Of a DNA stretch of 64,000 nt, positions 1 through 64,000 are shown in pieces (position 1 is the first letter of the stretch; each line of letters opens with the position of its first letter). The notes beneath the pieces are model-generated. The model was not told where the DNA came from, ran no database searches, and saw only the letters and a program-made list of their open reading frames with translations. This DNA is from Bremia lactucae (lineage: Eukaryota; Oomycota; Peronosporomycetes; Peronosporales; Peronosporaceae): contig NC_090612.1 of NCBI RefSeq assembly GCF_004359215.1, positions 6,189,546 to 6,253,545 of the forward strand, written 5' to 3'. Made by a program: the position numbers and the translations under genes.

Positions 1-211
1 ACCATGCAGATCTCTCAAGAACCGCTTAGATTCTAGGGTTGGTAATTGAGTTATCTCCGAAGTTAACTTCGGAGGCGCATACAGATCAAGAGTAGAAGCG
101 CCTACTCTTGACCGTTATTTACCAAGACATTTAATGTCTCGATTTCTTCCTGGGATTTATCCACAGGCTGCCGAGGGAATTAATATCTCGGGATGTAGAA
201 GTCTAGTAACT

Positions 212-1039
212 TCAACTATTTTGAGGAGATTTCTGCTCAAGTACGTGGGGACCTCTTCCCTCAACGTCTTCCGAATGTGATTGCGCTATCACAGTCGGGT
301 CGTCTACGGTCGACTCTCTACTCGACCTAGGATCATTGTGTCGTCCCTTTGGGGCAACCGGTATACTCCTTGAATGTCGCCCGCTAGGCGTACATTCATG
401 TCTCAATCCACTCGACCTCTTCGAGTGGTGGACCTTCGGCGCTGCCTGTGCATTAACACAGCCGCCGACAGCTGACTCCACAATGTGATTAGTAATCAAA
501 CTGAGATCTTGTGCAGTCGTAATAACGACCGTGCCACAAGTGAGGCCATCGCACTCACTCGTAGTACATCCACACGCTTGTGGACGCTCCAAGACGTTCA
601 TCAGATGGCCATCTGATGAACAAGTGGCAGGCATCTTTACGGATCGATGCTGCCAGCTGATCCTTGGCTCGTATTTTCTGAGCCAAGGTAAATAAAGGAT
701 GACATCAAATTTATCATCTAAATCCAGTACGATGAAATCATCATCGTACTGTGAATCTCTTAACGTGTAGTGAAATTTCACTACCGGTTTCATTACTGTT
801 ATCGATGCGCCTGTCGCTAGACGCACCGTCATCCTCGTTGGAGGGATGTCGCGCTCAACATATTTGAGCCTACGACCCTCTAGTGACTGGCGACGAATAA
901 AGTTATTCGACGCTCCGCAGTCCGCTAGGGCTCCGAGTGACAAATCATTTGTCACTTTTAACTTCAAGGTGATGAGGGATAACTCATCACCAGGTGCAGA
1001 GACACATAATGATTGTGTGTCTGGAGCAACTTTTGTCAA
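212..1039 (-). CDS. Retropepsin-like aspartic protease domain of A1 polyprotein
   Basis: This is an open frame of 275 codons inside the gag-pol region, not an independent gene. The active-site motif reads ADCGAS, a DCGA variant of the usual D-S/T-G-A, near residues 40-45. A second conserved block, FDVILYLPWLRKYEP, follows about 70 residues later. That block matches the flap and C-terminal part of retropepsin-like domains in gypsy elements. The protease would release capsid, RT and integrase from the polyprotein. The C-terminal third is a low-complexity spacer rich in Ser, His and Arg that leads towards RT. The frame is intact here but gag upstream is broken. Confidence 0.8.
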   Translation of the reverse strand: MTKVAPDTQSLCVSAPGDELSLITLKLKVTNDLSLGALADCGASNNFIRRQSLEGRRLKYVERDIPPTRMTVRLATGASITVMKPVVKFHYTLRDSQYDDDFIVLDLDDKFDVILYLPWLRKYEPRISWQHRSVKMPATCSSDGHLMNVLERPQACGCTTSECDGLTCGTVVITTAQDLSLITNHIVESAVGGCVNAQAAPKVHHSKRSSGLRHECTPSGRHSRSIPVAPKGRHNDPRSSRESTVDDPTVIAQSHSEDVEGRGPHVLEQKSPQNS

Positions 1040-1347
1040 GAGATTTGCAAATTCTCTTGAAGTTGCTGGATCGGTAGGGCGTTGCGCCCCTACTGACCCT
1101 GTCCATTTTTTGGCGGTCCGCCTCGCTGTTGCGATTTCGCAACAACGTTGGATCCGCGACCGTTGCCCTTATTGGCATACGGTCCAAAATTACGTTCAGT
1201 ACCTTTCGGTGCTGGGAGCGGGGCACTACACTCATGAGCGTAGTCTCCTAACTTTTGGCTTTGATGGCATTTCTGCGATCGCTTATTGCTCGAAAAGCGA
1301 GGTCTCTCGCTTTCGACGTAAGAAAGGTCCTTGGGTTCTGGACCTCC

Positions 1348-2246
1348 TCACTCGTGTCGTCTTGGAGGACGAAATGATGACGAACTAGCTTGAGCCTGTC
1401 TGAAGCTAAAGTCCTCCTGTTCCGCAACAAATATTGCTTCTTCAAGCATATCCAGTTCCAAGCGGAACAGGCGGGTCTTTATGAGACCGTCCGTAAGACC
1501 TTGCATGAACACCGTAATCAACGTGTGTTCATGGACTGGGTTATTTGTAATACAACTCGCAAAGAGTCGTATGTGCTGGGCATATGCGTGAACATCATGC
1601 TTGCCTTGCTTGAGTTTCAAAAGCTTTGAACGAGCTCTGAACTCAGCCCTTGGCGGCTTAAACGTCTGTTTGAGCCGGGCTTTAAAAGCCTCTAGCGACC
1701 TAAAGACGTATGGGTCGCCCAACTAAAGACCCAATGCCCAAGTTTTGGCACGACCTGCCAAATTTGATTGAGCAAATGCGACTTGAATTTGCTCGCGACG
1801 ATGTGACGTGCCCTTATGGCATCGTCCAACTCGACAAACATCTTAAGAGGGAGTCTTCTTCGACTCCCCTATACTAAGAGATGTCAATCTTTAAAGTTTC
1901 GAGACGACGCGTTTGCGTCATCCCAGGTACAGGTATCTGTACCTGTTGTTACCTCAACAGTTCTGCCTGTTGAGAGCCTTGCTGATTCAGCAAGGCAACT
2001 TTACCTTTCATCTCGTCAAGTTCATGTTGTATGAACTTGGCGATGGCTGAATGGAAAGCATCTCTGTCCAAATTGGACAGCATTGCCAAGATTGCATCGT
2101 TTTCTACGGTCGAACTCATTTGTTCGACCGCACTCTTTTCTATGTCACTTAGAAATGAGTAGCTTTCACGGGATACGTGATGCGTATTCCCACTATCATC
2201 TCACATGTCCATGTTAGATGTGGAAAATGTGGTCCTTGGACGGACT
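1348..2246 (-). pseudogene. gag of A1, broken
   Basis: The minus frame at 1348-1722 encodes the central gag block: DPYVF, EAFKARLKQTFKPP, the arginine-rich EFRARS stretch, then MQGLTDGLIKTRLF. This is the Retrotrans_gag arrangement of chromovirus-like Ty3/gypsy elements. Upstream, 1723-2246 carries the N-terminal gag in pieces, separated by an in-frame stop near 1724 and frameshifts. Gag would form the particle and bind RNA through the zinc knuckle, which is itself mutated in this copy. Confidence 0.75.
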
Positions 2247-2262
2247 ACAAAGTGCTACCAGG

Positions 2263-2712
2263 TGTAACGGGGCACTACGACTTGTACTGCTTCAGTACAA
2301 GTCCACTTTGCACTACTTCAGTTGCGAGTGGTGCCTTACGTTATTTCACTTACACTAGTATGTGCAGAGGAAGACTTCTGTTTAAGGTAACTAGGTTAAA
2401 GAGGGTAAAATGAAAACTGTAATAATATAATTAAGTATCTCTTTTTCTATCTTGTGAATGCTAACTTAATTATAAACTAATTCTAAACATGCAATTGAAT
2501 TCTTATCTTTTCTTATCTGTATCTCTCTTTTGTTTACATCTACTGATTAGTCTGCGGAATAAACAGATATAATGGTCTATACCTATTTATGGATAAGAAT
2601 TCTGAATATTACTATAAAAAGTAATATTTTCCAAATATTATCTTCCTTTTAGATAATATATCAATTAACAACCTTCAAATGTTAATTTCATGTAACGATA
2701 CACCCCGTTACA
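2263..2712 (-). repeat. LTR of Ty3-A copy A1
   Basis: The 450-bp LTR begins (minus strand) TGTAACGGGGTG at 2712 and ends GTGCCCCGTTACA at 2263. The two ends form a 10-bp perfect inverted repeat, longer than the usual TG..CA. A second internal CGTTACA close to the 5' end makes the first 22 bases self-complementary. Two bases beyond the gag-side end is a primer-binding-like stretch, TGGTAGCACTTTG, also seen in A3. Confidence 0.9.
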
Positions 2713-3343
2713 ATGTGCTGGCGATGGACAACAGCGTTAAGAAGATGAACGACTTCTTAATAGATATATGGTGATGTGCCAAGCAGTAACGTCAAAGACG
2801 AAAAGAAATATAACTTGGAAATACTGCGCAGACGACGAGACAGCAATATAAAACTTTGTAATTATCATGTCTGGAGCAATGATATAATTTCGAATGGGCA
2901 AAAATGCGCCATTATCCTTCCTCCTTAGCTCGCTGTCCACATCACTACTCTGAGGTGATGGCAGCGGTGTCGACCCGTTGTAGTCAACAATGAGCGACGA
3001 ATCGACACCCTTGCTGCGCATGTGTAATGGATCCTTAAGCCCAGTTAACGCGACAGCAGCAGTAGCTGTCGGCGTTTCGACTGTGGCATAAGACACTGCC
3101 GGCGTGTTAACGCGGCACGTGCGCTTCGCGCGTGGTTGAGTGGGCGTCTTCGCAGACGATCCACCAACGTTGTCCCTTTTAGGTGGCTTATTTGGCTCCG
3201 CGTAAGACGCAGGTAGCAAGAGTGAATGAGAAACTAAGCAACGCGTAAAGCAGCTCGATGTTCCTCTGTCCCCTTTGACGAATAGCAAAATGTAAATTCG
3301 TTCTTAAAGGGTGTGGTGGTATTACGGGCTAAATTTGCCCTAA
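2713..3343 (-). repeat. Rep-F repeat, copy 1, with ORF
   Basis: The minus frame at 2737-3288 (183 codons) contains a block beginning TPTATAAVALTGLKD and a following SLIVDYN..PLPSPQS block. Both recur at 20960-21487 and in pieces at 42.4-42.7 kb. I do not recognise the protein. The repeat abuts a truncated E-type LTR at 3344, the same pairing as at 21644, so ORF and LTR probably belong to one element. The C-terminal part after the shared block diverges from copy 2. Confidence 0.6.
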
Positions 3344-3489
3344 CGTTACACAATCCCCGTTAAGTACACTTTGTGTACTTAAGGGGATCTCAATTACTTA
3401 AGTAATGTAATTGGACCTACCACTTGGGTGTGGATCGCATTGTGACCCACCCTTGTGTATGCAATGTCACTGAGGGGATTCACATTAGC
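3344..3489 (-). repeat. Truncated E-type LTR fragment
   Basis: About 145 bp matches the internal-side end of the LTR at 21644-22150 (minus). The terminal TGTTACAC is changed to CGTTACAC. Similarity stops after CACATTAG near 3488. Confidence 0.65.
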
Positions 3490-3796
3490 GGAGATGACAG
3501 CGTGCAATATAGGTAACAGACCAAAAAATAAAGATTCCACGAGGCTTTGCTGAAGCGAGGAAAACGCCGCAATAAAGCCGCGGCCTTTATTGGTATGCTG
3601 GCATGGAAGAGGAAGTGAGAGCGATGTTCGTTTTGGGATTTTTGTGAAATTATAAGGAAAGAAGCTCCTTAAACGCAAAAAGTTGGGATTAATGTGGAGA
3701 TTCCAAGTAAAGACTGATGAGCAAGGAATCATTACTCGTTTCGTCTAACTTGTCGGTTTGGAAACCATCAAGAACCAGGTATAGACACTGTGGAAT
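3490..3796. other. Unassigned stretch
   Basis: No recognisable coding, LTR or RNA signal. A 112-codon open frame on the minus strand (3394-3732) crosses the LTR fragment boundary and looks fortuitous. Confidence 0.4.
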
Positions 3797-4287
3797 TGTA
3801 GGCGGGCACGTCGTAATGCGGCCACGCTCTACTTAGACACACACCCTAGCACAGCGAAGAAGCGGTTAAACCAGCTTCCCTTGCGTGCAGTGAGGTAGTT
3901 GTGGTGGGCAGTTAGCGACCCACCCAACACACCAAGTACTCTAGTAAAGTGTCGTCACGGGAGCGGTAAAATCCGGCTCCTCGTGCGCACTTACTAAGTA
4001 GAAAGTAGTTTTCAGACTGATTTATATTTAATCGCATTAAATATAAATACCTATTGTTACCAATCAAATGTCATCTCTATAGATAACACTTATTATATTT
4101 CGAGCGTATCTTTCTAGATATCTCGCGTAACTGATGACGCTAGGCGTCATCTCTCCTAATGTGGATGCACCTATGTGCATCACATACACAAGGGTTGGTC
4201 ACAAATGTGAGCCACACCCGAGTGGTGGTTTAACTAATTGACCATCCTCTTAAGTACACCAAACATACTTACGGGGACTGTGTAACA
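3797..4287 (+). repeat. 5' LTR of E1
   Basis: This 491-bp LTR starts TGTAGGCGGGCACG and ends GGGGACTGTGTAACA. It is near-identical to the sequence at 6488 and inverted relative to 21644-22150. The internal side continues TTAGG.CAACTTTAGCC, which is shared with the copy at 21643 and may contain the primer-binding site. Confidence 0.85.
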
Positions 4288-5243
4288 TTAGGTCAACTTT
4301 AGCCCGGTACAACGCATACTAGCAAAACAAGGCATATTGAATTGCGATGGCGTTATGTGCGCAAGCAGATCAAGGATGGACACATCATAGGTGTTCTCTC
4401 GAAGAAGCGAGTTGTAATATGCCCCGACTTGAAGTAGTTAAATTTTGTTAAGTCTTTTTATTGTTGATTATACGAGGACAAATCATTAAGGAAAACAGGA
4501 GTCGACAACGGGACGAGTTGACAACTGTAAGTGGCGGTTCGCAGATTACCTTCGAAACTCGAAATATTAAAAAAAATCTGGAATCGCAAGCAGTCTGAAA
4601 AGAACAAGTCGTCTTTAGCAAGAAGGAAAAAGCCAATACAATATATCATTGTGCGTTAATCCGGTGTTGTTCTGTTGTATCAGGATCACGGTAGTAGCCA
4701 AAAGCTGTACGCTATTGAGATTGCAACAATGATAATTTTAACATTACGTCCCCCGACAAAAAGGCCTGCCACAAAGCATTACATTGTGACCAGTTGGAAA
4801 AGAATGCTGTCGTTTGTAAGTATTCAACTTTGCTCAAACCCTGGAAAGGAGATCGCGCAGGCTACTTACAAAGTCTCCTCAATTATAAAAAACAGCTGTC
4901 ACAGCCCCTATATTTTCGTAAAACAAGAAAGAATTATTCCAGCCTACCCCCCAAAAGTTCCACTTAGAGTAATGGCTGACATCTCATAGACATCGGAACC
5001 ACCGTGCCCGCTATGAATGTATGTGTTGAAAGGCAAGCTTCAAGGTGATGACTAATAAGTGGTACAAGCACTCGTTTTTTGTTATCGTATTTACGCCGAA
5101 CGACTGCAGGATTTCATTTCCTAATTTCTCCTGCCGTGAAGATTTGTAGCAAGCTAGTGGATAATGAAACTAACTACACTCTCCCTTTTGCCTCTTTTTG
5201 TGTAGCCACTAGTTGGTACGTTCCGTTCTACTTCGTACAGGTT

Positions 5244-5531
5244 ATGAGCCTAAAGCGTGCGGATATGAAGGGCACTGCGCGCGTCGACCCGCGCGCGAAA
5301 GCAGCCCCCATCAGCGGTCACGAATCGGCCGATGAGCATGAAGATCACGAAGAAAAGAGCAAACACGGTAAAGTTCATGTGGTGGGCGACACCAAGAGTG
5401 ATGATGAACCGATCCTGGTGGTTACTAGTCCGCCACTCACTTTAGGACCGGGAGGTCCCGGGTTCAATACCCGTGGCCGACAAATCCTCCAAAGTATAAT
5501 GGATGGTGGTCTAGCCTGTGCATCAAAATGA
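5244..5531 (+). CDS. N-terminal gag-like ORF of E1
   Basis: The frame from ATG 5244 gives about 95 residues: a basic start (MSLKRADMKG), a long charged His/Glu/Asp/Lys tract (ADEHEDHEEKSKHG), then a Pro/Gly-rich segment. A second copy begins at 7266 (MSPKRADDKG), showing this is a conserved element ORF. Both starts are preceded by a conserved pyrimidine-rich stretch ending in CAG just before GTTATG, so a spliced leader is possible. Function is inferred only from position; no named domain was recognised. Confidence 0.55.
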   Translation: MSLKRADMKGTARVDPRAKAAPISGHESADEHEDHEEKSKHGKVHVVGDTKSDDEPILVVTSPPLTLGPGGPGFNTRGRQILQSIMDGGLACASK

Positions 5532-6487
5532 TGTTCATGATTAGAAATACAAAAATTTACCATTCATTAATTGAAGGGCAAGTCCGGTGTGTTCCACCAA
5601 GAGTGACGATGCGTCAGAATTCTTGGCGCTGCTGAAAGGAATATCATAACGTCTGGACAGGCTTGAGAAGTCGCAGACAAGGATTGAAGAAGAAAGGGAA
5701 GGGCGTGTGAGGTACGGGGGCACATCCATGAGTCCGCCTGTGAACCTGAGTTTGTGTTTGTCGTCACCAGGAAGGGACACAAGAATGCACATGGACAGTT
5801 TAAATGGATCGTCTGTCACGCCAGTGATTAATCCGCCTAAATTTAGCGACCCAAGTATGAATGTAATTTCAAACTTGCTCAAGGACCTGGAGCTCGTGGC
5901 ATGATGCTTAATAATGGCAATTATGGCAATTTGCCCGATCAAGGTCCAACTTTAAATAATCAAGCATATGGACACAGAGTACAAGTTAGATACCCGGATG
6001 CAAGGCAAAACAAAACTCGGTATTCGGCCTTTCGATGGACGCGAACTGTAAGAAGGTCTCGGTTCCGGTGTTTTGGAATGGAGTCGAAGATTCGAGCGAC
6101 AGATTTCTATGGCTGTAGATTTGAATGGCCGGATGTGAAAGTGGATGTATCTCTCTGGCCCAACAGAAAGATATTACAACAGGCAAGTTGTGATGTGGTG
6201 GAATCCGATACCTAGTTTGGAATACGTAATGGGAAAGATGCAGGAAGCATTTAAGACAAACATCACGTCGGCCCAAGCAATAAAGATTTTCACGAAGAAA
6301 GGACACCAAGAGGGGTTGGCCAGAACATTACCTGTACCTGAAGGCCATCTTGGAAGTTTGCGGAAATGATGGTGACTCTTTGGGCTTGGATACTGTCGTA
6401 CAGTACGCTTCGGAAGGATTGCGAACTGTTCTGTTGGCCAAGGTAGACCATATACGAACTGATTCCCTAATTCAGGCGGAGCAACTT
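5532..6487 (+). pseudogene. gag core of E1, frameshifted
   Basis: Short open pieces in changing frames carry gag-core features: PPKFSDPSMNVISNLLKD near 5840, WNPIPSLEYVMGKMQEAF near 6200, then a KIFT motif, and VVQYASEGLRTVLLAKVD near 6400. The pieces are in colinear order but separated by frameshifts. The last piece runs straight into the 3' LTR at 6488. Confidence 0.6.
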
Positions 6488-6869
6488 TGTAGGCGGGCAC
6501 GTCGTAATGCGACCACGCTCTACTTAAGCACACACCCTAGCACAGCGAGGAAGCGATTAAACCTGCTTCTCTTGCGTGCAGTGAGGTAGTTGTGGTGGGC
6601 GCGCAAGCGGCCTCACCCAACACACTAGGAACTCTGGTAAAGTGTCGTCACGGGAGCGGTAATCCGTCTCCTCGTGCGCACTTACCAAGTAGGTAGTAAA
6701 TTTCAGACTGATTTAAATTTAATATAATTAAATACAAATATCTATTTTTACCAATTAAAATGTTATCTCAATAGATATCATTTAATATGTATTGCGAGCG
6801 TATCTTTATAGATACCTCGCGTAACTGATGACGCTAGCCGTCATCCTCCTAATGTGAATGCACCCATGT
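6488..6869 (+). repeat. 3' LTR of E1, interrupted by gap
   Basis: Sequence matches 3797-4287 from its TGTAGGCGGG start for about 380 bp and then enters the run of N. The outer end and target duplication cannot be read. Confidence 0.8.
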
Positions 6870-6969
6870 NNNNNNNNNNNNNNNNNNNNNNNNNNNNNNN
6901 NNNNNNNNNNNNNNNNNNNNNNNNNNNNNNNNNNNNNNNNNNNNNNNNNNNNNNNNNNNNNNNNNNNNN
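6870..6969. other. Assembly gap (100 N)
   Basis: Exactly 100 undetermined bases, the usual scaffold gap placeholder. It falls inside an LTR, where short-read assemblies commonly break. Confidence 0.99.
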
Positions 6970-7408
6970 GGCCTGTGGTGTCCTCTTCTCCGAAAAGGCA
7001 ACGCCATATCTGGTTTACTCGTGTGCACCGCGAACAATGTTGAGTCGTTGGTGCTTTGCCATCTGGTGCTATGCTTCACCGCGCGCGGATTTCAGAGGGT
7101 ATGAGTACTATTTTGGGTTGTCGTATTTACGCCGAACGACTGTAGGGGTTTCATTTCCTGATTTTTCCTGCCGTGAATATTTGTAGCAAGCTCGGGGATA
7201 ATAAAGCTTTTAACACTCGCTCTTTTGCCTCTTTTTGTGTGTTTGCGTTCTACTTTTCACAGGTTATGAGCCCAAAGCGTGCGGATGATAAGGGCACTGC
7301 GTGCGACGGCTTGCACGCGAAAGGATCCCCCGCCACCGGTCACGAAAAAGCCGTTGACGAAGAAGATCACGAAGAAAAAAGCAAACATGTTGAAGTTCAT
7401 GCGGTGGA
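6970..7408 (+). pseudogene. Second E-type gag copy, cut by Ty3-A insertion
   Basis: This repeats the leader and the start of the E1 gag (ATG at 7266, MSPKRADDKG, then the HEEKSKH tract). Similarity ends at GTGGA (7404-7408), immediately before the A2 LTR. The gag frame reads on for eight codons into the LTR. GTGGA is the candidate 5' half of the A2 target-site duplication, but a matching 3' copy was not found. Confidence 0.7.
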
Positions 7409-7745
7409 TGTAACGGGGTGTATCGTTACATGAATTAACACTTAAAGGTTGTTAGTTAACATATTATCTTAAAGGTAGAGAATATTTGGAGAATATTACT
7501 TTACATGGTAATATTCTTTAAACTATATACACCATTATATCTACTTTACCCGCGGTCCAGTCAGCGCTGGACGCGCGCAAAGAAAGAGACAGATAAGACT
7601 TTATTACATGTTCTGTATAAATTCACTTTTCTTTTAACCCTCTTTAAAGCAAGTGTCTAAAGAGAGTCTTCCTCTGCAGGTACTAGTGTACGTGAAGTGA
7701 CGTGAGGCACCACTGGCACTGAAGCAGTGCGAAGTGGACTTGTAG
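7409..7745 (+). repeat. 5' LTR of A2, broken by inversion
   Basis: The LTR starts TGTAACGGGGTG at 7409 and follows the A3 LTR up to GAAGTGGACTTG near 7742, where it switches to inverted gag. The missing LTR end lies inverted at about 8530-8575. Confidence 0.85.
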
Positions 7746-7747
7746 TA

Positions 7748-8575
7748 GCGGAACAAGTTGGTCTTTACAGGACCATCCGTAAGACCTTGCATGAACACCG
7801 TAATCAACGTGTATTCATGAATTAGGTTGTTTGTGATACTACATGCTAAGAGTCGTATGTGCTTGGCATAATCGTGAACATCACGCTTGCCTTGCTTAAG
7901 TTTCAGAAGCTCTGAACGAGCTCTGAACTCAGCCCTAGGCGGTTTAAACGTCTGTTTGAGCCGGGCTTTGAAAGCCTCTAGCGACCCAAAGACATATGGT
8001 TCGCGCAACTTAAGGCTCAATGCCCAAGTTTTGGCATGACCTGCCAAATTTGATTGAGCAAATGCGACTTGCATTTGCTCGTCGACGACGTGACGAGACC
8101 TTATGGCATCGTCCAACTCGACAAACATCTTAAGAGGGAGTCTTCTTCAACTCCCCTATACTTAAAGATATCAATCCTTAAGGTTTCGGGACGACGCGTG
8201 TGCGTCATTTCAGGTACAGGGGTCTGTACCTTATGTAACATCAACAGTTCTGCCTGTTGAGAGCCTTGCTGAATAAGAAAGGCTACCTTCTCCTTCGCCT
8301 CGTCAAGTTCATGTTGTATGAACTTGGCGATGGCTGAATGGAGCATCTATGTCTAAACCGGACAGCATGGCCAAGGTGGCATCGTTCCCTAAGGTCGAGC
8401 TCATTCGTTCGACCGCACTCCTTTCTATGTCACTTAGAAATGAGTAGCTCTCACGCGAAACGTGATGCGTATTTCCGTTATCATCTAACATGTTCATGTT
8501 AGATGATGGAACTGTGGTCCTTGGACGGACTACAAAGTGCTCAAGGTGTAACGGGGTCCTACTGACTTGTGCTGC
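7748..8575 (-). pseudogene. Inverted gag/LTR-end block of A2
   Basis: Here gag reads on the minus strand although the rest of A2 is plus. From 8575 downwards it holds the end of the LTR, the primer region, the gag N-terminus (LDDNGNTHH, IERSAVERMSS) and the gag core (DAIRSRHVVDEQMQ, EAFKARLKQTF, MQGLTDGPVKT), ending at CTTGTTCCGC near 7748. The plus-strand gag resumes at 8578 with the codons that should follow. The minus frame at 7634-8128 is therefore a chimera of gag and antisense LTR. Confidence 0.8.
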
Positions 8576-8577
8576 TT

Positions 8578-9735
8578 GTGGAACTGGATACGCTTGAAAA
8601 TGCAATATCCGTTGCGGAACAGGAGGACTTTAGCTTAGACAGGCTCAAGCTAGTTCGTCATCGTATCGTCCTCCAAGACGACACGATTTGGGAGGTTCAG
8701 AACCTATGGACCTCTCTTATGTCTGAAGCGAGAAACGTCGCTTTTTGAACAACAAGCGATTGCAGAAATGCAATATAAGCCAAAAGTTAGGAGACAAGGC
8801 TCATCAGTGCAGTGCCCCACGCCCATACCGAGAGGTACAGAACGTATTTATGGACCGAATGTCAAAAGAGGCAACGGTCGCGGGTCCGACGTTGTTGCGA
8901 AACCCCAACAGCGAGGCGGATTACCAAAAAACGGTCGGGGTCATTAGAGGCGCAACGCCCTACTCATCCAGCAACCTCAAGAGAGTTTGCAAATCTCTTG
9001 ACGAAAGTTGCTCCAGACACACAATCATTATGTGTCTCTGCACCTGGTGATGAGGTATCCCTCATCACCTTGAAGTTACAAGTGGCAAATGATTTGTCAC
9101 TTAGAGCCTTAGCGGACTGTGGAGCGTCGAATAACTTTATTCGCCGCCAGTCGCTAGAGGGTCGTAGGCTGAAATATGTTGAGCGTAACATCCCTCCAAC
9201 GAGGATGACGGTGCATCTAGCGACAGGCGCATCGATAACAGTAATACAACGCGTAGTGAAATTTTTACTACACGTTAAAAGGTTTAAAGTACGATGATGA
9301 TTTCATCGTACTGGATTTGGATGACAAATTTTATGTCATCCTGGGTTTACCTTGGATCAGAAAACATGAGACAAGAATCAGCTGGCAGCATCAATCCGTA
9401 AAGAGGCCTGCCACTTGTTCATCAGATAGCCATCTGATGGCCGTCTTGGAGCGTCCACAAGCGTGTGGATGTACTACGAGTAGTGCGATGGCCTCATTTG
9501 TGGTACAGTCGTTATTACGACTGCACAAGATCACAGTGTGATTACTAACCACCCTGTGGAGTCAGCTGCCGGCGGCTGTGCGAATGCACAGGTAGCGCCG
9601 AAGGTCCTTCACTCGAATAAGTCGAGTGGATTGAGACATGAATGTCCACCTAGCGGACGACATTCAAGAAGATACCTGTTGTCCAAAATGGACAACACAA
9701 TGATCCTAGGTCGAGTAGAGAGTCGCCCGTAGAGG
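8578..9735 (+). pseudogene. gag tail, zinc knuckle and protease of A2
   Basis: The gag tail runs to a zinc knuckle near 8765-8810 that keeps the first and last Cys but has Ser for the second Cys and Lys for His. The protease follows with ADCGAS (Asp codon at 9114-9116). A frameshift near 9280 moves the second half, GLPWIRKHE, to another frame (9317-9541). The stretch 9004-9376 is identical to 26548-26920 including this frameshift. The region is also the clearest example of hairpin tiling. Confidence 0.8.
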
Positions 9736-9848
9736 ACCCGACTGTGATAGCGCAATCAAAGTCGGAAGACGTTGAGGGAATAAGTTCCCACGTACTTGAG
9801 GATAAAACTCCTCAAATAGTTAATGCTGAAGTGACTAGACTTCAGCAT
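8978..9848 (+). other. Hairpin-tiled segment of Ty3-A pol
   Basis: Short inverted repeats follow one another through coding sequence. Examples (arm 1/arm 2): 8978-8984/8994-9000, 9015-9021/9031-9037, 9046-9055/9060-9069 (10-bp stem, 4-base loop), 9128-9133/9138-9143, 9288-9297/9303-9312 (10-bp stem), 9319-9326/9334-9341, 9420-9427/9432-9439, 9454-9459/9464-9469, 9506-9512/9517-9523, 9610-9616/9622-9628, 9677-9684/9690-9697 and 9823-9832/9839-9848 (10-bp stem). Arms are perfect complements. Consecutive starts are often 31-37 bases apart. The role is unknown. Confidence 0.85.
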
Positions 9849-11045
9849 CCCGAGAGATTTATTGTTCGGCAGCCTGTAGATAAATCTCAGGAAGAAACCG
9901 AGATATTGAATGTTTTGGTTAATGACGGATCAAGAGTAGGCGCTTATACTCCTGATCTGTATGCGCCTCCTAAGCTAACTTCGGAGATAACTCAATTAGC
10001 AACCCTAGAACTCAAGCGGTTCTTAAGAGATCTGCATAGTGGTAGAATCAAGCAGATCTGCCTTCTCGTCACAGAGGACGAATAGATGACCGATATTCGG
10101 TCGGGGGTAATTTTTCCATAGAACGTATGGGTTCTCAGCAGCTCATCGATGGACGAAAGTGTTCTCGACGTGAAGACTCGGATTGAGAGATGTACTACTC
10201 AATTTCCGGAGTCACTTAAGACAAATCCTTTATACAAGGATTTGATTGAATTCAGGGATGAATTCCTTGAAACAGCTCCATGCGAGTTGCCAAAGGATAA
10301 AGGCACTCGACAGGAGATCGAGCTCAAACCGGGCTCGAAGTACTGTGTCTTGAAGCAGTGGCCACTTCCTCGTGAACAAGTACTTGTGATCGACAAATTC
10401 TTTATCGATCGAGTAAAAGCGGGCCATGGAAGGGAGTCAACCTCCCCACATTCTCCGACCTTCTGTGTGCGAAAAGCCACAGGAGGGTGGCGGATACTGC
10501 ACGCATTCAACAAACTGAATGCTGCAACAGTACCGGCTTAAACGCCGATACCTAGAAAAGACGTAATCATAGATGGTATGTCTAAGAGTACGATCTTTTC
10601 GTCTATGGATCTGATGGATGGGTTCTATCAAATCCTTATGCGTGAACGGGACATCCCGTACACAGCAGTGAGCACTCCCAGTGGGATGCTCTGGGAATGG
10701 CTAGTAATGCCATATGGGGCTTAGTGCAACATTCGATAGATGCGTAACGAATCTGTTGAGACCGGTGCGAGAATTCGCTCTGAGTTATTAACGGTGTATT
10801 CGTCTATAGCCGGACTTATGACGGAAAGACGGACGTGGGAGTTCCTTAAAGTCACGTTTATTCTAAAGCATAAGTTGTACGCAAATCTCAAGAAGTTCAT
10901 ATTCGCTGCAAGCGAAATACCACTTCTTGGGTGCAACGTCGGTAAACACGGCGTGCGCCCTGATCCCGAAAAGATCAAGGCATTTACCGATGGTCAGTTC
11001 CAGTCGATGTCAAGGGACTTGGAAAGTTCCTGCGTATTTGCATAA
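9744..11045 (+). pseudogene. Reverse transcriptase of A2, broken
   Basis: A protease-RT spacer (9744-10085) leads to the RT N-terminus at 10149-10541. That part holds the SPTFCVRK..GGWRI and NKLNAATVPA blocks, followed by a TAA stop where the other copies read CAA. The SSMDLMDGFYQI block is near 10610 and the TAVSTPSGMLWEWLVMPYG block near 10690. The stretch that encodes YFDDVF in A3 is altered here by a frameshift and substitution near 10790, so the catalytic aspartates are lost. KHKLYANLKKFIF and the connection region follow to 11045. Confidence 0.8.
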
Positions 11046-11099
11046 GTACTTCCGCAATTATGCCGAGATGACAGTTCATCTCTCTTGTCTTTGAAAAAA

Positions 11100-11340
11100 A
11101 GACGATAAAACGCTATGGATCGCCGATTGTCGGCATTCCTTCGAAGGTATCAAGCAAAGCTTGATGCAATCGCCCATCTTCGCGATTGCAGATCAAGACA
11201 GACCATTCCATGCCGACCCGATTTCGAGCCGGCTGCGCGTTCCAACAGTGAAAATAATCCCACTGTTGCAACACTCATTTCAAGTGTTCTGTCATCAACC
11301 TTGTTTGATGACTTAAAAAAAAGCCTACGAAGAAGATAAG
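11100..11340 (+). pseudogene. RNase H remnant of A2 with internal deletion
   Basis: Compared with A3 (28730-29242), sequence passes from the start of the domain (PFH, near 11209) directly to its end (RPDFEPAA equivalent). About 340 bp carrying the DASDFAIG, HDKE and YTDH catalytic blocks is missing. The junction shares a few bases (CATGC/CGCCG context), consistent with microhomology deletion. Confidence 0.75.
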
Positions 11341-11346
11341 GGTCCG

Positions 11347-12260
11347 TTGCGTTTATTGGATTATCAGATAAATGCATCCGATAATACTTTTTTAATATTT
11401 ACCGGCTTTATATCGATCGTCATCCGATCGATACACAACACGCAACGGCATATTGTATTTCACAGCCCTTGCAGGCGACACTCCATCCCAAATCCCAATG
11501 ATTTGCGCTTGCGCATCATGTATGAGCGTCACGATGCACCAATAACTGGGCATCGTGGACGTGAGAAAACTTAACTCACAGTAAGTCGCGACTTTTATTG
11601 GCCCCGCCAGTATCAGTTTATGCGCAAGTACGTTCGTGCTTGCGAAGTATGTCAACGGGTGAAGCCCAGCCCTTCATCCCGTGCACCTCTCCAACCTCTA
11701 CAACTTCCAGCAGAGTGTTGGCAGTCCGTATCTGTGGACTTCGTCTTCGGATTTCCCGAAAACGACCACAAAAATAATGGAATCCTTGTTTTTGTAGACA
11801 GATTCAGCAAGATGGTGCACCTTGCTGCGGTACCAGAGTCGATTACGGCTCCGGGTTGTGCCCGTGTCTTTATCGACACGGTATTCAAATTCCACGGTTT
11901 ACTCCGTGAACTGGTCTCGGATAGAGATCCACCGTTATCGGCGGAGTTTGGCAATCCGTATTCTGATCTCTCGGAACACGGCTGACTATGTCAACATCCG
12001 ATCACCCAGAAACGGATAATCAAACAGCGTCCTCGAAGAGATACTTCGAGGTTACGTCCAATCGTATCCGAATTGGAGCGAGTTTTTACCGATGGTCGAA
12101 TTCGCCATCAATAATTCGGTGCATGCGTCTACAACGCATACACCGTTCTTTGTGAATGGCTTACGCCATCCTCGCATACCGACCCAATTAGAGGGATCCT
12201 CTAGTCTAAGGGGGGGGGACTCGCAGGAGCAAAACCAATTCTGGCTCATGCTCAACACGC
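11347..12260 (+). pseudogene. Integrase of A2, frameshifted
   Basis: The zinc-binding HHCC module is recognisable across 11521-11660 (H..H near GHRGREKT, then CEVCQR), split by a stop near 11574. The catalytic core at 11620-11985 has SVDFVFGFP with the first Asp, DRFSKMVH, and ELVSDRDPP with the second Asp. The expected third acidic residue lies past a frameshift. Conserved text continues near 12090-12170 (FAINNS.H..T..TPFFVNGLRHPR). It would insert cDNA into chromatin if intact. Confidence 0.8.
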
Positions 12261-12329
12261 GTCGAAAATAACAACGACGCGAGTGATGTCAATGTCGAAG
12301 AAAACGACATCGAAAATGAGATTGATCTC

Positions 12330-13350
12330 ATGGCAGTACGCACTAAGCGTACTGAAAAAGACAAAACAAATGAGTTAGCGGAAGAGTTTCTGCTAACTCG
12401 AGAATCAATTATCCGTTTCGTTCAGGATTCTATTGCTAACGCAGTGGACCGACAGAAATGGAATGCAGACAAACATGGAAGAGCAAATGTTAATTCATTC
12501 AAATTAATGATCTAGTGCTACTCTCTACGGTAAACTTACCTAAACGATTAGTCACTAATGTGGGTAGCATTAAACTACTACCCAAGTTCATTGGGCCTTT
12601 CCGTGTACTGCATCGAAGAGGCAATGCGTACACAATAGAATTGCGACGTAGGATGCGAACGCATCCTACGTTTTACGTTGGTCGGCTCCGGCCGTACCAT
12701 CAGTACGCGGCTTCTTCCGAGGACGGATTTGACCACTCTTTACAAGAATACCCAAAAGATTATTGTGATCGCGAACCAGATTTTCATGTTGAACCTGAAG
12801 TTTCTCAGGCCGGTTTCGAAGATCCTCGAAGCTACGATGAGCTGACGACAGCTCATCGCGGACAGCATGATACTTCCGCTCGTACTCCAACAAGGAGTAC
12901 GCACTCTTCGAACGGTCTTCCAACCGCTCGATATGGTGAGCCTGCACCGTCTGCTCCAACGAGCGACGCTTACCGCGCTCGTGGTCAAGTCCCTCCTCCA
13001 AATCATGGAGGAAGCGATCGAGTTTGTCGACCATCGACACTAGATCCGACACATGGGTCGGATTTAATTTTCACTCCTCCGCCACAACCATTGGTGAATT
13101 TCCAAGGCTGTCAACGTTTCCTTGTGGAACGTATACTCCGTGATGTGAAGGGGTAGCGAACAAGTTATCTTGTTCGCTGGTGCGGTTTACAACCTTCACA
13201 TGACAGCAGGGAGCCTCGTTCCCAGCTGGTTGTTGACGTTGAGAGCCTCGTCCGTCAGTATGACGAGACCCATCCAATGGATCATAAGGTCTATCAGAAA
13301 ACACGCGCCTCTGGCGCCTGTAAATCGATGGCAAAACGTCAATCTCATCG
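12330..13350 (+). CDS. Integrase C-terminus, linker and chromodomain of A2
   Basis: Frames at 12330-12515 and 12515-13156 encode the GPY/F-type integrase tail (LLPKFIGPFRVLHRRGNAYTI, RTHPTFYVGRLRPY), then a Pro/Ser-rich linker of about 130 residues. The chromodomain starts with RFLVERIL near 13110. A stop at 13156 interrupts it. The rest (RWCGLQP, EPRSQLVVDVESLVRQYDETH) reads in frame to about 13300. The chromodomain identifies a chromovirus, a lineage whose integrase is thought to be guided by histone marks. The linker overlaps the antisense frame at 12666-13052. Confidence 0.75.
12666..13052 (-). CDS. Antisense coiled-coil ORF of Ty3-A (copy A2)
   Basis: A clean minus-strand frame of 128 codons starts with MSDLVSMVDKLDRFLHDLEE. 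It has two heptad-like stretches (about residues 5-40 and 65-115, including LQVQHENLVRDHNNLLGIL) and ends in a basic segment, IRPRKKPR, that could be a nuclear signal. It lies opposite the sense linker between the integrase tail and the chromodomain. A homologous frame exists at 62688-63214 in A4, where it stays open further upstream (AEEEKLNPTHVSDL). Here a stop separates it from an upstream minus frame at 13071-13355. No expression evidence is available. Confidence 0.5.
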   Translation of the reverse strand: MSDLVSMVDKLDRFLHDLEEGLDHERGKRRSLEQTVQAHHIERLEDRSKSAYSLLEYERKYHAVRDELSSAHRSFEDLRNRPEKLQVQHENLVRDHNNLLGILVKSGQIRPRKKPRTDGTAGADQRKT

Positions 13351-13359
13351 CGCATCTCG

Positions 13360-13684
13360 ATAGAGATGCGAGCCCTTCCCCTGGATCACTGGTGACCCGG
13401 CGAGGACGCCGGAGGAGATCGCTGCCCGCGACGCTCTTCATGAGCATTACCTTACGCCGAAGGTAATGACGCGAAGCCAGTATCTGACGCGTTTACGTGA
13501 TCAAGCTTGTGGGGCTTCGGTGACCTGCATGAGAAAGATTCTGATCGTTTTGTTTCCAAACGAAACAAGGAGTGAAAACGAAGTCTCATTTGAGAACTGG
13601 GTTCACCGGGCCCGCAAACTCCGTAATATCTGGAATATCAGAGAGTCTGCGGATTAAGGTGAAGCTTCGCTTCGACTTCGCTAA
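13360..13684 (+). other. 3' region beyond A2 chromodomain
   Basis: A plus frame ends at 13657 (YLTRLRDQACG, then FENWVHRARKLRNIW). I do not recognise it. The stretch still shows hairpins, for example TTACCTTA..AAGGTAA near 13450, so it probably belongs to a retroelement. The exact boundary between the A2 3' side and the C1 3' side cannot be set. Confidence 0.35.
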
Positions 13685-14191
13685 GCTTTAGGCCAAAGGC
13701 CAGTTACGTTCAGCATTTATGCCACAAAACGAAGTAAGGCTAGCCGATATTTCAGTGCTACGGTTGACCGTACAACCAAGGATCGAAGCCGCACTGAGGC
13801 TTTAGATCCACCTAATCCCACGTTTAGTAGTGGGAAGCGACGTTTGACGCGAGTTGACCCTCAGCTTGGAGCTCAAAAATGTCAACGTTGTACGGGCAAT
13901 CTTGCCGAAGAGGTACCTCGAACTCCCAAGAGTTTTTGGAAGAGGGTTACCCTAGCCACTTCACCAGATACTAGTATTGACCCTCACGACGACGTCGCTT
14001 TAAAAGTTTCTCCACATGAAACTGAAGGTTTCCCCGCGCATCAAGCGGTGCGGGAGGGGGCCGAAATTTCGGCGGAAGCATTTGATGCTCAACGACACGA
14101 GGTGCAACTTCTTCGTGAGGTCCTTGCTCGGGTTGGGAGCTCTTTTGAGGCGGTTCGGGCGTCTTTCGCCGAAATCGCTTTTACCACGTAA
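13685..14191 (+). CDS. Antisense ORF flanking Ty3-C
   Basis: An open plus frame of 168 codons follows a TAA at 13682 and has no ATG at its start, so only a conceptual fragment is claimed. It contains a CxxC (QKCQRC), a Ser/Pro/Asp-rich middle, and near the end a heptad-like helix (AQRHEVQLLREVLARVGSSFEAV). It runs opposite in direction to C1 and just beyond the C1 integrase tail. That is the same relative place as the antisense coiled-coil frames of Ty3-A, -B and -D. A related frame continues in another phase to 14387. Confidence 0.4.
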   Translation, partial: ALGQRPVTFSIYATKRSKASRYFSATVDRTTKDRSRTEALDPPNPTFSSGKRRLTRVDPQLGAQKCQRCTGNLAEEVPRTPKSFWKRVTLATSPDTSIDPHDDVALKVSPHETEGFPAHQAVREGAEISAEAFDAQRHEVQLLREVLARVGSSFEAVRASFAEIAFTT

Positions 14192-14295
14192 AGAGGGCCA
14201 GTTGGATATCCTGGTGAGGATGCAACAATCTGCGGCACGACCGCCTGTCTCGGCGCAAGCGCCTTCAAGTCCAAGTGGGAAGGGTCCCGATATGG

Positions 14296-15560
14296 CTAAA
14301 GCAAGCCAACGTAAAACACTGGATGTGTACGCAGCTTGTTGGGAAGGTTTAGCGTATAAGCTAGGCCCTTCTTGGCCACGAACGTAAATGGTCCAATAAA
14401 GCGCGGGCGAAATTTGGTCTTGAAGACCGCGGATACCAAGTTGGTAGGTAGGTTCTTAGCGTTTAGTAAAACTCGGTCTCCGACCATATACGAATTAATA
14501 CAGTTTCTGCTTTTGGCATCTGCTTCTTGTTTTTGTTTGTCTTGGCTATCAGCCATCGTATCTCTTACATGTCTTAAGATACTAAATCGCGTCGCGAGAA
14601 ACTCGCTTACTTGTTTCCGAACGGTAACAGGGCTGATATCAGCAAGCCTATCGGCCGATTCTCCCCCACCAAGCCCTTAACCCTGCAGTGGTATCGTTAA
14701 TGGAACGCGCGGTTGGTAAGACCGTTTACATAGAACACAGTATAGCCTGTAGAGGCATGAACAGCGTCATTGAACGCAAACTCCACTACTGGGAGCATTG
14801 AGCTCCAGCGCTTTGGTGTCTGAGCACACACGCTGCGTTAAACGTCTTCAATGACGCGATTGACAAGTTCAGTTCGACCATCGGTCTGTGGATGGTCCGC
14901 AGTGGACATCTCCAATCTGGTTATAAGCACTCGGAAAATTGATTTCCAGATTTACCCGTAAAATCGGGGATCCCGATCAGAGATAATTGCCACTGGCAAA
15001 CCATGTTTTCGAAACACGCGATCGATGAACAGCTTAGCTGTACCGTCTCCATCAATGGAATCTGGCACGGCTGCTTAGTAAGCCATTTTGCTCAAACGGT
15101 CAACAAAGACCACTATACCGGAGTTACCGGCTGAATCTTTCGGTAGCCCAAAGACGAAATCCATACTAATGGACTCCCACAATCCTATGGGGACGGGAAG
15201 ACTCGCCAGTGGCGCAGCAGCATGTGTCGAGGGTTTAATCCGTTGGCACGTTTCGCATGTGCGAATATATGTGCTGACCCATTTTTAAAGTTTGGGCCAC
15301 CGACTCTGGCCTATGAAGCCGTAGGTCTTTTCTCAAGCGAGATGACCACCAAGGACAGTATCGTGTGCCTCATATTGGATCCGGTACTTCACCTCCTCAT
15401 CATGAGGAACAATGACACGCGGAGGGTCCGCGATGTTTGTGCAACAGGTTGTTATCGATAGAAATCGATGTAACCTTGCACGCAAACGTGCCGCCAATTT
15501 AATACCCAATTTGAGTCCTATAACGCTCGTAGCAGAGCTGCACACTGTTTATCCTTGGCG
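14296..15560 (-). pseudogene. Integrase of C1, decayed
   Basis: The zinc-binding module appears near 15333-15545 and core fragments near 15060-15200 in broken frames. The C-terminal frame at 14296-14556 is open: DKQKQEADAKSRN, YMVGDRVLLNAKNLPTN, then RPRFIGPFTFVAKKGLAYTL, ending THPVFYVGLL. This is the GPY/F-type tail. No chromodomain was recognised downstream. Confidence 0.7.
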
Positions 15561-15689
15561 TAAGCCGAACTGATTAATTCAGGAATAGGTGACGAGATAG
15601 TCGTTGAATGAGAATCTCATAATCCGGCCTGCGTGATAACGCGTCGGCCAAAGCATTTTGCTTGCCGGGCTTATACTTCACCACGAAGT

Positions 15690-16858
15690 TGGATTCCGCA
15701 AAAAAAGATAGTTATCGGGCCATTTTCTGTGAGAGATGGGGCGACTTAGTCGCCGTGCGCAATGATGTGTGATCTGTAAAAATCACAAACGGCTTAGAGC
15801 CGAGTGGATGACCTCTGAATTTGACGAGAGCATACTTCATAACAAGGAACTCTTTGTCATGAACTGGGTAGTTCTTTTCCGCAGCTTTAAGCTTTTTAGA
15901 CTCGAACGCAATAACACGTTGATGCCCATCAACATCTGTTTGTAACAGAGCACTGCCAATGGCAAAATCTGATGCGTCAAAGACGATACTGAAAGGCCAA
16001 TTTGGGTTTGGCAGTACCAGAATCGGGGCATGGATAAGACTACCCTTAACTGCTCGAAAAGCATTATTTTCGGTGCTAGTCCAGCACCATTCTATATCTT
16101 TCTTTAGGAGTTTAGATAATGGCCTAGCCATATCAGCGTAATTTTTGCTATATTTGTGTAAATAATTGGCGAGACCCAACCACTTAAGCAAATCCTTTTG
16201 GTTTTTAGGAACCGGCCAATCTACTATGGCTTTTACCTTAGCGGAATCGCTCTAAGGCATCGCTTTCCAATGAAGTTTTCTAAAGAAGGAATTTCGTCTG
16301 CGCCAAAAATGCATTTAGATGCATTGGCATACAATTTTTTTGTGCGCATGCATTCGAGCACTGCTCGCAAATGGTCTAAATGGTTTTCCATATCCGACCG
16401 ACCCTGCTCCGCACGACTATGGACAAAAATGTCATCGAAATAAGTCTGTGCATAACCTCGATGAGGGCGAAACAGTTGCGTCACTAGACGATTAAATGTT
16501 GCCGGGGCGTTGGAAAGCCATTGTGGAAAACCAGCCACTCCCATTACATGCCGCTTTGGGTGCTAACCGCTGTAAGCGGGATATCACTAGCTCGCATAAG
16601 CACTTGGTAGTAACCATTGACTAAGTCCAATGCACTGTACATTGTACATCCCACCATATTGTTCTAAAGAACATCTTTTCTAGGAATGGGGGTTTGGGCT
16701 GGTATAGTGGCAGCCTTAAGCTTATTATAAGCATGTACAATGCGCCATTTACCATTTGGCTTTTTGACACAAAAATGTCGGTGTCGAATGAGGAGATTTG
16801 TTCTCTCGTAACATTTCAGCCTCGTGCTTTGCATGGAAGAAATCGTCAATGACGTCAC
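15690..16858 (-). pseudogene. Reverse transcriptase and RNase H of C1
   Basis: The RT N-terminus is at 16664-16858 (FCVKKPNGKWRIVHAYNKL). The palm with the catalytic TYFDDIFVHSR lies in the frame 16233-16544. RNase H is at 15712-16191 (VFDASDFAIGSALLQTD, HDKEFLVMKYAL, FTDHTSLRT). All catalytic blocks are visible, but three frames are needed and a stop or frameshift separates each, so no functional enzyme is encoded. Confidence 0.8.
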
Positions 16859-17661
16859 ACTGCTCCTTTGGTAAAAGCCATTGTTCTTGTGACACAGTAT
16901 TTGGTTCCCATTACTAAGTCAATTTCATGATGAACACTTCTATCCGGAGCTAAAACAGATGGTGGGTTATTACATACCTTATCTTGGAATTCCTTAATTA
17001 AGGAATAAAAAGGATCCGTAGGATCTTCCAGGATCGGTGACCCATTTCGCGCACAAAGTGCACCTTTTGTGTCATCCAGGACAGCTTCGTCTAGAAGTGA
17101 CGATGAGTTTAACTCAACCATAGGTCGAATGACCATCATTTCAGATAAGTCACCAGTTTTTAAGACTCGACCGCACTCATCAATAGACATTTCGTCTAGC
17201 TCTAAAAGAGCATGTAACGAGAGGATTGCCGCAAGGCTTACTTCCCCCTCAATGTTACCGGTTACGCCATTTACAAGCGTATGTACTTGCTCACTCGTAT
17301 CACTTTGTGAGGGTATACACGCTTCGTGTCCATCCTGTCTTGGAGTGAAGATGAAGACAATACGCCTTTTAGAGGCCGGGACATTCACGTCCCCAGGGTT
17401 TTCAGCCTGTATTGGTTCTATACAAGACATGGTGTCTAATTTGACATCCGATAAAGAGTTAAAAAACTCAACTTCCTTATCCAGCGAACGTTTACGTGTC
17501 GCCTCACGTGCATTAGGAGGATTTGACCCAAAATGCCCTGGCGAACCGCCAATAGTGTCACTATTGACACTTAGGATGGTGCCACCTCGGCCGACCATAC
17601 TCGGTGGACTTAGACGTGCCACTCCACGTATCTCAGGGATATTGCACGCTGCTTTCAGCAT
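16855..17661 (-). CDS. Protease-RT spacer of C1 polyprotein
   Basis: A long open frame (268 codons) begins within the protease-RT spacer and ends where RT begins. It is acidic and disordered in character. A recognisable block, SLIKEFQDKVCNNPPSVL, is followed by the HHEIDLV..TKYCVTR lead-in to RT. The same spacer, truncated, lies at 58760-59458. No enzyme activity is expected in this part. Confidence 0.6.
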   Translation of the reverse strand: MLKAACNIPEIRGVARLSPPSMVGRGGTILSVNSDTIGGSPGHFGSNPPNAREATRKRSLDKEVEFFNSLSDVKLDTMSCIEPIQAENPGDVNVPASKRRIVFIFTPRQDGHEACIPSQSDTSEQVHTLVNGVTGNIEGEVSLAAILSLHALLELDEMSIDECGRVLKTGDLSEMMVIRPMVELNSSSLLDEAVLDDTKGALCARNGSPILEDPTDPFYSLIKEFQDKVCNNPPSVLAPDRSVHHEIDLVMGTKYCVTRTMAFTKGAV

Positions 17662-17679
17662 TTAGTGAATCGTTAGTAT

Positions 17680-18380
17680 AGCGAGTGTTACTCGACGAAG
17701 TACGTGCCGTTTTACTTATTTCTGCTCAGTCGGGCTCAAAATTAATGTTTTTAACATTAGAGTTTATTAACTCAGACATGCCAATGTCTAAAACAGTGAC
17801 AGACTCATTCTTGGTATGGCCTGGCTAGAACATCATGAACCGAATTAGTAATATTTATTGTGAGGAGTAGCTTCTCCAGACAAGCTATTGATAAGCCTTT
17901 CTGGCAAAAGCCACGGCTTCTTTTCAGGGGCGAGATGAGACATTTTACTGTCTTCACTCCCCTGACCGTGGATCAATTGGAAGTCTAAGACCTTAGGCGC
18001 CACGCGCAATATTCCTAGCAAAGTTTTGGAGAGTCATGGACCCACCTTTGCTAGGCAACAAATGAGATCATATCTCGAATCCAAATCAAGGACGAGACAG
18101 CGTTCCATACTGTCAAAGTCCAGAAACTTTATACCTAAGTTCAATGGAACTTTGGGAACAGTGACCCGAGTCCCTGTCCCTAAGCAAACAGTGTTATTGT
18201 ATTATCTCCATGCGCTCTAAGTACCTCCACGTATTGTTGATTTCCCTCAATAGAAAGGCGTCGAGCATAATTGCAAGACACTCCTGAGTCAATTAAAATT
18301 GACCACGGCTTACCAAAGCCCTTTACAATCGAAATGAGCACCAAGCTAATTGGGGCAAGGTTCTATTTATTCTCACCTCC
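17680..18380 (-). pseudogene. Protease of C1, broken
   Basis: A minus frame near 18250-18320 reads WSILIDSGVSCNYARR, a canonical D-S-G aspartic protease active site. Downstream the frame breaks within about 40 codons, and stops are dense to 17680. A fragment of this region (about 17860-18060) recurs near 55.33 and 63.77 kb. Confidence 0.6.
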
Positions 18381-18427
18381 TTGAGGTTTAACCGAGCCTA
18401 GGTCTTCCCCAGAAGGGCGCCCCGCAT

Positions 18428-19446
18428 CTACTGGGTATCGACGTTTCCCCGCACCGTACCAGATCTCTGGTATAGGTCGGAGTTGGAGCTCTTTCGGGCT
18501 TTACGCAAATTTCGAAGTGGGCAGGCAGGGCGTAAATGTTTCGTGCATTCGCGCACATAACATCTACGGATGGTCTTATGCTGTTCCACAGCTTGAAGAG
18601 CCTCTTCTCCTTCCTCAACGAGGCTTATAAACATAGGTTCCGCTCTATTAGACGGAACCCATGTGCTCGAAGAGCTTGTTCGGTAAACAGGCGTGCTAAC
18701 GCGGGCAGACTTAAAGTCAAAGTCGGCGCGTAGCGCTATGGCAACTGCCTCTTCGAACGTAGCCGGATGAGATCGGAACAATTCCGTCCGGGCAATGCCT
18801 TCATTGAGACCCCCCATAAAAAAGGTCACTACAATTGCCTCTTGCACCGGGTCTTGATGCATAGATGCAATGAGAGTTCTCAACTCCTGGACAAAGACCC
18901 CCAGGGTTCTTTTACCCTGCCGAGTCGCTAGGAGTCGTGCTCGCATGCAAAAAGCCTGATCAGGCGGTGCAAACATGCTGGTCACTTGCTGTTTCAGCGA
19001 ATCCCATGAGGGGAAAGCGTCGTTTATGGATGTGCTGCACATTAATGCCCACTCTATGGCTCTACCTCCAAGTTTGGACATGGCCATAGCCACATTTGCC
19101 TTTCTGGTAAGAACAAGACGTAATCAATGGACATTTCCATTTGCTCAATTCAAAAAGGGAGATTTTCTCCCTCTTTTCCCTCATTTTTTTTTACATTTAC
19201 AGTTAGAGGGCGAGCCCTCGGCTCTGAGTCAGGTACGGAGATGTACCGGGTAGGCATAGATGCCGCTAAAGGGTCCTGTACCTGACCGATCAGGGAGGCT
19301 TTGTACCGCATGAAAGCTTCAAGCCTTGCATGCAGGACCTCTGGTCCCTGGGAAATAATAAATTCCACGTGCTCAAGCCCGAATAAGATTTTGAGCTTGT
19401 CATAAGCGGCGCGTTGCGCTTCTGACAATTCTGGAACCTCTTTCAC
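18428..19446 (-). pseudogene. gag of C1
   Basis: Two frames, 19150-19446 and 18428-19093, hold colinear gag. The first has an N-terminal segment ([19 protein letters not shown]). The second has the core (GGRAIEWALMCST, FPSWDSLKQQVTSMFAPPD, LLATRQGKRTLGVFVQELR, FFMGGLNEGIARTELFR) and a Cys/His-containing tail (RRCYVRECTKHLRPACP) resembling a divergent knuckle. A frameshift separates them near 19100. The QGKRTLGVFVQELRTLI core is a typical Retrotrans_gag signature. Confidence 0.75.
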
Positions 19447-19506
19447 TGTCGTAAAAAATAAGTCTTGTAAAGACTCAGGCGTAGGTTGACTACGAGTGCT
19501 ACCAGG

Positions 19507-19991
19507 TGTAGCGGAGCTATCACGCTCCTAAAGTCAGAGAAAGACTCTCAGACTCAGAGAGTCACTTAGTTCTATTGAGCTTATGGGTTTAACAACTCTG
19601 GGAGTCGTACATGCTATTAAAGCTTAAGGAATCCTAGTTCAAGGGATTCAGGGGTTCGTAAAGCCAAGTGGCAACTAGTGCCCAAGAGGATATACCTTAG
19701 AAAGGCTTCTATCTCTTACAAATCAATGCGCAAGCCTTAGGAAGGCACTTAACGCTTTAAGATCAATGAGGAACTGCACTTTATTTAATTATTTAAATCT
19801 AAAAACCTTACCCTAGCTAATTTAAAATAGATTTCGGCCCCAGATTTATATCTGGCGGCGACCACATAATTATTGCCCATATTTAATGGGATTTAAGCAA
19901 CTAACTATTTTAAAATTAGATAAAGGGTATTTTACCCATTTAGTAAATGTACCACAACAACGGTTCTCCAACCGATGTGTGCCCCATTACA
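19507..19991 (-). repeat. LTR of Ty3-C (C1)
   Basis: This 485-bp LTR starts (minus) TGTAATGGGGCACAC at 19991 and ends GCTCCGCTACA at 19507. Related copies are a solo LTR at 51337-51782 and a fragment at 54986-55295, both plus. Confidence 0.85.
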
Positions 19992-20041
19992 CTATCAGCT
20001 TAAAGACATGAACTTTCCCTAGTGACCCTGCCAGTTTAGCA

Positions 20042-20461
20042 GTGGTCAATAAAACTACGTCCTATGACCGACCTCTCGGCGGTATCATAGGCGAGTTTGA
20101 TGCTAAAAGCGTGAGCGAGGCTCAACGCTTTTTGATTAAGCGATTAGCCATCACACGAAAAGTCCGTGACGAGATGGCAAGCGCACAGGACAAGCAAAAA
20201 GAATATGCTGACCGAAATGGTCTCAAAATTAACGAACGCTTTAAAGTGGGTGAAAAAGTACTATTAAGTATTGCTACCCTACCTAAAAATGCAATTTTTG
20301 TACTACCTGGAGGTACTACGAAGTTGTTGCACCGTTTCATTGGGCCCTTTAAGGTGGTAATAGAGGTTGGTGACTCAAATTATAGGCTCACCCTTCCCTC
20401 GTATATAAAGACGCGCCGTATTTTAAGTGGGTCGTCTGAAACGGTATGTAGACTCAAATGA
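20042..20461 (+). CDS. Integrase C-terminal fragment of family Ty3-D
   Basis: This 139-residue frame has VSEAQRFLIKRL, then DKQKEYADRNG, the VGEKVLLSIATLPK strand, and HRFIGPFKVVIEVGDSNYRL. It is the GPY/F integrase tail of a gypsy family distinct from A, B and C. The integrase core is absent; sequence upstream is the C1 LTR. A second copy with a frameshift lies at 57.96-58.27 kb. Confidence 0.7.
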   Translation: MVNKTTSYDRPLGGIIGEFDAKSVSEAQRFLIKRLAITRKVRDEMASAQDKQKEYADRNGLKINERFKVGEKVLLSIATLPKNAIFVLPGGTTKLLHRFIGPFKVVIEVGDSNYRLTLPSYIKTRRILSGSSETVCRLK

Positions 20462-20522
20462 GCCTCATACCCCCATTCGTCGAAGAAGACGATGGTGACG
20501 CCGACTGTGAGTCTAGCGGCGA

Positions 20523-21643
20523 TCAGATGAGGGAGACGGTGAATTTACTTGGTGACTGCCTATGAAAAGGAGCACCAGCTGAGGCCTCTTCGCTAGTCTC
20601 AAATGGACTAGCAGAAGTAGCGTAGTGAGAAGAAACAGGGGGTACAGTACCGCCCATGATTTCTTTCACACGCAAGCGGGCGATATTAATTCGCTGCGAC
20701 CGCTGTATCATCGCATCGGAATGCGGATGAATGCGGCGCAAGAATTTCGCCTCGTATTGGTCGGGCGTTTCATTTAAACGCAACACGACCGGGTCTTCCA
20801 TAATTTAATGACACCATAATAGTTTTGAGCATTTAGAAAAGCGCGTTTTTTGAGCGACGCTATTGTCCCGTTTACACGAGGCCATTCAGAGAGAGGGAGC
20901 ATAAGTGATATGCCACCCGTCACACAGCCACGTTTAATACGGCTGGCTTGTGACAGCGACTAAGCACATTCACGCGTCGTCGGCGGAGCGTTACGCTCAG
21001 AATCCTCTATGTCAGAACCATTATGGATAATGGTCTGAGCAAAAGACGGTGTGGTTTTACCCAACGGAGAAGCGGCTGCGCCTTTATGGGCAGCGCTCGC
21101 AATAACCGTCGCTGCGCTATCCAGCGCAGACGACGAGACAGCATTCGTAAGTGTTGCTGTCTCCATGTTATGAGCAATGATAGAAGTTTGGATGGGCAAT
21201 AATGTGCCATCATCCTTCCTCGTGAGATCCTTGTCCGCATCATTACTTTGAGGTGACGGCAACGGTCTCGACTCATTGTAGTCGACAATGAGCGACGGAT
21301 CAACATCCTCACTGATTAAGTGGGATGAATCCTTAAGCCCCGTTAACGCGACAGCAGCAGTAGCGGTCGGCGTTTCAGCTAAGGCATTGGACGCTGCAGG
21401 GCGTGTTAACGCGGCGCGCGCGCTAAATGCAAGAGTTAGTGGGCGTCTTCGCAGACGACCCTCCAACGTTGCCCATGTAGGTGGCACCTTTGGCGCCGTG
21501 TATGAAAACAGAGGTCGCTAGAGTGAATCAGAGACTTAGCGGCGCGTCAAGCAGCATAGTTCTTCCTTCCACTTTATCGAAGTTTAAAATGTAACTTCGT
21601 TCTTTAAGGGAGTGGATAGTGTAACTGGCTAAAGTTGCCCTAA
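20523..21643 (-). repeat. Rep-F repeat, copy 2, two ORFs
   Basis: On the minus strand, ORF A (21487-20960, 175 codons) carries PTATAAVALTGLKDSS and QTIIHNGSDIED. ORF B (20801-20523 and degraded sequence to about 20880) carries LNETPDQYEAKFLRRIHPHSD and QRINIARLRVKEIMGG. I recognise neither. ORF B looks like a small helical, possibly DNA-binding protein, but this is a guess from charge and spacing. An E-type LTR lies directly upstream at 21644, so Rep-F may be the internal part of an E-related non-autonomous element. Confidence 0.6.
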
Positions 21644-22150
21644 TGTTACACAGTCCCCGTTAAATACACTTGGTGTACTCAAGGGGATGGTCAATTTCTT
21701 AAATAAAGTAATTAGACCCACCACTTGAGTGTGGTTCACATTTGTGACCAACCCTTGTGTATGTGATGCACATAGGTGCATTCACATTAGGAGGGATGTC
21801 GCCTAGCGTCATCCGTTACGCGAGATATATAGAGATACGCTCGCAAAACATATTAGTGTAATCAATAGAGATGACAGTTCAATTTGGTAAAAATTGGAAT
21901 TTATATTTAATGCGATTATATTTAAATCGGTCTCAAACTACTTTCTACTTATCAAGTGCGCACGAGGAGTCGAATCACCGCTCCCGTGACGACACGTTTA
22001 CCAGAGTACCTAGTGCGTTGGATGAGGTCGCTAAGGCGCCCACCACAATTACCTCACGGCACACGAAATTAGACGGTCAAACAGCTTCTCCGCTGCGCTA
22101 GGGTGTGTGCTTAAGTAGAGCGTGCCCCCATAAAGACTTGCCCACCTACA
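21644..22150 (-). repeat. E-type LTR
   Basis: A 507-bp inverted relative of the E1 LTRs, bounded by TGTTACACAG at 21644 and CCACCTACA at 22150. It is followed at once by Rep-F on its internal side. Confidence 0.8.
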
Positions 22151-22167
22151 ACTTTCAACTTAAGAAG

Positions 22168-22362
22168 TGCGCACGTGAAGACGGATTACCGCTTCCGTGA
22201 CGACACTTGTACTAAAGTACTTAGCTCGTTGGGTGAGGTCGCTTAGGGGCCCACCAACAATCTCACTGCACGTGTGAGAAGACGGTCAAACCGCCTTCTC
22301 ACTGTGCCTAAAGGTGTGTGCGTAAGTAGAGCGTGGCTGCTATAGTAGCACCTGTCTACACC
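22168..22362 (-). repeat. Second E-type LTR fragment
   Basis: About 195 bp repeats the outer part of the adjacent LTR (GTGCGCACGTGAAGACGG.., then ..CTGTCTACA), with about 75-80% similarity by eye. It suggests tandem or nested LTR insertion. Confidence 0.55.
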
Positions 22363-24074
22363 CACCCTTGTGTCTTAATGTGCTTTCGCATTTAAGGGGA
22401 TCAAGACATCATCTGCGATTTAAAAAAGTAAGCTCGCCATGCAGGAATACACATCTACAGATGGCATCCAATCATTGGATAAAGTTTATATTTAATTACA
22501 TTTGGTTTAAATATATTTCCCTAGTCGAACGTGAATAAAACAGTGTCTAGTTTTAATCTAGCCACATCATTTGTCAAAAGGATCCAAAAAGACGAGTGAA
22601 GGTATTCTACTTTCATACTTCACTCCTACTTAGTGGCTTGCACTTCATTTGCTGCATCATTGGGGACAAAATAATACTTTTATTGTTGCCTAAATTGTTT
22701 ATCGGGCATATAAATCTAAAATTCCCTTGCGGATCTCCAATATCAATGACGCTATTATAGGATACTTCTTGTCCTCAAAACTGCATCTCATGCTTTACGC
22801 GCAAGTAAAAATATCGTTTGCCTTGCAAAAGGATATATGGAGCTTTGATTTCTCGTGGTGAAGCGTGTGTCGACACAATATTGGTTAAAACGCAACTTTT
22901 TAAAATGGCTGTGTCATCACTCCCGGGGCTAACTATATTTTGGTGTTGTCGCATGGTGTTAAGTCATCTGGTCGCTCAATCGTCGCATGAATACCCAATT
23001 TTCTCTTCCAGATGATTTCAATTATCGATGAGCGTGATGTATATATTTGAAATTTCGTTTCTGCAGCTGGTGGTAAAAACATGGTCTTAATTAATCTGAA
23101 CTTTTTTCCAGCTCAATGCTTGCGATGCGAAATAACGCATGAATGTCGCATCCATTTCCGAACAGTCCAAGAAAGTTGCTGGAAGTTTTTTTTACGGCAT
23201 CTCGATTAGTTGTCGGCTTGCTTCCGATATTGTGACCACAGCAATTGTTGAGCTTGTACAATGGTTCGATATGACATTACTTTATATCTTAATGGCGCAA
23301 TGAGTCTATTAAATACCTAAGCACGTGATATTGGCTGCAAAATATTCAATATGTTGTGCTTTGTCTTATTTGTTAAGCAAACGTGTCGTTAATTTTCGTG
23401 CAAAAAGAAGCCATCATATTTATATGAATCAGATGCCGGCTCTATTTGTCGCAACGAAAAAGTCAAGATTTCCACGTGTCCTACGCTAAAAGGCTTTATC
23501 TCCGTCCAGGAACGGGAGGATGTCGTCCCGCTCACGTCTTGTCCATAAAAGTGGATTCGCGCATGCCAGCGCATCACGTTATCCGCTCGTTCTTTTTTTA
23601 AGAAACTTCGGTTGGGGGAGGCACAAATTGCTAAACAGTGACATTCTTGTATGATAAACAGGACTGTCATGTCTACTCTTTATCTATCATAAGATATTTA
23701 TTGCCCGATAGCCACTGCAAACTAACAAAGCCTATGGTCACCGCACAGTCAGGTCCCCCATTCTATTTCAAGCAAGATAAATGGTATTGGATCTTCCACC
23801 TGATCGGAGTTTTTCGAAAGTCTCGTTATATTAGCTCATACTTGCTATTGTTAGCGTCACTATCCCTTACAACTTGCATAAAAAATCTAATCTTTTTCGC
23901 ATTAGGTCTACTGCGACAAGGCTACCACCACTTCATTGGTGGCAATCGATTGCATGACTCGTCTAATTTTAATTTTTGTTTTCAAGAGACCGCTACAGTT
24001 TTAATTGGAGCGAGTCATTATCATTTTGCTTCCGTCTCAGTAAGATCTCTTTCTTTCTTATTTCAACGAGCGAC
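22363..24074. other. Non-repeat flank upstream of effector candidate
   Basis: AT-rich sequence without recognised repeat or protein similarity. Open frames such as 23638-24093 (plus) are hydrophobic, poorly structured and overlap the likely promoter, and are probably chance. Confidence 0.45.
24015..24027 (+). promoter_or_regulatory. Inr-like core promoter of effector candidate
   Basis: TCATTATCATTTT lies 47 bases before the ATG. It resembles the oomycete initiator consensus (TCATTYYNCAWTTT) with one base of spacing missing. Distance to the start codon fits the short oomycete 5' leaders. Confidence 0.35.
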
Positions 24075-24500
24075 ATGGTGCGTATGCTCCTGATTAGCAG
24101 TATTTTTGTGTCTGCGATTTCCCTCGGAGATTCGAGTGCTTTCCTCGTAGCCGCTAATATAGAGCAGGAAATGCGTGACACAATCCCAGTCGCGCCAGTT
24201 GCTAGATACCTGAAAGCTGGAGAACTGCGCAAATCTGCGAAATCTGAGGAGAGAATGTTTTCCAGCTCCAAACTATTCAAATTCTCCAAAGAAGACGAGA
24301 AGTTGTTCCAAGAAGCCGCGAAAGAGATTACTGATACAGCTTCAACCGCAAAAGGAGCTACAAGCAAATCAGAGACTGTAAAAAGAGAGATAGACCCAGT
24401 TGAAAAAACAATGGCAGCAAAAAGAAGAAAAAGAGCCGATGCAAGAAAGAGAATAGATCTTGAAAATGGCATGGAAAAGCTCAATACAGATGACAACTAA
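24075..24500 (+). CDS. Candidate secreted RxLR-like effector
   Basis: This is an uninterrupted 141-residue protein starting at ATG 24075. A longer frame from 23976 would bury the signal peptide. Residues 1-22 are a good signal peptide (MVRMLLISSIFVSAISLG, small residues SSA before the likely cleavage). Residues 44-47 are RYLK, followed by GELR (49-52) and SEER (57-60), the spacing of an RxLR-EER host-targeting region with Lys for the final Arg. The C-terminal domain is helical and charged, with a basic cluster KRRKR..ARKR at 116-126 that could direct nuclear import. No WY fold was recognised. It stands in a small unique island between transposons, the usual setting for effectors. Function is not assignable. 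Confidence 0.7.
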   Translation: MVRMLLISSIFVSAISLGDSSAFLVAANIEQEMRDTIPVAPVARYLKAGELRKSAKSEERMFSSSKLFKFSKEDEKLFQEAAKEITDTASTAKGATSKSETVKREIDPVEKTMAAKRRKRADARKRIDLENGMEKLNTDDN

Positions 24501-24732
24501 AAGGATAATACAAACAACAATGATGCTACGTAATTTAATGTTGATGTATTAATTAAATCTGTAAGCGTCAAATTTTACTTGACATTTAAAAGCTATTGAA
24601 GTAGTACACTCCGAATTATTTCTGGTTGTCAATTTCGTCAATTTGTTAATTGCGCTGGAGCATATGTTAGGTGAATACGGGGTAATTTCTTAAAGGCATT
24701 CAGGTCATATTTAAAAAGCCCTGTAAGTACAT

Positions 24733-24939
24733 TGTAATGGTGTTTCCGTTTCATAAATATTATTTTCGGTAAGAGGAATAATAAATACGATTTCCTTTAA
24801 GAGAAAATCAATAGATTTTTTGGTCTTTTATCAAATTCGACTTAACAGTTCCAATATTACCAATTTTGGTAATATTGACGCGATAAGACAGTGATTCTTT
24901 TAATTGGTTGATTTTAGTTTGAATCAACCGATCTACACG
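24733..24939 (+). repeat. LTR fragment of Ty3-B
   Basis: It starts TGTAATGGTGTTTCCG and matches the first 200 bp of the LTR at 30709, then is cut by the A3 LTR at 24940. ACACG (24935-24939) would be the target duplication. Confidence 0.75.
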
Positions 24940-25377
24940 TGTAACGGGGTGTATCGTTACAAGAAAATTAACACTTTAAGGTTGTTAATTGTATATTATC
25001 TAAAAGGTAGAGAATATTTGGAGAATATATCTTTACGTGGTAATTTCCTAAAAGCTTATCTATTGGTAGATATACACCATTATATCTACTTTCTCCGCGG
25101 TCCAGTCAGCGCTGGACGCACGCAAAAGAAAAAGACAGATAAGACTTCATTACATGTTTTGTATTAGTTTAAAATTAATTTAGTACTTAATAGACAGAAG
25201 CAGAAGAACTTAATTATATTAAATACGGTTTTATCAACCTCTTTTAAGCAAGTGCTATAAAGAGAGTCTTCCTTTGCACGTACTAGGTGCGTGAACTGAC
25301 GTGAGGCACCACTCGCACCGAGGCAGTGCGAAGTGGACTTTTATTGAAACAGTACAAGTCAGTAGTGCTCCGTTACA
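24940..25377 (+). repeat. 5' LTR of A3
   Basis: A 438-bp LTR from TGTAACGGGGTG to GCTCCGTTACA. It includes the AT-rich U3 and the GCGGTCCAGTCAGCGCTGG block shared by A2. Confidence 0.9.
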
Positions 25378-25379
25378 CC

Positions 25380-25397
25380 TGGTAGCACTTTGTAGTT
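25380..25397 (+). other. Primer-binding site of Ty3-A
   Basis: TGGTAGCACTTTGTAG lies two bases after the LTR and begins with TGG, the complement of a tRNA CCA end. The same stretch flanks the LTRs of A1 and A4, and TGGCAGCACTTCG flanks the B2 LTR. The tRNA was not identified. Confidence 0.55.
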
Positions 25398-26340
25398 CGT
25401 CCGTTTCGCGTGATAGCTACTCCTTTCTAAGTGACATAGAAAGGAGTGCGGTCAAACGAATGAGTTCGACCGTAGGGAACGATGCCATCTTGGCCATGCT
25501 GTCCGATTTTGACAAAGATGCCCTCTATTTATCATCGCCAAGTTCATACACATGAACATGACGAGGCGAAGGAGAAGGTAGCCTTGCTTAATCCGCAAGG
25601 CTCTCAACAGGCAGAATTGTTGAGGTTACAACAAGTACAGAACCCTGTACCTGGGATGACGCACACGCGTCGTCCGGAAACCTGAAAGATTGACATCTCT
25701 AAGTATAGGGGAGTCGAAGAAGACTCTCTCTTGAGATGGTTTGTCGAGTTGGACGATGCATTAAGGGCACGTCACATCGTCGACGAGCAAATGCAAGTCG
25801 CATTCGCTCAATCAGATTAGGCAGGTCGCTCCAAAACTTGGGCATTGAGCCTTACGTTGCGCGACCCATACGTCTTTGGGTCGCTATAGGCTTTTAAAGC
25901 CCGGCTCAAACAGACGTTTGAACCGCCAAGGGCTGAGTTCAGAGCTCGTTCAGAGCTTCTGAAACTTAAGCAAGGCAAGCGTGATGTTCACGCATATTTT
26001 CAGCACATACGACTCTTAGCGAGTTGTATAACAAATAACATAGTCCAAGAACACACGTTGATTACGGTGTTCATGCAAGGTCTTACGGATGGTCCCGTAA
26101 AGACCCACCTGTTCCGCTTGGGACTGGATACGCTTCAAGAAGCAACATCCGTTGCGGAATAGAAGGATTTTAAGCTTGAGACAGGCTTAAGCTAGTTCGT
26201 CATCGTATCGTCCTCCATGACGACACGATTTAGGAAGTCCAGAGCACATGGACCTCTCTTACATCGAAAGCGAGAGACCTCGCTTTTCAAACAACAAGCG
26301 ATTGCAGAAAAATGCAATCGCTGTCAAAAGTTAGGACACT
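25398..26340 (+). pseudogene. gag of A3, start deleted
   Basis: Colinear gag blocks lie in several frames: IERSAVKRMSSTVGND, QQVQNPVPGMTHTRRPETL, EAFKARLKQTF equivalents, MQGLTDGPVKTHLF, and a knuckle CNRCQKLGHYANNR in which the last Cys is Arg. The ATG region seen in A4 (MDMLDNNGNTHH) is deleted. Confidence 0.75.
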
Positions 26341-27430
26341 ATGCTAATAATCGTAGTGCTTCACGCCCAGTACCGAGAGGTACTGACCATAAATATGGAC
26401 CTAATGCAAAAAGGGCAACGGTCACGGGTCCGACGTTGTTGCGAAATCACAGCAGCGAGGCGGACCTTAAAAAAACGGTCGGGCTCAATAGGGGCGCAAC
26501 GCCCTACTGATCCAGCAACATCAAGAGAATTTGCAAATCTCTTGACTAAAGTTGCTCCAGACACACAATCATTATGTGTCTCTGCACCTGGTGATGAGGT
26601 ATCCCTCATCACCTTGAAGTTACAAGTGGCAAATGATTTGTCACTTAGAGCCTTAGCGGACTGTGGAGCGTCGAATAACTTTATTCGCCGCCAGTCGCTA
26701 GAGGGTCGTAGGCTGAAATATGTTGAGCGTAACATCCCTCCAACGAGGATGACGGTGCATCTAGCGACAGGCGCATCGATAACAGTAATACAACGCGTAG
26801 TGAAATTTTTACTACACGTTAAAAGGTTTAAAGTACGATGATGATTTCATCGTACTGGATTTGGATGACAAATTTTATGTCATCCTGGGTTTACCTTGGA
26901 TCAGAAAACATGAGACAAGATAAGCTGCCAGCATCAATCCGTAAGAGACCAGCCACTTGTTCATCAGATAGCCATCTGATGAACGCCTTGGACCATCCAC
27001 AAGCGTGAGGATGTACTACGAGTGAGTGCGATGGCCTCATTTGTGGTACAGTCGTTATTACGAATGCACAAGATCACAGTGTCACTACTAATCACCCTGT
27101 GGAGTCAGCTGCCGCGGCTGTGCAAATGCACAGGTAGCGCCGAAGGTCCACCACTCGAATAAGTCGAGTGGATTAAGACATGAATGTACGCCTAGCGGGC
27201 GACATTCAAGAAAGATACCTGTTGTCCAAAAGGGACAACACGATGATCCTAGGTCGAATAGAGAGTCGACCGTAGAGGACCCGACTGTGATAGCGCAATC
27301 ACACTCGGAAGACGAGGAGGGAATAAGTCCCCACGTACTTGAGGAGAAAACTCCTCAAATAGTTAATGCTGAAGTGACTAGACTTCAGATCCCGAGGGAC
27401 TAATTTTACGGCAGCCTGTGGATAAATCTC
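26341..27430 (+). pseudogene. Protease and spacer of A3
   Basis: The frame 26341-26841 carries ADCGAS and ends at the same frameshift as A2. Downstream the GLPWIRKHE block is followed by a stop (TAAGCTG) absent from A2. The spacer has single-base deletions. Confidence 0.75.
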
Positions 27431-27562
27431 AGGAAGTAACCGAGACATTAAATGTCTTGTTAATAACGATCAAGAGTAGGCGCTTATACTCTTGATCTGT
27501 ATGCGCCTCCGAAGTTAACTTCGGAGATAACTCAATTATCAACCCTAGAACCTAAGCGGTTC

Positions 27563-28630
27563 TTGAGAGATCTGCATAGTGGTAAAATCAAGCAGATCTG
27601 CGTACTCGTCACAGAGGACGATTACGTAACCGATATCCGGTCAGCGGTAATTTTTGCAGAGAACGAACGGGTTCTCAGCAGCTCATCGATGGACGAAAGT
27701 GTCCTCGATGTGAAGACTTGGATCGAGAGATATACTACTCAATTCTGGGAGTCACGTAAGACAAATCCTTTACACAAGGATTTGATTGAATTCAGGGATG
27801 TATTCCCTGAAGAAGTTCCATGCGAGTTGCCTAAGGATAAAGGCACTTGACATGAGATCGTGCTCAAGTGCTGTGTCATGAAGCAGTGGTCAATGCCTCG
27901 TGAACAAGTACTTGCGATCGATAAATTCTTTACCGATCGATTAAAAGCGGGCCATGTAAGGGAGTCAACCCCCCCCTTACACAGCTCTCCGACCTTCTGT
28001 GTGCGAAAGACCACAGGAGGATGGCGGATAGTGCACGCATTCAACGAACTGAATGCTGCAACGGTACCGGCTCAAACGCCGATACCTAGAAAAGACGTAA
28101 TCAAAGATGGTATGTGTAAGAGTACGATCTTTTCGTCTATGGATCTAATTGATGGGTTCTATCAAATCTTTATGCGTGAAAGGGACATCCCGTACACAGC
28201 AGTGAGCACTCCGAGTGGGATGCTCTGGGAATAGCTAGTAATGCTACAGAGGCATAGTAATGCCCCTGCAATATTCAACAGATGCGTAACGGATCTGTTA
28301 AGCCCGGTACGAGAATTCGCACCGAGTTATTTTGACGATGTATTCGTTCATAGCCGGGCCATGAACGAAAAGACGGACGTGGAAGTTCATAAAACTTACG
28401 TTCATCAGGTTCTTACACTTTGCGAAAGCATAAGTTGTACGCAAATCTCAAGAAGTGAATTTTCGCTGCAAGCGAAATACCGCTTCTTGGGTGCATCGTC
28501 GGTAAACACGGCGTGCGCCCTGATCCCGAAAAGATCAAGGCAATTACCGACTGGCCAGATCTATCCGATGTCATGGATCTACGAAGTTCTTTGGTTTAGC
28601 GGCGTACTTGCAAAACTACTCACGCAATAA
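27563..28630 (+). pseudogene. Reverse transcriptase of A3
   Basis: The frame 27860-28234 holds SPTFCVRKTTGGWRIVHAFNEL, PIPRKDVI and SSMDLIDGFYQIF. The next, 28241-28630, holds NAPAIFNR and the catalytic SYFDDVFVHSR. A TAG (28234) and a shift near 28240 separate fingers from palm. The primer grip and connection are frameshifted after 28430. Confidence 0.8.
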
Positions 28631-28729
28631 TGCCGAGATGACAGTTCATCTCTCTCGTCTCTTGAAAAAGACCAAAAATAGTTACGGAACACTGATTGTC
28701 AGCGTTTCTTTGAAGGTATCAAGCAAAGC

Positions 28730-29242
28730 TTGATGCAATCGCCCATCTTGGCGATTGCAGATCAAGCCAGACCATTCCATGTGGTCTGTGACGCCAGTGA
28801 TTTCGCAATCGGCTGCGCGTTAACGCAATACGATACAGACGGCGCGGAGCGCGTCGTCTGTTACCAATCGCGTCAGCTGCAACCAGCTGAACGCAATTAC
28901 TCAGTCCATGACAAGGAACTCCTTGCCATCAAATATGCACTGGCTAAGTTTAGGGTCTATCTCCTCGGAGATAGACGGTTCATCGTATATACGGATCATG
29001 CGTCATTACGCACGGCCGTAAACAGCCCACACCTCTCGCAAAGAACGGCGAGGTGGCTATCCTTCTTCACGGAGTATAGTTTCTCCGTGGAATGTAAACC
29101 AGGACGACTTAATGTCGTCGCTGATGCGTTATCACGCCGACCCGATTTCGAGCCGGCTGCGCATTCCAGCAGTGAAAATAATCCCACTGTTGCAACACTT
29201 ATTTCAAGTGTTCCGTCATCAACCTTGTTTGATGACATATAG
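28730..29242 (+). CDS. RNase H domain of A3
   Basis: A 170-codon open frame covers the whole RT-RNase H: VVCDASDFAIGCALTQ (first Asp), ERNYSVHDKELLAIKYAL (Glu), FIVYTDHASLRTA (Asp), then LSFFTEYSFSVECKPGRLNVVADALSRRPD. All catalytic acids are present. It degrades the RNA strand of RNA-DNA hybrids during reverse transcription. It remains part of a dead polyprotein. Confidence 0.85.
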   Translation: MMQSPILAIADQARPFHVVCDASDFAIGCALTQYDTDGAERVVCYQSRQLQPAERNYSVHDKELLAIKYALAKFRVYLLGDRRFIVYTDHASLRTAVNSPHLSQRTARWLSFFTEYSFSVECKPGRLNVVADALSRRPDFEPAAHSSSENNPTVATLISSVPSSTLFDDI

Positions 29243-29278
29243 AAAGCCTACGCAGAAGATAAGGACCTTCTGCGTTTA

Positions 29279-29815
29279 ATGGAGCATCGGATGAATCCAT
29301 CCGATAAATCATTTAAAGATTTACCGGCTTTATATCGATCGTCATTCGATCGATACACAACACGCAACGGCTTATTGTATTACACAGCCGTTGCCGGCGA
29401 CACTCCAGCTGTCGTCGTCCCAACTCACAATGATTTGCGCTTGCGCATCATGTATAACTCACCATGATTTGCGCTTGCGCATCATGTATAAGTACGATGC
29501 ATTAACAAGTGCGAATCGTGGACGGGAGAAAACTTATCTCACAGTAAGTCGCGACTTTACCGGCCCCGCCAGTATCAGTTCGTGCGTAAGTACGTTCGTG
29601 CTTGCGAGGTATGTCAACGAGTGAAGCCTAGCCCTTCATCCTGTGCACCTCTCCAACCTCTATCACTTCCGGCAGAATGGTGGCAGTCCGTATCTATGGC
29701 TTCGTCTTCGGATTCCCCAAAGACGATCACAAAAACAATGGAATCCTTGTTTTTGTAGACAGATTCAGCAAAATGGTACATCTTGTTGCAGTACTAGAGT
29801 CAATCACGGCTCTGC
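29279..29815 (+). pseudogene. Integrase N-terminal part of A3, truncated
   Basis: The HHCC module lies across 29400-29640 and contains a tandem duplication of about 36 bases (GATTTGCGCTTGCGCATCATG, twice at 29431 and 29466). The core begins at 29680 (FVFGFPKDDHKNNG, DRFSKMVHLVAV) and stops after ESITALPE. From there Ty3-B 3' sequence takes over. Confidence 0.75.
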
Positions 29816-30005
29816 CGGAGAAGGGCATCGATGAAGAATTCCGTCTCATCCTCACCAAGCTTGTGAAGTCTGGATGAGTCGAAAATTGGAATATGGTATC
29901 GATCGTTTGTCATACCAGATTAACGAGGTAGGTCATCCTTAGAGGATAGCTAAAGCGTCTTTTTAGGAGCGAACCGCAACGTATTGCGGTCCCTCTCCTG
30001 TTAGC

Positions 30006-30560
30006 TCATGTCAACGGTAATGCTAACTTGACCCTTGGAGCGATCCCTAGCATCACTCCTTTCCTGGTGAAGCAAACTAGCACCACCAGCAGCACTCTTC
30101 CCTTCGAGAACACTGAGTTCCTAGTGACGCATACTATTGTCCCAGAGTGATCAGCGCCCACGGAGTCATCATCAGATGACACCCCACCAAAGAGGTCCGA
30201 CGAGTCGAACAACCTCGTCAACACCGCTCTGGTTGTCACATTAGAGCCCAAAGGTTAGCGAACTCGGCCCCGGGTGATCCGGCGGTCTTTACAGGAGACA
30301 CTGAGCCCGGCGATGCCGGTGACTTGGACCGGTGACCTACAATTGGTGTAGCAGGTAACTTGTCACCCTTGCATGCAATGTCATCAACGGATGACATATC
30401 CCAGTCACCTCCAATCGGAGTAGGAGGTGACGTATGCAATGTTTTAGTAGACGCTAATGCGTCTACTGAAACATTGCCTCACCGACAGTTACGCTGATCC
30501 GTGCAGCTGCCAGCTTTGGGGCATCACGGGCCACGCGCACAGACTTATTAGTCGCCATGT
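30006..30560 (-). pseudogene. Antisense ORF region of Ty3-B (copy B1)
   Basis: On the minus strand, starting near ATG 30560 (MATNKSVRVARD), frames with SPPTPIGGDWDMSSVDD (30439-30236) and MGSNVTTRAVLTRLFDSS (30251-30006) follow each other with frameshifts. The second is near-identical to 43598-43843 in B2, including the acidic SSDDDSVGADHSG block. The direction is opposite to the element. A 42-base palindrome at 30436-30477 interrupts the first part. Confidence 0.45.
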
Positions 30561-30708
30561 TGATTGGGGTCAAAATCAATAATGAAAAAAAATCGGCATT
30601 TTACTAAAACCAAAAACGCAAGTATTACAGGGAAAGACATAATAGTATTTCCTGTCACCCTACATCACTCACTATATTGACTGTTGGTTAGGGGGTGATG
30701 TAACGGGG

Positions 30709-31193
30709 TGTCCCGTTACATGATTATTATTTCCTATAAAAAGGAATAATAAATATTTATTTCCTATGAGAGGAAATATATAAAGAAGTACAAAAGTGTA
30801 TTGTTCATTAATTTTGACTTAAATAGTTCCAGTATTACCAAATCTGGTAATATTGATGCAATTAGATATTGACTCTGTTGGTTGGTTGGTTTAAGTAAGT
30901 CTAAATCAACCTGCCAATCGTTACAAGACACAGTTGTGCGGTGCGAAAGGAGGTGCCATACTCAGTTATTAATAAATAAGTCCAGTAGTAGATAGAAGAT
31001 CGTTACGTAGGAAACTAAACATATTAATACAGTTTTAATTTTCTATATATTAAAGCCTTAGTCTAGACCCTCAGCTTCATAAAATTCTTACTCTGTAACT
31101 TTATGTACGTGAAGTTCAAGGCACCAAACCTTCACTGTAATCAGTGTGAGGTTAAGTAGTACTATCAGTGCTAGTGAAAGGTGCCCCGTTACA
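30709..31193 (+). repeat. 3' LTR of B1
   Basis: A 485-bp LTR starting TGTAACGGGGTGTCCCG and ending GGTGCCCCGTTACA. The ends resemble those of Ty3-A, but the body (for example the GATAGAAGATCGTTACG block) is distinct. Confidence 0.85.
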
Positions 31194-31528
31194 CTACGGG
31201 TAATCGAAGCAATATACTGCGTCGAGCGACCCAGAGCATTTGCGACAACCTCCATTTTCATAATCGCCAATTAAATCGCAACAAACGAGATTACTTTTAT
31301 CCAATCAAAACACCTTAAACCTGTCTAGCAAAAACCTGGGGTGGTCTAGACATTTCCAAAAATTATGTAGAAGCTGAGAGCACCTCTTACACCGGAGCGT
31401 TGCCTCGCAACGTTTGGCACTAATTCTAATGGCAAAATCGTAGTTTTGTTTTGTTGAGTGCTACTAAACAGGGTTCGAACTTTGATGATGCGCTTTCGCT
31501 GGTAAACCGACTACAACTTATATTAGTA
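31194..31528. other. Unassigned flank
   Basis: No coding or repeat similarity recognised between the B1 LTR and the MULE. Confidence 0.4.
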
Positions 31529-32126
31529 AAAATTTAGGGGAATGTTATTTCCACCCCACCATTTGGTTATTTCCACTCCATGCAAAATTAAATTACCGTC
31601 GCTGCCAACTTGATTTTGATTAGCCAATCAGAAGCCTTATGTATTGCGCTTCGCATATTTATTTACATGCGCGAAAAAAACAACCAGGGGGTGGAAACAA
31701 CGAATGACGGGTCGAAATGACAGATGATGGGGTGGAAATTGCAAGTTGATGGGATGAATAAAAATGTCTTATTTAAGAGTCACAGATCGGGCACTGTGAC
31801 CTGAATCCCTGCAAATACTGCAAACTCATGAACGAACCGCTGCTTGAAAAATCTCAAATCCAGATTGATCTCGTTGCGTTGATGAGTAATTCACAAAATA
31901 ATTTTGTGGGGGCTAGATCCAGTTGGGCGACCAAGAGTTCGTTGGAGGACAGAATTTCTTGAAGCCACCTCATCAGGACTGCTATTTCTTGTAGCTGGTC
32001 CATTTTGGTTTCCTGATGGCGAGGCCGCACCATGTTGTAACGTTCTCTGACAGCCTATAAAATGGTGGCAACATTTTGTCTACCCTCTTCAGGCATGGCT
32101 GCAGACGCAGCTGCATCTAAGCGCCA

Positions 32127-33600
32127 TTATTGGAGGAAATTCTCAACAGTGAGAGGGCGGCCACTTCTTAGAAGAGCAAGTATTTGATGCTGACAGAGTA
32201 TTCTCATTTTTGAATATAACGAAACTGAACAGGTTATAGTGGCATTGGTAGGATCTTCTGATAACTCATACTGCTCAAAGCATTTTCCAAGTGCATATAT
32301 TGGAATGCGGCGCACCACATGAGCAAAGAAAGGGAGTTTGTGTTTGTGCATGACTCGCATTCGCTCCTGAGATAGCTGAGCATCATGATTTCGAATCCGG
32401 GCGTTAATGGCATGAGCTACGCGAGTTTGTACATCACTCAAGTCGCTTGTGGAAACACTGATGTAGCTCTTTCACATATGATGAAGCCCTTCAGTTTTTG
32501 ATGATGTGACGTTGCCAAAATGCATGCAATGCCGGTGTATGCTGAAATAAATCGATTTTCAATCTTTATGTGGAATCCAGATAGGCCAACATGTTAGGCA
32601 GTGCAATATATGTTGAGTGCATGCTTATCATGAGATTGGTGTACACTGCCCCTGATTTCGGATAGATTTCAGCTGTCCAAATCTTTAAGAATTCATTCCT
32701 GCCATCCTCAGGTCCAAAATACTTACAACAATTTGCTAGAACGTTTATCTGGATATGTCAAACGCATAGAAGATGGGTTGAGGTGGGAAAAGTTGTGTCA
32801 GTGCCTTCTTTAGGGCTAACTCTCGGTCTGTTGTTATTGTCTTTGGCAGCTGGTCGTTGAATAGATCAAACATATGTCCGAGAGCCCAAAGGTAGTCTGC
32901 TTCCCGTTCCTGCTTGATGAAAGCAACAGCAACTGTGTAGGAAGTGTTAAAGCTTGTGACAGCAATGATATGGAGCATCGGCATTTTGAGTCGATTTTTT
33001 ATTGGTGCAGTCCATCACCAAAGCGTAAGGATATATGCGAAGGAGTTCCGCATATTTTGGGCTGGAGTGAGAGATGATTAGCATCATCTTTTTTTATTAA
33101 CCCACTCTTCATAATGCAGAAAATCCAATAGAGCGTCCAGTGGCGTGCGATGCGAAGCTCTTCTGCACGCAACCGCTGGCGCTCGTTGTAGGCTGTCCTT
33201 CATATGGCGCAAAACCAGCCTAAAGTAGTTGTTGTGTCAACATCTTTCGCTCTGCTTGATGGCGTCGGGCAGTCGGATGACCACTCATGTTGTTTAAAGG
33301 TTCATGGTTATGTTCCCTATTAACAGTTCGTAGCTTCCAACTATTATCGCTTTGTATACGCCCTGATAGACGAAACGGGCGATTAGTCAATCGACCCGCA
33401 GAGTTTCGCTGCAACTCAAGTCCCGTTGCTGCCCTTCGCTGGAAGGTACCACCTCGATCGCATTTTCAAAATAATCTTCTTTTTGTCAGGAGGAAGGGTA
33501 GACACAGCATATCCTTCTGCATAAGCGAAATTTGCGAACTGCATCCATCAGGACCATTGTGCTGGGATAGGATGCATTAGGTGGTGGAAGCATTGGAGGA
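32127..33600 (-). pseudogene. MULE transposase, frameshifted
   Basis: Three colinear pieces remain. 33414-33220 has a FAR1/WRKY-GCM1-like DNA-binding block (NRPFRLSGR.., NREHNHEP). 32984-32745 matches the DDE domain (MLHIIAVTSFNTSYTVAVAF, DYLWALGHMFDLF, TTDRELALKKAL). 32441-32127 carries the C-terminal part, including a Cys/His cluster reminiscent of a SWIM finger. Stops and shifts separate them, so the element would depend on a transposase made elsewhere. Confidence 0.8.
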
Positions 33601-33748
33601 GAGCCTGACGAGGATGAAGGTAGAAATTGAGTGTGGTTTAGAGAATGTATTGTGATTGATATTTGAGTGGTTCGACCCGCTTGTTTACAATTCAAAAGGT
33701 AGAATATTGGACAGTAGATCAACTGGATCCATCCCGTTTCACACGATG

Positions 33749-33801
33749 ATATTAATTAACAACCTTTTAGTGTTAATTTCATGTAAGCGACACACCGTTA
33801 C
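33749..33801 (-). repeat. Ty3-A LTR fragment inside the MULE
   Basis: About 50 bp matches the first bases of the Ty3-A LTR (TGTAACGG.GTGT..., AATTAACACTAAAAGGTTG). No other LTR part is present. Confidence 0.65.
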
Positions 33802-33890
33802 AAACTGGATCGATTGGCTAATCAAAGATTAAGTTAGCAGCGACATTATTTTTTTGCATGGTGGGTGGAAATAGCATTCCCCAAAATTTA

Positions 33891-34397
33891 AAGCAATAAG
33901 GCCCAAATGGCACATTAAGATTCGCGGCCAAGCAATAGCATACGCGATTCTTTTTTGCGAGCGCTCTAACGCCGCGCGAATATTGTTCGATCTCTTAAAA
34001 CCATTGACCAGCTCCTCAAAGGCGACGAGACTATTGCTGAACGCAGCAAGAGATCGTAAGAATATCTAGTCATCCTCGCCATGAAATAATTTGGCACTTG
34101 CTTTTGACGTACTTTTTACCTATACAGCATGGACGCATTTGTTCTGGCTTCATCTTGTGATGGCAACAGATCGAAAATAAATGTCATCAGACCAAACAAT
34201 TCTCGTCAATTAGCAGCGACCGTGGAAGAACTATCACGTTTTTTTGTAATCTCAACACCTGAAAAACATTGTGTCGCTTTGACACCTTACGGTTGGCGTG
34301 GGAAGATGGCCTGCTTCATCTCCAAGCTGATGCGATAAGAAGGATAAATTACTTAAAGTCACAATCAAAACTATTTGCATATGGTGTTTATGCTGTT
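33891..34397. other. Intergenic stretch beside METTL13
   Basis: No repeat or recognisable gene. A 69-codon plus frame at 34129-34338 has no features that argue for a real protein. METTL13 terminator signals probably lie here. Confidence 0.4.
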
Positions 34398-36698
34398 TTA
34401 TTTGATAATTTGAATTTCACGAATAAGCTCAAGTAGCTCGTCGTCAACATATCGCGGCATATTTTGAACTTTACCACGCTGCTGTCCCTGATTTCGCAGT
34501 TGCTGCAACATCAATTTAGCGTCGCTCTCGTTCTTGTTCAACATACAAACGCCGACGACACTATTCACATCTTGCAAACTAGGCTTCAATGTCAGCACAC
34601 CACCCGAGCCTGAAAACTGCTGTAGTCGCGCAACAATGTCCTTATACAAACCGCTGTCACGGCAGGAAATATTTATTAGCAGCACGCCACGGGGAGCAAG
34701 TAGACTGTGCACGCAAGTCAGGAATGTATTCTCAACGAAGCTTGCAGGCGGGCAGCTCATGCCAACATCGCGCTGTTTGGCATCCACATCTACTATGATG
34801 GAATGAAATGTTTGCTTCTCTAACGCCATAGACTGCTCAGCTACATAATCAAGAGCATCGGCAATTACCACGCGCATGCGGTCGTCTTGTTTGAATCCGA
34901 AATATTGCTCAGCCACCACAACGATCGTCGGATCTAACTCACACGCCGTTACATCAATACCCGGTACATTATCGTGCAGGTACTGTGCCAAGCAGCCGCC
35001 ACCGAGACCAAGCACCAAAGTGCGATGAGGTGAATCAGGTGGCAATCTCGAAGCTAGTGCCATTGCGTGAAGCGATGCAACCATTCCTTTATGGTAATCG
35101 AAGGACAGGTATGATGTGTCCACGCCAGCCTGTCTCGCCTGATTTTTTTTCTTTTTCTTTTGATTTTTCTTTTTGTTTTTTTTCTTCTTTTTCAAAATAG
35201 CTGCAGCCTCCTCGGAAGTCATGCCGAATGTATTCACAGGTGCAGAAGTCTCAGCCAGTTTCGAATGCTCAGGAGATGTCGAGACAGCGCTGTCACGAGT
35301 TAGCAACTTGACCTCACTCTGTATAACATTCGTATTACTAAGAAATACCAGTCGACGAGTTGTCTCGCCGTGTGTCTGCACCTCCTCCACGAAAAAGTTG
35401 CCACTGAGCGGCGACGTACCCTGGTGTACAATGTTCCGCGAGCCAAGACCTTCTTCTACAGTCAGGTACGGGATATTTTCATCAGGGCCCAATGTATCAG
35501 GAGCTAATTCCATTACCTTAACATTCAACTCTTCTTGCACCTTAGTTAAGCTTTCAAAGCTATGACCGCCACGGCCAAGGGTGACAATAATTAAACGGCT
35601 AAAACCAGCTCTTGCAGCAAGCTCTTTCGCTCCCTCTTCAGTAGAGAACATCCACTCATGCTCGCGACCCTGTGGAACAAGAAAAACGGCACAGCTTCCA
35701 TGTGGTCCGCGCATGTGGGTGTCTACTAAACGCAGTGTAAACCGAGGATTTGCTTGGCCTCTCACTTCGCCAACTTGGCCCGAACTCTTGGCCGCGTATT
35801 TCTCATCGTTGGCAATGAGCTCGATGATTTCTTGTCGACCACTTTTCAATTGACGTAAAGCTGCCTGCGTCATTGCAAACCACTGCGTTGCCTCGACTTC
35901 GCGCGTCAGCCACTGAAGGCGAGCTTCACCCACGTCAATGGAAAACTGCTTTGCGTTATATTGTACCATCGTGGCTGCCTTGTCGTGCAACTTTGAACAC
36001 TTGAGAGCTGCTACAAGAAAAGGGGCGAAGAGTTTGCGACTATCTCGTGGTAGCTCCTGAACGCCCACGCCCCAGTATGTGGGCTTTGTCTCTACAAAAT
36101 CTTTTAATATGAAAAACTCAAGCAGATGTCGCAAAATAAAGTCTTGAGCCATAGTTATGCAACAGTAGCGGCCACTAGTCGCCAGTAGACGTCGCACTTC
36201 GCGAAACATCTTGATAGCGTCCAGCTTTATCTCAGGAGTGTCTTCGGCCATTAAAGCATCCAGCGCTCCTTTGTCCATAATTAAATCAAAGCTGGCATCT
36301 TCAAGGGCGTCCATTTGGGTCATGTCCATCACTTGCCACTTCAGTGCCGGGTGCTTGCTTTGCATTTCATTAATTACGCGCGCACTGAAGTCCACGCTCA
36401 GAAGACACGAAAATCCGTCATTCACCAAATCTGCGCTTAGTGCTGAGTTACCACAACCAATGACCAGCACGCGCACATTAGCCTTAAGGCGGCGTAGCAG
36501 CGATGTCGGCGCGTCATCGGTAAGACCTAGAAGTGCGTGTAAACAGGGCCGAAGCGTGGTATAGTCACCGTACCATTCGAAGGCTTTTTTGTCACGCTTT
36601 TTAAAAAAACGGTCCCAGTACTCTTGCTTGCGGAAATCCTCCGCTTTTAGCGGAAGCAATTCGTGGCCTTCCCTAATTGCCATTTTGCGTGTGAACAT
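34398..36698 (-). CDS. METTL13: METTL13-type eEF1A methyltransferase
   Basis: A single-exon protein of 766 residues with two methyltransferase domains. The N-terminal domain has EYWDRFFKKRDKKAFEWYG (26-44), the SAM motif VLVIGCGNSALS (77-88), SVDFS (101-105) and FDLIMDKGALDALM (137-150), the hallmark order of METTL13. In animals this domain methylates eEF1A at a lysine and the other domain its N-terminus. The C-terminal spermidine-synthase-like domain has LVLGLGGGCLAQYL (561-574) and ELDP (587-590). A lysine run at 503-518 links the halves and makes the protein longer than the human one (about 700). The start at 36698 is followed by a second Met at residue 6. It is transcribed divergently from eRF3, another translation factor gene. 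Expected in the cytosol. Confidence 0.9.
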   Translation of the reverse strand: MFTRKMAIREGHELLPLKAEDFRKQEYWDRFFKKRDKKAFEWYGDYTTLRPCLHALLGLTDDAPTSLLRRLKANVRVLVIGCGNSALSADLVNDGFSCLLSVDFSARVINEMQSKHPALKWQVMDMTQMDALEDASFDLIMDKGALDALMAEDTPEIKLDAIKMFREVRRLLATSGRYCCITMAQDFILRHLLEFFILKDFVETKPTYWGVGVQELPRDSRKLFAPFLVAALKCSKLHDKAATMVQYNAKQFSIDVGEARLQWLTREVEATQWFAMTQAALRQLKSGRQEIIELIANDEKYAAKSSGQVGEVRGQANPRFTLRLVDTHMRGPHGSCAVFLVPQGREHEWMFSTEEGAKELAARAGFSRLIIVTLGRGGHSFESLTKVQEELNVKVMELAPDTLGPDENIPYLTVEEGLGSRNIVHQGTSPLSGNFFVEEVQTHGETTRRLVFLSNTNVIQSEVKLLTRDSAVSTSPEHSKLAETSAPVNTFGMTSEEAAAILKKKKKNKKKNQKKKKKNQARQAGVDTSYLSFDYHKGMVASLHAMALASRLPPDSPHRTLVLGLGGGCLAQYLHDNVPGIDVTACELDPTIVVVAEQYFGFKQDDRMRVVIADALDYVAEQSMALEKQTFHSIIVDVDAKQRDVGMSCPPASFVENTFLTCVHSLLAPRGVLLINISCRDSGLYKDIVARLQQFSGSGGVLTLKPSLQDVNSVVGVCMLNKNESDAKLMLQQLRNQGQQRGKVQNMPRYVDDELLELIREIQIIK

Positions 36699-36804
36699 GA
36701 AATAGGAGATTAAATCCTATTTCATGGCTTACACTTAAAATACCCACCGCGTCAAGAAGTAACATATCTGAAGTAACGATTTTAAAAACATCATTCGAAC
36801 GAGC
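36699..36804. promoter_or_regulatory. Shared METTL13-eRF3 promoter region
   Basis: Only about 106 bp separates the METTL13 start codon from the proposed eRF3 start codon, so both genes must use overlapping promoter DNA. No TATA box or clear initiator was identified. Confidence 0.55.
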
Positions 36805-38608
36805 ATGGACGGCTCCAATCTCCGTACGTGGCGGCAGCTTTTCTTCTTGCCATTCGTAAATTGGTCGCTCTTTTGGATTGCGCAACTAAACTAGCTGCTT
36901 TTGATCTGTATGATACTCTTTGCCAGCTAAGAAACCGCTACAGGCGACAGCAAAAACATTTTCGTTCAATCCTGGCGCCACCACCTGGACGCCACCCGCG
37001 GCCTTCGCGTCGCCACCTCCAGCACCGGCTGTCCCACGTACATTTGATGTGGCAATGCCTGCTCCTAAGAAAGGTGTTACTACTGTACTAGGAGCCACGT
37101 CCGAACCCTCCGAAATTCCCCCTTCTAGCCCCGTATCTCGATTAGAGGAGAAGATGCAGGAAGTAAATGTAAATGAGGAGGAAATTGAGAAAGCAAGGAC
37201 CGAGACCCTTGAAAATGATCAACCTAAAAAGGATGATCATGATATGGAGGAGCGCGGAGAGGCAGCCGACGAGAATGACCATTTCGACGAGGAAGAAGAG
37301 GTTGGTGACGAGGACCCGCGCGAGCATCTGAATGTCGTCCTTATTGGCCACGTTGATGCCGGAAAGTCTACACTCTCGGGTAACCTGCTGTACCTCATGG
37401 ATATGGTGGACAAACGCACGATTGAGCGCTATGAGCGTGAAGCCAAGCAGCGCCACCGCGAAAGTTGGTTTTTAGCATTTATTATGGACACAGGTGAAGA
37501 AGAGCGAGCCAAGGGCAAAACTGTTGAGGTTGGACGCGCGCATTTTGAAACTGAAACGCGTCGTTTTACCATTCTTGATGCTCCCGGGCACAAAAGTTAC
37601 GTTCCAAATATGATCCAGGGTGCTTCGCAGGCTGATGTCGGTATCCTCGTGATTTCTGCCCGTAAGGGTGAGTTTGAAACGGGTTTCGAGCGTGGAGGAC
37701 AGACACGTGAACATGCTGTTCTGGCCAAAACTTTAGGAATCAACAAGCTCATTGTTGCAATCAACAAGATGGACGAGTGCAACTGGAGCTTTGACCGCTT
37801 CGAAGAGTGCGCTACTAAACTACGGCCGTATCTTCGAATGTGTGGTTTTGCTGTTAAGCGAGATGTTTCCTTCATCCCCGTGTCTGGCCTACACGGTGAC
37901 AATGTGAAGGTTCGCGTCGATAAGTCTAAAGCTCCGTGGTACGAGGGTGAGTCGCTCATCGACCATATGGACACTATGCACGTAACAAATCGTAATCCGG
38001 ATGGCCCGTTACGTGTGCCCGTTCTGGACCGCTATGGAGAACGCGGCACTGTCGCTTTGGGTAAGGTAGAATCGGGAATCCTTAAGACTGGCCAAAAAGT
38101 TCTGCTGATGCCCACCAACGCCACATCTGTTGTGCATCAAGTATATATAAATGACCAGCCAGTCCGGACGGCTAAGCCTGGCGAGAACGTGACGATTCGC
38201 TTGTCATGCAGCCTGGATGAAATCCAGAAGGGTTTTGTTATTTGTGGCATAAAGGATGATTGTCCTCCTCGCGCCATTCACGCATTCGCTGCTCAGATTG
38301 CGCTGGTCGATACACTGGAACACCGCCCACTGCTGACTGCAGGTTATCAGTGCATCCTCCATATTCACACTGTGTCCCAGGAATGCGTGGTTGCCAAATT
38401 GCTGCGTCCGATTGACCCGAAGACTGGAAAGCCGGTGAAGAAGCACGTGACATTTATCAAGCAGGGTCAGTCGGTAATTTGCCGTATTGAAGTGGAGCAA
38501 AGCATCACGATCGATACATTTGAGAACATGCCACAGCTTGGTCGTCTTACCCTTCGTGACGAGGGGAAGACGATTGCGATAGGCAAGGTAATGGCTCTTG
38601 AAAAGTAA
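36805..38608 (+). CDS. SUP35: Translation release factor eRF3
   Basis: The GTPase partner of eRF1 that promotes stop-codon termination. The main exon carries G1 GHVDAGKST, switch KGKTVEVGRAHFETE, G3 DAPGH, G4 NKMD, and the eRF3 ending LRDEGKTIAIGKV. KTVEVGRA separates it from HBS1 and eEF1A. The long frame has no ATG before the conserved N-terminus, and a TGA lies at 36911. I therefore infer exon 1 at 36805-36823, a 103-nt intron with GTACGT donor, ACTAAAC branch-like site and TTTGCCAG acceptor, and exon 2 at 36927-38608, giving about 566 residues. The N-domain is short (about 135 residues), acidic late, without Q/N repeats, and holds a PAM2-like FNPGATTWTPP. Other exon 1 choices are possible; the rest is secure. 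Confidence 0.9.
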
Positions 38609-38784
38609 AGCGACACAAAAATTGTCTTTTCATGCTTACGACAGTAGCATGGGAGCCTGCTGAAATGCATTGAGCAGTAATTACTCTTCGTAATGCTCTG
38701 ATTTCACTCACAGTGTGAGCAATAAAAACACATTAAAAGCTTTGCCTTAGATATCAAGAATACCGTGTCGTTATTAAAGTCATT

Positions 38785-39908
38785 TCAGCTTATAGACGCA
38801 GCAGCGACCGCATTGGACATTTGATTGCGCGTGATTGCAAAGATGGCAACCAGTGAGGCTAGCTGCAATTCTTCTGTCGTGCCATTTGCCAGGCGGTGCT
38901 CGAGTTTGGCCAGCTCATCGTATAGATACATACGGCATCGTGGCGGTAGCTCCAATTCCATGGTGTAACGATACACGTCTTGCAATATATCGCTAGTCGC
39001 GTAACCTTTGATTTTCTGCACCTCGAGACACTTGCGCACAGCTGTCGGGAAGCTTTCGTTAAATAGCCACTGAGTAATCAACTCAATATCTTTAGGCAGG
39101 GGGTTGCCCGTGCACATATACACGTTGGTCTCGTTGACAATTTCGTGAGCCATGGAGGTAGCCTGCAAAATGTTAAGAATGCGGCGCATGTCACCCTGGC
39201 CCAGACGCAAAATGGCCTTGAAGCCATCTTCAGTCATATTTAATCTATCAGATCGCATAAGAGCAGCTTACATTATCAAAATACGCAGCTATCAACTGCA
39301 TGCACGTACTTTTCTAGTTGAACAATGTGCTTGACGCGGTCGCTGACTTGACTGTCATTTAAGGGGGCAAAGCGAAATCGTGTGCATCGCGACTGCAATG
39401 CCGGAATTATCTTGCTCACGTAGTTGCAGATTAGGCAAAAACGTGCATTTTTTGTGTACTTTTCAATGACGCGGCGAAGTGAGAATTGCGCATCATTAGT
39501 CATGGAGTCGGCCTCATCCAAGATAACGAGCTTAACACCTTGACTAAAAAGTTTTTTAGTGCCAGCGAACTCTTTGATTTGGTTGCGTACCACGTCAATA
39601 CCACGGTCGTCTGATGCATTTAGCTCCAGCACCATAGAGCTATAATTCTTTCCATACATTTTTCTTGCCGCTGCAATGATCATGGACGTCTTGCCCGTCC
39701 CTGGAGGTCCATAAAAAAGCAGGTGTGGCAGCTTCTGTGCGTCAATCAGGCGATTAAGTGTCGATATAATCGCCTGATGTGCGATAAGGTCGCTAAGAGA
39801 CGATGGGCGGTATTTTTCGACCCACGGCCACGACTCAGTTGAGCGATTGCGGCTCGAGATTCCCTCAAACATGGGATCCTCCATCGTCTTCATCTCTACG
39901 TCCGCCAT
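38785..39908 (-). CDS. RFC5: Replication factor C subunit 5 (yeast Rfc3)
   Basis: One of the small subunits of the clamp loader that places PCNA on DNA. Exon 1 is 39908-39310, intron 39309-39245 (GTACGT..TAG), exon 2 39244-38785. The splice joins VQLEK to LNMTEDG in frame, giving 352 residues, close to human RFC5 (340) and yeast Rfc3 (340). WVEKYRP (29-35), Walker A GPPGTGKT (67-74), Walker B DEAD (131-134) and the SRC arginine-finger motif in LQSRCTRFRF (171-180) are all present. The C-terminal collar helices follow. ASDDRGIDVVR and LICNYVSKIIPALQSRC favour RFC5 over RFC2 and RFC4. It is convergent with eRF3 across 176 bp. Confidence 0.92.
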
Positions 39909-40054
39909 TGGAAGAGCTGATATTAAAATTTTCTTTTCTGAGGATGATAATCAACATTTTAATTTGAACCTGGTTTTTGTTTATCTAAGCCGAATTTACG
40001 GAATCGTTTCGGTGAATTGACCTAGAGTTCTTACCTAATGGTCAATGCTTTGGC

Positions 40055-40964
40055 TTACGCTTCGTTCAAAGTAACTTTAGTAGCTTCTGTGGCGTCCTCA
40101 ATTACCTTCGGCTCTTTCTCTTTCGAGTCTTCTGAAGCTGCCATCTTGGCTTGTTGCAGCGCTCCGGTCACGTACTCCAACGAGCTATTAACGAGCACAA
40201 CACCCTTGTTCACAAGATCCGTGCCAATGCCACCGGTCACCTTCTCGTCCACTTTCATAGCGGTAGCCGACATACCCAGTGCACGGTCCAGGTCCGAGAC
40301 CTTTTCAGCCACGGCGCCCATGACCCCTGAGACCGTGCTAACGACACCAAAACGGCAGTCCAGCTCCTCCGCCTTACCTACGACGCCACCAGCGACGACA
40401 TAAGCGTCATAACCTGCAGTAAACAGCGTCTCCTTAAGTTGCTCAAAGCTCGAGTTGCTTATTTCACGCGTGGCCACAACAATGTGCTCGATAGACGTGG
40501 ACACGGAAGTAGTGGCCGAGGAGACGCCACCCTTGACCGAGTTCATGGAATTTAAGATGCTAGTACGAAAATTATCGTCATAGCTTCGGCCACGCTCCTT
40601 GAGGCTATCGAGCGCTGCTTGCACCTTGCAGAATGAAGCCTTGACTACGTCCACGACCGGCGCAGATGTGGACTTGGAGTTTTCTTTAAGCGACTCACCA
40701 AGTTCCTTAAGCTCGTCCACAGACTTATGTGTGCGATCAATAGCCACCCGCAGGTAGGAACTAGCTGTCTCTGAGACATTATAGTGCGCGTCGTATTCAG
40801 CCAGCTTGGCCTTGAGCTGCGAATGCAAATGATGATTAGGATGAATACCATTTGAATGACGATAAAGGCAAGGCTACCGATTCTAAATACGTCTTGGTCT
40901 CCTCCGTGCCTTTCTGAATCCGTTCCTGCAACTTTTCAATTTCTTGGTGGTCGCTAGATTCCAT
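40055..40964 (-). CDS. Unrecognised helical protein
   Basis: Exon 1 is 40964-40878 (MESSDHQEIEKLQERIQKG), followed by a 61-nt phase-0 intron (GTAGCC..GCAG, with CCTAATC branch-like site), and exon 2 is 40816-40055, giving 282 residues. The splice is my inference; without it the main frame would start at an unsupported internal codon. The N-terminal half is charged and helical. The C-terminal half alternates Gly/Ala/Val-rich segments (GYDAYVVAGGVVGKAEEL, VVSTVSGVMGAVAEKVSDL) that could form amphipathic helices, of the kind seen in LEA- or perilipin-like proteins. No signal peptide or clear membrane segment. I do not assign a function. Tandem with RFC5, whose start is 147 bp downstream. Confidence 0.7.
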
Positions 40965-41808
40965 GTTTGCGTCGCAACTGCAATCTGGAAGTACTATCTA
41001 ATGTCGCAAAACTGAGACAATAAATTTCGTAATACTGAATCAGTTTGTGATTTGTTTATTATCCGGCATTTAATACTTTTTATCATGGTAACGCCTTGTC
41101 CGCCTAAGTGCGAGGCCATTACCTACAAGCCATAACAAATATCTTACAATTTAAATCGGGATCCGCTCCCCAGTTTTCGCTAACCAGCCCCCCCCAATGC
41201 AGAACCCTAAGTTTCTAGTGGATTACCCCTAGGCTATATTTACGAGCTTTGATTGGCTGGAGCGAATACCCCTGGATTTGAATTCATGACAGAACGATCG
41301 CGATGGGAAAGCTTGCACTTCATACCATTACATATTACCGCACCATACCCTTTCAATTTTCTAACACAAATGTACGCGCCCTTCAGGATCAACGCAGCGC
41401 AATCCGTCGCAATTTGAGGTAGTTGGGGCTTCCCTTCGACCTCGAAGACGTTGTGGAAAATGTGGTCAAACGGGACATAACAAAAGAGGGGGCACTGAAT
41501 CTGCTTTTTATACCAATGTCAATGCCAATCCAGCTTCCACGGCCGATCCAGCTTCCACGGCCGATCTAGCTTCCATGGCCGATCCAGATCATCCATAGCT
41601 GATCAACTTTGATGCTCTGGGTACTATAGATGATTGGAAACACTTTTCTTTTCCTCCTGCTACTGATTTGATTACTCATTCAAGTCTTAGTACTGTATAA
41701 CTGCTCCAAAACGATGTTTTTATAGCTTCTTCAAAACAATGTTTCCTCTGTTGTGACCGTCGTTAAAATTTAGCTTCCATACGTTAAGTTTGCAAGCTTC
41801 TGCTGTTT
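40965..41808. other. Intergenic stretch with short tandem repeat
   Basis: No gene recognised. About three and a half copies of an 18-bp unit (GCTTCCACGGCCGATCCA) lie at about 41529-41590. In one frame they read as PASTAD-type repeats followed by an open piece (INFDALGTIDDWKHFSF), so a dead gene end is possible. Confidence 0.4.
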
Positions 41809-42864
41809 TCAGCTTCTATATGCAAGCCTTTGCCATTTTGTCATATATATCATTGGATGCTGCCGGCGCGTTAACGCTGCGTGTGCGCTTAGTGCGAGGT
41901 TGAGTGGGCGCCTATGCAGACGAGCCACCAACGTGGCCCCTTTTTTGTAGCATCTTTGGCACCTTGAAACCGCCCATGATTTTTTAACACGCAAGCGGAC
42001 GAAACTAATTCGCTGCGACCACTGTTTTATCGCATCGGATTGCAGATGAATACGGCGCGTGAATTCCGCCTCGTATTGGTCGGGCTTTTCATTTGAACGC
42101 CACACGACCGAAATCGGTAAAATACGCCCAAGCGATCTTCCCTGACCCTTCCATGATTTAATTACGCCATAATATTTATCAGCGTCTAGAAGAGCCCGCC
42201 TAGGAGCGACGCTCTTGGCCCGTTTGAACGATGTCATTCAGATGGAGGGGGCGTCGGTGATATGCCACCCGTCACATAGCCACGTTAAAAGGCGCAGCTG
42301 CTTCTCCGTTGGGTAAACCCACAACGCCTTATGCTCAGACCATTATCCATCATGGTTCTGATATAGAGGATTTCGAGTCTAAAGCTCCGCCGACCCACAC
42401 GTGAACGTGATCAGTCGGTGTCACAAGCCAGTCGGGGTCACAAACCAGTTGTTTATGGATAGCGCTCTCATTAATGGTCGCTGCGCTATCCAGCGCAGAC
42501 GACGAGACAGTTCGTGAATGTTGCTGTCTCCATTTTGTGAGCCATTAGAGAAGTTTGGATGGGCCATCATCCTTCCTCATAAGCTCGTTGTCCGCATCAC
42601 TACTATGAGGTGACGGCAACGGTGTCGACTCATTGTAGTCGACAATGAGCGACGAATCAACATCCTCACTGTTAAAGTGGGATGGATCCTTTAGCCCCGT
42701 TAACGCGACAGCAGCAGTAGCTGTCGCCGTTTCGACTAAAGCGTTACACCCCCCCCCCTTATAAACGAATGTACATTTTAGAATTCGTCAAAGTGGAAGG
42801 AGGAACTGCGAGCTGCTTAACGCGCCGCTAGTTCTCTCAGTCACTCTAACGACCTATGATTTCA
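41809..42864. repeat. Rep-F repeat, copy 3, scrambled
   Basis: At least three blocks in mixed orientation. Block 1, 42237-41809 (minus), has ORF B with ALLDADKYYGVIKSWKGQG and NEKPDQYEAEFTRRIH, and then runs into ORF A-like text. Block 2, about 42290-42400, is plus (TTPYAQTIIHHGSDIED). Block 3, about 42740-42450, is minus (TATAAVALTGLKDPSH, LIVDYNESTPLPS). 42750-42864 is the leader of the repeat in plus orientation, joined to a Ty3-B LTR at 42865. This copy shows the most complete start of ORF B. Confidence 0.6.
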
Positions 42865-43169
42865 ACGTAATGATCTTCTATCTACTACTGAACTTATTAT
42901 GATGTAACTTACTATGTATGGCGCCTCCTTGCGCACCGCGCAATCGTGTTTTATAACGATTGGCGGGGTTGATTTAGGCTTACTTAAGCCAACCAACAAA
43001 TACAGCTAATGTCCTATTGCATCAATATTACCAGATTTGGTAATAATGGAACTATTAAAGTCAAAATTAACGAGATAATAATTTTGTACTTCTTTATTCT
43101 CTCATAGGAAAAATATTTATAATTCTTATTATTGAAAATAACACTAATGTAACGGGACACCCCGTTACA
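42865..43169 (-). repeat. 3' LTR of B2, truncated
   Basis: It begins (minus) TGTAACGGGGTGTCCCG at 43169 after a purine-rich tract (GAAGGGGTGA). It follows the B1 LTR for about 305 bp and is then cut by Rep-F. Confidence 0.8.
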
Positions 43170-43309
43170 TCACCCCTTCAACCAATACTCACTATAGTGA
43201 CTGATGTAGGGTGACAGGAAACACTATTATGTATTTCCCTGTAATCTTTGTATTCTTGGTTTTAATTAAAAAACCGATTTAATTTTCATTAATTACTTTT
43301 GACCAAAAT

Positions 43310-45097
43310 CAACATGAGTCTGCGCACGTGGCCCGTGAGGCCGCAAAGCTGGCAGCTGCACGGATCAGTGCAGCTGTTGGTAATGCAAATGTTTTAGTAG
43401 ACGCTAATACGTCTACTGCGGGGAATACGTCCCATCGGAGGTGACTGGAACATGTCATTTGTTGATGACATTGCAGGTGACGAAGCCAAGTCACCTGCTA
43501 CACCAATTGTTGGTGACTGGACCAAGTCACCGGCATCGCCCGAATCAGTGGCTACTATGAAAGCCGCCGGATTACACGGGATAGGTGCGTTAATCCTATG
43601 GGTTCTAACGTGACAACCAGAGAGGTGATGACGAGGTTGTTCGACTCGTCGGACCTCTTTGGTGGTGTGTCATCTGATGATGACTCCGTGGGCGCTGATC
43701 ACTCTGGTGACGTTAGTATGCGTCACCAGGAACTCAGTGGTCGCGAAGAGGAGAGTGCTGGTGGTGGTGCTAATTTGCTTCACAAGGAAAGAAGTGATGC
43801 TAGGGGTCGCTCCAAGAGCCAAATTAACGTTATCATGAGTTAACAGAACAGGGACCGCAAAACGTTGCGGTTCGCTCCTGAAAAGAGGCCTTGGTTGCCC
43901 TCTTAGAGCAACCTAATTCGTTAGTCTGGTATGACCAACGATCGATATCATAGACCGCTATTCGACTCATCCAGGCTTCACAAGCCTGGTGAGGATGGAC
44001 GGAATTCTACATTATGCCTATTTCCGGCATCGTTGGTACTCTATTAAACGAACAAAGGATGTCAAACCTTTGTTCCAAGCTTAGACAGCCTTTATTTAGA
44101 ATGTACAAAATACAGGCCATAAGGTCTGGCTTGACAAGCTAAGTGCTTTCTGTGAACGGTTTGAGAAATGGACCGTAGTCGGTGCACGCTATAAGTTGCA
44201 TTGATTTGTCTAGAAAGGCGGGGATACATTGCGTGAAAAGACTCATGCCCATGCTGTTTTAGGGGTGCAGGTCATGCCCCCTAAGGAAGCATGTTTCCCT
44301 GAAGATCCTTATTGGAGAACGCTCATCTCTTACGAGATTCGTGAAGGATTGATAACCTCCAATCCTCTTACGAGGGCGGAAAGCCCTCGTGCTTTGATGG
44401 ACTTTCTGTCGAGGAGGATGGGTCTCGTCGTACTGCAAGACGAGACCCGGAACGTCCAAAATCAGCTGGGAACGAGGTTCCAACTATCATGCGAGGGTGG
44501 ATATTCTCGCCAACAAACGAGGTAACTCGTTTGAACCCCCTTTACCTAAACGGCGGTTCGAGAAGCATATAACAAGAATACGCTTCTCACCACTCGAATC
44601 GTCAATGGATGTGGAGGAGAAGAAAAAATCGGGTTTGCCTCGTTTGACGAACCTGAATGAACATCGTGATTTTGATCACACCCTTTATTATTTGAGGGAC
44701 AATATTAATCACGATCGATCCCGCCGCCACGAGTTAGCGGTGACGGTTATTTGTTTCTCGTGACCACTTGAGAAATTGTGCGCAGGTTGCGACTGATCAA
44801 CTGGCGAACGAAAGGACACATCAAGCCATTTAGAACGAGCTAATGACAGCTCATCAGAACATCTCTTCCTTGGAGAAAAGAGTGGATCGTCTGGTTCAAG
44901 AGAATCAGACTCTGTTCCGAGACGAGAAGGCTTTGGCTAGGAACCATCAGGCTTTAATGGACACCCTACCCTGTTCCGGTGTAATCGGAAGAAGCCTCGT
45001 ACTGATGGTACGGGCGGGGACGCCCAACATAAAACGTAGGATGCGTAAGCATCCTACGAGGCAGCTTGATTGTGCATGCATTGCCTTGAAGATGTAA
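43310..45097 (+). CDS. Antisense ORFs of Ty3-B (copy B2)
   Basis: Plus-strand frames opposite to the element. A first piece near 43330-43450 has VAREAAKLAAARISAAVGNA. 43598-43843 has TTREVMTRLFDSSDLFGG and the acidic SSDDDSVGAD. 44497-44763 has PLPKRRFEKHITRIRFSP and LNEHRDFDHTLYYLRDN. 44843-45097 has a coiled-coil-like ISSLEKRVDRLVQENQTLFRDEK region that aligns with the antisense coil of Ty3-A (LSSAHR.., HENLVRDH). Frameshifts separate the pieces, so no single gene is claimed. Confidence 0.45.
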
Positions 45098-45370
45098 TAC
45101 ACGAAACGTGCCGATATACCTGGGCAGTAATTTATTACTGCCTTCATTCGTCACTACGTGCTTTGGTAAATTTACCGTAGATAGTAGGACTAGGTCATCA
45201 AATTTGAAATGAAAGTATGTTTGCTCTTCCATTTTTGTCAGAGTTTCGCTTCTGTCGGTACACCGCATCAGTGATAGAATCTGCACGAAACGGACCACTG
45301 CTTCTCTAGCCAGCAGGAAACCATCTGCTGACTCGGTTTTATTTTTGTTTTCTGTGCGACCGGCTCGCAT
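44259..45370 (-). pseudogene. Integrase tail and chromodomain of B2
   Basis: 45370-44966 is open and gives FKFDDLVLLSTVNLPKHVV, LLPRYIGTFRVLHLQGNACTI and THPTFYVGRPRPY. 44483-44259 gives EPRSQLILDVPGLVLQYDETHP, the end of a chromodomain. The linker between them overlaps the antisense coil. Confidence 0.65.
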
Positions 45371-45649
45371 GGCGGAGATATAAGTCTCTTCGTTATTGAT
45401 AGTATTATCATTCTCATTAATACTATTGTTTTTATGCTGAGTCTTTCCGCATCGTTGTCAACTTTAATGTTAGTTACTTAAAATTGGTATCCGTCGCATT
45501 GACCCTTAGGGCTAATTCGTGATGAGCAAGAGCTAAAAGGTTCTTTGCTCGAGCGAGTCCCACAATCAAGAAGAAAAGGCTCTTAAGGGCTAATGGATAA
45601 CCTTAGAAAGCCATCTTATTAATCCTTGAAAGGATTGTCGAAATTGTAT

Positions 45650-46460
45650 TGATCATCAACAGATCGATATACAACACGCAATGGTTTATTGTTTTATACA
45701 GCCATTGCTGGTGACACACCTCGAGTCGTCATCCCTACCCATGATGATTTGCAATTACGCATCATGTGTACCATGATGCACCAAATAAGTGGTCATCGTG
45801 GACGTGAGAAGACTTAACTCACGATAAATCGTGACTTCTACTGGCCACACCAGTATGAGTTCGTCCGCAAGTACATACGTGCTTGCCTTGCGAAGTTAGT
45901 CAACGGGTAAAGCCCAGCGCTTCATCCCGTGCTCCGTTACAGCCTCTACCTGTTCCGTCAGAGTGCTGGAAGTCCGTATCTATGGTCTACAGATTCCCTG
46001 AAGACACCACAAAAATAAGGGTATTCTTGTTTTTGTTGACGGTTTTAGCAACATGGTATATCTTGCTGCCGTCCCGGAGTCGATCACAGCCAAAGGCTGT
46101 GTTTGTGTCATTATTGACACAATATTCCGACTCCATGAGTTATCCCGTGAACTGGTCTCAGATCGAGACCCTAGATGCACGGCGATATTTTGGCAAACAG
46201 TGTTCAAATCACATGGAACACAGTAAAAATGTCAACTTCTGGCCATCATAAACAGATGTTCAGACGGAGCATGCGAACCGTATTCTTAAAAAGATATTTC
46301 GCGGATACGTCCACACTTTGAGAATTGGAGCGAGTTCTTGCCGATGGTAGAATTTGCCATCCACAATTATGTGCATGCTTTTACAAAGCATACACCGTTT
46401 TTCGTGAATGGCTTACGGGGCTCACGCCACCCACATATACACACCCTGTTTGGGAGTAAC
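45650..46460 (+). pseudogene. Inverted integrase block of B2
   Basis: Integrase reads on plus here while the element is minus on both sides. Recognisable are the HHCC module (about 45770-45910), a frameshifted core (45883-46251), and the later VEFAIHNYVHAF..HTPFFVNGLRG block (46338 on). RNase H (minus) stops near 46470 and the integrase tail (minus) resumes below about 45600. Confidence 0.7.
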
Positions 46461-46469
46461 CCTTATTTA

Positions 46470-48240
46470 AGGGAACGTCGTCGAGTAATGTTGACGATGG
46501 AACGCTTATTGTTGCAACAGTGGCCTGGTGCTCACTGTTGATTTGCGCAGCCGGCGCGAAAGGACATCAGCGACGACGTTAAGTCGTCCTGGCTTATACT
46601 CCCCGGCGAAGTTATTCTCCGCGAAGAAAGACAACTATTTCGCCATTCTTTGCAAGAGGTGTGGACTGCTTACGGCCGTACGTAAAGACACATGGTACAA
46701 TGAACGGTCTATCTCCAAAGAGATAGACTTAAACTTAGCCAATGCGTATTTCATGGCAAGGAGTTCTTGTCATGCACTGGATAGTTGCGTTCAGCTGGTT
46801 AAAGCTGACACGATTGATAATAGATGACGCGCTCTGCGCCGTCTGTGTCATATTGCATTAACGCATAGCCGATTGCAAAATCGCTGGCGTCACAGACCAA
46901 TTGAAAAGGTCGGTCTTGGTCAGCAATCGCCAGGATTGGCGATTGCATCAAGCTTTGCTTGATACACTCGAAGGAACGCTGACAATCAGCGTTCCATGAC
47001 CGTTTTACATTTTTCTACAACAAAGAAGGAAGAGGTTATTTCGTTTCGGCATACTGCGTGAATACTCGTGCAGGTACGCCGCTTAAAACGAAGGAGCCTC
47101 TTAAGTCCCTTTACATTGACTGGCAGAGGCCAATCGGTGATCGCCTTGATCTTTTCTGGGTCCGGGCGTACACCGTGTTTACCCACGATGCACCCAAGAT
47201 GTGGTATTTCGCTTGTAGCGAATATACCCTTTTTAAGATTTGCATACAACTTGTGCCTACGCATAAGGTAAGAACCTTCGAACGTGGGTACGATGTACTT
47301 CAACATCCGACTTTCCAATCATGGCTCTGCTATGAACGAAGACGTCATCGAAATAGCTTGGTGCAAATCCTGCACCGATCTCAACAGATTGGTTACACAT
47401 CTTTTAAACATCGTAGGGGCATTACTAAGTCCATGTGGCATGACCAGCCACTCCTATAGCATACCGCTTGGGGTGCTTACTGCTGTGAAACGGAATATCT
47501 TGTTCACGCATAGGATCTTACAGAATCCATCAATCAGATCCATTGACGAAAAGATAGTACTCTTTGACATACTATCAATGAATTCGTCTTTTGTGGTATC
47601 GGCGATTGAGCCGGTACCGTTGCAGCGTTCAATTTATTAAATGCATGCACAATCCGCCATCCTCTTGTTGCTTTACGCACCAGAAGGTCGGAGAGCTTTG
47701 TGAGGGAATAAATTCACTCACATGGCCCGCTGCTAAGCGATCGGCAATGAATGTGTCGATCGCTATTAATAGCTCACGAGGCAATGGCCAGTGCTTCATG
47801 ACATACTATTTCAAATCTGGAATAAGGTCGATTTTGTGTCGAGTGCCTTCATCCTTAGGCAACTCGCACGGTACTGATTCCGGAAAGAGATCCTTAATTT
47901 TGTTTAACTCGCCGGAACTCTTTGGTGGGGAGTCATCATCAGATGACGATGTATTAAATCCTTATACAAAGGTTTGTCTGCAAAGACAATCAGAATTGGG
48001 ATCCTCTCATCGAGGATATACTTTCGTCCATCGATGTGTTGCTGAGTACCCGTTCGTTCTCAGGAAATACTATTGCCGACCGAATATCGGCCACGTAGCT
48101 GTCATCTGTGACAAGTACGCAGATGTGCTTGACTTTGCCAGTACGCGGATCACGCAAGAACCATTCGGTTCAAGCGTTGGCATCTCCGAAATTAACTTCA
48201 AAGGCGCTATTAGATCAAGTGTATAAGCGTCTACACTTGA
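46470..48240 (-). pseudogene. RT and RNase H of B2
   Basis: RNase H remnants lie at 46530-46950 (DASDFAIGYALMQYDTDGAER, HDK.., GEYKPGRLNVVADVLSRR). RT holds the intact SYFDDVFVHSR near 47310-47345, and 47318-46986 has RRHKLYANLKKGIFATSEIPHLGC and GVRPDPEKIKAITDWP. RT N-terminal blocks (PTFWCVKQQEDGGLCM-like) lie near 47650-47700 in broken frame. Confidence 0.7.
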
Positions 48241-50338
48241 TCCATTGTTTAATAAGACATTAAGCGTCTCACTTTCCTCCTTACCAATTATTTCTAAACG
48301 TATCTCTCGGAACCTTTGAACCTTTGACCACAGGTTTCCGGGGACATATTCCTACAGGAATTATTTACGAAGTATTATCCCCAAGTGCCTCTAGCTGTGG
48401 TTGCGCTACAACAGCGAGATCCTCTTCGATCGACTCTCCAGTCGATCTTGGACTTTCGCACTGTCTCTTATAGTCGGGAGTTATAAACTTTCTCTTGCTT
48501 TTCAAGCAAGCATCCTCGTTTCGTACCACTCAACTTAGTCGAGTGGTTAAACTTCGACGCTGCCTGTGTTGTGCACAACCTTTGGCATCTAACTCCACAG
48601 TGTGTCAGGTATTCACACTGAGGTTTTGTACAGACATGCTAACGACCGACCCACAAGTGAGGCCATCGCACTCACTTGTAGGACATCCATGCGCTTGTAG
48701 ACGCTCCAAGACGTTCATCAGTTGGTCGTCTGATGAACGAGAGACAGGAATCGTAACGGCTTGATGCTGTCAATTTATACATGGCTTGTACTTCCTGAGC
48801 GATGCTACTCCAAGGATGACATCAAATTTGTCATCTAAATCTAGTACGAACAAATCATCATTGTACTGCTTACTCTTAAACGTGTATTGAATACCAACCA
48901 CACATTTGTTTACTTTTACAGATGCGCCTGTTGCAAGGCGCACTGCCATCCTCGTTAAAGGGATATCGCGCTCAAAAATTTGAATCTGTGATATAGTAGC
49001 GATTGGCGTCTAAGGAAATTATTCGGCGCCCCACAATCGACTAGGGACTGAAATGGCAGTTTTATGACACTTTTATTTTCAGGGTGATGAGGTTTTCCTC
49101 GTCCCCTGGGGCAGTTACACACAATGGTTGTGTGTGAGGTTCTATCGTCAAAAGGGCTGCAAATTCTTTTGACACTGCTGGATCAGCAGAGTGCTCAGCA
49201 GGGCGCTCAGCACCTACTGACCCCGACCAATTTGTGATGATTCGCCTCGCCGTTGCGATTTTGTAACGGTGTCGGATCTGCGTCCTCCGCTATTCCTAGC
49301 GAGAGGTCGGTCTTTTCGCTCAGTGTTTTTGGGCATTGGCTGTAGGGCACTATACCCATTGGCGCAGTGGCCCGTCTTTTGACAAGGATTAAATTTGTAA
49401 CCGTTTGTTACCTGAAAAGCGAGGCACCTCGCTCTTTACATATGATAGATCCATGGGTTCTGGACCTACGTTTCCTTGTGGTTTGGTGGACGATATGCAT
49501 TCAAGTGGACTAAAGCCCATTTTAGGCTGAATTCATCCTGTTCCGCTATAGAGATCACTTGGTCTAACGACCTTAGTTCTAGCCGAAACAGGTGGGTCTT
49601 TACCGGCCCGTCTGCAAGACCTTTTAATAAAAACATTTACCTATGTTTGTTCATCAATTGGATGACAAACGACACATTTGACCAGGTATCGTGTATGTTG
49701 GGCATAAGCGTGAATGTCACGCTTGCCCTGCTTCAAATCCAGGAGCTCGACTCGAGCCTTGAATTCGGCACGTAGCGGCTTAGAAGTTTGTCTGAACTGG
49801 TCGTAAAGACCTCATACGACCCAAAGACTAATAAGTCGTGAAGGTTGAGCCTTAAGGCCCAAGATTTGGCACGTCCGGCTTAGTTAGACATGCCAAATTT
49901 TACATTTGTCGCATCTTCACTAATACGGCGTGCATACATAGCGTCGTCTAACTCGACGAGCCATCTCAAAAGGAAGTCGCCTTCGACTGCCTTGAACTTA
50001 GAGATTTCGATCTTTAAGCTTTCGAGCGACGCGGAAGCGTCGGCTCATTAGCAGCATTTACAAGCTGCTAATGAGTTCGTGTTGTATGTACTCGGCTATG
50101 GCCGCATGCTGTTCATCTCTGCCCATAGTGTACAACATGGCAACAGCAGCTGGCCCGTCTATGACCGAACTCATTCGTTCGATCGCTCTCCATGCAAGAG
50201 CACTCAAATGAGTATACCCTTCACGCGCGGCGTGATAACCATCTTCGGCAGCTGGAAAGCTGCCTCCTTCTTCATCCAACACGTCCATGTTGGCTGGAAC
50301 GTGCGTTAATAGTTGAACGGACTACGAAGTGCTGCCAG
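48241..50338 (-). pseudogene. gag and protease of B2
   Basis: The gag N-terminus is at 50288-50058 (MDVLDEEGGSFPAAEDGYH, WRAIERMSSVIDGPAAVAML). The gag core lies near 49600-49800 and a knuckle remnant CQKTGHCANGY near 49330-49370. The protease has VDCGAPNNF near 49025-49050. All are frameshifted. Hairpins persist, for example 49147-49154/49166-49173. Confidence 0.7.
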
Positions 50339-50339
50339 G

Positions 50340-50849
50340 TGTAATGATGCACCTTTTACTAGTACTGATAAGTATTAGTCGACCTTTCACTAATTACAGT
50401 GTAGGTGAGGTGCCTCGAAACTTCACGTACACAAAGGTAGAGAAGAAGGTTGCTAAGTAGCTAAGGGGCTTTAGTTACCAAAGTTAATTCAAAGGATTAT
50501 AATTAGGGAAAAGTTAAACTGAATTCATATATTTAGTTTCCTACGTAACGATCTTCTATCTACTACTGAACTTTTTAAAATATCAACTAACTAAGTATGG
50601 CGCCTCCTTGCGCACCGCACAATCGTGTCATATAACGATTGGCGGGGTTGATCTAGACTTAAATCAACCAATCAATAGAGCTAATGTCTTATTGCATCAA
50701 TATTGTTCAATTTGATAATCATGGAACTATTTAAGTCAAAATTAACAAGATAATATTTCTGTACTTCTTTATTTATTTCCTCTCATTGTAAATAAAGCTC
50801 ATTATTCCTCTCATACGAAATAATACTAATGTAACGAAACACCCCGTCA
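50340..50849 (-). repeat. 5' LTR of B2
   Basis: A 510-bp LTR whose terminal TGTAACGGGG has decayed to TGACGGGG at 50849. It ends GCATCATTACA at 50340, followed by the primer-like TGGCAGCACTTCG. Confidence 0.8.
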
Positions 50850-51336
50850 CCGCATCCCTTCTTCGAAATGACTCGAGTTTCCGAAAGAGATATCTTGCTA
50901 CTTTATTAGCTTTGCCTCTGGTGCTCACGGGAATGACATTTCGCGTATGCTTTCAACAAATACTTGACGTACGACCACTGCGGCGGTTGACATGAGTCAG
51001 TCGGATAACAGGTGGATTATGCTTTAACCCTAATTGATTAGTTGGCCCAACGTTTTTGATCTTCACTTTAAGAATCTAGACTGAGGATACTTTTGTGAGA
51101 ATCTGTTGGCGCGGTAGGAAGAAGCCTCGAGAGATTATGATTAGATGTCCGACGACCGCGAATACAAATCGTAAGCTTGAAGTCAACTCATTGAGATGAG
51201 TCTCTATCGTTCAAAGAAATAAAAGAAGCTAAAACTCAGACTTCATTTTGTGCAGGTAAGTCGGAAATGCGCATCTGCCACTTGAATTCTACTCTAATAT
51301 GGTACACGTTTGACCGTTCAACCTCAAAGTGTCCCC
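50850..51336. other. Unassigned flank
   Basis: No repeat or protein similarity recognised. Confidence 0.4.
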
Positions 51337-51782
51337 TGTAATAAGGCACACTTCGGCTGAAAACCGTTTTTTTCACGTGGTACTGTTCACATTATGGAAT
51401 AAATACCATTTTTTACTATTTAAAAAGGTATGTCATTAAAATCCCATTTATTGTGGGTAACACGAGTGGGGGCACCAGACAGAGATCTGGTAGCCGAAAT
51501 CTATTTTGAATGTAATAAGGGTAAGATTTTATATTTTAACGCATTAAGAAGTTCATTCCTATTGATCTTGAAGCCTCGAGTGCCTTACTGAGGCTTGCCC
51601 AGCGATCTGTGATCGGGCATTAGTCACCACTTGGTTCTACGCACCACTGAGTCCCTTGAACTACGATTCGCTAAGCTCAACGAGCTTGTAGAACTTGCTG
51701 TTAACCTCTTACATCCATAGAACTGAGGACTCTCTGAGTCTGAAGGCTTCCTCTGACTTAAGGAGCGAGATAGCTCCGCTTA
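51337..51782 (+). repeat. Solo LTR of Ty3-C
   Basis: It starts TGTAATAAGGCACAC and follows the C1 LTR to GATAGCTCCGCT, with the final TACA decayed. No internal element sequence on either side. Confidence 0.75.
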
Positions 51783-53229
51783 ACGCTTAGTTGGAGGTCC
51801 CCATATGTTAGTAGCCTGGCAATACTGTGATTTTCAGCAAAGTGGCCATAGTTATATAATTACTTGCTATAGGTGGCATATATCCCTGACGGTATGATAG
51901 GTGCTCTGTATCTCGAACTTCGAGTGTATCTCCAGGGCCAATTGCAGGTCCCGGCATGATTTAGGCTATGTCAAGCCTTAGTCACCCTTAAACTAAATGC
52001 TGGAAGCATTTCCTCTATGCCGGCACCTATAGCCTTAAAATTTATATTTAAAGAAAGGCTTTAACTGCGCGTGACAGCCGTAGTTGCGTCAGTCAGTAAC
52101 TTCTGGATATGAGCATTGCTGGTAGATGTAAATCATTGTTCTGACCATTTCGTCCCTTTTGCTTCGTTTTACTTTGACTTGACGCCGTTGCGTCGCGCAC
52201 ACGTTTGAAAACGTCCAGTCGCCCCATTACTCGCCTTCACTTTTGCATTTTTTAGGTCTTCCGAAATGTGGATGCGAACTCTTTGGCAGACAATGTGTGT
52301 TGTCGAAGACGACAAGCCTTTCTAACCTAGATAAAACTTTTAGGCGATTTAAAAAAAGGAAACTTCATGTCTCGCAGGTAATTTGTGAAAAGATTGTGCA
52401 AGCCTTTTCGGGAATTCACTCGATTGTTACTTACAAATTTTACAAATGAAAGCTAAAAACTTCACGCTTTGAGGCCTTTGTTGGCGAATAGCACAATCTT
52501 TGAGCTACTGTGCGGCTAGTGTGGCTCTTCTAGCGTTGGTCAAACTCATAATCCTTCAATGACCGGCATTCAAATTAAGTGCTGCTTCCTTAGTTTAATG
52601 ATATAGCAGCTGTAAGGAGGTATCTGGCATACGCTGATATAAAAAGTGGACTAGACAGGAGTTGAACTAAAATGTTTTCATCAAGGATGATGGTAAAGTC
52701 AAACTTGTTATCTGTCTCCCCTTTAACATTCCTAAATTGTATGTCTTGCAATAAAACCAATATGAAGCTGAAGAAGGTGTACAAATTGTGCCTTCTGGGC
52801 TTAGAGGATTGCGATTGGTCTAGGATGTCAAAGACGGCGTTGGAGCAATACAAAGTGTCGATTGATGTGCCTCAAACGTATTATGTCGTAAATAGCATGA
52901 TAGCCGCGTGAAATTGATAAATTTGCATTCTTGACAGCTTCTTGTTCGTAAATTGGTTAGCATACCAGGATGTCACCAGTACTCATCGTACCGTAAAAAT
53001 AATATTTTACAGGTTTTAGTGTATTTGGCTACTACCTGCATAAGTGTGGTCAGCAGTGCTGGCTTCATACTACTTGTGAGGCTTTCTCTACCCAAATGAT
53101 CGTTCATGCGTCCATTGAATATCGTATTAAATGTGCTCGCGAAAGAGTAAAAAACTCTTCGCATTCCTACAGTAGTTCATCCGCATTCGTGTCTTCGTGG
53201 ATCGATTCTCACTATAGTCACTAAGACAG
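51783..53229. other. Unassigned AT-rich stretch
   Basis: Open frames at 52243-52449, 52590-52853 and 52672-52911 are short and overlapping, without recognised domains. Probably old, unreadable repeats. Confidence 0.35.
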
Positions 53230-53760
53230 TTCATAATTGGGACTTTAGAGGACGCATCGGTAAGTACGAATTGCTTGTACAGCATAGATTATACGCTTAA
53301 CTACAAATCTGGAGAAACGGCAACAGCTCGCCATTTGTTGCGAGAGGTGTCGCCATGTTTAGAACACGCATAAGCTGTATAGATCACTAGATCCCGTGTG
53401 GGCCCTAGAGTTGATAGCATACTACACTGTAAGTAGCTTCTAGTCGAGAACTTTAAGCTTTTGCTCTATAGCCTTGAGTTGCCACGACCTAAACGCAATT
53501 GCACGTCTTAACTGTCTGTAAGATGCACATTTGATAGAAAAATCGGACGCGCCCCATACAAACCACACCGAAGAATGTGATACACCAAAATGTGTACCCT
53601 AAGATACATTTTTAAATCCAGCGAAGGTCTGTTGTTCTATCGAATTCACATTCATGTTAAGGAAGCCAACATAGCGGTCGCGCTATCTCAGCATAGTTTT
53701 GCTGTACTCATGTAGCCTTTTTAATACTTCCAACCCTTTGTTGCTGGTCATTTTGTTCCC
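53230..53760 (-). pseudogene. Ancient gypsy RNase H remnant
   Basis: On minus, a stop-ridden frame retains WGASDFSIKCASYRQ.., AIAFRSWQLKAIEQ and HLSQQMAS, the order of DASDFAIG, AFRSRKL..AE and LSQRMARW in gypsy RNase H. Far more diverged than families A-C. Confidence 0.45.
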
Positions 53761-54031
53761 TCAAACCGGCCCACGATGGCTTTATCTTTGCTATAGCCGC
53801 TAGGAAAGCTTGCTATTCCAAGACGAATTCAAAAGGAATTTATGAGCTCCAATACAGCTTTTGTGAGTATTAGCACAAAATGTATTCTTTCCCATCTATT
53901 CAAGACATGCTCAGCATGTATCAGTCAGACCATCATCGGCGATAATTTGCTCAAATATAGCATCAATGTAGGTATGTACGTACTTCTTAACTAAGTCACT
54001 ACCCGGTGTTTGAATCTCGCCAGCATTTAAT

Positions 54032-54105
54032 TTTCTTTGTCGGCTTTTACGTACGCACTTGGCCCGGCAGCGTACCAAGTGCGTACGTAAAAGCCAACAA
54101 AGAAA
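54032..54105. repeat. Long hairpin 1
   Basis: Arms 54032-54062 and 54075-54105 are 31 bases each with one mismatch, loop 12 bases. The core is TTTTACGTACGCACTTGG. No associated gene. Confidence 0.85.
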
Positions 54106-54317
54106 TGGTTGGCATTTAATACTGCATATTCTGCTGGGAACGCCCTTGTAGCATCACTAGTTATTTCCAAAGCGTGCCAATTGGCATTCTTATAATAGCA
54201 AATGGGACTGTATTTTTGGTAAATTAAGACCTTCTAATACACCGTCTACTTGTCTGTGGCACTCATTTCGTTTTTCGGTACCTCTTTCCAAGTCTCTCGT
54301 ACATGTAATAATCTTTC

Positions 54318-54378
54318 AAAAGTGATGAAGTCGCTGATCTAGTCATATTTGGACTACATCAGCGACTTCATCACTTTT
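54318..54378. repeat. Long hairpin 2
   Basis: Arms 54318-54344 and 54352-54378 are 27 bases, near-perfect (one mismatch), loop 7 bases. The core is AAAAGTGATGAAGTCGCTGA. Confidence 0.85.
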
Positions 54379-54914
54379 AATGGTTCTTTTAAGTATTCAA
54401 ACACCACTGGGGCAAAAAGGGTTCCCGATAATCCATTAATGATTATACACTACACGAATCGTGTCCGGGCACCCAGTATGCACTGCAGTAAGCGCTCGCA
54501 TTTTCCTAATCGGCGTTGATGCGGCCACTGGACAACAAACAATAAAAGTCATTAAGTTAGCTCCATCCGAGAACGCCAGCCTTCTGGTCCGATCGGCCTA
54601 ATTTTCTTTTTTTTTCTCTTGTTTATCAATCTCCGTTAGCTTAAGGGCCCGAAGCTGTTGGATATAGGATAAGTACAACATTTTTGACCAAAGCAATCGC
54701 CGTAAAATATATCGATAGCTAAGATTGTAAGGACCTAAAAATAAAAAAATAAATGGAAGGACCCACGTCGTAATATATGTAATGACGAGACAATTTCCAG
54801 GCTCGTCCTATGGCCTCATCTTCGACAATGCACAACAACATTAGCATGATTGCTAGACGTACCGAGATCGATGAGGCCATTTTGGAGAACCATTGTTGTG
54901 GTACATTTACCTTA
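54379..54914. other. Unassigned stretch
   Basis: No recognisable feature; short plus frame at 54810-55055 runs into LTR fragments. Confidence 0.35.
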
Positions 54915-55295
54915 TGTGTAACGGGGCACTGCGACTTGTACTGTTTCAGTACAAGTCCACTTCACACTGCTTCAGAGGTAACAAACGTGGTCGCCGCCAG
55001 ATATAAATCTGGCGGCCAAAATCTATTTTTTAAATTAGCTAGAATAAGGTGTTAGATTTAAATAATTTAATAAAGTGGAATTCACCATTTGATCTTAAAG
55101 CGTCTGGTGCCTTCCTAAAGGCTTGCGCATTGATCTGTGAGAGATAGAAGCCTTTCTAAGGTACATACTCTCGGGCACTAGTTGCCACTTGGTTCTACGA
55201 ACCCCTGAATCTCTTGAACTAGGATTCATTAAGCTTTTATAGCTTATATGACTCCCTGAGTTGTTAAAGCCTTTAGTTCTATAGAACTAAGAGAA
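54915..55295. repeat. Adjacent LTR fragments of Ty3-A and Ty3-C
   Basis: 54915-54979 matches the last 65 bp of the Ty3-A LTR (minus, TGTAACGGGGCACTGCG). 54986-55295 matches the middle of the Ty3-C LTR (plus), from the GCCGCCAGATATAAATCTGG block onwards. A short Ty3-C protease-region piece (CCTAGCAAAG..) follows to 55364. Confidence 0.65.
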
Positions 55296-55364
55296 GTGAT
55301 CGGCGCCAATAGCGTTTTTATTGCCTAGCAAAGGTGGGTTCATGACTCTCCAAAACTTTGCTAG

Positions 55365-57417
55365 GAGCAATCGCACTCACTCGTAGTACATCTACACGCT
55401 TGTGGACGCTCCAAGGCGTTCATCAGATGGCCATCCGATGAACAAGTGGCAGGCATCTTTACGGATCGATGCTGCCAGCTGGTTCTTGCTCATATTTTCT
55501 GAGCCAAGGTAAACATAGGATGACATCAAATTTAGCATCCAAATCCAGACGATGAAGTCATCATCGTAATGTAAATCTTTTAACGTGTAGAGAATTTCAC
55601 TACGCGTTTCATTACTGTTATAGATGCGCCTGTTGCTAGACGCACCGTCATCCTCGTTGGAGGGATGTCGCGCTCAACATATTTGAGCCTACGACCCTCT
55701 AGCGACTGGCGACGAATAAAGTTATTCAACACCCCACAGTCCACTAGGGCGCTTAGTGACAAATCATTTGTCACTTTTAATTTCAAGGTGATGAGGGATA
55801 CCTCATCGCCAGGTGCAGAGACACATAATGATTGTGTGCCTGGAGCAGCATTCGTCAACAGATTTGCAAATTCTCTTGAGTTGCTGGATCAGTAGGGCGT
55901 TGCATCCCTACCGACCCCGACCGTTTTTTTGGTAATCCGCTTCGTTGTTGCGAAATCGCAACAACGTCGGATTGCCCTTTTTGGCATTCGTTGCATAAGT
56001 ATGTTCAGTACCCCTCCGTACTAGGCGTGAAGCACTACACTCATGAGCGTACTGACCTAACTTTTGCCAGCGATGGCATTTCTGCAATCGCTTATTGTTC
56101 GAAAAGCGATGTTTATCGCTTTCGACATAAGAGAGGCCCATAGATTTTAAAATTCCCAAGCTCGTGTCGTCTTGGAGGACGATTCGATGACGAGCTAGCT
56201 TGAGCCTGTCTCAAGCTAAAGTCCTCCTAGTCCGCATCGGCTACTGCTTCTTCAAGTGTATCCAGTTCCAGGCGGACTGCACGGGACAATCCATAAGACC
56301 TTGCATGAACACCGTAATCAACGTTTGTTCATGGACCGGGTTGTTTGTGATACAACTCGCTAAGAGTCGTATATGCTGGGCATAAGCGTGAACATCACGC
56401 TTGCCTTGCTTGCGTTTCAGAAGCTCTGATCGAGCTCTGAACTCAGCCCTAGGCGGTTCAAACGTCTGTTTGAGCCGAGCTTTAAAAGCCTCTAGCGACC
56501 CGAAGACATATGGGTCGCGCAACTTAAGGCCTAGTGCCCAAGTTTAGGCAAGACCTGCCAGATATGACTGAGCAAATGCGACTTGCATTTGCTCGTCGAC
56601 GATGTGACGAGCCCTTATGGCATCGTTCAACTCGACAAACCAACTTAAGAGGCCTGTACTTAGAGATGTAGATCTTCAATATTTCGAGACATTGTGTGTG
56701 CGGCATCCCAAAAAAAATACAAGGGGTCTGTATCTGTTGTAACCTCAACAGTTCTGCCTGTAAAGAGCCTTGTTGATTAAGCAAGGCTACCTTCTTCTTC
56801 GCCTCGTCAAGTTCATGTTGTATGAACTTGACGATGGCTAAATGGAGGGCATCTCTGTCCAAACTGGACAGAATGGCCAGGATGGCATAATTCCTTACGG
56901 TCGAACTCATTCGTTCGACCGCTCTTTTCTCGATGTCACCTAGAAAGGAGTAGCTATAACGCGAAACGTGGTGCGTATTTCCATTATTATCTAACATGTC
57001 CATTTTAGATGATAGAACTGTGATCCTTCGACGGACTACAAAGTGCTACCAGGTGTAACGGGGCAATGCCGGCTTGTACTGCTTCAGTACAAGTCCACTT
57101 CGCACTTCGCACTGCTTCATTGCTAGTAATGCCTCACGTTACTTCACTTACACTTGTACGTGCAGAGGAAGACTCTCTTTAAAGCATTTGCTTTAAAGAG
57201 GGTTAAAAGAAAATAAATTAAGTTCTTCTGTTTCTATCTCTTTAATACTAGCTTAATTATATACTCTCTTTGCACGTGTCTAGTGCTGACTGGACTGCGG
57301 AGCAAGTAAATACAATGGCCTATATTAACCAACGGATAAGCTTTTCGAACATGATTATATTAGATAATATTCTCCAAATGTTATCCACCTTTTGAATAAT
57401 ATATTAATTAAAAATCT
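55365..57417 (-). mobile_element. Ty3-A copy A4, 5' half (inverted)
   Basis: On minus: LTR (57417-57054, its first bases cut by a Ty3-B LTR piece), primer region, gag (start MDMLDNNGNTHHVSR at 57003, core 56522-56241), knuckle CHRWQKLGQYAHEC with Trp and Gln replacing Cys and His, and protease (55858-55580, VDCGVLNNF). It ends inside the protease at 55365. The missing continuation starts at 59459 on the plus strand. Confidence 0.85.
57054..57417 (-). repeat. 5' LTR of A4, truncated
   Basis: It ends (minus) CCCCGTTACA at 57054. The opposite end stops at TAAAGATT near 57417, about 40 bases short of the expected terminus. Confidence 0.8.
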
Positions 57418-57765
57418 TTACACTGATTACAGTGTTGGTGGGGTGCCTCGAAACTTCACGTACACAAAAGATCAGCGGAAGGTTCCTATGAAGCTAAGAG
57501 GCTTTAGCTACCACGGGCTTAGGGTATCTGTAACGGGGCAATTTTCACTTTTAGTGATAAGTATTTGTCAATAGTCAACCTTACACCGATTACAGTGTAG
57601 GTGAGGTGCCTTGAACTTCACTTACAACAAGGGTACAAAGGAAGCTTTCTAAGTAGCTAAGAGGCTTTAGCTACCAAAGGTAATTTGAAGGATTAAAATT
57701 AGGGAAAAGAAAAACTGTATTTATATATTTAGCTCCCTACTGTAGCGAGCAAAATGCTGCATTTA
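57418..57765 (-). repeat. Two Ty3-B LTR fragments in tandem
   Basis: 57418-57530 and 57531-57765 both match the U5 side of the Ty3-B LTR (minus): CAGTGT.GGTGAGGTGCCT, then GCTAAGAGGCTTTAGCTACC. The second begins TGTAACGGGGCA. Confidence 0.65.
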
Positions 57766-57770
57766 GTACC

Positions 57771-58285
57771 ATGCAAAACATCGATCCCAGGCAAGGAAAC
57801 AGCTCTCTTGTTCTTGGATCATGTTTACCGACTACACGCGATGTCCGAGTTCATAGTATCGGACCGAGATCCACAGAGGGTCATAGTTTCGTCAATATGA
57901 CGATGACCCGCGAGGGTATCATCTCAACGACAGAAACTTGCCCTGGTGACCCTGCCAGTTTAGCAGTGGTCAATAAAACTACGTACGATGACCGACCTCT
58001 CGGCGGTGTCATAGGCAAGTTTGATGCTTAAAGCGTGAGCGAGGCTCAACGCTTTGTGGATGGGAAGTACTATTAAGTACTGCTTCCCTACATAAAAATG
58101 CAATTTCTGTACTACCTGGAGGTGCTACGAAGTTGTTGCCGCGTTTCATTGGGCCCTTTTCGGTGGTAGAAGAGGTTGGAGACCTCAATTATAGGCTCAC
58201 CCTTCCCCCGTATATGAAGACGCCCCCTCGTATTTTACGTGGGTCGTCTGGAACGGTATGTAGACCCAAATGAGGTCACATATCC
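57771..58285 (+). pseudogene. Ty3-D integrase fragment
   Basis: PASLAVVNKTT..DRPLGGVIG (57950-58030) and FIGPFSVVEEVGDLNYRLTLP (58140-58215) repeat the frame at 20042-20461, with a deletion of the central part. A plus frame continues to 58433 as the family's distal tail. Confidence 0.6.
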
Positions 58286-58945
58286 TCATACGTCTAAGGA
58301 GACCGATGGTGACGCCGACTGTGAGTCGAGCGTCGTTCGAATGAGGGGGGACGGAGAAGGCGAAACACTATTAGCCGACCGACTCCTCCCACCACGCACA
58401 GGACTCGAAGAGCGAGGGACATCACGCGAGTAACGCGAATCCCTCAGCATTATCCGCTCAAAAGGGTCCAAGCGAGTCTTCAGGCGCTCATAACCCTGAC
58501 GAGCTTTCGCCCGGACATCATAAAGATCCGAGGTCAGTCGCAAGACTTTACCCTCGAGATCCACGATATGTCGTTCAGCAGCGCTTAACGCCTGCGACTG
58601 AATGGACGAAGGTAAGGCAGCCGCAAGTAGGTGGGAGAGATCGCCACTCCTATCGGACGCCGCCTGCACTGAAGGATGGGGGTGGAAATCAACGCTTCCC
58701 TTGTTGGAAGGTTGCTTTCCCTCCGCTCCGTGAGGCAAAGGTATCAGATCCTCGGGTAAAACAGATGGTAGATTGGTACATACCCCATCTTGGAATTCCT
58801 TAATCAAGGAATAAAACGGATCCGTAGGATCTTTAAGGATTGATGACCCTCTCCGCGCACTAAGTGCAGCTATCGTGTCAACCAGGATAGCTTTGTCGAG
58901 AAGTGACGATGATTTAAACTCAATCGTTGGTCGAATGACCACCAA
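58286..58945 (-). CDS. Chimeric ORF: Ty3-D antisense coil fused to Ty3-C spacer
   Basis: A 219-codon open frame. Residues 1 to about 62 match the Ty3-C spacer (EFKSSSLLDKAIL, DPTDPFYSLIKEFQDGVC). From about residue 65 it reads antisense to Ty3-D: a coiled-coil-like stretch LSAAERHIVDLEGKVLRLTSDLYDVRAKARQ, then an Arg/Ser-rich tail. The join near 58755 is a repeat-repeat junction. The Ty3-D half supports an antisense frame in that family too. Confidence 0.5.
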   Translation of the reverse strand: MVVIRPTIEFKSSSLLDKAILVDTIAALSARRGSSILKDPTDPFYSLIKEFQDGVCTNLPSVLPEDLIPLPHGAEGKQPSNKGSVDFHPHPSVQAASDRSGDLSHLLAAALPSSIQSQALSAAERHIVDLEGKVLRLTSDLYDVRAKARQGYERLKTRLDPFERIMLRDSRYSRDVPRSSSPVRGGRSRSANSVSPSPSPLIRTTLDSQSASPSVSLDV

Positions 58946-59458
58946 CCCAGAAAGGTCGCCAGCCTTTAAGGCTCGGCATACTCATCAAAAGACATTTCGT
59001 CTAGCTCTAAAAGAGCGTGCAACGAAGAGATTGCCTCAAGGCTAAGTTATCCCTCGATAACTCCATTTACACCGTTTACAAGCGTATGTAAATAATCAAT
59101 CGTATCACTTTGTGAGGGTATAGACGCTTCGCGTATCCCCTGTCTTGGAGAAGAAAAAACAATACGCCTTTTAGAGGCCAGGACACTCACGTACCCAAGT
59201 TTCCCAGCCGGTATTGGTTCTATACCAGAGATAGTATCTAATTCGATATCCGACAAGGATTTACGTAGCTCAACTTCCTTGTTCAGCGACCGTTTACGTG
59301 CCGCTCCAGGTGAATCAGAAGGGTTTGACCCGAAATGCCCTGGCGAACTGCCAATATTGTCACTATTGACACTCAGTATGGTGCCACCTCGGCCGACCAC
59401 ACTCGGTGATATTAGACGTGCCACTCCACGTATCTCAGGGATATTGCATCCTTGATGC
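58760..59458 (-). pseudogene. Ty3-C spacer fragment
   Basis: It matches C1 17.0-17.66 kb (RGVARLISPSVVGRGGTILS, SPGHFGSN, KRSLNKEVE) in two frames, ending abruptly at GATATTGCA near 59449. Confidence 0.7.
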
Positions 59459-60109
59459 ACTTGTGGCACGGTCGTTAGTTCGACTGCACAAGACCACATG
59501 TGATTACTAATCAACCAGTGGAGTCAGCTGCCGACGGCTGTGCGAATGCACAGGCAGCGCCGTAGATCCACCACTCGAATAAGTCGAGTGGATTGAGACA
59601 TGAATGTACGCCTAGCGGGCGACATTCAAAGAAGATACCGGTTGTACAAAATGGACCACACGATGATCCTAGGTCGAGTAGAGAGTCGACCATAGAGGAC
59701 GCGACTGTGATAGCGCAATCACAGTCGGAAGACGTTGAGGGAATAAGTCCCCACGTACTTGACGATAAATCTACTCAAAAAGTTAATGCTGAAGTGACTA
59801 GGCTTCAGCATCCCGAGGGATTGATCTCTCGGCAGCCTGTGGATAAATACCAGGAAGAAATCGAGACATTAAATGTCTTGATTAATGACGGATCAAGAGT
59901 AGGCGCTTATACTCTTGATCTGTATGCGTCTCTGAAGTTAGCTTCGGAGATAACTCAATTGCCAACCCTAGAACCCAACCGGTTCTTGAGAAAACTGCAT
60001 AGTGGTAGAATCAAGCAGATCTGCGTACTCGTCACAGAGACCGATACGTAACCGATATTCTGTTAGCCGTAATTTTTGCAGAGAACGAACGGGTTCTCAG
60101 CAGCTAATC

Positions 60110-61676
60110 GATGGACGAAAGTGTCCTCGATGTGAAGACTCGGATTGAGAGATATACTACTTAAAACTGAAAGTCACTTAAGACAAATCCTTTCTACAAG
60201 GATTTGATTGAATTCAGGGATGTATTCTCTGAAACGGTTCCATGCGAGTTGCCTAAAGATAAAGGCACTGGACATGAGATCGAGCTCAAACCGGGCTCGA
60301 AGTACTGTGTCGTGAAGCAGTGGCACTGCCTCGTGAACAAGTACTTGCAATCGATAAATTCTTTATCAATCGATTAAAAGCCGGCCATATGAGGGAGTCA
60401 ACCTCCCCACATAGCTCTCCGACCTTCTGTGAGCGAAAGGCCACAGGAAAGTGTCTAATAGTCCACGCATTCAATAAACTGAATGCTGCAGCTGTACCGG
60501 CTCAAACGCCGATACCTAGAAGAGACGTAATAATAGATGGTATGTCTAAGAGTACCATCTTTTCGTCTATGGATCTGATGGATGGATTTTATCAGATCCT
60601 TATGCAAGAACTGGACATTTCGTACACAGCAGTGAGCACTCCCAGTGCAATGCTCTGAGAATGACTAGTAATGCCACGGGGCTTAGTAACGCCCCTGCAA
60701 CATTCAACAGATGCGTAACGAATCTGTTGAGACCGGTGCGGGCATTCGCGCCGAGTTATTTCGACGATGTATTCGTCCATAGCCGGGCTATAGACGAAAA
60801 GACGGACGTGAAAGCTTATAAAACTCACGTTAGTCAGGCTCTTACACTTATGCGAAAGCATAAGTTGTACGCAAATCTTGAAAGGGTATATTCGCCGCAA
60901 GCGAAATACCACTTCTTGGGTGCATCGTTGTAAACCCGGCGTGCGCCCTGATTCCGAAAAATCAAGGCAATTACCGACTGGCCAGTACCAGTCGATGTTA
61001 AGGGGACTCAGCAAGTTCCTTGATCAAGCGGCGTACTTGCACAAGTACTCAAAAAATTATGCCGAGATGATGTCTCTCGTCTCTTGAAAAAAGACGCGAA
61101 ATGGTCACGGAACGCTGATTGTCAGCGTTCCTTTAAATGTATCAAGAAAGCTTGATGCAGTCGCCCATCTTGGCGATTGCACATCAAGACAGACCTTTTC
61201 AATTGGTCTGTGACGCCAGCGATTTTGCAATCGGCTATGCGTTAATGCAATATGACACAGACGGCGCAGAGCGCGTCATCTGTTATCAATCGCGTCAGCT
61301 TTAACCAGCTGAACGCAACTATCCAGTGCATGACAAGGAACCCCTTGCCATGAAATATGCACTAGCTAAATTTAGGCCCTATCTCCTAGAAGATAGGTCG
61401 TTCATCGTATATACGGACTATGCGTCATTAATACACGGCCTTAAACAGTCCACACCTCACGCAAAAATGGTGAGGTGGCTATACTTCTTCGCGGAGTATA
61501 ATTTCTCCGTCGAATATAAACCAAGACGACTTAATGTCGTCGCTGATGCGTTGTCACGCCGACCCGATTTCGAGCCGGCTGCGCATTCCAACAGTGGAAA
61601 TAAATTACTGTTGCAACAAGCATTACAAGAGTTCCGTCATCAACTTTGTTTGATCACATTTAGAAAGCCTACATAG
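60110..61676 (+). pseudogene. RT and RNase H of A4
   Basis: RT blocks: SPTFCERKATGKCLIVHAFNKL (60320-60658 frame), SSMDLMDGFYQI, then NAPATFNR and intact SYFDDVFVHSR (60661-60933 frame). RNase H: DASDFAIGYALMQYDTDGAER near 61215, and the frame 61326-61676 with HDKEPLAMKYAL, FIVYTDYASL (His replaced by Tyr) and ADALSRRPDF. Frameshifts and stops lie between them. Confidence 0.8.
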
Positions 61677-61739
61677 AAGATAAAGACCTCATGCGTTTAC
61701 TGGATCATCTGATGAATCTATCCAATAAAACTTTTTAAG

Positions 61740-62270
61740 ATTTACCGGCTTTATATCGATCGTCATCCGGTCGTTACACAACACGCAACGGCTTACTGTA
61801 CTACACGCCGTTGCCGGCGACACTCTAAGTGTCGTCGTCCCATCTCACAATGAATTGCGCTTGTGCTTGTGCATGAGTGTCACGATGCACAAAAAGTAGG
61901 CATCGTGGACGTCAGAAAACTTATCTCACAGTAACTCGCGACTTTTACTGGTCCCGCCAGTATCGGTTCGTGCGCAAGTACATTCTTCTGCTATCCAAAG
62001 ACAGATGGTCAGACGGAACGCGTAAATCGCGTCTTCGAAGGGATACTTCGAGGTTACGTCCAACCGTATCCGAATTGGAGCGAGTTTTACTGATGGTTGA
62101 CTTCGCCATCAAGAATTCGGTGCATGCGTCTACAACACACACACTGTTCTTTGTGATCGGCTTACGCCATCCACGCATTCCCTCCCATTTAGAGGGATCC
62201 TCTAGTTTAGGGGGTGGAAGGGGAGTGGACTCGCACGAGCAAAACCATTTCTAGCTCATGCTCATCACGC
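61740..62270 (+). pseudogene. Integrase of A4 with core deletion
   Basis: The zinc module reaches RFVRKYI near 61990 and jumps to the text that follows the DDE core (KDRWSDGT, then DFAIKNSVHAS and FFVIGLRHPR). The first two catalytic aspartates are therefore absent. Confidence 0.7.
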
Positions 62271-63447
62271 GTCGAAGCTACCAACGACGCGAGTAATGTC
62301 GATGTCGAAGCAATCGACATGGAAGATGAGAAAGATCTCATGGCAGTGCGCTTTGTGCGCACTGAAAAAGACAAAACAAATGAGTCAACAGAGGAATTTT
62401 CGCAGGCTCGAGAATCTTTAATCCGTTTCGTACAGGATTCCATTGCTAAAGCAGTGAATCGTTGGAAACGGAACGCAGACAAACATGGAAGAGCAAATGT
62501 TCTTTCATTTAAAATTACTGACCTAGTACTACTCTCAACGGTAAACTTTCTAAGCGTGTAGTCACTAATGTGGATAGCAGTAAACTACTACCCAAGTTTA
62601 TTGGGCCATTCTGTGTACTGCTTCGCAGAGGCAATGCGTACACAGTGATATTGCCACGTAGGATGCGAACGCATCCTACGTTTTATGTTAGTCGGCTCCG
62701 CCCGTACCATCAGTAATCGTTTTCTTCCGAGGACGGATTTGACCACCCTTTTCAAAAATCCCCAAAATATACTTGTGGTCACGAACCAGATTCTCATGCT
62801 GAATCTGGAGATTCTCATGTCGAATCCGAAGATCCTCGGAACCGCGATGAGCTGACGACAGCTCATCAAGAAGAGCGTGATAATTCCGTTCGTACTCCAT
62901 CATGGAGTACGCACTCTTTGAACGGTTTCCAACCGTTCGATATTCTAAGTTTGCACCGTCTACTCCTATAAGTGACGCTTACCGCGCTCGTATTCAAGAC
63001 CTTCCTCCAATACATGGAAGTAGCGGTCGAGCTTGTCGATCTTCGACTCTAGATCCGACACATGGGTCGGATTTAATTTTTCCTCCTCCGCCACAACTGT
63101 TGGTGGATTCCCACGGTGGTCAACGTTTCCTTGTGGAAGGTATTCAAAACCACCGTGTTGTGAAGGGGCAGCGAACGAGTTTTCTGATTCGCTGGCGCGG
63201 TTATCCACCTTCACATGACAGCTGGGAGCCTCGTTCCCAGCTGGCTGTTGACGTTGAGGGCCTCATCCGTCGGTATGACGAGACCCATCTAAAGATCAGA
63301 AGGTCCATCGGAAAACACGCGCCCCTGGCGCCTATAAATCGATTGCAAAACGTCAATCGCATCGCGCGTCTCCATAGAGATGCGAGCCCTTCCCCAGGGC
63401 GAAGAAAGGGTACAAACATCCCCTCTTACTCGATTCGTGTTGTCTAA
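62214..63447 (+). CDS. Integrase tail, linker and chromodomain of A4
   Basis: 62214-62561 gives the tail start (DSIAKAVNRWKRNADKHGRAN, DLVLLSTV). The GPF block (LLPKFIGPFCVLLRRGNAYT) is near 62590, frameshifted. 62902-63447 is open for 181 codons with the linker and a complete chromodomain: FLVEGIQNHRVVKG, SFLIRWRGYPPSHDSWEP, LIRRYDETH. Trp residues of RWRGY and SWEP match the canonical fold. This is the best-preserved chromodomain in the window. Confidence 0.75.
62688..63214 (-). CDS. Antisense coiled-coil ORF of Ty3-A (copy A4)
   Basis: Two minus frames, 63214-62966 (SDLESKIDKLDRYFHVLEEGLEYERGKR) and 62903-62688 (EYERNYHALLDELSSAHRG, LQIQHENLVRDHKYILGIFEKG, then IRPRKK). They align colinearly with 13052-12666 of A2, with conservative changes. 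The frame stays open where A2 has a stop (AEEEKLNPTH). One frameshift near 62930 divides them. Further upstream a minus frame at 63613-63353 has a Cys cluster (CIGC..CPCC) that might belong to the same antisense unit. Confidence 0.5.
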
Positions 63448-63450
63448 CAC

Positions 63451-64000
63451 AACACGGACAGGGATCACTCCATGAGGCATGGAAGTCCTGTCTCACTTGA
63501 CAACCGATGCAATTTTTACCTTGCACCGGTTGGAGATCGTTTCTCAACCTTAACGCGAATCGCGTTAAGTATTTGACATTGCGAACAAACGCGTTCCAGG
63601 CTTGCTGCAACAAAATTTTATCTCGCTAGCTGTCGCCATTATACAAACGATGCTTAAGAAAAGCATCAAGATAAAATCTTCCTCAGCGCGAAAATTCTTC
63701 GCGCTGGGATCAAAGCCATGTAGCTTTGTCGCAATAAATAAGGGATTTTATATTGTAAGGAATTATCTCTCCAGACAACCTACTGACTAGCCGTTCGGGC
63801 AAAAGCTACGGCTTTTTTTTCAGGGGCAAGACGAAACATTTTATTGTCTACGCTCCCCTGAGTGGTACCCACTAAAGCAAGGGTACCACAAAAACTTTTA
63901 TTGCGATGGTTTACGCCATCGTCATCACCACGCACAAATAAGTGCGGGTGACGGCACGGGAGACAGCGCTGGCGCTGAGATATCATCCTCATTGTCGGAG
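63451..64000. other. 3' side of A4 and Ty3-C fragment
   Basis: 63451-63720 continues the hairpin tiling (9-bp stems such as CTTAACGCG/CGCGTTAAG near 63552 and CAGCGCGAA/TTCGCGCTG near 63688). About 63760-63860 matches the Ty3-C protease region at 17.86-17.97 kb. No LTR before the window ends. Confidence 0.5.

Follow-up and report, generated by a model that had tools for sequence, protein, structure and literature searches.

Ty3 elements and host genes in the window

The window, that is, the whole 64,000-nucleotide stretch of contig NC_090612.1 of Bremia lactucae that was analysed, contains several Ty3/Gypsy LTR retrotransposons alongside a block of host genes, among them an eRF3 gene whose product is 100% identical to a B. 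lactucae protein. The element class was assigned from RVP_2, RT_RNaseH, SH3_Tf2-1, Retrotrans_gag and chromo matches and from the LTR pair of Ty3-B. The region at 8978-9848, where regular hairpins had been noticed in the initial annotation, is part of such an element, which shares 84-88% identity with the copy at 26 kb and with pieces at 1, 55 and 59 kb.

1-2712, minus strand: Ty3-A fragment
7747-13384, plus strand: Ty3-A copy, with hairpin excess in 8579-13384
13500-20000, minus strand: Ty3-C element, with stems of 5-7 bp and loops mostly of 3-4
24733-31194, plus strand: mosaic Ty3 copy, A-like in its 5' part (25402-29812) and matching Ty3-B at 82% in its 3' part (29813-31008)
34398-40873: host genes (methyltransferase, eRF3, RFC-type AAA and two more ORFs), used as control
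42865-50861, minus strand: Ty3-B element, with LTRs at 42865-43179 and 50543-50861 that are 81% identical
55367-57084, minus strand: Ty3-A fragment (pol side at 55367-56270, gag segment at 56281-57084)
59458-63398, plus strand: Ty3-A copy, with a chromodomain ORF at 62884-63447

An 830-base gag segment (7747-8577) of the Ty3-A copy at 7747-13384 is inverted relative to the copies compared, and a search for an inverted match of at least 7 between 50-base stretches at both junctions of this inversion found none. The bin at 6001-7000 contains 100 N, probably an assembly gap, which inflates its hairpin count.

Across the 115.9 Mb of genome searched, a first look gave 3396 candidate places for Ty3-A, 2795 for Ty3-B and 1855 for Ty3-C, all unscored at that stage; scoring 40 of the Ty3-A candidates yielded 45 alignments, most about 90% identical. 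Locus L007 and the places G000:C14:1290350-1292178 and C1:10963808-10964892 are adjoining tandem or inverted pieces of one element region. For Ty3-C, all 40 scored places among the matches listed, the window copy included, were identical over 801 and over 696 bases, and its reading frames are interrupted; this seems to reflect either a very recent spread of an element apparently unable to code for itself or an assembly effect. An RNase H tree of six rows separated A and B from C, L077 and L078 (six other rows were too short, and B fills 42% of the columns). Protein relatives of the element exist in Phytophthora and Peronospora, and no DNA relatives in other oomycetes were found in the viral contigs and genome contigs searched.

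Short perfect hairpins in the protease region and beyond

The proposal that perfect inverted repeats tile the Ty3-A protease region was borne out by counting: with a perfect stem of at least 6 and a loop of 3-10, region 8978-9848 holds 14 hairpins against 1.4 expected, a number reached by none of 100 Markov sequences. Seven of the nine starts originally noted (8978, here 8977, and 9015, 9046, 9288, 9319, 9420 and 9454) prove to be perfect, pairing 6-10 bp around loops of 4-9, and those near 9081 and 9253 are imperfect in the window copy, as listed below; the latter can also be read there as a perfect 5-bp stem with a 9-base loop. All hairpins below lie on the plus strand.

8977-9001, plus: stem 8, loop 9; one G-C pair of A is A-T in B
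9015-9037, plus: stem 7, loop 9
9046-9069, plus: stem 10, loop 4; 7 pairs form a B stem
9080-9102, plus: 10 pairs, loop 3, one G-U in the window copy; perfect in L003
9128-9143, plus: stem 6, loop 4
9253-9271, plus: 7 pairs, one G-U in the window copy; perfect in L003, L006 and L008
9288-9312, plus: stem 10, loop 5, in the C-terminal protease coding part; 9 pairs form a B stem
9319-9341, plus: stem 8, loop 7; 7 pairs in B
9420-9439, plus: stem 8, loop 4; 9-pair B stem at 9417-9442
9454-9469, plus: stem 6, loop 4
9506-9523, plus: stem 7, loop 4
9576-9591, plus: stem 6, loop 4
9610-9628, plus: stem 7, loop 5
9677-9697, plus: stem 9, loop 3
9796-9815, plus: stem 7, loop 6
9823-9848, plus: stem 10, loop 6

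The pattern had also been said to continue outside the protease region, and it does. Hairpins are present in RNase H, and the excess runs through Ty3-A and Ty3-B, where it was found in the leader, gag, protease, RNase H, integrase side and 3' internal part. Ty3-A stretches of the window carry 9-17 hairpins per kilobase, against 0-4 in the host stretch at 34-42 kb. In the copy at 24733-31194 hairpins exceed expectation 8-12 times in the gag, protease, pre-RT and RNase H parts, with a smaller excess across the conserved RT core (4 vs 1.2 expected). Every internal part of Ty3-B is in excess, including presumed non-coding parts (15 vs 1.2 in 43180-44029; 5 vs 0.9 in the leader), and the LTRs contain few hairpins (5 vs 0.9 and 2 vs 0.6 in Ty3-B, and 3 vs 0.9). 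The four hairpins noted in Ty3-C are also present, those at 15740-15754, 15918-15933 and 15935-15949 by computation and that at 15418-15432 by reading the sequence; at 20000-20700 the Ty3-C excess is gone (5 vs 4.2 expected).

Contrast with host genes and other retroelements

Synonymous-codon shuffling abolished the pattern, confirming the suspected link to codon choice. The seven Ty3-A ORFs carry 4 to 17 hairpins against 0.8-2.5 after shuffling, and their counts were reached by 0, 1, 0, 1, 0, 1 and 0 of 200 shuffles; for three Ty3-C ORFs the corresponding numbers were 0, 5 and 14 of 200. Host genes had been described as free of the pattern, and this held for four of the five host ORFs, which lie within chance, but not entirely for the RFC ORF, which is mildly high (4 vs 1.1); 175, 47, 5, 200 and 200 of 200 shuffles reached the host counts, the 5 being those of the RFC ORF. 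The excess is matched neither by synonymous or dinucleotide shuffles and Markov controls nor by host genes. The Ty3 group in B. lactucae has several to about ten times more short perfect hairpins than chance, and the adjacent host genes do not.

Eight Ty3-A loci contain 47-64 hairpins per 3.87 kb, compared with 4-16 in the 30 best RVT_1 loci and 4-17 in 30 Copia loci, mostly per about 3.7 kb, where the excess is weak relative to expectations from two Markov sequences each. The Ty3 RNase H model has no match in any of the 30 RVT_1 loci (L009-L038), and an endonuclease domain, as in LINEs, is present in two of the four inspected for it; this set serves as a control from other retroelements rather than from Gypsy. 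Its member L025 shows a mild excess (16 vs 6.7, with an energy excess of 12%).

Among five Ty3 relatives, taken as 2-kb pieces, the hairpin excess is graded. Enrichment for stems of at least 6 and at least 5, respectively, was 3.4- and 2.0-fold in L077, 2.4- and 1.6-fold in L078, 1.5- and 2.2-fold in L080, 1.3- and 2.7-fold in L081, which is 91% identical to Ty3-C, and 1.1- and 1.6-fold in L083. The excess of predicted folding energy in these loci was 6%, 35%, 7%, 19% and 15%, the L078 value (35-37%) coming from four fragments; the value for L079 comes from two. Locus L082, with no Ty3 RNase H match, gave 0.5- and 1.8-fold and an energy excess of 0%.

Predicted folding energy

In 350-nt fragments compared with dinucleotide shuffles, three Ty3-A copies showed folding-energy excesses of 35, 31 and 37%, Ty3-B 24% and Ty3-C 13%, against about 1% (0.9%) in host genes, 2.5% in five RVT_1 loci and 2.2% in four Copia loci. 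Predicted energy in the Ty3 elements therefore lies well under that of dinucleotide-shuffled controls across coding sequence. Most of the hairpins form in predicted 1.5-kb folds of four A copies (16/17, 21/22, 20/21 and 22/25), and the fold predicted for Ty3-C contains 11 of its 26 short hairpins.

Stem and loop geometry

Geometry is characteristic of each family. Enriched stems measure 6-11 bp in A and B, with one longer stem in B, and spacers are enriched at about 1-12, most at 3-10 and hardly above 20. Ty3-C has 104 stems of 5 bp (34 expected), 27 of 6 bp (8.7) and 10 of 7 bp (2.7), with none of 8 or more, and 81 of these 141 have loops of 3 or 4; L080, L081 and L083 likewise show a larger excess at 5 than at 6 bp. 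A third architecture is seen in L078, which is related to C, repeats one stretch (at 1-552 and 1154-1735) and folds strongly via long interrupted stems rather than short perfect ones. Spacer 0 was found twice in A (1.1 expected) and 15 times in B (6.2), counts for spacers 0-2 being inflated by runs of N. Sense-strand loops are A-rich (0.35, 0.32 and 0.32 in A, B and C), enrichment increases with stem G+C, and by eye there is no GNRA or UNCG loop preference and no common sequence in loops or stems.

The regular spacing of 31-37 bases reported at the outset stands for one 2.7-kb stretch (8579-11212) and not beyond it. With a non-redundant set of shared stems of at least 5 over 2.68 kb, the best period was 34.0 nt (n = 66, z 5.1, 0/1000 random placements), falling to p 0.028 for stems of at least 6 and p 0.07 for stems of at least 7. 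Gaps of 28-40 nt number 23 of 52 against 14.6 expected (p 0.009), and the overall spread of gaps equals random (CV 0.56 vs 0.56). The 34-nt period is absent from the integrase part, the gag part and the window B copy (z -1.4, 0.5 and -1.0), and a host stretch gives z 2.6 (stems of at least 6, 22 hairpins). Pooled period tests on other loci include near-identical copies and are not independent.

Pairing strictness and strand symmetry

Pairing in the hairpins is nearly strictly Watson-Crick, most clearly in Ty3-C, which provides the cleanest test because its 40 scored matches listed are identical and so carry no private decay. Among its 5-bp stems with loops of 3-4, perfect stems number 81 against 13.4 expected (6.0-fold), those with one inner G-U 28 against 18.5 (1.5-fold), with one A-C 26 against 19.8 (1.3-fold) and with another defect 86 against 78.7 (1.1-fold). 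The difference persists at equal predicted stability, where one-G-U stems are enriched about 1.4-fold and Watson-Crick stems about 8-fold (between -4.5 and -1.5 kcal, 11 vs 8.0 and 44 vs 5.2 expected, respectively). Among the 8-pair helices shared by A copies, 50 are perfect, 6 mixed, and those with one defect have G-U in 15, A-C in 24 and another mismatch in 26.

The hairpins are also strand-symmetric: no difference between sense and antisense folding was seen for A, B, C, L077 and L078 (p at least 0.26). An apparent sense advantage in A (p 0.012, from five related copies) was not reproduced (p 0.61) and was set aside. The expectation for a sense RNA, with G-U tolerated and the sense strand folding better, finds its one echo in a small sense lead of G-U stems, whose enrichment on the sense and antisense strands was 1.69 and 1.28 in C, 2.64 and 2.22 in A, and 2.36 and 2.08 in B; below -4.5 kcal, one-G-U stems of Ty3-C numbered 10 on the sense strand (3.2 expected) and 4 on the antisense strand (3.1).

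Sharing between copies and compensatory changes

Ty3-A copies aligned over 2.68 kb have 55 stems of at least 6 bp common to 60% of copies, 27 of them of at least 8 bp and the longest perfect one of 11 bp. B copies have 18 shared stems, of which 13 have pairs in common with A stems. When A stems were read in B, 294 pairs were unchanged and 16 had changed on both sides and were still Watson-Crick, compared with 1-6 such changes when the partner was slid by 1-3 columns; one-sided changes gave 17 G-U, 26 A-C and 29 others, with 41 gaps. For A and B stems together, 318 of 420 comparable pairs were the same, 19 were compensated (16 transitions, 3 transversions), 10 were other double changes and 73 were one-sided (19 G-U, 29 A-C, 25 other). 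One-sided changes had no arm bias (26 in 5' arms, 36 in 3' arms). Pairs were oriented AT 209, TA 169, GC 181 and CG 183 in A, and GC 146, CG 120, TA 151 and AT 136 in C. Three C hairpins followed by eye into L081 included one unchanged and two with a mismatch.

In the hairpin at 10763-10782, the loop of W8, W26 and L006 appears in L008 as its exact reverse complement, all four bases being changed while the stem is preserved; the inverted loop occurs in L008 alone among 11 aligned copies. Inversion-like loop pairs were found in 7 of 56 stems, against 4 and 3 in two null classes, L008 being the sole clear inversion and the remaining cases single- or few-base changes.

Effect on the encoded protein

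Residues in RNase H stems depart from the family no more than residues outside, and the RNase H protein has a hairpin potential of 47 per 100 aa, compared with 46 (sd 9) in 75 homologues. Stems somewhat avoid the codon register in which third positions pair with each other and first with second (3-3/1-2; 11 of 52). Conservation of stems at third codon positions was absent in pol, with p 0.05 in the protease and p 0.005 in parts with no assigned frame.

Origin of the hairpins

The hairpins look more like the product of a DNA strand copied from its own fold than like ordinary selected RNA structure. The account that we prefer, and hold tentatively, is that fold-back (template-switch) copying, filtered by protein selection, writes short perfect inverted repeats into Ty3 elements. 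The process would be strand-symmetric and tied to these elements, the likely step being fold-back template switching while reverse transcription proceeds: growing cDNA would fold at a short chance hairpin, copy its own first arm for a few bases and rejoin the template, turning a quasi-palindrome into a perfect stem. Protein selection would then retain the events allowed by codon choice or tolerant residues, a step suggested because the RNase H hairpin potential is about that of homologues and stem residues depart no further from the family. The observed stem and loop limits may reflect a fold-back geometry that varies by lineage, and the very strong predicted RNA folding could be a by-product, possibly a useful one. 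Arms that are Watson-Crick and change on both sides are what template switching leaves, and such arms are seen in the Ty3 elements. Near-strict pairing, above all in Ty3-C (6.0-fold perfect vs 1.5-fold with one G-U), strand symmetry in both defect classes and folding, the clear loop inversion in L008, the 19 compensatory changes between A and B, the excess in presumed non-coding parts, and spacers of about 1-12 rather than above 20 without an evident GNRA or UNCG preference all argue for such copying. Against it stand the rarity of loop inversions, the lack of arm bias and of the consistent pair orientation predicted in PMC8794818 (C leans that way), stems without raised amino-acid departure, the 73 of 420 pairs that differ on one side only, the slight advantage of G-U stems on the sense strand and the 34-nt period confined to one stretch, together with enrichment rising with stem G+C, which also fits selection for stability, and the energy excess that L078 attains through interrupted stems. 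More guardedly, we propose the broader reading that an LTR retrotransposon clade may, cycle by cycle, be rewriting its own genome through self-templated copying into closely packed perfect hairpins, with lineage-inherited stem and loop geometry and with use of codon freedom inside functional genes.

The initial annotation had suggested an ordered RNA structure, and its counterpart here would be selection for genome-wide folding of the element RNA, hiding the transcript from silencing or sensors or serving Gag assembly. The extreme predicted folding (31-37% in A, 24% in B), the formation of most hairpins in the folds of four A copies, the compensatory changes, stems placed at no cost to protein sequence with one codon register somewhat avoided, A-rich sense loops, enrichment growing with stem G+C, the slightly higher enrichment of G-U stems on the sense strand and the 34-nt period of 8579-11212, which suggests order, would all suit it. 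Nonetheless we consider this explanation only partly supported and rather unlikely, as one-G-U stems are far less enriched than Watson-Crick stems at equal stability, sense folds are no better than antisense, and in Ty3-C just 11 of 26 short hairpins enter the predicted fold; G-U tolerance is thus weakly seen and a sense advantage not seen, and the G-U and strand tests disfavour sense-strand RNA selection as the sole cause. Somewhat less likely still is that hairpins are selected in single-stranded cDNA, whichever the strand, where they might for example compact or protect it or cause pausing during reverse transcription. Since its target is DNA, stricter Watson-Crick pairing and an effect on both strands would follow, as observed, and the spacer range is that of true hairpins and the Ty3-C excess ends near 20000; on the other side, it lacks a precedent that we could name, and the period does not hold generally. 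Selection acting on folded RNA or on cDNA keeps a real probability. The proposed role as Dicer substrates is not supported, as shared perfect A stems stop at 11 bp and C has none of at least 8 (loops 3-11). Palindromic protein-binding sites or inserted mobile palindromes, the latter known inside Rickettsia genes (as cited in PMC6649704), are very improbable given that spacer 0 is not enriched in A, that no common loop or stem sequence is apparent by eye and that the hairpins sit within alignable coding sequence. Base composition, codon usage or chance has a negligible claim: only the mild excess of the RFC ORF would fit it, and dinucleotide and synonymous shuffles, Markov controls and stems common to copies refute it for A and B.

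RNA-fold selection and templated hairpin mutation, which are hard to separate, meet here in one set with a strong signal and clean host controls, and with candidate places that run to thousands in a single genome. Should copying be responsible, retroelements would have a mutational force strong enough to mould codon choice across kilobases; should selection be responsible, these coding RNAs would rank with the most structured on record, their fold being strict about Watson-Crick pairs.

Comparison with known systems

Searches of a library of open papers, some of them aimed at hairpins or ordered structure in retroelements or Bremia, listed no report of this feature, and a term search of the main Bremia genome paper (PMC6570648) returned neither 'hairpin' nor 'palindrom'. 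Mitochondrial genes of Nematomorpha carry coding palindromes, counted from 15 bp upwards and with a mean of 43 bp (PMC6649704). As in the Ty3 elements, many perfect intragenic inverted repeats have arms encoding conserved protein and hairpin-like spacing, and template switching is likewise named as a possible cause. In contrast to those mitochondrial repeats, the Ty3 stems lie in nuclear LTR retrotransposons, number many per kilobase, have family-specific stem and loop limits and are only 5-11 bp long; no shared perfect A stem approaches 15 bp.

Genome-scale ordered RNA structure in RNA viruses offers a second likeness, with a high energy difference across coding RNA and hundreds of consecutive stem-loops (PMC7642675). 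The highest folding-energy excess recorded there for vertebrate RNA viruses is 23.4%, with about 15% in SARS-CoV-2 and 7-9% in hepatitis C virus, so the Ty3-A mean of 31-37% is larger, both being based on dinucleotide-keeping shuffles of 350-nt fragments and on different programs. Unlike those of the viruses, Ty3 hairpins are strand-symmetric and poor in G-U, and their stems are partly conserved between A and B, whereas stem positions are described as poorly conserved in the viruses. Satellite tobacco mosaic virus RNA, 1058 nt long, contains 30 helices of 9 bp, or one in every 35 nt or so (PMC3551766), a spacing near the 34-nt period of the one Ty3-A stretch; this is an encapsidated viral RNA of known structure, whereas the Ty3 period is not general and Gag binding is hypothetical, and to link these figures to Gag assembly on Ty3 hairpins would be speculation.

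The closest mechanistic parallel in our preferred reading is template-switch mutation. In yeast genes, template switching gives arm homogenization and spacer inversion, for example extending a 4-bp arm to 11 bp (PMC8604942). By this process (PMC8794818, PMC8604942), imperfect stems become perfect, also in coding genes, pairs are restored on both sides and loops can invert, as in the one clear Ty3 case in L008. Those events are scattered, however, whereas the Ty3 elements are saturated throughout and loop inversions among them are rare.
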